From assembly GCF_026212465.1 (NCBI RefSeq), contig NC_080058.1, forward strand, positions 20,832,872-20,896,871: a DNA stretch of 64,000 nucleotides, read 5' to 3'. The notes beneath the pieces were generated by a model that ran no database searches, had not been told where the DNA came from, and was given only the letters and a program-made list of their open reading frames with translations. The DNA comes from Amaranthus tricolor. Its lineage: Eukaryota; Streptophyta; Magnoliopsida; Caryophyllales; Amaranthaceae. Made by a program: the position numbers and the translations under genes. Shown one piece after another: positions 1 to 64,000 of this stretch. Position 1 is the first letter of the stretch; each line of letters begins with the position of its first letter.

Positions 1-304
1 ATTATTGGGTTGAAACGGTTAGATTCAGAAACAATGGTCATATGCTTGAAATAACGTGCTAAGTTGTGTTTTTTAGGTTTTTTTTAAGCATTTTGGGCTC
101 TTTATCTAAAAAAGTGGTTGAAACTTGGTATATTTGCCGCGAAACTTGGCATACAACACTTTTTTGTTTTTTTATTATGTTGAAACGTTTAGAATAAAAA
201 AACATAGTCATATGCTTGAAATTACGTGCTAAGTTTCGTTTTTGTAGTTTTTTTAGCGTTTTTGAACTTTCTCGTAGAAAGTGCTTGAAACTTGGTTTGT
301 TTGC

Positions 305-2906
305 CACGAAAATTGGCACACCAAGCTATTTGGTATATTTTATTGTGTGGAAATGGTTAGAATCGAAAAAAATAGTCATATGCTTGAACTTACGTGCTAA
401 TTTGCGTTTTTTAGGTTTTTTTTATGCGTTTTGGGCACTTTATCGCAAAAAGTGGTTGAAACTTGGTTCGTTTGCCATGAAACTTGGCACACAAACTATT
501 TTGTATAAAATGTTATTGTTTTGAAATGTTTAGAATCAAAATCAATAGTCATATGCTTGAAATTACGTGCTCTGCGTTTTTTGAGGTTTTTTTAACCGTT
601 TTTGTTACTTTTTTACAAAAAGTGGTTGAAACTTATTTTTTAAGGTTTTTTTTAAGCGTTTTAGGCAATTTCTCGCATAAAGTGGTTCGAACTTGGATTG
701 TTTTCCACGAACGTTGGCACACAACACTATTTGATATATATTATTGGGTTGAAATTGTTAGAATCAAAAAAAATAGTCATATTCTTGAAATTATCTGCTA
801 AGTTGCGGTTTTTAGGAGTTTTTAAGCGTTTTGGGCATTTTCTCTCAAAACGCGGTTGAAACTTGGTTTGTTTGCCGCAAAACTTGGCACAAAACTGTAT
901 ATTGGATTTATTATTATGTTGAAAGTTTAAAATCAAAAAACAATAGTCATATGTTTGAAATTACGTGCTATGTTGTGTTTTTGATGTTTTTTGAACGTTA
1001 TTGAACTTTCTCGTAAAGAGTGCTTGAAACTTGGTTTGTTTGCGGCGAAAATTGGCATACCAAGCTATTTTGTATAATTTATTGTGTTGAACTGGTTAGA
1101 ATAGAAAAAATAGTCATATGATAGAAATTACGTGCTAAATTGCTTTTTTAGTTTTTTATACGTTTTTGGTACTTTCTTGCAAAAAGTGGTTGAAACTTTG
1201 TTTGTTTGCAACGAAACATGGCATACAACACTATTTGGTATATCTTATTGTGTTAAAATGGTTAGAATTAAAACAATAGTCATATGCTTGAAATTACGTG
1301 CTAAGTTTTTTTTTTTTGACGTTTCTTTATGCATTTTTCACAATTTCTTGCATAAAGTGGTTCAAACTTGGTTTGTTTGCCACGAAACTTGGCCCACAAC
1401 ACTATTTGGTATATATTATTTGGTTGAAATGGTTAGAATCAATAACAATAGTCATATGCTTGAAATTACGATCTATGTTGCATTTTTTAGGTTTTTTTAA
1501 GCGTTTTAGGCACTTTATCTAAAAAATTGGTTGAAACTTGGTTTGTTTGCCACGAAAATTGGCACACCAAGCTATTTGGTATATTTTATTGCGTTGAAAT
1601 GGTTAGAATCGAAAAAAATAGTCATATGCTTGAACTTACGTGCTAATTTGCGTTTTTTAGGTTTTTTTATGCGTTTTGGGCACTTTATCGCAAAAAGTGG
1701 TTGAAACTTGGTTTGTTTGCCACGAAACTTGGCACACAAACTATTTTGTATATGTTATCGTTTTGAAATGGTTAGCATCAAAATCAATAGTCATATGCTT
1801 GAAATTACATGCTATGTTGCGTTTTTGAGGTTTTTTTTAACCGTTTTTGTTACTTTTTTACAAAAAGTGGTTGAAACTTAGTTTGTTTGCAACGAAACTT
1901 GGCACACAACACTATTTGGTATATCGTATCGTGTTGAAAAGGTTAGAATTGAAAATAATAGTCACATGATTGAAATTACATGCTAAGTTGTGTTTTTAAG
2001 GTTTTTTTTAAGCGTTTTAGGCAATTTCTCGCAGAAGGTGGTTCAAACTTGGATTGTTTTCCACGAACGTTGGCATACAACACTATTTGGTATATATTAT
2101 TGGGTTGCAATTGTTAGAATAAAAAAAAATAGTCATATTCTTGAAATTATCTGCTAAGTTGCGTTTTTTAGGATTTTTTAAGCGTTTTGGGCATTTTTTC
2201 TCAAAACGCGGTTGAAACTTGGTTTGTTTTCTGCAAAACTTGGCACCAAACCGTATATTGGATTGATTATTATGTTGAAAGTTTAGAATCAAAAAAAATA
2301 GTCATATGTTTGAAATTACGTGCTATGTTGTGTTTTTGATGTTTTTTGAACGTTATTGAACTTTCTCGTAAAGAGTACTTGAAGCTTGGTTTGTTTGCGG
2401 CGAAAATTGGCATACCAAGCTATTTTGTATAATTTATTGTGTTGAACTGGTTAGAATAGAAAAAATAGTCATATGATAGAAATTACGTGCTAAATTGCTT
2501 TTTTAGTTTTTTATACGTTTTTGGTACTTTCTTGCAAAAAGTGGTTGAAACTTTGTTTGTTTGCAACGAAACTTGGCATACAACACTATTTGGTATATCT
2601 TATTGTGTTAAAATGGTTAGGAATTAAAACAATAGTCATATGCTTGAAATTACGTGCTAAGTTGTTTTTTTTTTGAGGTTTCTTTAAGCATTTTTCACAA
2701 TTTCTTGCATAAAGTGGTTCAAACTTGGTTTGTTTGCCACGAAACTTGGCCCACAACACTATTTGGTATATATTATTTGGTTAAAATGGTTAGAATCAAT
2801 AACAATAGTCATATGCTTGAAATTACGATCTATGTTGCATTTTTTAGGTTTTTTTAAGCGTTTTAGGCACTTTATCTAAAAAAGTGGTTGAAACTTGTTA
2901 TAATTG
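305..2906. repeat. Higher-order repeat, ~1356 bp (8 monomers), two copies
   Basis: Monomers with distinctive variants recur 1356 bp apart: 727-936 matches 2083-2292, 1132 matches 2488, and 1298 matches 2654. The first copy lacks about 110 bp near 630, where one monomer runs directly into the middle of the next, so the offset before that point is 1246 bp (305 to 1551). A third, looser copy seems to begin near 3070 with an extra monomer. Confidence 0.75.
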
Positions 2907-4142
2907 CCGTGAAACTTGGCACACAACACTATTTTGTATTTATTATTGTGTTGAAACATTTAGAATCAAAATAAATAGTCATACGTTTGAAATTACGTGC
3001 TAAGTTGCGTTTTTGTGGTTTTTTAACCGTTTTTGAACTTTCGTGTAAAAATTGTTGAAACTTGGTTTATTTGCCACGAAAATTGGCACAACAAGCTATT
3101 TGGTATATTGTATTGTGTTAAGATTGTTAGAATCGAAAAAAATAGTCATATGATTGAAATTACGTGCTAGGTTACGTTTTTTTGGCTTTTTTTTATTCGT
3201 TTTGGGCACGTTCTCGCAAAAAGTGGTTGAAACTTGGTTTGTTTGCCATGAAACTTGGCACACAAAACTATTTGGTATATGTTATTGTGTTGAACTTGTT
3301 AGAATCAAAAACAATAGTCATATGGTTGAAATTACGTGCTAAGTTGCGTTGTAAAGTTTTTTTAAGCGTTTTTGGTACTTTCTTGCAAAAAGTGGTTGAA
3401 ACTTGGTTTGTTTGCAACGAAACTTGGCACATAATATTATTTGGTATATCTTATTGTGTTGAAAAGGATAGAATTGAAAACAATAGTCATATGCTTGACA
3501 TTACATGCTAAGTTGTGTTTTTGAGGTTTTTTAAGCGTTTTTTGGCAATTTCACACATAAAATGGTTCAAACTTGGTTTTTTTCCACGAAACTCGGCACA
3601 CAACACTATTTGGTATATATTATTGGGTTGAAATGGTTATAATCAAAAACTATAGTCATATTCTTTAAATTACGTGCTAAGTTGCGTTTTTTAATATTTT
3701 TTTAAGCGTTTTGGGCACTTTCTCTCAAAAAGTGGTTGAAACTAGGTTTGTTTACCGCGAAACTTGGCGCATAACACTATTTTGTATTTTTTATTGTGTT
3801 GAAAGTTTAGAATCAAAAAACAATAGTCATATGCTTGAAATTACGTGCTAAGTTGCGTTGTTGATGTTTTTTAAGCGGTTTTAAACTTTCTCGTAAAGAG
3901 TGGTTGAAAATTAGTTTGTTTGCCACGAAAATTGGCGCACGAAGCTATTTGGTATTTTTATTGTGTTGAAATGGCTAGAATCGAAAAATATAGTCATATG
4001 CTTGAAATTACGGGCTAAGTTGCGTTTTTTTTGTTTTCTTAAGCGTTTTTGGCACTTTCTCGCAAAAAGTGGTTTAAACTTGGTTTGTTTGCCATGAAAC
4101 TTGGCACAGAAAACTATTTAGTATATGTTATTGTTTTGAAAT

Positions 4143-7100
4143 GATTAGAATCGAAAACAATAGTCATATGCTTTAAATTACGTGCTAAGTTGCGTTTTTG
4201 AGGTGCTTTAAAGCGTTTTTTAAATTTTGCGCATAAAGCATTTCAAAATTTGTTTGTTTGCCACCATTTTAACACAATACTATTCAATATAGCTTATTGT
4301 GTTCAAATGGATAAAATCGAAACCAAATGGATAAAATGCATAAAGTGGTTCAATATTGGTTTTTTTTACAAGAAACTTATATATTATTGTGTTAAAATGG
4401 TTAAAATCAAGAAACAATAGTTATATGCTTGAAATTAGGTGCTAAGTTGCATTTTTAAGCGTTTTGGGCACCTTCTCGCAAAAAGTGGTTAAACCTTGGT
4501 TTGTTTGCCACGAAACTTGTAACAAGAAACTTTTTTGTATATCTTATTATGTTGAAATGGTTAGAATTGAAAACGATGGTCTTATGCTGTAAATTAAGTG
4601 CTAAGTTGTATTTTTGACGTTTTTTTAAGCGTTTTTGGCACTTTCTTGCAAAAAGTGGTTGAAACTAGGTTTCTTTGCAGCGAAACATGGCACACAACAA
4701 TAGTTTGTATATCTTATTGTGTTGAAATGGTTAGAATAGAAAATAATAGTCATGCGCTTGAAATTACATGCTAAGTTGTGTTTTTGAGGTTTTTTTAAGC
4801 GTTTTTCGCACTTTCTCGCATAGAGTAGTACAAACTTGGTTTGTTTGCCACGAAACATGACACACAACACTATTTGGTATATGTAATTGTGTTGAAACGG
4901 TTTGAATTAAAAACAATAGTCATATATTTGAAATTACGTTCTAAGTTGCATTTTTGAGATTATTTAAGCGTTTTTTTAACTTTCTGGTAAGAATTGGTTG
5001 AAATTTGGTTTGTTTGCCACAAAATATGGCACACAACACTATTTGGTGTATATTATTTTAATGAAATGGTTACAATCGAAAACAATAGTCATATGCTTGA
5101 AATTACGTGCTAAGTTTCGATATTGGGGCTTTTTTCATCGTTTTTGACACTTTCTCGCAAAAAGTGGTTGAAACTTGGTTTGTTTGCCATGAAAATTGGC
5201 ACAAAACACTATTTGGTATATGTTATTGTGTTGAAGTGGTTAGAATCAAAAACAATAGTCATATGCTTGAAATTTGCGTTTTTGAGTTTTCTTTAAGCAT
5301 TCTTGGTACTTTCTTGCAAAAAGTGGTTGAAACTTGGTTGGTTTGCATCTTAACTTGGCACACAATACTATTTGGATTCTCTTATTTTGTTGAAATGGTT
5401 AGAAGAAAAACAACATTCATATGCTTGAAATTACGTGCTAAGTTGCGTTTTTTGTTTGTTTAAGCGTTTTGGTATCTTGCAAAAATTTGTTTAAACTTGG
5501 TTTGTTTGCCATGAAACTTGGTGCATAACACTATTTGGTATATGTTATTGTGTTGAATTGGTTAGAATCAAAACAAAAAAAGTCATATGTTTGAAATTTG
5601 CGTTTTTAATATTTTTTTAAGCATTTTTGACACTTTCTCGCATGAAGTTGTTCGAACATCGTTTTTTTGCCACGAAACATGGCACACAACATTATTTGGT
5701 ATAGATTATTGTGTTGAAATGGTTAGAATATAAAACATTAGTCATATGCTTAAAATTACGTGCTAAGTTACTTGTTTGAACTTTTTTTAATCGTTTTTGG
5801 CACTTTCTCGCCAAAAGTGGTTGAAACTTGGTTTGTTTGCCACGAAACATGGCACACAACACTATTTGGTGTATATTACTATGTTGAACAAGTCAGAATC
5901 GAAAACAATAGTCATATGCTTGAAATATCCGTATTTGAGGTTTTTTTTAAGCATTTTTGGCACTTTCTCGCAAAAGGTGGTTGAAACTTGGTTTGTTTGC
6001 CACGAAACATGGCACACCATATTCTTTGGTATATATTATTGTGTTGAAATTGTTAGAATCGTAAACAATAGTCATAGCATTCATGTTACGTGCTAAGTTG
6101 CGTTTCTTAGGTTTCTTAAAGCGTTTTTGGCACTTTTTTGCTAAAAGTAGTTGAAATTTGGTTAGTTTGTAACGAAACTTGGCATACAACACTATTTGGT
6201 ATAGATTATTGTGTTAATACGGTTAGAATCTAAAACAATAGGCACATGCTTGAAATTATGTGCTAAGTTTCGTTTTTGAGGTTTTTTTAAGCATGTTTAG
6301 CACTTTCTCATAAAAAGTGGTTGAACTTGGTGTGTTTGAAATGAAACTTGGCACAAAACACTATTTGGAATATATTATAGTGTTGAAATGGTTAGAATCG
6401 AAAACAACAGTCATATACTTGAAATTACGTGCAAAATTGTGTTTTTGAGGTTTTTTTAAGCGTTTTTGGATTAATCTCGCATAAAGTGGTTGAAACTTGG
6501 TTTCTTAGCCACGAAACTCGGCACACAACAGCATTTGGTATATTTTATTATATTGAAATGGATATAATCGAAAACCATAGTTACATGCTTAAAACCACGT
6601 GCTAAATTTCGTTTTTGAGGTTTTTTAGCATTTTTGGCACTTTCTCGCAAAAACTATTTGAAACTTGCTTTGTTTGCCACGAAACTTAAATATTTTGATG
6701 TTAAAGTGGTTAGAATCATAAAAAATATTTATATGCTTTAAATTACAAGCTACGTGGCGTTTTTGAGACCTTTTTTTAAACATTGTTGGCACTTTCTCGC
6801 ATAAAGTGGTTCAAACTTGGTTTGTTTACCACGAAACATGACAGACAACACTATTTGGTATATGTTACTGTTGCGTTCTTGAGGTTTTTTAAGCGTTTTT
6901 GCTACTTTCTTGCAAAAAGTGGTTGAACCTTGGTGTGTTTGCAATGAAACTTGGCACACAATACTATTTGGTATATCTTATTGTGTTGAAAAGGTTAGAA
7001 GTGAAAACAATAGTCATATGCTTTAAATTACATGCTAAGTTGTGTTTTTGAGATTTTTTTAAGCGTTTTTTGCAATTTCACGAATAAAGTGGTTCAAACT

Positions 7101-7656
7101 TGGTTTGTTTTCCACGAAACTCGGCACACTACATTATTTGGTATATATTATTGGGTTGAAAGGGTTATAATCAAAAACAATAGTCATATTCTTTCAATTA
7201 CGTGCTAAGTTGCGTTTTTAGGATTTCTTCAGCGTTTTGGGCATTTTCTCTCAAAAAGTGGTTGAAACTTGGTATGTTTGCCGCGAAACTCGGCAAGCAT
7301 TACTATTTTATAGTTTTTATTGTGTTGAAAGTTTAGAATCAAAAAACAATAGTCATATGCTTGAAATTACGTGCTAAGTTGCGTTTTTGATGTTTTTTAA
7401 ACGTTTTTGAACTTTCTCGTAAAGAGTGATTGAAACTTGGTTTCTTTGCCACGATAATTGGCACACGAAGCTATTTGGTATATTTTATTCATTGGAAATC
7501 GTTAGAATCGAAAAATATAGTCATATGCTTGAAATTATGTGCTAAGGTTTTTTTAAGCGTTATAGGCACTTTCTCGTAAAAAGTGGTTTAAACTTGGTTT
7601 GTTTGCCATGAAAGTTGGCACATAAAACTATTTGGTATATGTTATTGATTTGAAAT
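4143..7656. repeat. Higher-order repeat block A (~3.5 kb)
   Basis: Starts at a GATTAGAATCGAAAAC landmark. It contains the same succession of recognisable monomer variants as the two following blocks: a monomer with GCGCATAAAGCATTTC, a truncated TTTCTCGCATAA monomer, a TTTCGATATTGGGGC monomer at 5115, and a GAGCTACGTGGCG monomer at 6747. Compared with block C it lacks one monomer near its start. Several marker monomers lie about 6350 bp from their partners in block C (for example 5947 and 12297). Confidence 0.7.
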
Positions 7657-10315
7657 GATTAGAATCGAAAACAATAGTCATATGCTTTAAATTACGTGCT
7701 AAGTTGCGTTTTTGGTACTTTCTTGTAAAAAGCGGTTGAAACTAGGTTTCTTTGCAATGAAACTTGGCACACAAAACTATTTGGTATATCGTATTGTGTT
7801 GAAATGGTTAGAATCGAAAACAATAGTCATATACTTGAAATTACGTGCTAAGTTGCGTTTTTGAGGTATTTTTAATCGTTTTTGCAATTTCGCGTTTAAA
7901 GCATTTTAAAATTGGTTTGTTTGCACCCAAACTTGGCACACAATACTATTTGGTATAGCTTATTGCGTTGAAATGGATAGAATCGAAACCAATAGTCATA
8001 TGCTTGAAATTACGTTCGAAGTTTTTCTCGCATAACGTGGTTCAATCTTGGTTTTTTTTACACGAAACTTATATATTATTGTGTTAGAATGGTTAAAATT
8101 GAGAACAATAGTTATATGCTTGAAATTAGGTGCTAAGTTGCTTGTTTAAACGTTTTGGGCACCTTCTCGGAAAAACTGGTTAAAACTTGGTTTGTTTGCC
8201 ACGAAACTTGGCACATAACACTTATTTGTATATCTAATTATGTTGAAATGGTTAGAATAAAAAACAATGGTCATATGTTGTAAATTACGTGCTAAGTTGT
8301 ATTTTTGACCTTTTTTTAAGTGTTTTTCACACTTTCTTGCAAAAAGTGTTTGAAACTGGGTTCGTTTGGAACGAAACTTGGCACACAACAATAGTTGGTA
8401 TATCTTATTGTTTTGAAATGGTTAGAATCGAAAATAATAGTGATACGCTTGAAATTACGTGCTATTTTGTGTTTTTGAGGTTTTTTTTCAGCGTTTTTTG
8501 CACTTTCTCGCATAGAGTAGTTAAAACTTGGTTTGTTTGCCAAGAAACATGACACACAACACTTTTTGGTATATGTTGTTGTGATGAAATGGTTAGAATC
8601 AAAAATAATAGTTATATGTTTGAAATTACGTTCTAAGTTGCGTTTTTGAGATTATTTAAGCGTTTTTTGAACTTTCTCGTAAGAAATGGTTGAAATTTGG
8701 TTTGTTTACCACGAAATATGGCACACAACACTATTTGGTATATATTATTTTAATGAAATGGTTACAATAAAAAACAATAGTCATATGCTTGAAATTACGT
8801 GCTAAGTATTGATATTGAGGCTTTTTTAATCGTTTTTGACACTTTTTCGCAAAAAGTGGTTGAAACTTGGTTTGTTTGCCATGAAAATTGGCACAAAACA
8901 CTATTTGGTATATTTTATTGTGTTGAAGTGGTTAGAATCAAAAACAATAGTCATATGCTTGAAATTTGCGTTTTTGAGGTTTCTTCAAGAGTTTTTGGAA
9001 CTTTCTTGCAAAAAGTGCTTGAAACTTGGTTTGTTTGCAACGTAACTTGGCACACAATTCTATTTGGTTACAATTCTACTTGGTTTTTTTTAAGCGTTTT
9101 TGGATCAATCTCGCATAAAGTGGTTCAAACTTGGTTTCTTTGCCACGAAAATTGGCACACAACACTATTTGGTATATTTTATTATATTGAAATGGTTATA
9201 ATCAAAAACAATAGTTATATGCTTGAAAACACGTGCAAAATTGCGTTTTTGAGGTTTTTTTAGCGTTTTTGGCACTTTCTCGCAAAAACTTGTTGAAACT
9301 TGGTTTGTTTGCAACAAAACTTAACTATTTTTGTGTTAAAGTTCTTAGAATCAAAAAAAAAAATATTTATATGCCTTAAATTACGAGCTACGTGCGTTTT
9401 TGAGACTTTTTTTTAAACGTTGTTGGCACTTTCTCGCATAAACTTGGTTTGTTTGCCACGAAACCTGACACACAACACTATTTGGTATATGTTACTGTGT
9501 TGAAATGGTTAGAATCAAAAACAATAGTGATATGCTTTAAATTACGTGCTAATTTGCGTTTTTGAGGTTTTTTTTAAGCGTTTTTGGTACTTTCTTGCAA
9601 AAAAGTTGTTGAAACATGGTGTGTTTGCAACGAAACTTGGCACACAACACTATTTGGTCTACCTTATTGTGTTGAAAAGGTTAGAAGTGAAAACAATAGT
9701 CATATGCTTTAAATTACAGGCTAAGTTGTGTTTGTGAGATTTTTTTAAGCGTTTTTGGCAATTTCACGCATAAAGTGGTTCAAACTTGGTTTGTTTTCCA
9801 CGAAACTCAGCACATTACACTATTTGGCATATATTATTGGGTTGAAATGGTTATAATAAAAAAAATAGTCATATTCTTTAAATTACGTGCTAAGTTACGT
9901 TTTTTAGGATTTCTTAAGCGTTTTGGGCACTTTCTCTCAAAAAGTGGTTGAAACTTCGTTTGTTTGCCGCGAAACTCGGCACGAATTACTATTTTATTGT
10001 TTTTATTGGGTTGAAAGTTTAGAATCAAAAAACAAGTCATATGCTTGAAATTACGTGCTAAGTTGCGTTTTTGATGTTTTTCAAGCGTTTTTGAACTTGG
10101 TTTGTTTGCCACGATAATTGGCACACGAAGCTATTTGGTATATTTTATTCTGTGGAAATCGTTAGAATCGAAAATATGGTCATATGCTTGAAATTACGTG
10201 CTCAGGTTTTTTTAAGCGTTTTAGGCACTTTATCGCAAAAACTAGTTTAAACTTGGTTTGTTTGCCATGAAACTTGGCACATAAAACTATTTGGTATATG
10301 TTATTTTTTTGGAAT
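7657..10315. repeat. Higher-order repeat block B (~2.66 kb, internally deleted)
   Basis: Same order of monomer variants as blocks A and C but about 1.1 kb shorter. The missing part falls at about 9055-9085, where the sequence passes from a CACACAATTCTATTTGG stretch through a partly duplicated TACAATTCTACTTGG straight into the TTTTTGGATCAATCTCGC monomer. In block C these two points are about 1.1 kb apart (about 11715 to about 12815). Confidence 0.65.
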
Positions 10316-13300
10316 GATTAGAATCGAAAACAATAGTCATATGCTTGAAATTACGTGCTAAGTTGCGTTTTTGGTACTTTCTTGTAAAAAGCGGTTGAAA
10401 CTAGGTTTGTTTGCAACGAAACTTGCCACACAAAACTATTTGGTATATCGTATTGTGTTGAAATGGTTAGAATTGAAAGCAATAGTCATATACTTGAAAT
10501 TATGTGCTTAGTTGCGTTTTTGAGGTGTTTTTAAGCGTTTTTGCAATTTCGCGCATAAAGCATTTCAAAATTGGTTTTTTTGCCACCAAACTTGGCACAC
10601 AATAATATTTGGTATAGCTTATTGCGTTGAAATGGATAGAATAGAAACCAATAGTCATTTGCTTGAAATTACGTGCTTAGTTTTTCTCGCATAACGTGGT
10701 TCAATCTAGGTTTCTTTTACACGAAACTTATATATTATTGTGTTAGAATGGTTAAAATCGAGAATAACAGTTATATGCTTGAAATTAGGTGCTAAGTTGC
10801 TTTTTTAAATGTTTTGGGCAATTTCTCGCAAAAAGTGGTTAAAACTTGGTTTGTTTGCCACGAAACTTAGCACACAACACTTATTTGTATATCTTATGAT
10901 GTTGAAATGGTTAGAATCAAAAACAATGGTCATATGCTATAAATTACGTGCTAAGTTGTATTTTCGACGTTTTTTTTAAGCGTTTTTGGCACTTTCTTGC
11001 ATAAAGTGGTTGAAGCTGGGTTCGTTTGCAATGAAACTTGCCACACAATAGTTGGTATATCTCATTGTGTGGAAATAGTTAGACTCGAAAATAATAGTCA
11101 TACGCTTGAAATTACGTGCTATTTTGTGTTTTTGAGGTTTTTTCAGCGTTTTTCGCACTTTCTCGCATAGAGTAGTTCAAAGTTGGTTTGTTTACCACGA
11201 AACATGACACACAACACTATTTGGTATATGTTATTGTGTTGAAACGGTTAGAATCAAAAACAATAGTCACATGTTTGAAATTACGTTCTAAGTTGCGTTT
11301 TTGAGATTATTTAAGCGTCTTTTGAACTTTCTGGTAAGAAATGGTTGAAATTTGGTTTGTTTGCCACGAAATATGGCACACAACACTATTTGGTATATAT
11401 TATTTTAATGAAATGGTTACAATCGAAAACAATAGTCATATGCTTGAAATTACGTGCTAAGTTTCGATATTGAGGCTTTTTTAATAGTTTTTGACACTTT
11501 CTCGCAAAAAGTGGTTGAAACTTGGTTTGTTCGACATGAAAATTGGCACAAAACACTATTTGGTATATGTTATTGTGTTGAAGTGGTTAGAATCAAAAAC
11601 AATAGTCATATGCTTGAAATTTGCGTTTTTGAGGTTTCTTTAAGTATTTTTGGCACTTTCTTGCAAAAAATGGTTGAAACTTGGTTTCTTTGCAACGTAA
11701 CTTGGCACACAATACTATTTTGTTTCTCTTATTGTGTTGAAATGGTTAGAATCAAAAACAATATTCATATGCTTGAAATTACGTGCTAAGTTGCGTTTTT
11801 TATGTTTTTTTAAGCGTTTTGGTATCTTGCAAAAATTGGTTTAAACTTGGTTCGTTTTCCACGAAACCTTGTACATAACACTATTTGGTATATGTTATTG
11901 TGTTGAAATGGTTAGAATCAAAACAAAAAAAGTCATATGCTTGAAATTCGCGTTTTTGAGGTTTTTTTAAGCATTTTTGGCATTTTCTCGCATGAAGTTG
12001 TTCGAACATCGTTTGTTTTCCAGGAAACATGGCACACAACACTATTTGGTATAGATTATTTTGTTGAAATGGTTAGAATAGCAAACAATAGTCATATGCT
12101 TGGAATTACGTGTTAGGTTGCTTATTTGTAGTTTTTTTTAATCGTTTTTGGCACTTTCTCGCCAAAAGTGGTTGAAACTTGGTTTGTTTGCCACGAAACA
12201 TGGCACACAAAACTATTTGGTGTATATTATTGTGTTGAACAAGTCAGAATCGAAAACAATAGTCAGATTCTTGAAATATCTGTATTTGAGGTTTTTTTAA
12301 GCGTGTTTCGCACCTTCCCGCAAAAGGTGGTTGAAACATGGTTTGTTTGCCGCGAAACATGGCATACCATATTCTTTGGTATATGTTATTGTGTTGAAAT
12401 TGTTAGAATCGAATACAATAGTCATAGCATTCATGTTACGTGCTAATTTGCATTTCTTAGGTTTTTTTAAGCGTTTTTGGCACTTTTTTGCAAAAAGTAG
12501 TTGAAACTTGGTTAGTTTGTAACGAAACTTGGCATACAACACTATTTGGTATAGATTATTGTGTTGAAACGGTTAGAATCAAAAACAATTGGCAGATGCT
12601 TGAAATTATGTGCTAAGTTTTGTTTTTGAGGTTTTTTAAGCATGTTTAGCACTTTCTCATAAAAAGTGGTTGAACTTGGTGTGTTTGAAATGAAACTTGG
12701 CACAAAACACTATTTGGAATATATTATTGTGTTGAAATGGTTAGAATCGAAAACAACAGTCATATACTTGAAATTACGTGAAAAATTGTGTTTTTAAGGT
12801 TTTTTTTAAGCTTTTTTGGATAAATCACGCATAAAGTGGTTGAAACTTGGTTTCTTTGCCACGAAACTCGGCACACAACACTGTTTGGTATATTTTATTA
12901 TATTGAAATGGTTATAATCAAAAACAATAGTTACATGCTTAAAAACACGTGCTATATTGCGTTTTTGAGGTTTTTTTAGCGTTTTTGGCATTTTCTCGCA
13001 AAAACTATTTGAAACTTGGTTTGTTTGCCACGAAACTTAAATAATTTTGTGTTAAAGTGGTTAGAATCCAAAAAAATATTTATATGCCTTAAATTACGAG
13101 CTACGTGGCGTTTTTGTGACTTTTTTTAAACATTGTTGGCACTTTCTCGCATAAAGTGGTTCAAACTTGTTTTGTTTGCCACGAAACATGACACACAACA
13201 CTATTTGGTATATGTTACTGTTTTGAAATTGTTAGAATCAAAAACAAAAGTCATATGCTTGAAATTACGTGTTAAGTTGCGTTTTTGAGGGTTTTTTAAG

Positions 13301-14065
13301 CGTTTTTGCTACTTCTTGCAAAAAGTGGTTGAAACTTGGTGTATTTGCAATGAAACTTGGCACACAACACTATTTGGTATATCTTATTATGTTGAAAAGG
13401 TTAGAAGTGAAAACAATAGTCATATGCTTTAAATTACATGCTAAGTTGTGTTTTTGAGATTTTTTTAAGCGTTTTTGGCAATTTCACGCATAAAGTGGTT
13501 CAAACTTGGTTTGTTTTCCACGAAACTCGGCACACTACATTATTTGCTATATATTATTGGGTTGAAAGGGTTATAATCAAAAACAATAGTCATATTCTTT
13601 AAATTACGTGCTAAGTTGCGTTTTTTAGGATTTCTTAAGCGTTTTGGGCACTTTCTCTATAAAAGTGGTTGAAACTTGGTTTGTTTCCCGCGAAACTCGG
13701 CAAGCATTACTATTTTATAGTTTTTATTGTGTTGAAAGTTTAGAATCAAAAAACAATAGTCATATGCTTGAAATTAAGTGCTAAGTTGCGTTTTTGATGT
13801 TTTTCAAGCGTTTTAGAACTTTCTCGTAAAGAGTGTTTGAAACTTGGTTTGTTTGCCACGATAATTGGCACACGAAGCTATTTGGTATATTTTATTTTGT
13901 GGAAATTTTTAGAATCGAAAAATATAGTCATATGCTTGAAATTACGTGCTAAGGTTTTTTTTAAGCGTTATAGGCACTTTCTCGTAAGAAGTGGTTTAAA
14001 CTTTGTTTGTTTGCCATGAAACTTGGCACATAAAAAGTATTTGGTATATGATATTGTTTTGAAAT
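10316..14065. repeat. Higher-order repeat block C (~3.75 kb), interrupted at its right edge by the LTR element
   Basis: Begins with GATTAGAATCGAAAAC at 10316, and the retrotransposon sits exactly where the next copy of that landmark begins (GATTA at 14066, continuing as GATTAGAATCGAAAATAA at 19383). The satellite after the element continues with the same monomers that open block C, so the higher-order array was already in place when the element inserted. Confidence 0.7.
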
Positions 14066-14070
14066 GATTA
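14066..14070. other. Target-site duplication GATTA (left copy; right copy 19383-19387)
   Basis: The same five bases flank the element directly: GATTA before TGACCAAG and GATTA after TTACACATCA. Removing the element and one copy restores a normal satellite monomer (GAAATGATTAGAATCG). Five bases is the usual size for Ty3/gypsy integrases. Confidence 0.95.
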
Positions 14071-14730
14071 TGACCAAGATGGTCAAGGTACAAGTGTCCA
14101 AGATGTCCAAGTCCAATCCAATGCAAGGGAATTAATTTTGTCCAAGTCTTATTTTGATCATAGCATGCACGGTCCAAATAAGTCATCAAATGGTTGTACT
14201 TTGCTAAGTATGACTAAGTACTTTGTTGAAAGTATAAATTAAAGGGTGTCGGTTACAAGGAATTAATTCCAAACAGTTTTGGAATACGAAGGGGCATGTT
14301 TTAAGGAGATTTAAAGCTGGTTTTTAATCTCATTTAAAGCTGCAGTTTTGGAATTCAAAGGGGCATGTTTTTAGGAGTATTTATGGCTGAATATTAACCT
14401 TTTTAAGTGGGGGTTACTAGGCATTATTGTAGGAGTAAAATGCAATAATAAAGAAGCTTAAATGGAGGAGTAAATGGGAGTTACCAGGCAAATGAATGGG
14501 CTGTTTTGGATGTTACTTTGCACACTTGAAGGAGCCATGTGAAGAGTTTAATTGCTGGCCATTTCTTCCCTAGTTTTAATCTTTGTTTAATTAGTCTTAA
14601 GTGTGTGTAATGGAGATTAATGTGGACATTGATTAGCCACTTAATTCTCTTTTATTTTGTTGTCTTTTTATTTTCTTTTGTGAATTTATTTAGGCAAGTG
14701 AAAGGTTGTAATTATTTAATGTAAGAATGC

Positions 14731-14738
14731 TATATATA
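14731..14738 (+). promoter_or_regulatory. TATA box of the LTR promoter
   Basis: TATATATA in the context GAATGCTATATATAGCATAC, itself a short palindrome, about 660 bp into the LTR. The same motif lies at 19013-19020 in the 3' LTR. It is the best TATA match in the LTR and is suitably placed for transcription starting in the last third of the LTR. Confidence 0.6.
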
Positions 14739-14874
14739 GCATACTTTGATGAATGAAAAACACATCCAGAAATTTGCCAAAAAACTTGTGTTTTGTTTAT
14801 TGAACTTGACTTGTGTTTAGTCAATTTTAATTGTCCAAATTTGAGTGTTCCAAATTTGAAGAGTTAGAGTTTTA

Positions 14875-15000
14875 GTGAGAGTTCCTAAAACTAAAGCTTG
14901 TAGTTGACGATTTGGTGAGAGTTCCCTAATCTAAGCTACACCCAAACAAGTGAGTGAGTGTTCCTCCTTGTTATATCCTCAAGTTTAGGGTGAGAGTTCC
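14875..15000 (+). repeat. Four short direct repeats in the LTR leader
   Basis: GTGAGAGTTCC at 14875, 14915 and 14990, with the variant GTGAGTGTTCC at 14954, spaced 40, 39 and 36 bp. They lie downstream of the TATA box, so they should be in the transcript leader. The same set is at about 19157-19282 in the 3' LTR. Function unknown. Confidence 0.75.
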
Positions 15001-15102
15001 CCTAACTAATCTGATCATACTAAAAAAATATACCAAAAAAACGTGTGACCCCTTTAACTTATCATTTTGTAACAAGGTTTCTCGTCTTGTTTACACATCA
15101 TT

Positions 15103-15120
15103 TGGCGCGCCAGGTAGGGG
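15103..15120 (+). other. Putative tRNA primer-binding site
   Basis: TGGCGCGCCAGGTAGGGG begins two bases after the LTR end. The initial TGG pairs with the universal tRNA 3' CCA, and the following GC-rich stretch contrasts with its surroundings. It does not match the common plant initiator-Met site (TGGTATCAGAGC). I could not assign the tRNA. Confidence 0.7.
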
Positions 15121-15164
15121 GAGTTTTTCCATACACTTCCAAAGGGGTCGAATACCTACATATC

Positions 15165-18100
15165 ATGGGAGAGAATCAAGATTTGAGGGTAGCTTTGGAA
15201 GCTCTCAATCGATCCATTGCTAGTCAAGAAAGGTTGGCCGAGACTAATGCCAATCTACAAGGGAATCTTGCTGCCTTAATGGCAAGACTCTTGAACGAGC
15301 AAGATAGGAGAGATCAAGATGAAGAACCTCCACCTAGGAGGAAGGATAGGAGTCTCAAAGTAGACGTCCCTTCCTTTGATGGGTCACTTGATCCAGAGAA
15401 GTACTTGGAATGGGAGAAATCCTTGGAAAGGTACTTTGAGTACAAGGATATTCAAGAAGAAGTGCAGAAATATAAGATAGCCAAGGTGAAACTGAAGGGC
15501 TATGGTGACAGTTGGTTGCAAGGGGAACAAAGGGCACGTACCCTTAGGGGTAAAGCTCCCATATCAACTTGGAACAAGATGAAGAAACGGATGAGAGACC
15601 GTTTCATTCCTCACAATTACAAGCAAAGCCAATATGTGAAGTGGAGTACTTTGCAACAAAATGGAGATTCCGTGGAAGACTACATCAAAGAGTTTGATAG
15701 GCTTGCCATTGTGTGTGAAGTAACTGAAAATGAAGAGCTCAAAATGGGGCGTTTTGTAGCTGGGTTGGATCAAGAATTACAAGACAAGCTTGAAGGTTAC
15801 ACTAACCTCACGTTTGTGGAAGCTTGCAAACTTGTGACCAAGTTTGATGCTAGGAGGAAAAAGAAGAAAACGCCTACCACTACTCCAGTGGTGCGCAAAC
15901 CACCCTTCACCTTGAAGGAGGGTTCTTCCTTTAGCAAGTCAAATGAAGCACTTAAGAAAGACAAGAAAGACTTCAAACTTAGCGACATTGTCTGTTACAA
16001 GTGTGGAGGTAGAGGTCATTTCAAGAAGGATTGTCCTAACTCAAGAGCTTTAACAATCCAAGAGGTTAAGCTTATGGCCACGCAAAACATTAATTGGGAG
16101 GATTTTGAAACAGAAGAAGAGGAGATCGAGAATCCCAATGAAGAGGATGGGGAAGAAGATCATTGCTTTCCGGAGATGGAGGACAAAACCAATCTGGTTG
16201 TTAGGAGGGCATTGCAAGCACGAGTGGAGGAGCCTTTGGCGCCACAAAGGCAACACATTTTCATCACCAAATGTAAAATTGGTGACGAGGTATGTGATTT
16301 AATTATTGACGGGGGTAGTGAGGCTAATACTGTGTCAAAGACTTTAGTGTCTAGACTTGGTCTTACCACCACTAATCATCCACACCCTTACAAGTTGAGT
16401 TGGTTAGATTCTAATTCTAGTACGGGAGTTAGAAAGCAATGCATGGTTAGTTTTTCTATTGGTTCCTATCATGATAGTCAATTGTGTGATATTGTGTCAA
16501 TGGATGCTTGTCATATTCTGCTCGGTAGGCCATGGCAAACGGATAGAAAATCATTTCATGATGGATACCATAATACATACACTATAACTCACCAAGGGAA
16601 ACAAAAAAAATTACACCCTTTACCACCCCCACGGCTTTCACAAAAACCACACAAAGAAATTTCTTTATTGTCCTTTAAAGAATTTGAGAGGGAGTTTGAA
16701 GAAGTGAAGGAAAAAATGTGCAACACTCCTATTCTTGCACTTCCAAATTTTTCCAAGCCGTTTGAGGTTGAATGTGATGCAAGTGGGAGAGGAATTGGCG
16801 CCGTGTTGATCCAAGAAGGGCGTCCAATCGCTTATTTTAGCGAGAAGTTGAGCCAAGGCAAGCTGAATTATTCCACCTATGATAAAGAGTTCTATGCAAT
16901 GGTAAGAGCTTTAGATCATTGGTCACATTATTTGAGGCCACAACCGTTCATACTACATTCTGATCATGAGTCTTTAAGATTCATTCATGGCCAAAAGAAG
17001 CTGAATTCGAGGCCTGCTAAGTGGGTGGAGTTCTTGCAAACATTTAACTTTTCCTCTAAATACAAGAGTGGGAAAGCTAATGTTGTTACGGATGCCTTAT
17101 CTAGAAGACATTCTCTACTTGGAGTGGTGGAAGCTAAGATTCTTGGTTTTGATTTGATCAAAGAGTACTACAAGGAAGATGGTGATTTTAATGGCGTCAT
17201 GGAGAAATGTGTTCATGGAGTTTATGATTTATTTTCCTTACATGATGGTTTTCTTTTCAAGGGAAATAGATTATGCATTCCTAAGTGTCCAATTAGAAGT
17301 TTGTTGATTCATGAAGTTCATGGAGGAGGTCTAGCTGGTCACGTTGGGATTCAAAAGACAATGGAGCTTCTTCAAGCTCACTTTTACTGGCCAAAGATGT
17401 TAGCTACGGTTCATCATGTGGTTAGTCGTTGCTCTACTTCTCAAAGGGCAAAAATGGTGTTTCATAAGGGTCTTTACAAGCCTTTGCCAGTTCCCGAGAG
17501 ACCTTGGGAAGATGTTAGTATGGATTTTATTGTAGCTTTACCTAGAACTCAAAGGGGTAAAGATTCAATAATGGTGGTTGTTGATAGGTTCTCAAAAATG
17601 GCTCACTTCATTCCATGTCATAAAACTGAAGATGCCATGAAAGTGGCTAAGCTATATTTTGAGGAAGTGGTTCGTTTTCATGGGGTGCCACGCACCATTG
17701 TGTCCGATCGAGATACAAAGTTCCTAAGTCATTTTTGGAAGTCATTATGGCGTCTCATGGGAACTAAGTTGCTGTTTTCTACATCACATCATCCACAAAC
17801 CGACGGTCAAACCGAGGTGGTGAATAGAGTTCTTGGTTCTTTGCTTAGAACATTGGTTAGTAAGAGCACCAAGGATTGGGATGTTAAGCTTGCTCATGCC
17901 GAGTTTGCTTACAATAGGACTCCTAGTGCTACTACAAAGTATTCACCTTTTGAAGTAGTCTACGGGGTTAATCCCTATGTTCCTATTGATCTTATTGCTC
18001 TACCTCAAGATAAGTTTGTGCATGGAGGTGCAAAAGAGCAAGCCGAGTTCATGGTCAAGATTCACAAGGAAGTGAGGAAGAATATTGAAAAGGCCAATGA

Positions 18101-18524
18101 GACTTACAAGAAACAAGCCAACAAAAGGGTTAGAAACGTGAAGAACTTTGAAGTTGGTGACTTAGTGTGGATTTACATGAGGAAAGAAAGATTTCCTAGT
18201 CAAAGGAAAAACAAGCTCATGCCACGAGCTGAAGGTCCATTTGAAGTAGTGGAAAAGATCAATGACAATGCATACAAGGTTGATTTGGGTGATCTTGCAC
18301 TATATTATGATGATGAAGAATTGAGGGCAATTCCCTTTGAAGAAGAGGAGGATGACCAAGATGGTCAAGGTACAAGTGTCCAAGATGTCCAAGTCCAATC
18401 CAATGCAAGGGAATTAATTTTGTCCAAGTCTTATTTTGATCATAGCATGCACGGTCCAAATAAGTCATCAAATGGTTGTACTTTGCTAAGTATGACTAAG
18501 TACTTTGTTGAAAGTGTAAATTAA
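15165..18524 (+). CDS. gag-pol: Gag-Pol polyprotein, RT-less, of a CRM-like Ty3/gypsy element
   Basis: Frame of 1119 residues from the ATG at 15165. The frame is open from 15045, inside the LTR, but the 15165 ATG follows the primer site and starts a gag-like N-terminus. Order: gag with retrotransposon capsid region (about residues 65-230); zinc knuckle CX2CX4HX4C at 277-290; aspartic protease with the IIDGGS active site, Asp382; RNase H from CDAS (Asp538) to the TDALSRR motif; integrase with HHCC-type N-terminal region, catalytic Asp787, Asp848 and Glu884 (35 residues between the last two, as in D,D35E), and a GDLVWIYMRKERFP C-terminal domain. Between protease and RNase H (about residues 490-520) the entire reverse transcriptase, including its YxDD box, is missing, yet the frame is kept. 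In the integrase zinc motif the last cysteine is serine (Cys756-x2-Ser759). The last ~57 residues are encoded by the 3' LTR. No stop or frameshift. Likely moved by enzymes of an autonomous relative. Confidence 0.93.
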   Translation: MGENQDLRVALEALNRSIASQERLAETNANLQGNLAALMARLLNEQDRRDQDEEPPPRRKDRSLKVDVPSFDGSLDPEKYLEWEKSLERYFEYKDIQEEVQKYKIAKVKLKGYGDSWLQGEQRARTLRGKAPISTWNKMKKRMRDRFIPHNYKQSQYVKWSTLQQNGDSVEDYIKEFDRLAIVCEVTENEELKMGRFVAGLDQELQDKLEGYTNLTFVEACKLVTKFDARRKKKKTPTTTPVVRKPPFTLKEGSSFSKSNEALKKDKKDFKLSDIVCYKCGGRGHFKKDCPNSRALTIQEVKLMATQNINWEDFETEEEEIENPNEEDGEEDHCFPEMEDKTNLVVRRALQARVEEPLAPQRQHIFITKCKIGDEVCDLIIDGGSEANTVSKTLVSRLGLTTTNHPHPYKLSWLDSNSSTGVRKQCMVSFSIGSYHDSQLCDIVSMDACHILLGRPWQTDRKSFHDGYHNTYTITHQGKQKKLHPLPPPRLSQKPHKEISLLSFKEFEREFEEVKEKMCNTPILALPNFSKPFEVECDASGRGIGAVLIQEGRPIAYFSEKLSQGKLNYSTYDKEFYAMVRALDHWSHYLRPQPFILHSDHESLRFIHGQKKLNSRPAKWVEFLQTFNFSSKYKSGKANVVTDALSRRHSLLGVVEAKILGFDLIKEYYKEDGDFNGVMEKCVHGVYDLFSLHDGFLFKGNRLCIPKCPIRSLLIHEVHGGGLAGHVGIQKTMELLQAHFYWPKMLATVHHVVSRCSTSQRAKMVFHKGLYKPLPVPERPWEDVSMDFIVALPRTQRGKDSIMVVVDRFSKMAHFIPCHKTEDAMKVAKLYFEEVVRFHGVPRTIVSDRDTKFLSHFWKSLWRLMGTKLLFSTSHHPQTDGQTEVVNRVLGSLLRTLVSKSTKDWDVKLAHAEFAYNRTPSATTKYSPFEVVYGVNPYVPIDLIALPQDKFVHGGAKEQAEFMVKIHKEVRKNIEKANETYKKQANKRVRNVKNFEVGDLVWIYMRKERFPSQRKNKLMPRAEGPFEVVEKINDNAYKVDLGDLALYYDDEELRAIPFEEEEDDQDGQGTSVQDVQVQSNARELILSKSYFDHSMHGPNKSSNGCTLLSMTKYFVESVN
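18339..18352 (+). other. Polypurine tract
   Basis: GAAGAAGAGGAGGA directly abuts the 3' LTR and would prime plus-strand DNA synthesis. It is also translated as acidic residues in the polyprotein, as expected when the coding region overlaps the LTR. Confidence 0.85.
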
Positions 18525-19382
18525 AGGGTGTCGGTTACAAGGAATTAATTCCAAACAGTTTTGGAATACGAAGGGGCATGTTTTAAGGAGATTTAAAGCT
18601 GGTTTTTAATCTCATTTAAAGCTGCAGTTTTGGAATTCAAAGGGGCATGTTTTTAGGAGTATTTATGGCTGAATATTAACCTTTTTAAGTGGGGGTTACT
18701 AGGCATTATTGTAGGAGTAAAATGCAATAATAAAGAAGCTTAAATGGAGGAGTAAATGGGAGTTACCAGGCAAATGAATGGGCTGTTTTGGATGTTACTT
18801 TGCACACTTGAAGGAGCCATGTGAAGAGTTTAATTGCTGGCCATTTCTTCCCTAGTTTTAATCTTTGTTTAATTAGTCTTAAGTGTGTGTAATGGAGATT
18901 AATGTGGACATTGATTAGCCACTTAATTCTCTTTTATTTTGTTGTCTTTTTATTTTCTTTTGTGAATTTATTTAGGCAAGTGAAAGGTTGTAATTATTTA
19001 ATGTAAGAATGCTATATATAGCATACTTTGATGAATGAAAAACACATCCAGAAATTTGCCAAAAAACTTGTGTTTTGTTTATTGAACTTGACTTGTGTTT
19101 AGTCAATTTTAATTGTCCAAATTTGAGTGTTCCAAATTTGAAGAGTTAGAGTTTTAGTGAGAGTTCCTAAAACTAAAGCTTGTAGTTGACGATTTGGTGA
19201 GAGTTCCCTAATCTAAGCTACACCCAAACAAGTGAGTGAGTGTTCCTCCTTGTTATATCCTCAAGTTTAGGGTGAGAGTTCCCCTAACTAATCTGATCAT
19301 ACTAAAAAAATATACCAAAAAAACGTGTGACCCCTTTAACTTATCATTTTGTAACAAGGTTTCTCGTCTTGTTTACACATCA
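18353..19382 (+). repeat. 3' LTR (1030 bp)
   Basis: Second copy of the LTR. It includes the end of the polyprotein frame (stop at 18522-18524) and the same TATA motif (19013) and leader repeats as the 5' copy. The single difference I found is G at 18516 against A at 14234. Confidence 0.96.
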
Positions 19383-21689
19383 GATTAGAATCGAAAATAA
19401 TAGTCATATTCTTTAAATTACGTGCTAAGTTGCGTTTTTGGTACTTTCTTGTAAAAAGCGGTTGAAACTAGGTTTGTTCGCAACGAAACTTGCCACACAA
19501 AACTATTTGGTATATCGTATTGTGTTGAAATGGTTAGAATCAAAAACAATAGTCATATACTTGAAATTACGTGCTAAGTTGCATTTTTGAGGTGTTTGTA
19601 AGCTTTTTTGAAATTTCGCGCATAAAGCATTTCAAAATTGGTTTTTTTGCCACCAAACTTAGCACACAATAATATTTGGTATAGCTTATTGCGTTGAAAT
19701 GGATAGAATCGAAACCTATAGTCATATGCTTGAAAGTACGTGCTAAGTTTTTTCTCGCATAACGTGCTTCAATCTTCGTTTTTTTACACGAAACTTAGAT
19801 ATTATTGTGTTACAATGGTTAAAATCGAGAACAATAGTTATATGCTTGAAATTAGGTGCTAAGTTGCTTTTTTAAACGTTTAGGGCACCTTCTCGCAAAA
19901 AGTGGTTGAAACTTGGTTTGTTTGCAACGAACCTTGGCACACAACACTATTTGGTATATCTTACTATGTTGAAATGGTTAAAATCGAAAATAATACTCAT
20001 ATGCTAGAAATTATGTGCTAAATTGCTATTTTGAGATTTTTTTTAAACGTTTTTTGCACTTTCTCGCATAAAGTAGTTCAAATTTAGTTTGTGTGCCACA
20101 AAACTAGGCACACAACACTATTTCGTATATGATATTGTGTTAAAACGGTTAGCATCAAAAACAATAGTCATATGCTTGAAATTACGTGCTAAGTTGCATT
20201 TTTAAGTTTCTTTTAAGCGTTATTGACACTTTCATGCAAAAAGTGGTTGAAACTTGGTTTATATGCCCCGGAACTTGGCATACAACACTATTTAGTATAT
20301 CTTATTGTGTTGAAGTGGTAGTAATTGAAAACAATAGTCATAGGCTTGAACTTACGTGCTAAGTTGCGTTTTTGAGGTTTTTAAAGCATTTTTGAACTTT
20401 CTCGTAAAAAGTGGTTGAAACTTGGTTTGTTTGCCATGAAAATTCGCACACGAAGCTATTTGGTATACTTTATTGTGTTAATATGGTTAGAATCGAAAAA
20501 AATAATCATATGCTTGAACTTACGTACTAAGTTGCGTTTTTTTTGGTTTTTTTAAGAGTTTTGTGCACCTTATCGCAAAAAGTGGTTCAAAACTAGGTTT
20601 GTTATCGATGAAACTTGGCACGTAACACTATTTGGTAGATGTTATTGTGTCGAAATGGTTAGAATCGAAAAAAATAGTTATACGCTTGAAATTACGTGCT
20701 AAGGTGCGTTTTTTTTTAATCGTTTTTGGCACTTTCTCGCATAAAGTGGTCAAACTTGGTTTGTTTGCCACGACGCTTGGCACACAACACTATTTGGTAT
20801 ATATTATTGGGTTGAAATGGTTAGAATCAAAAACAATGGTCATATGCTTGAAATTACGTGCTAAGTTGCATTTTTTAGGTTTTTTTAAGCATTTTGGGCA
20901 CTTTCTCGCAAAAAGTGGTTAAAAACTGGTTTGTTTGCCAGGAAACGTGGCAAACAACACTATTTGGTATATGCATTTGTGTTGAAATGGTTAGAATCGA
21001 AAACAATAGTCATATGCTTTAAATTACGTGATAAGTTGCATTTTTGCGGTTATTTTTACCGTTTTTGACACTTTCTATCAAAAAGTGGTTGTTTGTTTGC
21101 AACGAAACTTGGCACACAACACTATTTGGTTATCTTATTGAGTTGAATTGGGTAGAATCGAAAACAATAGTCTTATGCTTGAAATTACGTTCTAATTTTT
21201 CTTTTTGAAGATTTTTTAAGCGTTTTTGGTACTTTCTTGAAAAAAGTGGTTGAAACTTTGTTTGTTTGCAACAAAACTTGGCACACAAGACTATTTGGAA
21301 TATCTTACTATGTTGAAATTGTTAAAATCGAAAATAATACTCATATACTTGAAATTACGTGCTACATTGCGATTTTGAGATTTTTTTTTTAAAACTTTTT
21401 TGACACTTTCTCACATAAACTGGTTCAAATTTGGTTTGTTTTCCCCGAAACATGGCACACAACACTATTTGGTATATGATATTGTGTTAAAACGGTTAGA
21501 ATAAAAAAGAATAGTCATCTGCTTTAAATTACGCGCTAAGTTGCACTTTTGAGGTTTTTTAAACGTTTTTGGCACTTTCTCGTAAAAAGTGGTTGAAACT
21601 AAGTTTGTTATCCACGGAACATGGCGCGCAACACGATTTGGTATGTGTTATTGTGATTAAATGGATAGAATCGAAATAAATAGTCATAT

Positions 21690-22870
21690 GCTTGAAATTA
21701 CATGCTAAGTTGCGTTTTTGAGTTTTTTTTATCGTATTTGGCACTTTCTCACATAAAGTGGTTAAAACATGGTTGTTTGCCACGACACCTGGCACACTAC
21801 ACTATTTGCTATATATTATTGGGTTGAAATGGTTAGAATCAAAAACAATAGGTAGATGCTTGAAATTACGTGCAAAGTTACGTTTTTTAGGTTTTTTTAA
21901 GCGTTTTGTGCACTTTCTTGCAAAAAGTGGTTAAAACTTGTTTGTTTGCCAGGAAACATGGCACACTACACTGTTTGGTATTAGTTATTGTGTTTAAATG
22001 GTTGGAATCAAACACAATAGTCATATGCTTGAAATTACGTGCTAAGTTATGGTTTTTAGGCTTTTATAAGCGTTTTTAACACTTTTTTGCAAAAAGTGGT
22101 TGTTTGTTTGCAATGAAATTTGGCACGCAGCACTATTTGGTATATCTTATAGTGTTAAAATGGTTAGAATCGAAAACAACAGTCATATTTTTGAAATTAC
22201 GTGCTAATTTGTGTTTTTCAGATTTTTTAAGCGTTTTTGGCACTTTCTCGTATAAAGTGGTTCAAACTTGGTTTGTTTGCCACGAAACATGGCACACAAC
22301 ACTATTTGGTATATGTTATAGTATAGAAAAAGTTAGAATCTAAAATAATAGTTATATGCTTTAAAATACATGCTAAGCTGCGTTTTTGAAGGTTTTTAAG
22401 CGTTTTTTGCACTATCTCGTAAAAAGTGATTGAAACTTGGTTTGTTTGCCACGAAACTTGACACACAAAGCTATTTGTTATATGATATTGTGTTGAAATG
22501 GTTAGAATTTAAAACAATAGTCATATTCTTGATATAAAGTGCTAAGTTCCATTTTTGAGGTTCTTTTAAGCGTTTTTTGCACTTTCTTGCAAAACGTGGT
22601 TGAAACTTGGTTTGTTTGCCAGGAACCGTGGAACACAACACTATTTTGTATATGTTATGCTGGTGAAATGGTTAGAATTGAAAACAATAGTCATATGATT
22701 GAAATTAAGTGCTAATTTGTGTTTTTGAGGTTTTCTAAACGTTCTTCGCGCTTTCTAACATAAAATCATTCAAACTTGGTTTGTTTCCCACGACACTTGG
22801 CACACAACAATATTCGGTATATATTTTTTGGTTGAAATGGTTAGAATTAAAAAATATAATTATATGCTTG
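21690..22870. repeat. Satellite block repeated ~14.98 kb downstream (copy 1)
   Basis: A run of about seven monomers with rare variants (GTATTTGGCACTTTCTCACATAAAG, ACAATAGGTAGATGC, a shortened GTGGTTGTTTGTTTGCAATG monomer) matches 36666-37846 in the same order. The distance between shared points is 14976 bp (22104 and 37080). Confidence 0.65.
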
Positions 22871-25699
22871 AAATTACGTGCTAAGTTTCGTTTTTTAGGT
22901 TTTTTAAGCGTTTTGGGCACTTTCTCGCAAAAAGTGGTTAAACCATGCTTTGCTTGCCAGGAAACATGGCACACCACACTATTTGGTATTTGTTATTGTG
23001 TTGAAATGGTTAGAATAAAAAATAATAGTCATATGTTTGAAATTACGTACTAAGTTATGTTTTTGAGGTTCCTTTAAGCGTTTTGGGCACTTTCTCACAA
23101 AAAGTGGTCGAAACTTTGTTTGTTTGCCACAAAACTAGGCACACAACACGATTTTGTATATGTTATTCTGTTGAAATGGTTAGAATCAAAAACAATAGTC
23201 ATATGCTTCAAATTATGCGCTAAGATACGTTTTTGAGGTTCTTTTAAGCGTTTTAGGCAATTTCATGCGAAAAGTGGTTGAAACTTTGTTTGTTTACCAC
23301 AAAACTTTGCACACAACACTATTTGGTAGATGTTAATGTATTGAAATGGTTAGAATAAAAACCAATAGTCAGATGCTTAAAATTATGTGCTAAGTTGAGT
23401 TTTTAGGTTTTTTTAAGCGTTTTGGGCACTTTCTCGCAAAACGTAGTTGAAACATGGTTTGTTTGACTCGAAGCTTGGTACACAACACCATGTTTTATAT
23501 GTTATTCTGTTGAAATGGTTAGAATCAAAATCAATAGTCATTTGCTTGAAATTACGCGCTAAATTGTGTTTTTGAGGTTTATTTCAGCGTTTTAGGCACT
23601 TTCTTGCAAAAAGTGGTTGAAAATTTATTTGTTTACCACGAAACTTGGCACACCAAACTATTTGCTATATGTTATTATGTTTGAAATGTTTAGAATCAAA
23701 AACAGTATTCATATGCCTGAAATTACGAGATAAGTAGCAGTGTTTAGGTTTTTTTAAGCCTTTTGGGCACTTTCTCGCAAAACGGTTGAAACTTGGTTTG
23801 TTTGCCACGAAACTTGGCACACAACACTGATATGCATATGTTATTCTGTTGAAATGGTTAGAATCAAAAACAATAGTCATATGCTTGAAATTACGAACTA
23901 AGTTTCGTTTTCGAGGTTTTTTTAAGCGTTTTAAGCTCTTTCTTGTAAAAAGTAGTTGAAACTTTGTTTGTTTGCCATGAAACTTGGCACACAAAACTAA
24001 ATGGTATATGTTATTGTGTTTGAAATGGTTAGAATTGAAAAAAATAGTCATATGAAAACAATAGTCATATGCCAGGAAATATGGCACACAACACTTTTTT
24101 GTATATCTTATTGTGTTGAAATGGATAGAATCAAAAACAATAGTCATATGTTTGAAATTACGTGTTCAATTGCGTTTTTTAGGTTTTTTTAATTGTTTTG
24201 GGCATTCTCTCGCAAACAGTGGTTGAAAGTTTGTTTGTTTGCGAGGAAACTTGGCACGCAACACTACTTGGTACATGTTATTGTTTTGAAATTATTAGAA
24301 TCGAAAAAGTAGTCATATGCTTGAAATTACGTGCTAAGTTGTGTTTGTGAGATTTTTTTAATTGCTTTTGACACTTTCATGTAAAAAGCGGTTGTTTGTT
24401 TGCAACAAAACTTGGCACACAACACTATTTTGTATATATCTTATTGTGTTGAAATGGTTAGAATCGAAAACAATAGTCATATGTTTGAAATTATGTGCTA
24501 ATTTATCTTTTTAAGGTTATTTAACCGTTTTTGGCACTTTGTTGCATAAAGTGGTTCAAACTTGATTTGTTAGCCACGAAATATGGCACACAACACTATT
24601 TGGTATATGTTATTGTGCAGAAACGATTAGAATTAAAATCAATAGTCATATGCTTGAAATTACGTGCTAAGTTGCGTTTTTTATGTTTTCAAAGCGTTTT
24701 TGGCACTTTCTTGTAAAAAGTGGTTAAATCTTGATTTGTTTGCCACGAAACTTGGCACACAACACTATTTGGTATATGTTATTGTGTTGTAATGGTTAGA
24801 ATTGAATACAATAGTCATATGTTTGAAATTACGTGTTAAGTAGCGTTTTTGAGGTTTTTTTAAGCGTTTTTCTTACTTTAAAAAAGTAATTGAAACTTGG
24901 TCTGTTTCCAATGAAACTTGGCACACAAAACTATTTGGTATTATTGTGTGGAAATGGTTAGGATCAAAAAAAATTATCATACACTTGAAATTAGCTCGAA
25001 AAAACTAGTCATTCGTTTTTTAGTTTTTTTAAGCGTTTTTTGCACTTTCTCGTAAGAAGTGATCGAAACTTGGTTTGTTTGTGACGAAACTTCGCACACA
25101 ACACTATTTGGTATATGTTATTGTGTAAAATGGTTAGAATTGAAAACAATAGTCATATGTTTGAAATTACGTGCTAATTTATGTTTTTAAGGTAATTTAA
25201 CCGTTTTTGGCACTTTCTTGCATAAAGTGGTTCAAACTTGGTTTGTGAGCCACGAAATATGGCACAGAACACTATTTGGTATATGTTATTTTGTAGAAAT
25301 GATTAGAATTAAAATCAATAGTAATATGCTTGAAATTACGTGCTAAGTTCCGTTTTTGATGTTTTTTAAGCGTTTTTGGCACTTTCTCGTAAAAAGTGGT
25401 TGAAACTTGGTTTGCTTGTCACGAAATTTGGCACTCAACACTATTTTGTATATATAATTGTATTGAAATGGTTAGTATTGAAAACAATAGTCATATGCTT
25501 GAAATTACGTGCTAAGTTGCGTTTTTGAGGTTTTTTAAACGTTTTTGGCACTTTCTCGCATAAAGCAGTTAAAATTTGGTTTGTTTACCACGAAACTTGG
25601 CATACAACACTATTTAGTATATGTTATTGTGTTGAAATGGTTAGATTCAAGTACAATAGTCATATGCTTGAAATTATGAGCTAAGTTTGAGTTTTTGAT

Positions 25700-28600
25700 G
25701 TTTTTTTATGCGATTCGGGAGCTTGGTTTGTTTGCCAAGAAACGTGGCATTCAACACTATTTGGTATATGTTATTGTGGTGAAATGGTTGGAATCGAAAA
25801 CAATAGTCATATGATTGAAATTTCGTCCTAATTTGTGTTTTTGAGAAACTTGGTTTGTTTGGTATATTTTATTGTGTAGAAACGATTAGAATCAAAAACA
25901 ATAGTTATCTGCTTAAAAATACGTGCTAAGTTGCGTTTTTGAAGTTTTTTAAGCGTTTTTGGCACTTACTCGTAAAAAGTATTTGAAAAATGGCACACAA
26001 CACTTTTTGGTTTATTTTATTGTGTTGAAATGGATAGAATCAAAAACAATAGTCATATGTTTGAAATTACGTGTTCAGTTGCGTTTTTTAGGTTCTTTTA
26101 ATTGTTTTGGGCATTTTCTAGCAAAAAGTTGTTGAAAGTTTGTTTGTTTGCGAGGAAACTTGGCACGCAACACTACTTGGTACATGTTATTGTTTGAAAT
26201 TGTTAGAATCCAAAAAAATAGTGTTTGTGAGGTTTTTTTTTATTGTTTTTGACACTTTCTTTCAAAAAGTGGTTGTTTGTTTGCAACAAAACTTGGCACA
26301 CAACACTATTTTGTTTTTCTTATTGTGTGGAAATGGTTAGAATCGAAAACAATAATCATATGTTTGAAATTACGTGCTAATTTATGTTTTTAAGATTTTT
26401 TAACCGTCTTTGGCACTTTCTTACATAAAGTGGTTCAAACTTGGTTTGTGAGCCACGAAATATGGCACAGAACACTATTTGGTATATGTTATTGTTTAGA
26501 AACAATTATAATTAAAATCAATAGTCATATGCTTGAAATTACGTGCTAAGTTGCAATTTGGAAGTTTTAAAAGCGTTTTTGGCACTTTCTCGTAAAAAGT
26601 GGTTGAAAGTTGGTTTGTTTGTGACGGAACTTGGCACACAACACTATATGGTATATGTTATTGTGTTGAAATGATTAGAATTGAAAACAATAGTCATATG
26701 CTTGAAATTACGTGCTAAGTTGCATTTTTGAGATTTTTTTAAGCGATTTGGGCACTTGTTTTGTTTGCTAGGAAACGTGGCATACAAAACTATTTGGTGT
26801 ATGTTATTGTGGTGAAATGGTTTGAATCGAAAACAATTGTCATATGATTGAAATTACGTCCTAATTTGTCTATTTGAGGATTTTTAAGCGTTTTTGTAGC
26901 TTTCTCGCGTAAAGTGAATCAAACTTCGTTTGTTTGCCGTGAAACAAGGCACAAAACACTGTTTGGTATATTTTATTTTGTAGAAACGATTACAATCAAA
27001 AACAATAGTTATATGCTTAAAATTACGTGCTAAGTTGTGTTTTTGATGTTTTTGAAGCATGGCACTTACTCGTAAAAAGTATTTGAAACATGGGTTTTTT
27101 CCATAAAACTTGTTTTTGTGTTGAAATGGTTAGAATCAAAAGCAATAGTCATAACTTGAAAATACGTGCTAAGTTGCGTTTTTGAGGTTTTGTTTAGCGT
27201 TTTTGGCACTTTCTCGCAAAAAGTGGTTGAAACTTTGTTTTTTTGCCACGAAACATGGCACACAACAATACTTGGTATATGTTATTGTGTTGAAATTGTT
27301 AGAAATGAAAACAATAGTCATATGCTTGAAATTACGAGCTAATTTTCGTTTTTTAGGTATTTTTTAAACGTTTTTAGCACTTTCTCGCACAAAGTGCTTA
27401 AATCATGGTTTGTTTGCCAGAAAACATGGCAAAGCACACTATTTTGTATTTGTTATTGTGTTGAAATTATTAGAATCAAAAACAATAGTCATATGCTTGT
27501 AATTACGTGCTGAGTTGTGTTTTTGAGGTTTTTTAGGCATTTTGTGCACTTTCTCGCAAAAAGTGGTTAAAACTTTGTTTGTTTGCCACGAAACGTGGCA
27601 CACAACACTATTTTGTATATGTTATTCTGTTGAAATGATTAGAATAAAAAAAAATAGTCATATGCTTTAAATTACATGCTCAGTTGCGTTTTTTAGGTTT
27701 TTTTAAGCGATTTGGGCACTCTCTCGTAAAACGTGGTTGAAACTTTGTTTGTTTGCCACGAAACTTGGCACACAACACTATTTTGTATATGTTATTATGT
27801 TGAAATGGTTAGAATCAAAAACAATAGTCATATGCTTGAAATTACGCGCTAAGTTTCATTTTTGAGGTTTTTTTAAGTGTTTTAGGCAGTTTCTTGCAAA
27901 ACGTGGTTAAAACTTTGTTTGTTTGCCACGAAACCTGGCACACCAAACTATTTGGTATATGTTATTGTGTTGGAAATGGTTAAAATCGAAAAAAATTGTC
28001 ATATGCTTGAAATTACGTGCTAATTAGCATTTTAAAGTTTTTAAACGTTTTGGGCACTTTCTCACAAAAAGTTGTTAAAACATGGTTTGTTTGCCAGAAA
28101 TCTGGCACACAAAACTTTTTGCTATATATTATTGTGTTGAAATGGATAAAATCAAAAACAATAGTCATATGTTTTAAATTACGTGTTCAGTTGCGTTTTT
28201 TATGTTTTTTTTAATTGTTTTGGGTATTTGCCCGCAAAAAGTTGATGAAATTTTGTTTGTTTGCGTGGAAACTTGGTACGCAACATTACTTGGTACATGT
28301 TATTGTTTTGAAATTGTTAGAATCGAAAAAATAGTCATATGCTTGAAATTACGTGCTACGTTGTGTTCGTGAGGTTTTTTTAATTCTTTTTGACACTTTC
28401 TTGCAAAAAGTGGTTGTTTGTTTGTAACAAAACTTGGCACACAACACTATTTTGTATATCTTATATTGTTGAAATGGTTAGAATCGAAAACAATAGTCAT
28501 ATGTTTGAAATTATGTGCTAATTTATCTTTTTAAGGTTATTTAACCGTTTTTGGCACTTTCTTGCATAAATTTGTTCAAACTTGGTTTGTGAGCCACGAA

Positions 28601-31600
28601 ATACGGCACACAACACTATTTGGTATATGTTATTGTGTAGAAATGATTAGAATTAAAATCAACAGTCATATGCTGTAATTTACGTGCTAAGTTGCGTTTT
28701 TGAAGATTTTTAAGCTTTTTTGGCACTTTCTCGTAAAAAGTGTTTGAAACTTGGTTTGTTTGCCACGAAACTTTGCACACAACACTATTTGGTATATGAT
28801 ATATTGTTGAAATGGTTAGAATTGAAAAAAATATTCATATGCTTGAAATTACGTGCTAAATTTCGTTTTTAAGGTATTTTAAGCGTTTTTGGCACTTTCT
28901 CGCATAAACAAGTTAAAATTTCGTTTGTTAACCACGAAACTTGGCACACAACACTATTTGGTATATGTTATTGTGATGAAATGGTTAGAATAGAGTACAA
29001 TAGTCAACAGCTTGAAATTATGAACTAAGCTTGCGTTTTTGAGGTTTTTTTAAGCGATTCTAGCACTTGGTTTGTTTGCCATGAAACGTGGCATGCAACA
29101 CTATTTGGTTTATGTTATTGTGGTGAAATGGTTGGAATCGAATACAATAGTCATATGATTGAAATTACGTCCTAATTTGTGTTTTTTAGGTTTTTTTGAG
29201 TGTTTTTGGCGCTTTCTCGCATAAAGTGATTCAATCTTGGTTTGTTTGCCATGAAACATGGCACACAACACTGTTTGATATATTTTATTGTGTAGAAACG
29301 GTTAGAATTACGTGCTAAGTTGCGTTTTTGAAGTTTTTTAAGCGTTTTTGGCACTTACTCGTAAAAAGTATTTGAAACATGGTTTTTATGCCATAAAACT
29401 TGGCACACAATACTTTTTGGTATATTTTATTGTGTTGAAATGGTTAGAATCAAAAGCAATAGTCATATGCTTGAAATTACGTACTGAGTTGCATTTTTGA
29501 GGTTTTGTTTAGCGTTTTTGGCACTTTCTCGCAAAAAGTGGTTGAAACTTTGTTTTTTTGCCACGAAACTTGGCACACAACAATACTTGGTATATGTTAT
29601 TGTGTTGAAATGGTTAGAAACGAAAACAATAGTCATATGCTTGAAATTACGTGCTAAATTTTGTTTTTTAGGTTTTTTTAAACGTTTTGCGCACTTTCTC
29701 GCAAAAAGTGGTTAAATCATGGTTTGTTTGCCAGTAAACATGGCAAAGCACACTATTTGGTATTTGTTATTGTGTTGAAATGGTTAGAATCAAAAACAAT
29801 AGTCATATGTTTCAAATTACGTACTAAGTTGTGTTTATGAGGTTTTTTTAGGCGTTTTGGGCACTTTCTCGCAAAAAAATGTTAAAACATTGTTTGTTTG
29901 CCACGAAACTTGGCGCACAACACTATTTTGTATATGTTAATCTGTGGAAATGATTAGAATCAAAAGCAATAGTCATATGCTTGAAATTACGTGCTAAGTT
30001 GCGTTTTTGAGGTTTATTTTAGCGTTTTTTGCACTTTCTCGCAAAAAGTGTTTGAAACTTTTTCTTTTTGCCACCAAACCTTGCACCCACCAATACTTGG
30101 TATATGTTATTGTGTTGAAATGGTTTGAAACGAAAACAATAGTAATATGCTTTAGATTACGTGCTAATTTGTGTTTTTGAGGTTTTTAAAGCGTTTTTGG
30201 TGCTTTCTTGCATAAAGTAGTTCAAAATTGGTTTCGTTCACCAAATTTGGCACACAACTCTATTTGGTATATATTATTGGGTTCAAATGGTTAGAATCAA
30301 AAAATATAGTTACATGGTAGAAATTACGTACTAAGTTGTGTTTTTGAGGTTTTTTTAAGCGTTTTGGGCACTTTCTCGCAAAAAGTGGTTAAAACATGGT
30401 TTGTTTGCCAGGAAACATGGCACACCACACTATTTTGTATTTGTTATTTTGTTGAAATGGTTAGAATCAAAAACTATAGTGTTATGCTTGTAATTACGTA
30501 CTAAGTTGTGTTTTTGATGTTTTTAGGCGTTTTGGGCACTTTTTCGCAAAAAGTGGTTGAAACTTTGTTTGTTTGCCATGAAACTTGGCACACAACACTA
30601 TTTTGTATATGTTAATCAAAACAATAGTCATATGCTTTAAATTACGCGCTAAGTTGCGTTTTTTAGGTTTTTTAAGCGTTTTAGGCAATTTCTTGCAAAA
30701 AGTGATTGAAACTTTGCTTGTTTGCCACGAAACTTTGCACACAACACTATTTGGTATATGTTTTTGTGTTGAAATGGTTAGAATCTAATTCAATAGTGAA
30801 ATGCTTGAAATTACGTGCTAAGTTGCGTTTTTAGGATTTTTTAAGCGTTTTGGGCACTTTCTCGCAAAACGTGGTTGAAACTTGGTTTGTTTGCTACGAA
30901 ATTTGGCACACAACACTATTTTGTATATGTTATTCTGTTGAATGGTTAGAATCAAAAATAATAGTCATATGCTTTAAATTACACGCTAAGTTCCGTTTTT
31001 GAGGTTTTTTAAGTATTTTAGGCACTTTCTTGCAAAAAGTAGTTAAAACTTTGTTTGTTTGCCACGAAACATGGCATACAAAACTATTTGGTATATGTTA
31101 TTGTGTTTGAAATAGTTAGAATCGAAAAAATAGTCATTTGCTTTAAATTACGTGCTAAGTAGCATTTTTTAGGTTTTTTTAAATGTTTTGGGAACTTTCT
31201 CCCAATAAGTGGTTAAAACATGGTATGTTTGCCAGAAATGTGGCACACAACAGTTTTTGTTATATCTTATTGTGTTGAAATGGATAGAATAAAAAACAAT
31301 GGTCATATGTTAGAAAATTCGTGTTCAGTGGCATTTTTTAGGTTTTTCAATTGTTTTGGGCATTTTCTCACAAAAAGTTGTTGAAAGTTAGTTTGTTTGC
31401 GAGGAAACTTGGCACGCAACACTACTTGGTACATGTTATTGTTTTGAAAATTGTTAGAATTGAAAAAATAGTCATATGCTTGAAATTACGTGCTACGTTG
31501 TGTTTGTCAGGTTTTTTTAATTATTTTTGACACTTTCTTGCAAAAAGTGGTTGTTTGTTTGTAACAAAACATGGCACACAACACTATGTTGTATATCTTA

Positions 31601-34460
31601 TTGTGTTGAAATGGTTTGAATCGAAAACAATAGTCATATGTTTGAAATTACGTGCTAAGTTGCGTTTTTTAAGTTTTTTACGCGTTTTTGGCAGTTTCAC
31701 GTAATAACTGGTTGAAACTTTGTTTGTTTGTGACGAAACTTGGCACACAACACTATTTGGTATATGATATTATATTGAAATGGTTAGAATTGAAAACAAT
31801 AGTCATATGCTTGAAATTACATGTTAAGTTGCATTTTTGAGGTTTTTTTAAGAGTTTTTGGCACTTTGTCGCATAAAATTGTTAAAATTTGGTTTGTTTA
31901 CCACGAAACTTGGCACACAACACTATTTTGTATATATTATTGTGTTGAAATGGTTAGAATCAAGTACAATAGTCATATGCTTGAAATTATGAGCTAAGTT
32001 TGCGTTTTTGAGGTTTTTTTAAGCGATTTGGGCGCTTGGTTTGTTTGCTAGGAAACGTGCAATACAACACTATTTGGTTTATGTTATTGTGGTGAAATTG
32101 TTGGAATCGAAAACAATAGTCATATGATTGAAATTACGTCATAATTTGTGTTTTTGAGGATTTTTAAGCGTTTTTGGCGCTTACTCGCATAAAGGGATTC
32201 AAACTTGGTTTGTTTGCCATAAAACATGGCACACAACACTGTTTGGTATATTTTATTGTGTAGAAACGTTTAGAATCAAAAACAATAGTTCTATGCTTAA
32301 AATTACGTACTAAGTTGCATCTTTGAAGTTTTTGAAGCGTTTTTGGCACTTGTAAAAAGTATTTGAAACATGGTTAGTTTGGCATAAAACTTGGCACACA
32401 ATACTTTTTGGTATATGTTATTGTGTTGAAATGGTTAGAATCAAAAGCAATAGTCATATGCTTGAAATTACGTGCTAAGTTGCGTTTTTAAGGTTTTTTC
32501 TTACGTTTTTGGCACTTTCTTGCAAAAAGTGGTTGAAACTTTGTTTTTTTGCCACGAACCTTGGCAGACAACAATACTTGGTATATGTTTTTGTGTTGAA
32601 ATGGTTAGAAACGAAAACAATAGTCATATGCTTGGAATTACGTGCTTGAAACTTGGTTTGTTTTTGTTTTTTAGGTTTTTTTAAGCGTTTTGGGCACTCT
32701 CTCGTAAAACGTGGTTGAAACTTGGTTTGTTTGCCACGAAACTGGACACACAACACTATTTTGTTTATGTTATCTTGTTGAAATGGTTAGAATCAAAAAC
32801 AATAGTCATATGCTTGAAATTACGCGCGAAGTTCCGTTTTTGAGGTTTTTTAAAGTGTTTTAGGCACTTTCTTGCAAAAAGTGGTTAAAACTTTGTTTGT
32901 TTGCCACGAAACCTGGCACACAAAACTATTTCGTATATGTTATTGTGTTTGAAATGGTTAAAATCGAAAAATATAGTCATATGCTTGAAATTACGTGTTA
33001 AGTAGCGTTTTTTAGGTTTTTTTAAACGTTTTGGGCACTTTTCTCACAAAAAGTGGTTAAAACATGGTTTTTTGCCAAAAATGTGGCACACAACACTTTT
33101 TGGTATAAATTATTGTGTTGAAATGGATAGAATCAAAAACAATAATCATATGTTTGAAATTACGTGTTCAGTTGCGTTTTTTAGGTTTTTTTAATTGTTT
33201 TCGGCATTTTCTCACTAAAAGTTGTTGAAAGTTGGTTAGTTTGCGAGGAAACTTTGCACGCAACACTACTTGGTACATGCTTTTGTTTTTAAATTGTTAG
33301 AATCGAAAAAATAGTCAAATGCTTGAAATTGCGTTTATTAGGTTTTTTTAATTATTTTAGACACTTTCTTGCAAAAAGTGGTTTTTTGTTCGTAACAAAA
33401 CTTGGCACACAATACTATTTTGTATATCTTATTGTGTTGAAATGGTTAGAATTGAAACCAATAGTCATATGTTTGAAATTCCATGCTAATTTATGATTTT
33501 AAGGTTATTTAACCGTTTTTGGCACTTTTTTGCATAAAGTGGTTCAAACTTTGTTTGTGAGCCACGAAATATGGCACACAACACTATTTGGTATATGTTA
33601 TTGTGTAGAAACGATTAGAATTAAAATAAATAGTCATATGCATGAGATTACGTGCTAAGTTGCGTTTTTGAAGTTTTTAAAGCGGTTTTGGCACTTTCTC
33701 GAAAAAAGTGGTTGAAACTTGATTTGTTTGCCACGAAACTTGGCACACAACACTATTTGGTATATGTAATTGTGTTGAAATGGTTAGAATTGAATACAAT
33801 AGTCATATGTTTGAAATTACGTGTTAAGTAGCGTTTTTGAGGTTTTTTAAAGCGTGTTTCACACTTTCTTGAAAAAGTATTTCAAATTTGGTCTGTTTGC
33901 AACGAAAATTGGCACACAACACTATTTGGTATTATTATGTTGAAATGGTTAGGATAAAAAAAAATTGTCATACGCTTAAAATTAGCATGAAATTAGGTCG
34001 AAAAAACTAGTCATTCGTTTTTTAGGTGTTTTAAGCGTTTTTTGCACTTTCTCGTAAAACGTGGTTGAAACTTGGTTTGTTTGTGACGAAACATGGCACA
34101 CAACACTATTTGGTATATGTTATTGTGTTTAAATGGTTAGAATTGAAAACAATAGTCATATGCTTGAAATTACGTGCTAAGTTGCATTTTTGAGGTTTTT
34201 TTAAGCGTTTTTGGCACTTTCTCGCATATAGCAGTTAAAATTTGGTTTTTTTACCACGAAACTTGGCACACAACACTATTTGGTATATGTTATTGTGTTG
34301 AAATGGTTTGAATCAAGTACGATAGTCCTATGCTTCAAATTATGTGCTAAGTTTGCGTTTTTGAGGTTTTTTTAAGCGATTTGGGCACTTGGTTTGTTTG
34401 CCAGGAAATGTGGCATACAACACTATTTGGTTTATGTTATTGTGGTGAAATCGTTGGAAT
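25700..34460. repeat. Satellite sub-domain with recurring shortened monomers
   Basis: Monomers lacking about 25 bp between GGCAC and TTGGTTTG recur near 25706, 26752, 29053, 32025 and 34379, each followed by the same neighbour (GTTATTGTGGTGAAATGG). A 2315-bp spacing links 27182 with 29497, whose sequences match closely. The recurrence shows that the shortened monomer was amplified with its neighbours rather than deleted each time. Confidence 0.65.
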
Positions 34461-36665
34461 CAAGGACAATAGTCATATAATTGAAATTACGTCCTAAATT
34501 GTGTCTTTGAGGTTTTTTAAGAGTTTTTGGCGCTTTCTCGCATGAAGTGAATCAAACTTGGTTTGTTTGCCGTGAAACATGGCACACAAGACTGTGTGGT
34601 ATATTTTATTGTGTAGAAGCGATTAGAATCAAAAACAATAGTTATATGCTTTAAATTGCGTGCTAAGTTGTGTTTTTGATGTTTTTGAAGCATTTTTGGC
34701 ATTTACTCGTAAAAATTATTTGAAACATGGTTTGTTTGCCATAAAAATTGGCACACAACACAATTTGGTATATGTTATTGTGTTGAAAAGATTAGAATCA
34801 AAAGCAATAGTAATATGCTTGAAATTATTACTATTTCTTTTGAACTTCCGTTTTTGAGGTTTTTTTTAAGTGTTTTAGGCACTTTCTTGTAAAAAGTGGT
34901 TAAAAATTTGTTTGTTTGCCACGATACTTGGCACACAAAACTATTTGGTATATGTTATTGTGTTTGAAATGGTTAGAATCAAAAGCAATAGTCATATGCT
35001 TGAAATTACGTGCTAAGTTGCGTTTTTCAGGTTTTTTTAAACGTTTTGGGCACTTTTTCGCATAAAGTAGTTCAAACTGCGTTTCTTTGCCACAAAACTT
35101 GGCACACACACTATTTTGTATATATGTTATTCCGTTGCAATGGTTAGAATCAAAAACAATAGTCATATGCTTTAAATTACGCGCTAAATTGCATTTTTGA
35201 GGTTTTTTAAAGTGTTTTAGGCACTTTCTTGCAAAAAGTGGTTGAAACTTTGTTTGCCACAAAACTTGGCACCCAACACTATTTCTTATATTTTATTGTG
35301 TTGAAATGGTTAGAATGAAAATCAATAGTCAAATGCTTGAAGTTACGTGCTAAGTTGCGTTTTTTAGGTTTTTTTAAGCGTTTTGGGCACTTTCTCGCAA
35401 AACGTGGTTGAAACTTGGTTATTTTGTATATATTATGGGGTTGAAATGGTTAGAATCAAAAATAATAGTCATATGCTTGAAATTACGTGCTAATTTGCCT
35501 TTTTTCGGTTTTTTAAGCGTTATGGGCACTTTTTGAAAAATAGTGGTTGAAACTTTGTATATTTGCCGCGAAAATTTTCACACAACACTATTTTCTAGTT
35601 ATTATTGTATTCACACATTTAAAATCAAAAAAAAAATCGTCATATGCTTGATATTACGTGCTAAGTTGCGTTATTTTTGTTTTATAAGCGTTTTTGAACT
35701 TTCTCGTAAAGAGTGGTTAAAACTTGCTTTGTTTGCCAGGAAAATTGGCATACCAAGCTTTTTGGTGTATTTTATTGTGTTGAAATGGTTAGAATCGAAA
35801 AAAAATTGTCATATGCTTGAAATTAAGTGCTAAGTTGCGTATTTTAGGTTTTTTTTTATGCGTTTTTGGTACAATCATGCAAAAAGTGGTTGCAACTTGG
35901 TTTGTTTGCAACAAAATTTGGCACACAACAATATTTGGTATTTCTTATTATTTTAAAATGGAGATAATCAAAAACAATAGACATATGCTTAAAATTACGT
36001 GCTAGGTTGTGTTTTTAAGGTTTTTTTAAGCATTTTTGGTAATTTCTTACATAAAGTGGTTCAAACTTGGTTTGTTTGCCCCGAAACTTGGCACACAACA
36101 CTCTTTGGTATATTATTGGGTTGATACGGTTAGAATTAGAAACAATAGTCATACGCTTGAAATTACGTGCTAAGTTGCGTTTTTTAGGATTTTTAAGCGT
36201 TTTGGGCACTTTATCTAAAAAAGTGGTTGAAACTTGGTATATTTGCCGTGAAACTTGGCACACAACACTTTTTTGTATTTTTTATTTTGTTGAAATGTTT
36301 AGAATCAAAATAAATAGTCATATGTTTGAAATTACGTTCTAAGTTGCTTTTTTGTGGTTTTTTAAGCGTTTTTGAACTTTCTTGTAAAAAGTGGTTGAAA
36401 CTTGGTTTGTTTGCCACGAAACTTGGCACATAAAACTATTTTGTATTTGTTATTGTGTTGAAATGGTTAGAATCAAAAACAATAGTCATATGCTTGAAAT
36501 TACGTGCTTAGTCGCGTTTTTGAGGTTTTTTTAACCGTTTTTGTTACTTTCTTACAAAGAGTGGTTGAAATTTAGTTTGTTTGCAACGAAACTTGGCACA
36601 CAACACTATTTGTTATATCTTTTTGTGTTGAAAAGGTTAGAATTTAAAATAATAGTCATATGCTT

Positions 36666-37846
36666 GAAATTACATGCTAAGTTGAGTTTTTGAGGTTTTT
36701 TTAATCGTATTTGGCACTTTCTCACATAAAGTGGTTAAAACCTTGTTTGTTTGCCATGACACTTGGCACACTTCACTATTTGGTATATATTATTGGGTTG
36801 AGATGGTTAGAATAAAAAACAATAGGTGTATGCTTGAAATTACGTGCGAAGTTACGTTTTTTAGGTTTTTTTAAGCGTTTTGGGCACTTTCTTGCAAAAA
36901 GTGGTTAAAACCCAGGTTTGTTTGCCAGGAAACGTGGCACACAACACTATTTGGTATATGCTATTGTGTTGAAATGGTTGGAATCAAATACAATAGTCAT
37001 ACGCTTGAAATTACGTGCTAAGTTGTGGTTTTTAGGTTTTTATAAGCGTTTTTAACACTTTTTTGCAAAAAGTGGTTGTTTGTTTGCATCGAAATTTGAC
37101 ACGCAACACTATTTGGCATATCTTATAGTGTTAAAAATGTTAGAATCCAAAACAATAGTCATATGTTTGAAATTACGTGCTAATTTGTGTTTTTCAGATT
37201 TTTTAAGCGTTTTTGGCACTTTCTCGTATAACGTGGTTCAAACTTGGTTTGTTTGCCACGAAACATGGCACACAACACTATTTGGTATATGTTATAGTAT
37301 AGAAAAAGTTAGAATCTAAAATAATAGTTATTTGCTTTAAAAAACATGCTAAGCTGCGTTTTTGAAGTTTTTTAAGCGTTTTTTGCACTATCTAGCAAAA
37401 AGTCATTGAAACTTGGTTTGTTTGCCAGGAAACTTGGCACACAAAGTTATGTGGTATATGAATTCTCTTTGAAAGGGTTAGAATTTAAAACAATAGTCAT
37501 ATTCTTGAAATAAAGTGCTAAGTTCCATTTTTTTAGGTTCTTTTAAGCGTTTTTGGCACTTTCTTGCAAAAAGTGGTTGAAACTTGGTTTGTTTGCCAGG
37601 AACCATGGAACACAACACTATTTTGTATATGCTTTGCTGGTGAAATGGTTAGAATTGAAAACAATAGTCATATGATTAAAATTAAGTGCTAATTTGTGTT
37701 TTTGAGGTTTTTTAAGCGTTTTTGGCGCTTTCTCACATAAAATGATTCAAACTTGGTTTGTTTGCCACGACACTTGGCACACAACAATATTTGGTGTATA
37801 TTTTTGGGTTGAAATGGCTAGAATTAAAAAATATAATTATATGCTT
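36666..37846. repeat. Satellite block repeated ~14.98 kb upstream (copy 2)
   Basis: Partner of 21690-22870, with the same order of rare monomer variants. The two copies differ by scattered substitutions, so the duplication is older than the 4.06-kb duplication at 42-50 kb. Confidence 0.65.
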
Positions 37847-39971
37847 GAAATTACGTGCTAGGTTGTGTTTTTAAGGTTTTTATAAGCATTTTTGGTAATT
37901 TCTTGCATAAAGTGGTTCAAACTTGGTTTGTTTGCCAGGAAACATGGCACACCACACTATTTGGTATTTTTTATTGTGTTGAAATGATTAGAATAAAAAC
38001 CAATAGTCATATGCTTGAAATTACGTACTAAGTTGTGTTTTTGAGGTTTTTTAAAGCGTTTTTGGCAATTTCTTGCATAAAGTGCTTCAAACTTGGTTTG
38101 TTATCCACGAACGTTTGCACACAACACTATTTGGTATATATTACTGGGTTGAAATGGTTAGAATGAAAAACAATAGTCATATTCTTGAAATTATGTGCTA
38201 CGTTGCGTTTTTTATGATTTTTTAAGCGTTGGGCATTTTCTTTCAAAAAGCGGTTGAAGCTTTGTTTGTTTGCCGCGAAACTTGGCACAAAACACTATAT
38301 TGTATTGTTTTATTGTGTTGAAAGTTTAGAATCAAAAACCAATAGTCATATGCTTGAAATTACGTGCTAAGTTGTGTTTTTGATGTTTTTTAAACGTTTT
38401 TGAACTTTCTAGTCAAAAGTGTTTGAAACTTGGTTTGTTTGCCACGAAAATTGGCACACCAAGCTATTTTGTATATTTTATTATGTTGAAATGGTTAGAA
38501 TCGAAAAAAATAGTCATATACTTGAATTTACGTGCTAAGTTGCGTTTTTTTTATGCGTTTTTGGTACTTTCTTTCAAAAAGTGGTTGAAACTTTGTTTGT
38601 CTGCAACGAAACTTGGCACACAATATTATTTGGTATAACTTATTGTGTTAAAATGGTTAGAATTTAAAACAATAGTTATATGCTTGAAATTACGTGCTAA
38701 GCTGTGTTTTAGAGGTTTTTTAAACCATTTTTCGCAATTTCTTGCATAAAGTGGTTCAAACATGGTTTGTTTACCATGAAACTTGGCCCGCAACACTATT
38801 TGGTATATATTATTGGGTTGCAATGGTTAGAATCAAAAATAATAGTCATATGCTTCAAATTACATGCTAAGTTGAATTTTTTTGGTTTTTTTATGCGTTT
38901 TAGGCAATTTATCTAAAAACGTGGTTTACACTATTTTGTATTTTTTATTTTGTTGAAATGTTTAGAATCAAAACAAATAGTCATATGTTTGAAATTACGA
39001 GCTAAGTTAAGTTTTTGTGGTTTTTTAAGCGTTTTTGAACTTTCTCAGAAAAAGTTGTTGCAGCTTGGTTTGTTTGCCACGATTGGCACACAAGGCTATT
39101 TGGTATATTTTATTGTGTTAAAATGGTTAGAATCGAAAAAATAGTCATGTGCTTGAAATTATTTGCTAAGTTGCGTTTTTTGGCTTTTTTATGCGTTTTA
39201 GGCACGTTCTCGGAAAAAGTGTTTGAAACTTGGTTTGTTTGTCATTAAACTTGGCACACAAAACTATTTGGTATATGTTATTTTGGTTAAATGGTTAGAA
39301 TCAAAAACAATAGTCATATGCTTGAAATTACGTGCTAAGTTGCGTTTTAAGATTTTTTTAAGCGTTTCTTGTACTTTCTTGCAAAAAGTGGTTGAAACTT
39401 TGTTTGTTTGCAACGAAACTTGGGACACAATACTATTTGGTACATCTTATTGTGTTGAAAAGGTTAGAATTGAAAACAATAGTCTTATGCTTGAAATTAC
39501 ATGCTCAGTTGTGTTTTTGTGATTTTTTTAAGCGTTTTTTGCAATTTCACGCGTAAAGTGGTTCAAACTTGGTTTGTTTTCCACGAAACTCGGCACACAA
39601 CCCTATTTGATATATGTTATTGGGTTGAAATGGTTATAAACAAAAACAATAGTCATATTCTTTAAATTACATGCTAAGTTGCGTTTTTTTATGATTTTTT
39701 AAGCTTTTTGGGCACTTTCTCTCAAAAAGTGGTTGAAACCTTGTTTGTTTGCCACGAAATTAGGCACACGAAGCTTTTCGGTATATTTTATTGTGTTGAA
39801 ATTGTTAGAATCGAAAAATATTGTAATATGCTTGAAATTAAGTGTTGAGTTGCGTTTTTGAGGTTTTTTAAGCGTTTTAGGCACTTTCTCGCAAAAAGTG
39901 GTTGAAACTTGGTTCGTTTGCCATGAAAATTGGCACACAAAACTATTTGGTATATGTTACTGTTTTGAAAT

Positions 39972-42810
39972 GATTAAAATCGAAAACAATAGTCATATGC
40001 TTTAAATTACGTGCTAAGTTGCGTTTTTGAGGTGTTTTTAAGGGTTTTAACAATTTTGCGCATAAAGTATTTCAAAATTGGTTTGTTTGCCACCATACTT
40101 GGCACACAATACTATTCGGTATAGCTTATTGTGTTGAAATGGATAGAATGGAAACCAATAGTCATATGCTTGAAATTAGGTGCTAAGTTTTTCTCGCATA
40201 AAGTGGTTCAATCTTTGTTTTTTTTACAAAACTTATATATTGTGTTAAAATGGTTAAAATCGAGAATAATAGTTATATGCTTGAAATTAGGTGCTATGTT
40301 GCATTTTTAAGCGTTTTGGGCACCTTCTCGCAAAAAGTGGTTGAAGCTTGGTTTATTTGCAACGAAACTTGTCACACAAAACTTATTTGTATTTCTTATT
40401 ATGTTGAAATGGTTAGAATATAAAACAATAGTCATATGTTGTAAATTACGAGCTAAGTTGTATTTTTGACGTTTTATTTAAGCGTTTTTGGCACTTTCTT
40501 GCAAAAAGTGGTTGAAACTGGGTTTGTTTGCAACGAAACTTGGCACACTAAAATAGTTGGTATATCTTATTGTGTCGAAATGGTTAGAATCGAAAATAAT
40601 AGTCATACGCATGAAATTACGTGCTAAGTTATGTTTTTGAGGTTTTTTTAAGCGTTTTTCGCACTTTCTCGCATAGAGTAGTTCAAACTTGGTTTTTTTG
40701 CCACGAAACATGACACACAATACTATTTGGTATATGTTATTGTGTTGAAACGGTTAGAATCAAAAGCAATAGTCATATGTTTGAAATTACGTCCTAAGTT
40801 GCATTTTTTAGATTTTTTAAGCGTTTTTTGAACTTTCTTGTATGAAATGGTTGAAATTTGGTTTTTTAACCACGAAATATGGCACACAACACTATTTGGT
40901 ATATATTATTGTAATGAAATTCTTATAATCGAAAACAATAGTCGTATGCTTGAAATTACGTGCTAAGTTGCGATATTGAAGCTTTTTTAATCGTTTTTGA
41001 CACTTTCTTGCAAAAAGTGGTTGAAACTTTGTTTGTTTGCCATGAAACTCTGCATAAAACAGTATTTGGTATTTGTTAATTTGTTGAAATGGTTAGAATC
41101 AAAATCAATAGTTATATGCTTGAAATTTGCGTTTTTGAGGTTTCATTAAGAGTTTTTGGCACTTTCTTGCAAAAGGTTGTTGAAACTTGTTTTGTTTGCA
41201 ACGTAACTTGGCACACAACACTATTTTGTTTCTCTTAATTGTGTTGAAATGGTTAGAATCAAAAACAATAGTCATATATTTAGAATTACGTGCTAAGTAG
41301 CGTTTTTTTATGTTTTTTTAAGCGTTTTGGGCACTTTTTCGCAAAAAGTGGTTAAAACATGGTTTGTTTGCAACGAAACTTGGCACATAACACTATTTGG
41401 TATATGTTATTGTGTTGAAATGGTTAGAATAAAAAAAAAAGTCATATGCTTGAAATTTACGTTTTTGAGGTATTTTTTAAGCATTTTTGGCACTTTCCCG
41501 CATGAAGTTGTTCAAACATCGTTTGTTTGCCACGAAACATTTCACACAACATTATTTGGTATAGATTATTGTGTTGAAATTGTTATAATAGAAAACAATA
41601 GTCATATGCTTGAAATTACGTGCTAAGTTGCGTGTTTGAAGTTTTTTTAATCGTTTTTAGCACTTTCTCGTAAAAAGTGGTTGGAACTTGGTTTGTTTGC
41701 CACGAAACATGGCACACAACACTATTTGGTGTATATTACTGTGTTGAACCAGTCAGAATCGAAAACAATAGTCATATGCTTGAAATTTCTGTATTTGAAG
41801 TTTTTTTAAGCGTGTATGGCACTTTCTCGCAAAAGGAGGTTGAAATTTTTAGAATCGAAAAAAATAGTCATACGATTCATATTACGTGCTAAGTTGCATT
41901 TCTGAGGTTTTTTAAAGTGTTTTTGGCACTTTTTTGCAATAAGTGGTTGAAACATGGTTAGTTTGTAATGAAACTTGGCATAAAACACTATTTGGTATTT
42001 CTTATTGTGTTGAAATGGTTAGAATCGAAAACAATAGTTATATGCTTGAAAACAATAATTTTTTTAAGCGGTTTTTGCACTTTCTCGCATAAAGTGGTTC
42101 AAACTTGGTTTGTTTGCCACGAAACATGGCACACAACACTATTTGGTATAGATTATTGTGTTGAAACTGTTAGAATCAAAAACAATAGGCATACGCTTGA
42201 AATTACGTGCTAAGTTGCGTTTTTGAGGTTTTTTAAGCGTGTTTAGCACTTTCTCATAAAAAGTGGTTGAACTTGGTTTGTTTGCAATGAAACATGGCAC
42301 AAAATACTATTTGGAATATATTATTGTGTTGAAATGGTTAGAATCGAAAACAATAGTCATATAATTGAAATCTCGCATAAAGTGGTTAAAACTTGTTTTC
42401 TTTGCCACGAAACCTTTCACACAACACTATTTGGTATATTTTATTATATTGAATGGGTTAGAACCAAAAAAAATAGTCATATGCTTGAAAACACGTGCTA
42501 ATTTGCGTTTTTGAGATTTTTTTCAGCGTTTTTGGCACTTTCTCGCAAAAAGTGGTTGAAATTTGGTTTGTTTGCCACGAAACGTATATATTATTGTGTT
42601 AAAGTGGTTAGAATCCAAAAAAATATTTATATGCTTGAAATTACGAGCTACGTTGCGTTTTTGAGACTTTTTTAAAACGTTGTTGGTACTTTCTCGCATA
42701 AAGTGGTTCAAACTTGGTTTCTTTGCCACGAAACATGACACACAACACTATTTCATATATTTTACTGTGTTGAAACGGTTAGAATTAAAAACAATAGTCG
42801 TATGCTTCAA
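39972..42810. repeat. Higher-order repeat block E, like block A
   Basis: Repeats the order of markers of block A: GATTAAAATCGAAAAC at 39972, GCGCATAAAGTATTTC, the truncated TTTCTCGCATAAAG monomer, the GCGATATTGAAGC monomer at 40970, the GCGTGTTTGAAG monomer at 41631 and the GAGCTACGTTGCG monomer at 42645. It lies 36 kb from block A, so the 3.5-kb unit spans the window with other variants between. Confidence 0.6.
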
Positions 42811-45800
42811 ATTACGTGCTAAGTTGCATTTTTGAGGTTTTATAAGTGTTTTTGGCACTTTCTCGTAAGAAGTGGTTGAAAGTTGTTTTGTTTGCCACGA
42901 AAATTGGCACACAACACTCTTTGATATATGTTATTGTGTTGAAATGTTTAGAATTGAATACAATAGTCATATGCTTAAAATTACGTGTTAAGTTTCGTTT
43001 TATGGTTTTTTTAAGCGTTTTTGGCACTTTCTCGTAAATTGGTTTGTTTGCCTCGGAAATTGGCACACAACACTATTTGGTATATGTTATTAGATTGAAT
43101 AGGTATGAATCGAAAAAAATAGTCATATTCTTGAAATACGTGCAAAGTTGCATTTTTAAGGTTTTTTTAAGCGATTTTGGCACTTTCTCGCATAAAGCTG
43201 TTCAAAATTAGTTTGTTTGCCACTAAACTTGGCATACAATATGTTATTTTGAGACATGCATAGAATCGAAACGAATAGTCATATGCTTTAAATTACGTTC
43301 TGTGTTGGGTTTTTGAGGGTTTTTAAGCGTTTTTATCACTTTCTCGCAAAAAGTGGTTTTTTGATACAAAACATATATACTATTGTGTGGAAATGGTTAG
43401 AATTGAAAAATATAGTCATATCCTAAAAATTGCGTGTTAAGCTGCGTTTTTTAGGTTTTTTTAAGCGTTTTGGGCGCTTTCTCTCAAAAAGTGGTTGAAA
43501 CTTGGTTTATTTGCCCGGAAACTTGACACACAACACTATTTTGTATTTGTTATTGTGTTGAAACGATCAGAATTAAAAAAATATTCATATGCTTGAAATT
43601 AATTGCTAAGTTGCGTTTTTGAGGTTTTTTAAACGTTTTTGAACCTTCTCGTAAAAAGTGGTTGAAACTTGGTATGTTTGCCACCGAAATTGGCACACGA
43701 AGCTATTTGGTATATGTTAACAGGTTGAATAGGTATGAATCGAAAAAAATAGTCATATGTTTGAAATACGTGCAAAGTTGCATTTTTGAGGTTTTTTTAA
43801 GCGATTTTGGCACTTTCTCGCAAAAAGCTGTTCAAAATTGGTTTGTTTGCCACCAAACTTGGCATACAATTTGTTATTTTGTTGACATGAATATGATAGA
43901 ATCGAAAAGAATAGTCATATGCATGAAATTACGTTCTACGTTGGGTTTTTGAGGGTTTTTAAGTGTTTTTATCACTTTCTCGCAAAAAGTGGTTTTTTGA
44001 CACAAAATATATATACTATTGTGTTGAAATAGTCAAAATCGAAAAATATAGTCATATGCTAAAAATTACGTGCTAAGTTGCGTTTTTTAGGTTTTTTTAA
44101 GCGTTTTGGGCACTTTCTCTCAAAAAGTGGTTGAAACTTGGTTTATTTGCCGGGAAACTTCACACACAACACTATTTTGTATTTGTTATTGTGTTTAAAT
44201 GGTCAGAATAAAAAAAAATAGTCATATGCTTGAAATTATTTGCTAAGTTGCGTTTTTGAGGTTTTTTAAACGTTTTTGAACCTTCTCGTAAAAAGTGGTT
44301 GAAACTTGGTTTGTTTGCCACGAAAATTGGCACACGAAGCTATTTGGTATATTTTATTTTGGTGAAATGGTTAGAATAAAAAAAAATAGTTATATACTTT
44401 AAATTAAGTGCTAAGTTGCGATTTTTAGGTTTTTTTAAGCGTTTTGGGCGCTTTCTCGCAGAACGTGGTTGAAACTTAGTTTGTTTGCAATGAAATTGGC
44501 ACACCACACTATTTGGTATATATTATTGTGTATTTGGAATCAAAAACATTACTCATATGTTTGAAATTACGTTCTATGTTGTGTTTTTGAGGTTAATTTA
44601 AGCATTTTTGAAGTTTCTCGTAAAAAGTGGGTGAAACTTCATTTGTTTGACACGAAAATTGGCAAACGTAACGAATTGGTATAAATTATTGTGTTGAAAT
44701 GGTTAACGTTGAAAAAAAATAGTCTTATGCTTTAAATGACCTACAAAATTGCGTTTTTTAGGTTTTTTTAAGCGTTTTAGGCACTTTCTCGCAAAAAGTG
44801 GTTTAAATTTGGTTTGTTTGCCACGAAACTTGGCACACAAAACTATTTCGTATATGTTATTGTGTTGAAATGGTTAGAATCGAAAACAATAGTCATATGC
44901 TTGAAATTACGAGCTAAGTTGCGTTTTTGAGGTTTTTTTCGGCGTTTTTGGTACCTTCTTGCAAAAACAAGTTGAAACTTGGTTTGTTTGCTACGAAACA
45001 TGGCACACAACTCTATTTGGTATATCTTACTGTGTTGAAATGATTAGAATCAAAAAGAATAGACATATGCTTAAAATTACGTGCTAAGTGGTGTTTTCGA
45101 ATTTTTTTTAAGCGTTTTTTGCACTTTCTCTAATAAAGTGGTTCAAACTTGGTTTGTTTGCCACGACACTTGGCACACAACAATATGTTTTATATATTTT
45201 TGGGTTGAAATGGTTAGAATTGAAAAAAATAGTCATATGCTTGAAATTACATGCTAAGTAGCATTATTTAGGTTTTTTTAAACGTTTTGGGCACTTTCTC
45301 GCAAAAAGTGGTTAAAACATGGTTTTTTTGTCAGGAAACATGCCACTCAACACTATTTGATATATGTTATTGTTTAAATGGTTAAAATCAAAAACAATAG
45401 TCATATGCCTGAAATTACATGCTAAGTTGTGTTTTTGAGGTTTTTTTAAGCGTTTTAGGCACTTTCTCGCATAAAGTAGTTCAATCTTGGTTTGTTTGCC
45501 AGGAAACATGGCACGCTATACTATTTGGTATATGTTATTGACGTGAAATAGTTAGAATTGAAAACAATAGTCATATGCTTGAAATTCCGTGCTAAGATGC
45601 ATTTTTGATGTTTTTTAAGCATTTTTGAACTTTCTTGTAAAAAGTTGTTGAAACATTATTTTTTTGCCAAGAAAATTGGCACACAAAGCTGTTTGGTATA
45701 TTTAATTGTGTGGAAATGTTTAGAATTAAAAAAATAGTCATCTTCTTGAAATTACATTCTAAATTGAGTTTTTTAGGTTTTGTAAAACGTTTTTGGCACT

Positions 45801-46322
45801 TTCTTGCAAAAAGTAGTTGAAACTAGGTTTGTTTGCGACGAAACTTGGCACAGAACACTATTTGGTACATGTTATTGTGTTGAAATTACGTGCTATGTTG
45901 TGTTTTTGAGGTTTTTTTAAGCGTTTTTCGCACTTTCTCACATAGAGTGGTTCAAACTTGGTTTGTTTGCCACGAAACATGACACACAACACTATTTGGT
46001 ATATCTTATTGTGTTGAAATTATGCCCTAAGTTGCGTTTCTTAGATTTTTTTAAGCGTTTTTTGAACTTTCTCGTAAGAAATAGTTTAAATTTGGTTTGT
46101 TTGCCACGAAACATGGCACACCACACTATTTGGTATATATTATTGTAATGAAATGGTAACAATCGAAAACAATAGTCATATGCTCTAAATTACATGCTAA
46201 GTTGCGATATTGAGCCTTTTTAATCGTTTTTGACACTTTCTTGCAAAAAGTGGTTGAAACTTGGTTTGTTGGCAATGTAAATTTGCACACAACACTATTT
46301 GGTTTCTCTTATTGTGTTGAAA
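42264..46322. repeat. 4.06-kb tandem duplication, copy 1
   Basis: From TGGTTGAACTTGGTTTGTTT onward this segment matches 46323-50383 base by base apart from about nine scattered single-base differences and one 2-bp difference in an A-run (near 45728 and 49789). Offset is 4059 bp, becoming 4061 after the A-run. It spans about 24 monomers. Confidence 0.93.
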
Positions 46323-49300
46323 TGGTTGAACTTGGTTTGTTTGCAATGAAACATGGCACAAAATACTATTTGGAATATATTATTGTGTTGAAATGGTTAG
46401 AATCGAAAACAATAGTCATATAATTGAAATCTCGCATAAAGTGGTTAAAACTTGTTTTCTTTGCCACGAAACCTTGCACACAACACTATTTGGTATATTT
46501 TATTATATTGAATGGGTTAGAACCAAAAAAAATAGTCATATGCTTGAAAACACGTGCTAATTTGCGTTTTTGAGATTTTTTTCAGCATTTTTGGCACTTT
46601 CTCGCAAAAAGTGGTTGAAATTTGGTTTGTTTGCCACGAAACGTATATATTATTGTGTTAAAGTGGTTAGAATCCAAAAAAATATTTATATGCTTGAAAT
46701 TACGAGCTACGTTGCGTTTTTGAGACTTTTTTAAAACGTTGTTGGTACTTTCTCGCATAAAGTGGTTCAAACTTGGTTTCTTTGCCACGAAACATGACAC
46801 ACAACACTATTTCATATATTTTACTGTGTTGAAACGGTTAGAATTAAAAACAATAGTCGTATGCTTCAAATTACGTGCTAAGTTGCATTTTTGAGGTTTT
46901 ATAAGTGTTTTTGGCACTTTCTCGTAAGAAGTGGTTGAAAGTTGTTTTGTTTGCCACGAAAATTGGCACACAACACTCTTTGATATATGTTATTGTGTTG
47001 AAATGTTTAGAATTGAATACAATAGTCATATGCTTAAAATTACGTGTTAAGTTTCGTTTTATGGTTTTTTTAAGCGTTTTTGGCACTTTCTCGTAAATTG
47101 GTTTGTTTGCCTCGGAAATTGGCACACAACACTATTTGGTATATGTTATTAGATTGAATAGGTATGAATCGAAAAAAATAGTCATATTCTTGAAATACGT
47201 GCAAAGTTGCATTTTTAAGGTTTTTTTAAGCGATTTTGGCACTTTCTCGCATAAAGCTGTTCAAAATTAGTTTGTTTGCCACTAAACTTGGCATACAATA
47301 TGTTATTTTGAGACATGCATAGAATCGAAACGAATAGTCATATGCTTTAAATTACGTTCTGTGTTGGGTTTTTGAGGGTTTTTAAGCGTTTTTATCACTT
47401 TCTCGCAAAAAGTGGTTTTTTGATACAAAACATATATACTATTGTGTGGAAATGGTTAGAATTGAAAAATATAGTCATATCCTAAAAATTGCGTGTTAAG
47501 CTGCGTTTTTTAGGTTTTTTTAAGCGTTTTGGGCGCTTTCTCTCAAAAAGTGGTTGAAACTTGGTTTATTTGCCCGGAAACTTGACACACAACACTATTT
47601 TGTATTTGTTATTGTGTTGAAACGATCAGAATTAAAAAAATATTCATATGCTTGAAATTAATTGCTAAGTTGCGTTTTTGAGGTTTTTTAAACGTTTTTG
47701 AACCTTCTCGTAAAAAGTGGTTGAAACTTGGTATGTTTGCCACCGAAATTGGCACACGAAGCTATTTGGTATATGTTAATAGGTTGAATAGGTATGAATC
47801 GAAAAAAATAGTCATATGTTTGAAATACGTGCAAAGTTGCATTTTTGAGGTTTTTTTAAGCGATTTTGGCACTTTCTCGTAAAAAGCTGTTCAAAATTGG
47901 TTTGTTTGCCACCAAACTTGGCATACAATTTGTTATTTTGTTGACATGAATATGATAGAATCGAAAAGAATAGTCATATGCATGAAATTACGTTCTACGT
48001 TGGGTTTTTGAGGGTTTTTAAGTGTTTTTATCAATTTCTCGCAAAAAGTGGTTTTTTGACACAAAATATATATACTATTGTGTTGAAATAGTCAAAATCG
48101 AAAAATATAGTCATATGCTAAAAATTACGTGTTAAGTTGCGTTTTTTAGGTTTTTTTAAGCGTTTTGGGCACTTTCTCTCAAAAAGTGGTTGAAACTTGG
48201 TTTATTTGCCGGGAAACTTCACACACAACACTATTTTGTATTTGTTATTGTGTTTAAATGGTCAGAATAAAAAAAAATAGTCATATGCTTGAAATTATTT
48301 GCTAAGTTGCGTTTTTGAGGTTTTTTAAACGTTTTTGAACCTTCTCGTAAAAAGTGGTTGAAACTTGGTTTGTTTGCCACGAAAATTGGCACACGAAGCT
48401 ATTTGGTATATTTTATTTTGGTGAAATGGTTAGAATAAAAAAAAATAGTTATATACTTTAAATTAAGTGCTAAGTTGCGATTTTTAGGTTTTTTTAAGCG
48501 TTTTGGGCGCTTTCTCGCAGAACGTGGTTGAAACTTAGTTTGTTTGCAATGAAATTGGCACACCACACTATTTGGTATATATTATTGTGTATTTGGAATC
48601 AAAAACATTACTCATATGTTTGAAATTACGTTCTATGTTGTGTTTTTGAGGTTAATTTAAGCATTTTTGAAGTTTCTCGTAAAAAGTGGGTGAAACTTCA
48701 TTTGTTTGACACGAAAATTGGCAAACGTAACGAATTGGTATAAATTATTGTGTTGAAATGGTTAACGTTGAAAAAAAATAGTCTTATGCTTTAAATGACC
48801 TACAAAATTGCGTTTTTTAGGTTTTTTTAAGCGTTTTAGGCACTTTCTCGCAAAAAGTGGTTTAAATTTGGTTTGTTTGCCACGAAACTTGGCACACAAA
48901 ACTATTTCGTATATGTTATTGTGTTGAAATGGTTAGAATCGAAAACAATAGTCATATGCTTGAAATTACGAGCTAAGTTGCGTTTTTGAGGTTTTTTTCG
49001 GCGTTTTTGGTACCTTCTTGCAAAAACAAGTTGAAACTTGGTTTGTTTGCTACGAAACATGGCACACAACTCTATTTGGTATATCTTACTGTGTTGAAAT
49101 GATTAGAATCAAAAAGAATAGACATATGCTTAAAATTACGTGCTAAGTGGTGTTTTCGAATTTTTTTTAAGCGTTTTTTGCACTTTCTCTAATAAAGTGG
49201 TTCAAACTTGGTTTGTTTGCCACGACACTTGGCACACAACAATATGTTTTATATATTTTTGGGTTGAAATGGTTAGAATTGAAAAAAATAGTCATATGCT

Positions 49301-50383
49301 TGAAATTACATGCTAAGTAGCATTATTTAGGTTTTTTTAAACGTTTTGGGCACTTTCTCGCAAAAAGTGGTTAAAACATGGTTTTTTTGTCAGGAAACAT
49401 GCCACTCAACACTATTTGATATATGTTATTGTTTAAATGGTTAAAATCAAAAACAATAGTCATATGCCTGAAATTACATGCTAAGTTGTGTTTTTGAGGT
49501 TTTTTTAAGCGTTTTAGGCACTTTCTCGCATAAAGTAGTTCAATCTTGGTTTGTTTGCCAGGAAACATGGCACGCTATACTATTTGGTATATGTTATTGA
49601 CGTGAAATAGTTAGAATCGAAAACAATAGTCATATGCTTGAAATTCCGTGCTAAGATGCATTTTTGATGTTTTTTAAGCATTTTTGAACTTTCTTGTAAA
49701 AAGTTGTTGAAACATTATTTTTTTGCCAAGAAAATTGGCACACAAAGCTGTTTGGTATATTTAATTGTGTGGAAATGTTTAGAATTAAAAAAAAATAGTC
49801 ATCTTCTTGAAATTACATTCTAAATTGAGTTTTTTAGGTTTTGTAAAACGTTTTTGGCACTTTCTTGCAAAAAGTAGTTGAAACTAGGTTTGTTTGCGAC
49901 GAAACTTGGGACAGAACACTATTTGGTACATGTTATTGTGTTGAAATTACGTGCTATGTTGTGTTTTTGAGGTTTTTTTAAGCGTTTTTCGCACTTTCTC
50001 ACATAGAGTGGTTCAAACTTGGTTTGTTTGCCACGAAACATGACACACAACACTATTTGGTATATCTTATTGTGTTGAAATTATGCCCTAAGTTGCGTTT
50101 CTTAGATTTTTTTAAGCGTTTTTTGAACTTTCTCGTAAGAAATAGTTTAAATTTGGTTTGTTTGCCACGAAACATGGCACACCACACTATTTGGTATATA
50201 TTATTGTAATGAAATGGTAACAATCGAAAACAATAGTCATATGCTCTAAATTACATGCTAAGTTGCGATATTGAGCCTTTTTAATCGTTTTTGACACTTT
50301 CTTGCAAAAAGTGGTTGAAACTTGGTTTGTTGGCAATGTAAATTTGCACACAACACTATTTGGTTTCTCTTATTGTGTTGAAA
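46323..50383. repeat. 4.06-kb tandem duplication, copy 2
   Basis: Direct, adjacent copy of 42264-46322. The junction at 46316-46330 joins GTGTTGAAATGGTTG to AACTTGG, while the right end of copy 2 (50384) continues with the normal monomer (TGGTTAGAATC). This shows an unequal exchange inside the GGTTGAA/GGTTAGAA part of the monomer. Confidence 0.93.
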
Positions 50384-50940
50384 TGGTTAGAATCAAAAAC
50401 AATAGTCATATGTTGGAATTACGTCCTAAGTTGCGTTTTTTATGTTTTTTTAAGCGTTTTGGGCACTTTCTCTCAAAAAGTGGTTAAAACATGGTTTGTT
50501 TGCCACGAAACATGGCACATAACACTATTTGGTATATGTTATTGTGTTGAAATGGTTAGAATAAAAAAAAAAGTCATGCTTGAAATTTACGTTTTTGAGG
50601 TTTTTTTAAAGCATTTTTGGCACTTTCTCACATGAAGTTGTTCCAACATTTTTTGTTTGCCACGAAACATGGCACACAACATTATTTGTTATAGATTATT
50701 GTGTTGAAATGGTTAGAATAGAAAACAATAGTCATATGCTTGAAATTACGTGCTAAGTTGCATGTTTGAAGTTTTTTTAATCATTTTGGTACTTTCTCGC
50801 AAAAAGTGGTTGGAACTTGGTTTGTTTGCCACGATATATGGCACACAACACTATTTGGTGCTGTGTCGAACCAGTCTGAATCGAAAACAATAGTCATATG
50901 CTTGAAATTTCCGTATTTGAAGTTTTTTTAAGCGTGTTTG

Positions 50941-52440
50941 GCACTTTCTCGCAAAAGGTGGTTGAAACTTGGTTTGTTTGGTATATGTTATTGTGTTGAA
51001 ATTGTTAGAATCGAAACCAATAGTCATAGGATTCATCTTACGTGCTAAGTTGCGTTTCTGAGGTTTTTTTAAGCGTTTTTTCCACTTTTTTGCAAATAGT
51101 GGTTGAAATGTGGTTAGTTTGTAATGAAACGTGGTATATAACACTATTTGGTATTTCTTATTGTGTTGAAATGGTTAGAATCGAAAACAATAGTTATATG
51201 CTTGAAAACAATAGTTTTTTTTAGCGGTTTTTCCACTTTCTCGCATAAAGTGGTTCAGACTTGGTTTGTTTGCCACGAAACATGGCACACAACACTATTT
51301 GGTATAGATTATTGTGTTGAAACGGTTAGAATCAAAAACAATAGGCATACGCTTGAAATTACGTGCTAAGTTGCGTTTTTGAGGTTTTTTAAGCGTGTTT
51401 AGCATTTTCTCATAAAAAGTGATTGAACTTTGTTTGTTTGCAATGAAACATGGCACAAAATACTATTTGGAATATATTATTGTGTTGAAATGGTTGGAAT
51501 CGAAAACAACAGTCATATACTTGAAATCTCGCATAAAGTGGTTTAAACTTGGTTTCTTTCCCATGAAACTTGGCACACAACACTATTTGGAATATTTCAT
51601 TATATTGAATTGGTTAGAATCAAAAACAATAGTCATATGCTTGAAAACACGTGCTAATTTGCGTTTTTGAGGTTTTTTTCAGCGTTTTCTGCACTTTCTC
51701 GCAAAAGGTGGTTGAAACTTGGTATGTTTAGTATACGTTATTGTGTTGAAATTGTTAGAATTGAAAACAATAGTCATAGGATTCATCTTACGTGCTAAGT
51801 TGCGTTTCTGAGGTATTTTTAAGCGTTTTTTGCACTTTTTTGCAATAAGTGGTTGAAACATGGTTAGTTTGTAACGAAACTTGGTATACAACACTATTTG
51901 GTATTTCTTATTGTGTTGAAATGGTTAGATTCGAAAACAATAGTTATATGCTTGAAAACAATAGTTTTTTTTAGCGGTTTTTGCACTTTCTCGCATTAAG
52001 TGGTTCAAACTAGGTTTGTTTGCCTCGAAACATGGCACACAACACTATTTGGTATAGATTATTGTGTTGAAACGGTTATAATAAAATACAATAGGCATAC
52101 GCTTGAAATTACGTGCTAAGTTGCGTTTTTGAGGTTTTTTAAGAGTGTTTAGCACTTTCTCATAAAAAGTGGTAGAACTTGGTTTGTTTGCAATGAAACA
52201 TGGCACAAGATACTATTTGGAATATATTATTGTGTTGAAATGGTTAGAATCGAAAACAACAGTCATATACTTGAAATCTCGCATAAAATGGTTCAAACTT
52301 GGTTTCTTTGCCACGAAACTTGGCACACAACACTATTTGGTATATTTTATTATATTGAATTGGTTAGAATCAAAAACAATAGTCATATGCTTGAAAACAC
52401 GTGCTAATTTGCGTTTTTGAGGTTTTTTTCAGCGTTTTTG
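50941..52440. repeat. Two tandem 750-bp satellite units
   Basis: 50941-51690 and 51691-52440 repeat at exactly 750 bp (GCAAAAGGTGG at 50951 and 51701; TCGAAAACAATAGTTATATG at 51181 and 51931; 51419 and 52169). 750 bp is about 4.4 monomers because the unit contains shortened monomers, for example TTGAAATCTCGCATAAAG, which lacks most of the T-tract region. Similar order is seen once at about 41.9-42.5 kb. Confidence 0.8.
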
Positions 52441-53273
52441 GCACTTTCTCGCAAAAAGTGGTTGAAACTTGGTTATTTTGCCACGAAACATATATATTAT
52501 TGTGTTAAAGTGGTTAGAATCCAAAAAAATATTTATATGCTTTAAATTACGAGCTACGTTGCGTTTTTGAGACTTTTTTTAAATGTTGTTGGTACTTTCT
52601 CGCATAAAGTGGTTCAAACTTGGTTTCTTTTCCACGAAACATGACACACAACACTATTTCATATATGTTACTATGTTGAAACGGTTAGAATCAAAAACAA
52701 TAGTTGTATGCTTCAAATTACGTGCTAAGTTGCATTTTTGAGGTTTTATAAGAATTTTTGGCACTTTCTCGTAAGAAGTGGTTGAAACTTGTTTCGTTTG
52801 CCAAGAAAATTGGCACACAACACTATTTGATATATGTTATTGTGTTGAAATGTTTAGAATTGAAAAAAATAGTCATATGCTTGAAATTACGTGCTAAGTT
52901 TCGTTTTTAAGGTTTTTTTAAGCGTTTTTGGCACTTTCTCGCAAAAGGTGGTTGAATCTTGGTTTGTTTGCCCCGACAATTGGCACACAACACTATTTGG
53001 TATATGTTATTAGTTTGAATAGGTATGAATCGAAAAAAATAATCATATGCTTGAAATACTTAAAAAGTTGCATTTTTGAGGTTTTTTTAAGCGATTTTGG
53101 CACTTTCTCGCATAAAGCTGTTCAAAATTGGTTTGTTTGCCACCATACTTGGCATACAATATGTTATTTTATTGACATGGATAGAATCGAAGTCATATGC
53201 TTGAAATTACGTTCTATGTTGGGTTTTTGAGGGTTTTTAAGCGTTTTTATCATTTTCTCGCAAAAAGTGGTTT

Positions 53274-53612
53274 CACTAGTGGAAAAAAACGTATTTGCTA
53301 CTTATCATTTGATGCGGTTTTTGCATATTCGCAGGAATAAATAGGAAAATGAATTAGAAAAAAAAAACAATTAATTGCTGCGGTTTTCCATGGGACCGCA
53401 GCAAATAATCCTTCACAAATATTAATTGCTGTGGTTTTCCATGGGACCACAGCAAATAACCCTTCACAAATACATTAATTGCTCCGGTTTTGCTTGAGCC
53501 GCAGCAAATAACCCTTCACAAATACTTTAATTGCTCTGGTTTAGTTTGAACCGCAGCAACTAACCTTTCACAAATACTTTAATTGCTCCGGTTTAGTTTG
53601 AACCGCAGCAAA
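53274..53612 (+). repeat. Left terminal repeat and subterminal palindromic units of the outer CACTA
   Basis: After the terminal repeat come five units spaced about 52 bp (about 53371, 53423, 53476, 53527 and 53578). Each is a dyad: TTGCTGCGG, a short loop, then CCGCAGCAA, and neighbouring units are joined by ACCCTTCACAAATACTTTAA-like linkers. Subterminal arrays are the usual binding sites for the TNPA-type protein of CACTA elements. In unit 2 both arms changed together (GCTGTGG with CCACAGC). Confidence 0.85.
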
Positions 53613-54708
53613 TGACCGTTGGACATATATTATTTTAATTAAAACCCGCCAGTTTCTTTTTTCACAAAACCCTTCACAAATACGTAGATACACTTTGCTT
53701 TGTTCTCAAACGAACCCATTGAAAAAACGCTTCATCTTCATCTTCATTTGCTTCGTTCCTCTTCTTCATCTTCACAAACGTAAGATTAAGCATCAAGATT
53801 GTATTCATTTCTTGTGTTCATCTTCATTTTCACAGACCCAGAAATCAATTTTCGAATCTAAAGGTAAATCCTTACTGCTGTTCTTGTTCATCATCAAACT
53901 TAAAACTTCGAATTTTCATAAACCCCCTACTATTCTTCTACTGTGTTCTTGTTCATCATCATTCTTCAAAACCGTTTGAAACCAAAGGCATTTGGTCTTT
54001 TTCATCTTCAAAACTTACGAATTAAGGTATTATTTCTCTTTTTAATTTCAATACATACGAAAAACCTTTAAAATGTGGTTTGTTAATCTACTGCATATGA
54101 AAAATCTTCAAAACTTAAAGGTCTTGTTCATCTAATACTGCTTTAAAAATCTACTGCATACGAATTATTATTATATTTCTCTTTTTAATGTGCTTTGCAT
54201 ACGAATTATTCTTCTACTGCATACTAATTATTCTTCTACTACATACGAATTATGTAAATTAGTGCTAATTAATTTTTTTTCTTTGTAGATTATTACATAA
54301 CCCACAAAATCAAGGTAATTTCTATTTGTTTTGTAAATTTGCAAGTTTATATTTTTATTGTTTCACTTGTAATTTAGTAATTTAGTTAAAAATGTGGTTT
54401 GTTAAGTAATTATTTGCATATTTAGTAATTATTTGTGAATGTGGTTTATGTGTGGTTTATTAATTATTTGCATATTTTGTTAAAAATGTGGTTTGTTGTT
54501 ATACTTGTCTTTAATTATTAGAATCAGAATACTTATATTTCTAAGGTTAAATGATTTAATTTTATTATTTATATTTTGAATGTTATATTTCTAAGGTTAT
54601 ACAATGTTAATTATTCAAAGTATATATTTTTTGGGTTAAATATGTTTGTTATAAATAAGTATATATGTTTAAAATTTGTGTATTAATTTTGTTTTGAATC
54701 AATTAAAA
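53613..54708 (+). other. Non-coding 5' region of the outer CACTA (leader and introns)
   Basis: About 1.1 kb, very A+T-rich, no supported coding sequence. CATATATTATTTTA at about 53624 is a possible TATA region. A small exon-like block, 54289-54314 (preceded by TTTCTTTGTAG and followed by GTAATTTC), is matched in the nested element by 57872-57909 between ATTGTATAG and GTATTTTT, which suggests a spliced leader. A 94-residue open frame at 53695-53979 is low complexity and is not supported. Confidence 0.55.
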
Positions 54709-57175
54709 GATCGTTCTTGGATGTATGGAAGCATTGAATCGTCGGAATTTATTGATGGCGTATGAGAATTTTGTAGTATTGCGGTTGAACATCAAGTTAG
54801 GACGGGGGGAGTTGGTTTTTATTGCCCATGTGTCAGTTGTGGCAATGTATCAAAGGTAGATAGTGTTCATATCCTTAGGGAGCACATACTTAGACGTGGG
54901 TTTAGGCCTCAATATCATGTTTGGGTTTGGCATGGTGAGTAGGGAGTTTACAAAGAGAAAAGTGTTGTTGAGGACGTCAATAATGTGGCCGATGTCAATG
55001 AGGATGTAGTAGATCATGTTGATGGGTATGAGACAGATGAAGAGAATGTCGATGAGGATGTGGATCGTGTTGATGAGATGATGGAGGGAGTCGAGGATGA
55101 GTTAGAAAAACTTCCTCGTGTTTTTGACAGAGGCTTCTCAAAAGCCTTTGTACCCTGGATGTACAAAGTTCACCAAACTAACAGCAGTGTTGACAATTTT
55201 CAACATTAAGTCAAAGTTCAATTGGAGTGACGCTAGTTTCACAATGTTATTAGAAGCGTTCGGTGAGATGCTTCCCGAGGGAAATGAACTTCCAAAGTCG
55301 ACATATTATGCCAAAAAGCTCATGTGTCCTTTCGGCTTAGAGTACTAGAAGATTCATGGGTGTCCGAATGATTGTGTGTTGTATCAGAATGAAAATGAGA
55401 ACTTAGAAGAGTGTCCTAGGTGTGGGTTATCGCGCTACAAGCGTAAAGGGGCTCGGGATGCTAAAGGGCCCCCAGCTAAGGTATTGTGGTATCTTTCAAT
55501 AATACCTAGATTCAAGCGCTTGTTTTCTATAAAGAAAGATGCGTTAAATTTGAGGTAGCATGCAGATAGGGTGAAGAAAGGTCACTTGCTCACACATCCA
55601 TCTGATTATCCGGAGTGGAAGAGTATTGATAGGTTGCATAAGGCTTTTGGGGATGAGGTTCGTAATTTAAGGCTCGGATTATGTACGGATGGAATGAACC
55701 CATTCGGCAATCTTAGTTCTCAACATAGTACTTGGCCGGTACTTTCAGTGATCTATAATTTGCCACCTTGGTTGTGTATGAAGCGTAAGTACATTATGCT
55801 TTCGCTTCTTATCTTAGGTCCTAAACAACCTGGCAATGACATAAATGTATATCTTGCACCTCTCGTTGAGGATTTGAGAAAGATGTGGGATGAAGGCGTT
55901 TCAGTGTTTGATGCATATGCTAATGAGGAGTTCACCTTACGTGCAATGCTTTTATGCACCGTTAATGATTTTCCGGCATATGGCAACTTATCGGGGTATA
56001 AGAACAAAGGGAAGAAAGCATGCCCAATATGTATCGGTGACATGGAATCCACGTGGATTCCTAAGTGCAAACACGTATTTATGCACCATCGAAAGTTCCT
56101 CCCACGAGACCACCAATATCGTAAGAAGAAGAAGTTGTTCAACGGGGAGGTTGATGACCGTGTAGCTCGTCGACCGTTGACCGGTTATGAGGTTTATGAA
56201 TAGGTTAAGGGAGTTGAGACTGTATTTGGTAAAACAGGGCAAGTGCAAGGGGGTGAAGATCGATTATGGAAAAAAGAATCAATCTTTTGGAAGCTTCCAT
56301 ATTGGAGAGATCTACAGGTTAGGCATTATCTTGACGTTATGCATATAGAGAAAAATGTATGCGATGCCATACTCGGGACTCTCATGAACATTCCGGGTAA
56401 GACAAAGGATGTGAGGGCTGTGCGAGATTAGTTTGAATGTAAGGGTCTTCGTCCGGAGTTGTGGACACATGTTAAGGTGAGTAAGAAAAGAAATAGAGCT
56501 GATGAAGTTGGTGGCAGTAAGAAGAAGATGAGTAATGACAAAGTTTATTTGCCTTCAGCTTGCTACACATTGTCCAAAGCAGAGAAGCGGACATTTTGTG
56601 AGTGTTTGTATGTCATTAAGGTTACGTCTGGGTACTCATCCAACATGAAAATATTTGTGAGCCTAAATGGTGAGCTGAAGTTGGGAAGCATGAAATCTCA
56701 CGATTGCCATGTAATGACGCAAGTGTTCTTACCAATTGCAATCCGTGGAATACTGCCAAAACATGTGAGATATGCCATTACCGAGCTATGTTCGTTCTTC
56801 AACACAATTTGTAGTAAAGTTCTTGATCCCTCTAAACTTGATGCACTTCAACTCGACATGATTGTAACTTTATGCAAGTTTGAGATGAATTTTCCACCTT
56901 CTTTGTTTGACATAATAGTTCATCTTATTGTCCATCTCTTTTTTGAGATCAAGCTTTTGGGTCCAGTTTTTTTAAGGTGGTGTTATCCTTTTGAAAGACA
57001 CATGGGTGTTTTACAAAACAAGGTGAGGAATCCAGCACAACCCCAGGGGAGTATGATTCAAGGCACTGTGAGCGATGAGATTAGTAACTTTATAGCCGAG
57101 TATTTGGCTATGGCAAAGCCTATTGGACTTCCCACCTCTAGACATGAAGGAAGGCTTGAGGGAAAAGGAACAATT

Positions 57176-57460
57176 CACTAGTAGAAAAAAACGTATTTGC
57201 TGCTAATCATTTGCTGCGGTTTATGTATATACGCAGCAATAAGTATGAAAAAGAATTAGAAAAAAAAAAAAGAAAACATTAATTGCTGCGGTTTTGGGCA
57301 TTAACCGCAGCAAATACATATGAGCAGCTTCAATTGCTGCGGTTTTGTTTATGCCCGCAGCAAAAAAGTACCTTTTAATTGCTCCGGTTCTTCATTACCC
57401 ACAGCAAATAACTCACTTCTTCACTTGATTGCTGCGGTTAATGCCTTGCCCGCAGCAATT
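57176..57460 (+). repeat. Left terminal and subterminal palindromes of the nested CACTA
   Basis: Units with TTGCTGCGG...CCGCAGCAA arms at about 57209, 57281, 57332, 57378 and 57427, with variable loops. Some arms are mismatched (GCTCCGG against CCACAGC). Followed by AAACCCGCCA, as in the outer element at 53642. Confidence 0.85.
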
Positions 57461-58788
57461 GTAGTTTCAAAAACCCGCCATGTTAACTTTAAAACATAAA
57501 CCCACGCACGAAACTGCTTTCATTGTTTAACATATTATAAGACTGTTGCACTTCTTCATTCACTCATTACTGAAACTGCCGGTCTTCTTGTTCGATTACT
57601 GTCTTCAATCTTTCTTCTTTGATCATCATTCTTGCTCTTCTTATTGCTTTTCTTCATCATAAACTTCTTTAACCTGCGCTGTATACACATTGTTGTTGCT
57701 CTTCAAACCCACGAAATTTGGACTTATAATTAGTTCTTGCTCTTCTTCAAGGTATAATTTTTTAAAGCTTATTAGTTCTCAAACCCATTATTGTTCAAGC
57801 TTCATTAATTATGTACGTTTAGGGTACGGTGCTTAGTTTTTTTTATACTAATTTTTATTTTCATTGTATAGGTTATACACTAACCCACCAAAACACACGA
57901 CAAATTAAGGTATTTTTTTCATTTTGATTTGTAAATTAGGTTTAAATTTGTCATACTTTATAAATGTGTATGTTGTTATTGTTTTTAAGTTGAAAATTTA
58001 TCATATATATCATGTTTTGTTATATTTTTAAGTAATTTCTTCATTTCATTTATGATTTTGTATGTAGTTGTGGTTTTTAAGTTTTAAATTTATCATAATT
58101 TTTTTTATAGTTTGTAAGTTAGGTTTAATTAGGGTTAATTAATGTTAAAGAATTGGGTACTAAACCTGGTCAATCTCCTATTTGCCATTTCTTTCCTGAT
58201 GATAATCTTCTTTGGGTCCCACTAAGGAATGGGAGGGGAGTTTTTTTGTTAAGGTTGTTAATTATTGGATAATGAATGATTAATGATATGATCTTGTGGT
58301 TTATGTTATAAATGAATAAATATTGTGTTGGTGTTCAACTTTCAAAATCAATCACCGTAGAATTACCGGTATTTATATGTGTAAGATAAGTTTGTAATGA
58401 ATGTATGTAGGCTGGTGCCTTGTGAAATAAAATTATGTTGTTATGTTTTGTTAATATTGTTGTTATTATCATCGATCAAATTAGAACTTTTGTTGTAGAT
58501 TCTCAAATTATCCTGTATACAATGGCCTATTTAGCATTAGGTATTTTCATAGGATCGGAGTGGTTGTGTTAACCATCTAAATAGTTGTAGTTATATATAG
58601 TTGTTGTAACATTTGAGAAATTAATAAACATCATTTGGACAGTTTAAAAAATATTGTGTTATTATTTGGGCTAATTAGTGTTAAATGAATGATTATTACT
58701 TAATTTTATGGTTAGTTAGAGTTCGTTAAGCATATATGTTTTAAAGTTGTGTATTAATTTTGTTTTGAATCAATTAATCACACAAATT
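57461..58788 (+). other. Non-coding 5' region of the nested CACTA
   Basis: About 1.3 kb, A+T-rich, no supported coding sequence. It contains the small exon-like block 57872-57909 between AG and GT splice signals, comparable to the one in the outer element. A stretch near 58170-58240 is less A+T-rich but has no frame I can interpret. Confidence 0.5.
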
Positions 58789-59016
58789 ATGATGACAAAC
58801 GATCGTTCTTGGATGTATGGAAGCATTGAATCGTCGGAATTTATTGATGGTGTATTAGAATTTTGTAGTATTGCGGTTGAACATCAAGTTAGGACGGGGG
58901 GAGTTGGTTGTTATTTCCTATGTGTCAGTTGTGGCAATTTATCAAAGGTAGATAGTGTTGATATCCTTAGGGAGCACATACTTCGACGTGGGTTTAGGCC
59001 TCAATTTCGCACGTAA
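58789..59016 (+). pseudogene. N-terminal fragment of TNP2 transposase (Transpos_assoc domain) in the nested element
   Basis: Two adjacent ATGs (58789, 58792) open a frame with DRSWMYG, a zinc-binding-like CVSCGN stretch and ILREHILRRGFRPQ, the pattern of the Transpos_assoc domain. It aligns base for base with the outer copy at 54709-54914 but has no stop where the outer copy has one (TTA here, TGA at 54763). At about 59001 it passes into satellite sequence and the frame ends at 59016. The remaining ~1000 residues of a transposase are absent. A short protein of about 76 residues could still be translated. Confidence 0.8.
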
Positions 59017-59687
59017 AGTAGCTCAAACTTGGTTTGTTAGGCACGAAACTTGGCACACAACACTATTTGGCATATATTATTGTGTTGAAATGGTCAGAAT
59101 TGAAAATAATAGTCATATGCTAGAAATTAGGTGTTAAGTTGCGAGTTTTAGGGTTTTTAAGCGTTTTTGTCAATTTCGCGCGTAAAGTAGCTCAAACTTG
59201 GTTTGTTATGCACGAAACTTGACACACAACACTATTTGGCATATATTATTGTGTTGAAATGGTTAGAATTGAAAATAATAGTCATATGCTAGAAATTAGG
59301 TGTTAAGTTGTGATTTTAAGGGTTTTTTAGCGTTTTTGTCAATTTCGCGCGTAAAGTAGCTTAAATTTGGTTTGTTATGCACGAAACTTGGCACACAACA
59401 CTATTTGGCATATATTATTGTGTTGAAATGGTTAGAAATGAAAATAATAGTCATATCCTAGAAATTAGGTGTTAAGTTGCGATTTTAAGAGTTTTTAAGC
59501 GTTTTTGTCAATTTCGCGCATAAAGTAGCTTAAACTTGGTTTGTTTTTCACGAAACTTGGCACACAACACTATTTGGTATATATTATTGTGTAGAACTAG
59601 AAGTTGTTAGAATTGAAAATCATAGTCATATTCTAGAATTTACGTGTTAAGTTGCGATTTTATGCGTTTTTAACCGTTTTTGACACT
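59001..59687 (+). repeat. Four satellite monomers inside the nested CACTA
   Basis: TCAATTTCGC recurs at 59001, 59170, 59339 and 59508, giving three units of exactly 169 bp and a last one of about 174 bp. Each contains the boxes of the main satellite: AAACTTGGTTTGTT, CACGAAACTTGGCACACAAC, ACTATTTGGCATATATTATT, GTTGAAATGGTTAGAATTGA and ATAGTCATATGCTAGAAATT. The units are much more like one another than neighbouring monomers in the big array are. The left junction shares TCAATT with the transposase exon (CCTCAATATC in the outer copy). The right junction leads into intron sequence before a protease exon. Confidence 0.95.
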
Positions 59688-59706
59688 AACATCTATTTTC
59701 TCTTAG

Positions 59707-60013
59707 TGCTTTCAACAACCTTCTTCTTCCGTTGAATGCGGCTACTACGCGCTGAAGTACATGGAAGATATTATAAAATCCGTCAAGGAGTTTGGAGTCG
59801 AAAATATAGATGCCGTAAGTATTTGTTAGTACGTTCTTAAATAATTCTTATTGGTAATCGTCTAATGTTTAATTTATATTAATCGTCTTTTGATTTTATA
59901 TTATATTATAGGTTTTAAAGGACATTCCGAGGGAAAAACGCCCTTTGAGAAGTGGAGAGATGCGCGAATTAAAAGACAAGATTGCCGCGTATCTTGCTAA
60001 TTTTTGTCCTTGA
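59707..60013 (+). pseudogene. C-terminal exons of a Ulp1-type (C48) cysteine protease, fragment
   Basis: Exon 59707-59814 follows TTCTCTTAG and ends before GTAAGT; exon 59912-60013 follows TATTATAG and ends in TGA. Both are in phase 0 and free of stops. The first carries the QQPSSSVECGYYALKYM motif, where the glutamine and the cysteine of ECGYY match the oxyanion and nucleophile residues of Ulp1/SUMO-protease-like domains found in many plant CACTA and MULE elements. The histidine and aspartate of the catalytic triad would lie in upstream exons that are deleted here. Alone it cannot be an active protease. It could serve as the 3' end of a spliced transcript. Confidence 0.8.
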
Positions 60014-60048
60014 TAAAGTGTAAATAATATAGATTATTTTTAGGACTT

Positions 60049-60051
<3 letters not shown>

Positions 60052-60080
<29 letters not shown>
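60052..60080. repeat. (TA)n microsatellite
   Basis: About fourteen TA repeats followed by GTACGTACAT, downstream of the protease stop codon in the nested element. Confidence 0.95.
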
Positions 60081-60084
<4 letters not shown>

Positions 60085-60232
60085 GTACATATCATATTAT
60101 ATTATCGAGAGTTTTTTATTGCAAAGAGATTATTGGTGATTATCATTGGATTATTATTGGATTAATCATTGTTATTTTACATTATTATTGGATTATTATT
60201 AGAATAAAACGAAAAAACAAAAAAACATATCT

Positions 60233-60537
60233 ATTTGCTGCGGTCAACCCCAAAAACCGCAGCAAATAAGTGCCATTTTTTGCTGCGGTTATGGGGGCTG
60301 ACCGCAGCAAATAATACCACTTATTTGCTGCGGTTATGGAGGCTGACCGCAGCAAATAATACCACTTATTTGCTGCGGTTTTCGGGACTGACTGCAGCAA
60401 ATAATACCCTTTTTTGGTGCGGTTTTTAACCGCATCATTTAAAATAGGCTATTTGCTGCTATCACTATTGCTTGGGGCCAAAACCGCAGCAAGTAATGGC
60501 CAAAAAACCGCAGCAAATGAGGTTTTTTCCACTAGTG
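60233..60537 (+). repeat. Right subterminal palindromes and terminal repeat of the nested CACTA
   Basis: Four near-identical dyads at about 60233-60267, 60279-60312, 60324-60357 and 60368-60402 (TTTGCTGCGG, 11-14-base loop, CCGCAGCAAAT), a shorter GGTGCGGTTTTTAACCGCATC dyad at about 60416, then further CCGCAGCAA arms and the terminal TTTTTTCCACTAGTG. Unit spacing is about 45 bp. Confidence 0.88.
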
Positions 60538-61380
60538 ATTGGCTCCAAATCTGTCACACCTCCTCGAGAAAGCCTTCTACAAGCACACTTGTATGTGTTG
60601 CATCATATTCTGGAATTTCATCCTTTTTTTAGTGAGCATTTTGATATGTTGCGCGTAAAATATCCTTCTAAAGGGGATAGGGCATTGATGCAGTTGCATA
60701 ACAAGACGTTTATTAATTGGTTTCATAATCGAATAATATGCGAACAACTCAAGGGTGTATCCGAAATTGTTAAGTTGTTAGCTTTTGGTCTGCGTGAAGA
60801 TGTCAACAAATATGAAGGTTACGATGTAAATGGCTTCACATTTTGGACTAAGGGTCAAGACAAGAAGTCATCGTATCTACAGAATAGAGGGATTTCTATT
60901 TTGGCGTCATCTACATTTTACGCGAGTGCGAAGGATCAAGCGCCGGTTGATGCTAAATTGGTATACTACGGGCGGGTACATGAAATATGGGAGCTTGACT
61001 ACTCTACTTTCAATATTGGTCTTTTCAAATGTAAGTGGGTAGATAATAATCGACGATGCATAAAAAATGACGACCCTTGTGGATTCACTCTTGTAGACTT
61101 AGCTCGTTTGCGTGATAGTAAGGAGCCATTCATACTAGCCACACAAGCCAAGCAAGTATTCTACATTGTAGACCCGTCTGATAAAAAATGTTCTGTTGTT
61201 GTATCGGGAAAAAGAAGCATCCTTGGTATAGGTGATGTTGAGGATGAGGAAGAATATGAAGCTTTTGAAGACTCCCCTCCCTTTATCAATCAAAAATTAG
61301 TGGATCAAGATGATGTAGATGTTGGTTATATGCATGTAGATCACACGGAAGGAATACATTTGATTTAAGTGATTAACAAG

Positions 61381-61559
61381 GTATGAATTTAAAGCTTTTT
61401 AAAGTTTTTTTGGCACTTGGTTTGTTTTGCATGAAACTTTGCACATAACACTATTTGTTATATATTATTGTGTTGAACATATTAGAATTGTAAATCATAG
61501 TCATATTCTTAATATTACTTAGCTTATGTTCTAATATATTTCTATTCCTACTCTTTCAG
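61381..61559 (+). repeat. Diverged satellite monomer forming most of an intron of the outer CACTA
   Basis: Flanked by AAG/GTATGA and by CTACTCTTTCAG, so it is a plausible 179-bp intron between the end of the transposase frame (61368) and the next gene's ATG (61573). From about 61394 to 61528 it follows the satellite consensus in order: GTTTTTTTGGCAC, TTGGTTTGTTTTGCATGAAAC, TTTGCACATAACACTATTTG, TATATATTATTGTGTTGAAC, TTAGAATTG, CATAGTCATATTCTT, ATTACTTAGCT. About 25 bp of the consensus (TTTCTCGCAAAAAGTGG region) is missing between GGCAC and TTGG. Confidence 0.8.
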
Positions 61560-61572
61560 ATACTGATATACA

Positions 61573-64000
61573 ATGCATCTATTCAGAGACGAAATTGTCC
61601 CCGAGATTGAGACCTCGGATAATGAGCATCGTAGTTATGACAGTGAAGAGGACCAAATTGTGAGATACGAGCGTATGGCTGAAGACGCTCCACCAATTGA
61701 AAATGATTTTAAGACTGAAGACGCCCCACCAATGGATGCTCCCACTACCAGTAAGAAAAGAAAAGGGCGAGGTCCTACGAAAAACCTCAAAGTCACAGAA
61801 CCCATGCATTTGGAATACAATGCATTGGGTCAACCCTGCGGAAAATGGCGTAGGCAATATGGAAAACAAGTGGGCCTATGTATCCGCAAGATTTCCATAT
61901 TCCACGCATGGAACAAGGTTCCAGAGGGTTTGAAGAACTCTCTATGGAATGATACTGTGGTAAGCAACTTTACTATTTTTACTCATTTAGTTTCATTTTA
62001 AAATTAATTTAATTGACAGTAATAAATATGAATTTTTTTGTAAAATCTTTTCCACATCGAAAGCGATGAGGACAAGAAGAATGTGTTTCTTTCAGCTGTT
62101 GCTGAAAGATTTAGAGATTTCAAATCCAAGCTAGTAACTGGCTGGATTACGAGGAGATGTGCCCGTATGACCAAAAAGGTCAAAATGGGAAACGAAGGTG
62201 GAGAGCAATCACCTTCGAAGATGCCCTACGAAATATGGGGTCACATATCGAGGAGGGATTGGGAGGCCTTTGTTGCCAAAAGAACAACTCCCATAGAATT
62301 TGTAAGTATTTCATATTATATTATAGTTTACCAATTTGAATTTATTTCTTTTGATTCAGTCATTAAATTAATACATGACATTCGATTTCTATTGATTAAT
62401 TAGGAAAAGCGTGGTAAAGCTTCTGATTCTGCAAGCAAAAGGAAGTTTTACAATCGCTTGGGCCAGAAAACGTACGATGAGGTCCGAAAAGAGTGGGTGG
62501 ATGCGGGTTTATACCCCAATCAAAGTTCATCCACGCCCTCATCTACGACTACCTCCGCATCCGTGAGTACTCCTGCTGGAGATCGGGTGCGTGATTGGTA
62601 TTGCGGGCTTCATTCACGAGATACAAGTGGTAAATTTACCATTAATGATCCGGGAACGAAGAAGGTTGCTGATGCTGTGGTGAGTTTTGAAATTATTAAG
62701 TACATTCTTTATTTGTTTTGTATTCTTTGGCTTTGATGTACTTATACTAATTGCTATATATGTCACTTTTTATTTGAACAGATGGGCTGGAAGGAAAAAG
62801 AAGCTACGGGGGAGTTCACCTCAAGAGGCAATGTTGACGCATTGCATATGGTCTTAGGGAAAGACCACAGTGGGCGGGTAGTCGAAAAACGAGGCGTCCG
62901 CGTGGGGTTACAGAAGGCATTCGGCAAAGAGTTTGTTGCTACTCAATCCCGAACGGCGCTGCGGGATGAAGTAGCAACCCTCTGAGCGGAGATTACGAAG
63001 GACGTTCTCGCCAAGCTGGCCGCCGTGTTGCAGAAGATGGGAGCACCCATTGTTAACTTGGCAAACCTGATTGTCAAGGATCAGGAAAGTCAACATGGGG
63101 ATCCTAATGCTTCGGTCGAGCCACCACCCGAGCCCATTACCCCCGTAGCACCCCACCCCATTACTAATACCCCTGAAGGGGAAAACCCCACACCGGAGAA
63201 CATAAACTCCGTTGCTCAAAATCCGGAGCCAACTACGGAGCCAGTGTTACAGGTATATAGTTTTTAAATATATAAGCACTTATTAATTTAAATTGCAACG
63301 CGTTTTAATATTTTATTATGATGCTTATTATACTAAACGACACAATTTTCAGGAGGCGACTCCTTGTTCTCTTTTGCTGCCTCAGTTAGGTGTTGCTAAT
63401 GATGGCGACTTAACTGAGGTTGCATATGGTGTGGTCCAGCCAAACAAAGAGGGCCAAACAGTGCATTCAATGCCTGTTACAAGTGGCCACATCAGTGTAG
63501 CCGTGGAAACTATTGTAAAGGGGTTTGAAGATTTCTCACTCCCGGTTCTAATGCCAACATGAAGCCTTGAGAAACTATCAGACGCCCTAGGTAGTTTCGT
63601 CACATGGCTATATGCTTGGGTCCGATTCACTAACATGGTAAGAATCATTTGTACCTTATTTATTTTTATTTTTTTAATTGCATGCATACACTAATTTAAT
63701 TGTATAAATTGAAATAGCAAAAGAGTCCAAAGGGATCTTGGAGAAAGGTCGGTTCCTCAGCAAAGGTGTCGACTAGTTCAAAGTCGATGCCAAGCACTCC
63801 AATTTTGACTGATGAGGAGCTAAAAGATCTCTCTGAAGATAGCAAATGGCTGCACACTTGTGCATCTCGCATAAGTGAGGAGGACCCAATCATTCTGAAC
63901 CTACTGAAGGAGCAATACTGCTTTTTAGAGAGCTCATTTGTAATTATTGGTCCTAGTGACATCGATCGGGCAATTTTTTTGAGAGGAGAGATGCTGAACG
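61573..64000 (+). pseudogene. Second CACTA gene, Transposase_24-like, multi-exon, truncated by window end
   Basis: Proposed exons, all in phase 0: 61573-61959, about 62044-62301, 62404-62679, 62782-63252, 63353-63637 and 63718 to beyond 64000. Donors are GTAAGC, GTAAGT, GTGAGT, GTATAT and GTAAGA; acceptors are TTAG, ACAG, TCAG and ATAG. The acceptor of the second exon is not visible (an in-frame TAA stands at 62041). The protein has an acidic N-terminus, then KKRKGRGPTKN and YNALGQPCGKWRRQYG, then FRDFKSKL, KRKFYNRLGQKTYDEVRKEW and a proline-rich stretch, the pattern of the plant Ptta/En/Spm Transposase_24 family; such genes often end in a Ulp1 protease domain, which would lie past the window. 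Stops at 62983 (TGA) and 63560 (TGA) break it. Product inferred to bind element ends. Confidence 0.75.

Follow-up and report, generated by a model that had tools for sequence, protein, structure and literature searches.

Satellite monomers as the body of candidate introns in CACTA transposons of Amaranthus tricolor

How satellites originate, and how a satellite family persists in a genus although its sequence and place keep changing, is an old question, which a single locus of Amaranthus tricolor raises in concrete form. The window, a stretch of 64,000 nucleotides (NC_080058.1, 20,832,872 to 20,896,871), consists largely of a satellite array, and four monomers of the same kind of satellite lie inside a CACTA transposon that is itself nested in another (Table 1). 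The original prediction was that these monomers occupy the place of a deleted coding region, that either the transposon captured them while resident in the array or a repeat expanding within it seeded the ~48 kb of satellite, and that in both cases it can carry a ready-made seed to new places. Where, then, do the four monomers come from, and what is their relation to the array?

Table 1. Features of the window and the reference copy of the intron spacer
Feature	Position	Strand	Remarks
Satellite array (169/170-bp unit, AmC4/AmT1-type family)	1-53273	+	~300 profile matches
Ty3-like LTR retrotransposon within array	14071-19382		sole interruption of the array
Outer CACTA element, inserted directly in array	53274-64000, extends past window end	+	5′ end CACTAGTGGAAAAAAAC at 53274
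Nested CACTA element, 3362 bp	57176-60537	+	complete ends, internally deleted; within outer element's tnp2 gene
tnp2 5′-exon remnant in nested element	58797-59005 (end approximate)	+	95% to outer element's 54705-54916
Four satellite monomers, remainder of INT2	59002-59150, 59155-59319, 59325-59488, 59494-59661	+	
INT2 3′ end CTAACATCTATTTTCTCTTAG	59686-59706	+	branch-point-like CTAAC, pyrimidine tract, AG acceptor
Ulp1-type protease C-terminal exons of nested element	59707-60013	+	Cys exon CFQQ..SVECGYYALKYM, small intron, last exon
INT1, intron-like segment GT..AG, 179 nt	61381-61559	+	between outer element's tnp2 stop and second ORF
INT2 spacer, reference copy	L030 7503-7824 (reoriented)		

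The array at 1-53273 served to build the satellite profile, and its opposite strand yields two weak matches only (11.8 bits). The LTR retrotransposon is the sole gap of more than 60 bp that the profile search leaves before 53273, and no element remnants were found between monomers of the array in such gaps. This retrotransposon is young, with LTRs of 1031 bp that are 99.9% alike and a target site duplication (TSD) of GATTA. Its long ORF matches gag, RNase H and integrase profiles and, weakly, that of aspartyl protease; RVT_1 was not found in this ORF at E 0.1, and the element is possibly non-autonomous. Elsewhere in the array, a stretch of 4.04 kb is present as a tandem duplicate (42260-46300 and 46320-50361, offset ~4.06 kb) with 99.7% identity, as against a mean identity of 81% between array monomers; this duplication is a recent large unequal exchange.

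Terminal repeats, a 3-bp TSD (nested element) and a tnp2 gene with DUF4218 and DUF4216 (outer element) place the two transposons in the CACTA (En/Spm) group. The outer tnp2 gene matches the Pfam families Transposase_21 (4.3e-85), DUF4218 (1.6e-31) and DUF4216 (1.2e-19), and the nested element is bounded by CACTA terminal inverted repeats, CACTAGTAGAAAAAA ... TTTTTTCCACTAGTG, and by a TSD of ATT at 57173-57175 and 60538-60540. Relatives were fetched from the A. tricolor assembly (519,850,330 bases, 45 contigs) with the protease exon, rather than the monomers, as the criterion of similarity, and comprise the best 20 of the 39 non-window matches listed. Two of them have matching TSDs (L045, ATT/ATT; L046, GGG/GGG), and the flanks of a third, L041, mismatch (TAC/GAG), its 5′ end possibly belonging to another element; the end patterns used for this check did not find both element ends in the other 17 fetched loci.

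That four regular monomers lie inside a CACTA element is borne out by two methods. TRF reports positions 59001-59682 with a period of 169, 4.0 copies and 92% matches, and each of the four scores 131-143 bits on the + strand against the array profile, with 7.1 bits as the maximum among 50 random sequences from an order-1 model of window positions 60001-64000. Their register-to-register spacing is 169, 169 and ~169-175. A replacement of deleted coding sequence can be ruled out, however: the monomers are part of an intron 5′ of the protease exon, here called INT2, that survived the deletion. Compared with full-length members of the family, the nested copy has lost everything from within the first tnp2 exon to within INT2, so that it keeps no tnp2 except a fragment of the 5′ exon, and its coding deletion ends inside the first monomer, with a TCAAT microhomology at 59001-59005 (read by eye). 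The deletion junction lies inside a monomer, again by eye, in 8 of 21 loci (the window, L029, L032, L033, L036, L039, L040 and L048). The nested copy is a deletion derivative with its breakpoint in a monomer, and the last four units were kept. Two things had been overlooked in the first description of the locus: a fifth, single monomer in the outer element (61410-61518, 66.8 bits), and the apparent role of monomers as the body of two predicted introns.

The larger of these introns is INT2. All 20 fetched relatives have satellite monomers directly 5′ of the protease Cys exon, as do the nested copy and a locus on contig C1 (L049), which brings the total to 22 loci, and among the relatives the site is always the same, the intron before the protease's last catalytic (Cys) exon. 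Full-length members are ordered tnp2, INT1, second ORF, INT2 monomer block, protease Cys exon and 3′ end. The protease assignment is based on Pfam Peptidase_C48 in the equivalent exons of L030, where the exons flanking INT2, joined as they stand, match this family at 4.9e-10. A complete INT2 begins GTACACAAATT and ends CTAACATCTATTTTCTCTTAG, or close variants of these; the donor GT is conserved in 12 of the 12 loci that retain the upstream exon, the branch-point-like CTAAC in 21 of 22 and the acceptor AG in 20 of 22, the exceptions being L047, which is without the acceptor AG, and L046, which is without the acceptor region. The non-satellite part of INT2, apart from a spacer described below, is a stub of ~11 nt on the donor side and another of ~21 nt on the acceptor side, and in L041 and L043 both ends are present with no spacer. 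An intron of ~32 nt is probably too short for splicing in a plant. Because a spacer-free INT2 would be left with only these ~32 nt if its satellite were removed, the monomer is best seen as the body of INT2, which, as judged from its borders and the exons that it separates, is a predicted spliceosomal intron that the transcript would lose by splicing.

In 14 of the 20 fetched loci, INT2 also contains at least one copy of a non-coding spacer of ~320 bp (279-326 bp, and 396 in L047), and L035 has one further gap of 1.5 kb. The 17 aligned spacers are 93-98% alike to that of L030. A duplicated protease exon was considered as its origin and rejected, since no forward frame of the L030 and L047 copies is free of stops; the source of the spacer was not found. 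Spacer and monomers are co-amplified, and the resulting composite units measure 539-1045 bp, with 779 bp on C1. The unit of 1045 bp occurs in L038 (C7:2885000-2894999), where it is repeated at least seven times; the L038 element is itself inserted in another satellite array (C7:2.84-3.01 Mb).

The smaller segment, INT1, is one diverged monomer. Its alignment covers the satellite unit from one end to the other save for an internal gap of ~23 nt, with the strand unchanged and the register almost so. With the tnp2 stop on one side and the second ORF on the other, INT1 is not spanned by any reading frame, and its GT..AG borders make it intron-like. Ten loci, namely nine of those fetched plus the outer element of the window, have a complete INT1, and in L041 and L046 it is truncated on the 5′ side; no match to the INT1 region was found in the other nine fetched loci. 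In L030, between tnp2 exon 1 and the 3′ end, no sequence other than INT1 and INT2 exceeds 1.7 bits.

The presence of one unit in two introns bears on the question of whether the satellite came first, an ancestor of these CACTA elements having gained monomers in two introns by insertion or satellite-templated repair during residence in an array and its copies having inherited them. Elements do reside in satellite arrays, as the outer element, L038 and L044 demonstrate, and a CACTA element of Chenopodium quinoa that holds an array of a 171-bp satDNA has been interpreted as a case of capture in the published description (PMC8978399). Such a history would, however, need two captures, or one capture and a transfer, that agree in strand and almost in register, for which a rough estimate of the random chance of the second event is 0.5 x 31/169, or ~0.09, and each event would have to replace an intron body yet spare the splice ends. 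Moreover, at eight sites INT1 has a state in common with the edge monomer that is missing from the window array, against four sites at which INT1 sides with the array and two at which it sides with neither. We consider an ancient capture of this kind less likely than not, while giving it more credit than any other alternative to the reading preferred below.

Monomers of the intron type are widespread in the genome. The 687-base block around the four monomers is matched over at least 662 bases at 93-100% at 40 places or more, the window itself and 39 others at 93-96% (40 scored of 5745 first-look candidates), and the 40 scored places are spread over 16 of the contigs C1-C17. A pattern for the protease Cys exon has 217 exact matches in the genome (control, 0), and the CACTA family may number up to about as many members; an intron-type 21-mer has 1393 occurrences (control, 0). 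Profile matches are confined to the element in all but two of the 20 fetched stretches, L038 and L044. A 28-base piece of the unit had 0 matches in IMG/VR. The proposal that the transposon carries a ready-made seed to new places is therefore upheld by the 40 scored places on 16 contigs and by the monomers of all 20 relatives. These data also leave almost no room for a one-off capture of four monomers by the nested copy from the surrounding array, or for a misassembly: the nested element does sit within an element within the array, but 39 other places match at 93-96%, every fetched relative carries monomers, and the four monomers fall outside the local array clade, whereas a singular event had been expected to leave other copies without monomers and to place these four inside one array clade.

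INT2 varies greatly in size. The 22 loci, among which L038 continues beyond the sequence fetched and L049 is covered in part, hold 2-33 full monomers each, with a median of five; at two places INT2 is of single-unit length, as judged from length only. Interior monomers are as alike within a locus (0.921, 800 pairs) as between loci (0.925, 8380 pairs), and the multi-unit intron therefore appears to predate the spread of the copies, with local changes following later. Twelve protease exons lie on C1, and for 10 of them the intron-type 21-mer is present on the same strand no more than 1.5 kb upstream; those at 18610251 and 36388311 are without it. Of the 95 matches to the 21-mer on this contig, 46 form a single array (16350167-16381203), mostly in steps of 779 bp, and at 16.350 Mb this array ends in the INT2 terminus and protease exon seen elsewhere (90% identity). 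Thus, one INT2 on C1 seems to have grown to ~31 kb with the protease exon at its end, as suggested by 2 kb read at that one end and by 21-mer spacing, from which the continuity of the ~31 kb is taken.

The window's array stands apart from all of this. Its 277 kept monomers form one clade (0.903) separate from the intron monomers, none of the 277 is of the intron type, and the consensus sequences of the array and of INT2 differ at 13% of sites. IQ-TREE likewise groups the 28 array monomers sampled in a random set of 93 rows as one clade, with support of 100/98 and a bootstrap that had not quite settled. The array as parent of the nested monomers is unsupported on both the clade and the consensus, and by sequence comparison neither the seeding of the window's array by the nested copy nor the origin of that copy's monomers from it finds support. 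Of the original prediction, then, the mobile monomer seeds stood, and capture from, or seeding of, this particular array by this copy did not.

Relatives of the window's array and of the introns also occur elsewhere, in arrays that may be free satellites. An array-type 22-mer has 105 exact matches; the 100 given in the list are on C6, C9, C10 and C12, and a looser search with 681 array bases (15 scored of 10152 candidates) found relatives, mostly at 71-82%, also on C2, C7, C8, C13, C14 and C16. Two short array-type arrays on C2 were examined as possible old intron remnants and set aside, since the C2 matches listed for the protease exon include none within 100 kb of either. On C12, array-type matches at 21.709-21.795 and 21.826-21.892 Mb run first on the + and then on the - strand, with many steps of ~2.74 kb, which may reflect a mirrored higher-order repeat. 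Other arrays, sampled as 12 monomers from four stretches on C7, C11 and C13, have a consensus that is closer to the introns (94%) than to the window array (89%), and in the tree some satellites from C11 and C13 are intermingled with two L048 monomers and two further intron monomers. This interleaving would suit an ancient capture, as would the AU tests, which reject neither a single clade of all satellites (p 0.34) nor a single clade of all intron monomers (p 0.41), nor one of intron monomers together with AmC4 (p 0.39). It would equally suit a two-way traffic in which intron arrays and free satellites repeatedly swap units and the transposon acts as a shuttle within a common pool, a scheme with which the insertion of elements into arrays and the FastTree position of AmC4 among intron monomers would also agree; the absence of intron-type monomers from the 277 kept, and of element remnants between the window array's monomers (the LTR element being the sole gap above 60 bp), makes us regard it as quite unlikely.

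AmC4 provides a comparison from outside the species. This satDNA of A. cruentus, with a unit of 169 bp, has the largest share (1.0%) among the satDNAs tabulated for that species, and its FISH clusters are described as mostly pericentromeric in A. cruentus and A. hypochondriacus (PMC11678860). AmT1 of A. tricolor is reported to be 91% alike to AmC4 (PMC12651990), and the family goes by the names AmC4, AmH9 and AmH51 in A. cruentus and A. hypochondriacus and AmT1 and AmT129 in A. tricolor (PMC11678860, PMC12651990). By its sequence and its unit of 169, the repeat studied here belongs to the same family, the AmC4 probe being 91% alike to the intron and 85% to the consensus of the window array. 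AmC4 scores 137.8 bits against the window profile. It is most alike to the INT2 consensus, with 91.1% identity, followed by the other arrays (89.8%), the edge monomer (89.2%), the window array (85.4%) and INT1 (79.8%). At the 21 sites at which INT2 and the window array differ, AmC4 goes with INT2 at 14, with the array at five and with neither at two. FastTree places it among the intron monomers with a support of 0.824; in IQ-TREE the rows at the shortest path distance from it are intron monomers, and no well-supported group includes it. With INT1 as outgroup, 11 array/INT2 differing sites are comparable, six of which go with INT2 and five with the array. Common descent of intron monomers and free satellites is what these likenesses argue for; its direction is not proven by them.

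We propose, with a probability that we put at roughly 0.58, that the satellite unit is the body of a CACTA intron, that this intron seeded the satellites and that transposition scatters the seeds. INT2 would consist of a donor stub, one to dozens of 169-bp monomers, often a spacer, and a stub with branch point and acceptor, and, with the whole block removed by splicing, the number of units would be free to vary. Unequal exchange or replication slippage between units would shrink or enlarge the block, sometimes together with the spacer, to as much as ~31 kb; transposition would scatter monomer seeds over the genome, and an array that outgrew or lost its element would become a free satellite. 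Elements, including the outer one of the window, also land back in satellite arrays. We favor the intron as the source because the same unit recurs in two introns of one element with a common strand and nearly a common register, because the unit is the body of both and every fetched copy has it in INT2, because the graded series of sizes ends in an array of ~31 kb still tied to an exon, and because capture would need two events, each replacing an intron body. Counted against this reading are the lack of resolution in the tree, the capture precedent from quinoa and the landing of elements in satellite DNA, as well as the distance of the window array from all intron monomers and the interleaving of the C11 and C13 satellites. 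To these are added the ~23 nt of the unit missing from INT1, the spacer in 14 of 20 introns, the acceptor losses of L047 and L046, and the two of 12 C1 exons that are without the 21-mer.

Transposon-internal tandem repeats are already known as possible seeds of satellites and have been reviewed as such (PMC12628747); in that review, the word CACTA is absent and the sole mention of introns relates to retrogenes. In contrast, the open-licence PMC literature, at the level of titles and abstract openings, offered no case of a satellite unit that forms the body of transposon introns. AmC4 and AmT1 themselves are presented, in the relevant sections of their descriptions, as a cytogenetic marker, without a link to CACTA elements or introns (PMC11678860, PMC12651990). 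The former report also notes an A. tricolor ncRNA, LOC130799021 (XR_009039170.1), exon 3 of which includes AmC4-like repeats (PMC11678860), and this ncRNA might be a transcript of such a CACTA element. A close parallel comes from the same plant family: the C. quinoa element carries 32.5 copies of its 171-bp satDNA near its 3′ end, but that satDNA is different in sequence, by eye, and in the published account is interpreted as captured and, in the text consulted, not placed in an intron (PMC8978399). A tnp2 fragment of the Chenopodium element Jozin and the satellite CficCl-61-40 represent another proposed derivation of a satellite from CACTA, although there the unit is of 40 bp and comes from the conserved domain of tnp2 rather than from a 169-bp intron (PMC7320549). 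Ogre elements of Lathyrus contain short internal tandem arrays, dispersed with the transposon and occasionally expanded to long arrays, and raise the same two-scenario question as the CACTA intron satellite; unlike the latter, they are Class I LTR retrotransposons with repeats downstream of the coding region, and no spliced intron is described for them in the text consulted (PMC7004042). The same source cites a primate satellite derived from a single-copy intronic sequence (Valeri et al. 2018, cited in PMC7004042) and, separately, repeats of LTR elements.

A different parallel is offered by introners, in which one sequence is the body of introns at non-homologous sites. As in introners, one sequence here forms the body of more than one intron; unlike introners, it does so in two introns only, both within a single transposon.

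A satellite already published and named is thus tied to a precise candidate source, an intron of a transposon, with stages that range from about one unit to ~31 kb. Splicing, if it takes place, would provide a simple reason why a gene-bearing transposon tolerates an unstable array, and amaranth genomes and RNA data already published would allow a direct test of the intron hypothesis. More tentatively, and as an idea that we hold to be possible rather than probable, the AmC4/AmT1 family of Amaranthus may be a retired transposon intron. The CACTA intron would then serve as a persistent, splice-shielded and mobile library, able to range from one unit to tens of kilobases without harm to its gene, from which each species could re-derive its own dominant satellite, and the unit itself would be a portable intron body that came to fill two unrelated introns.
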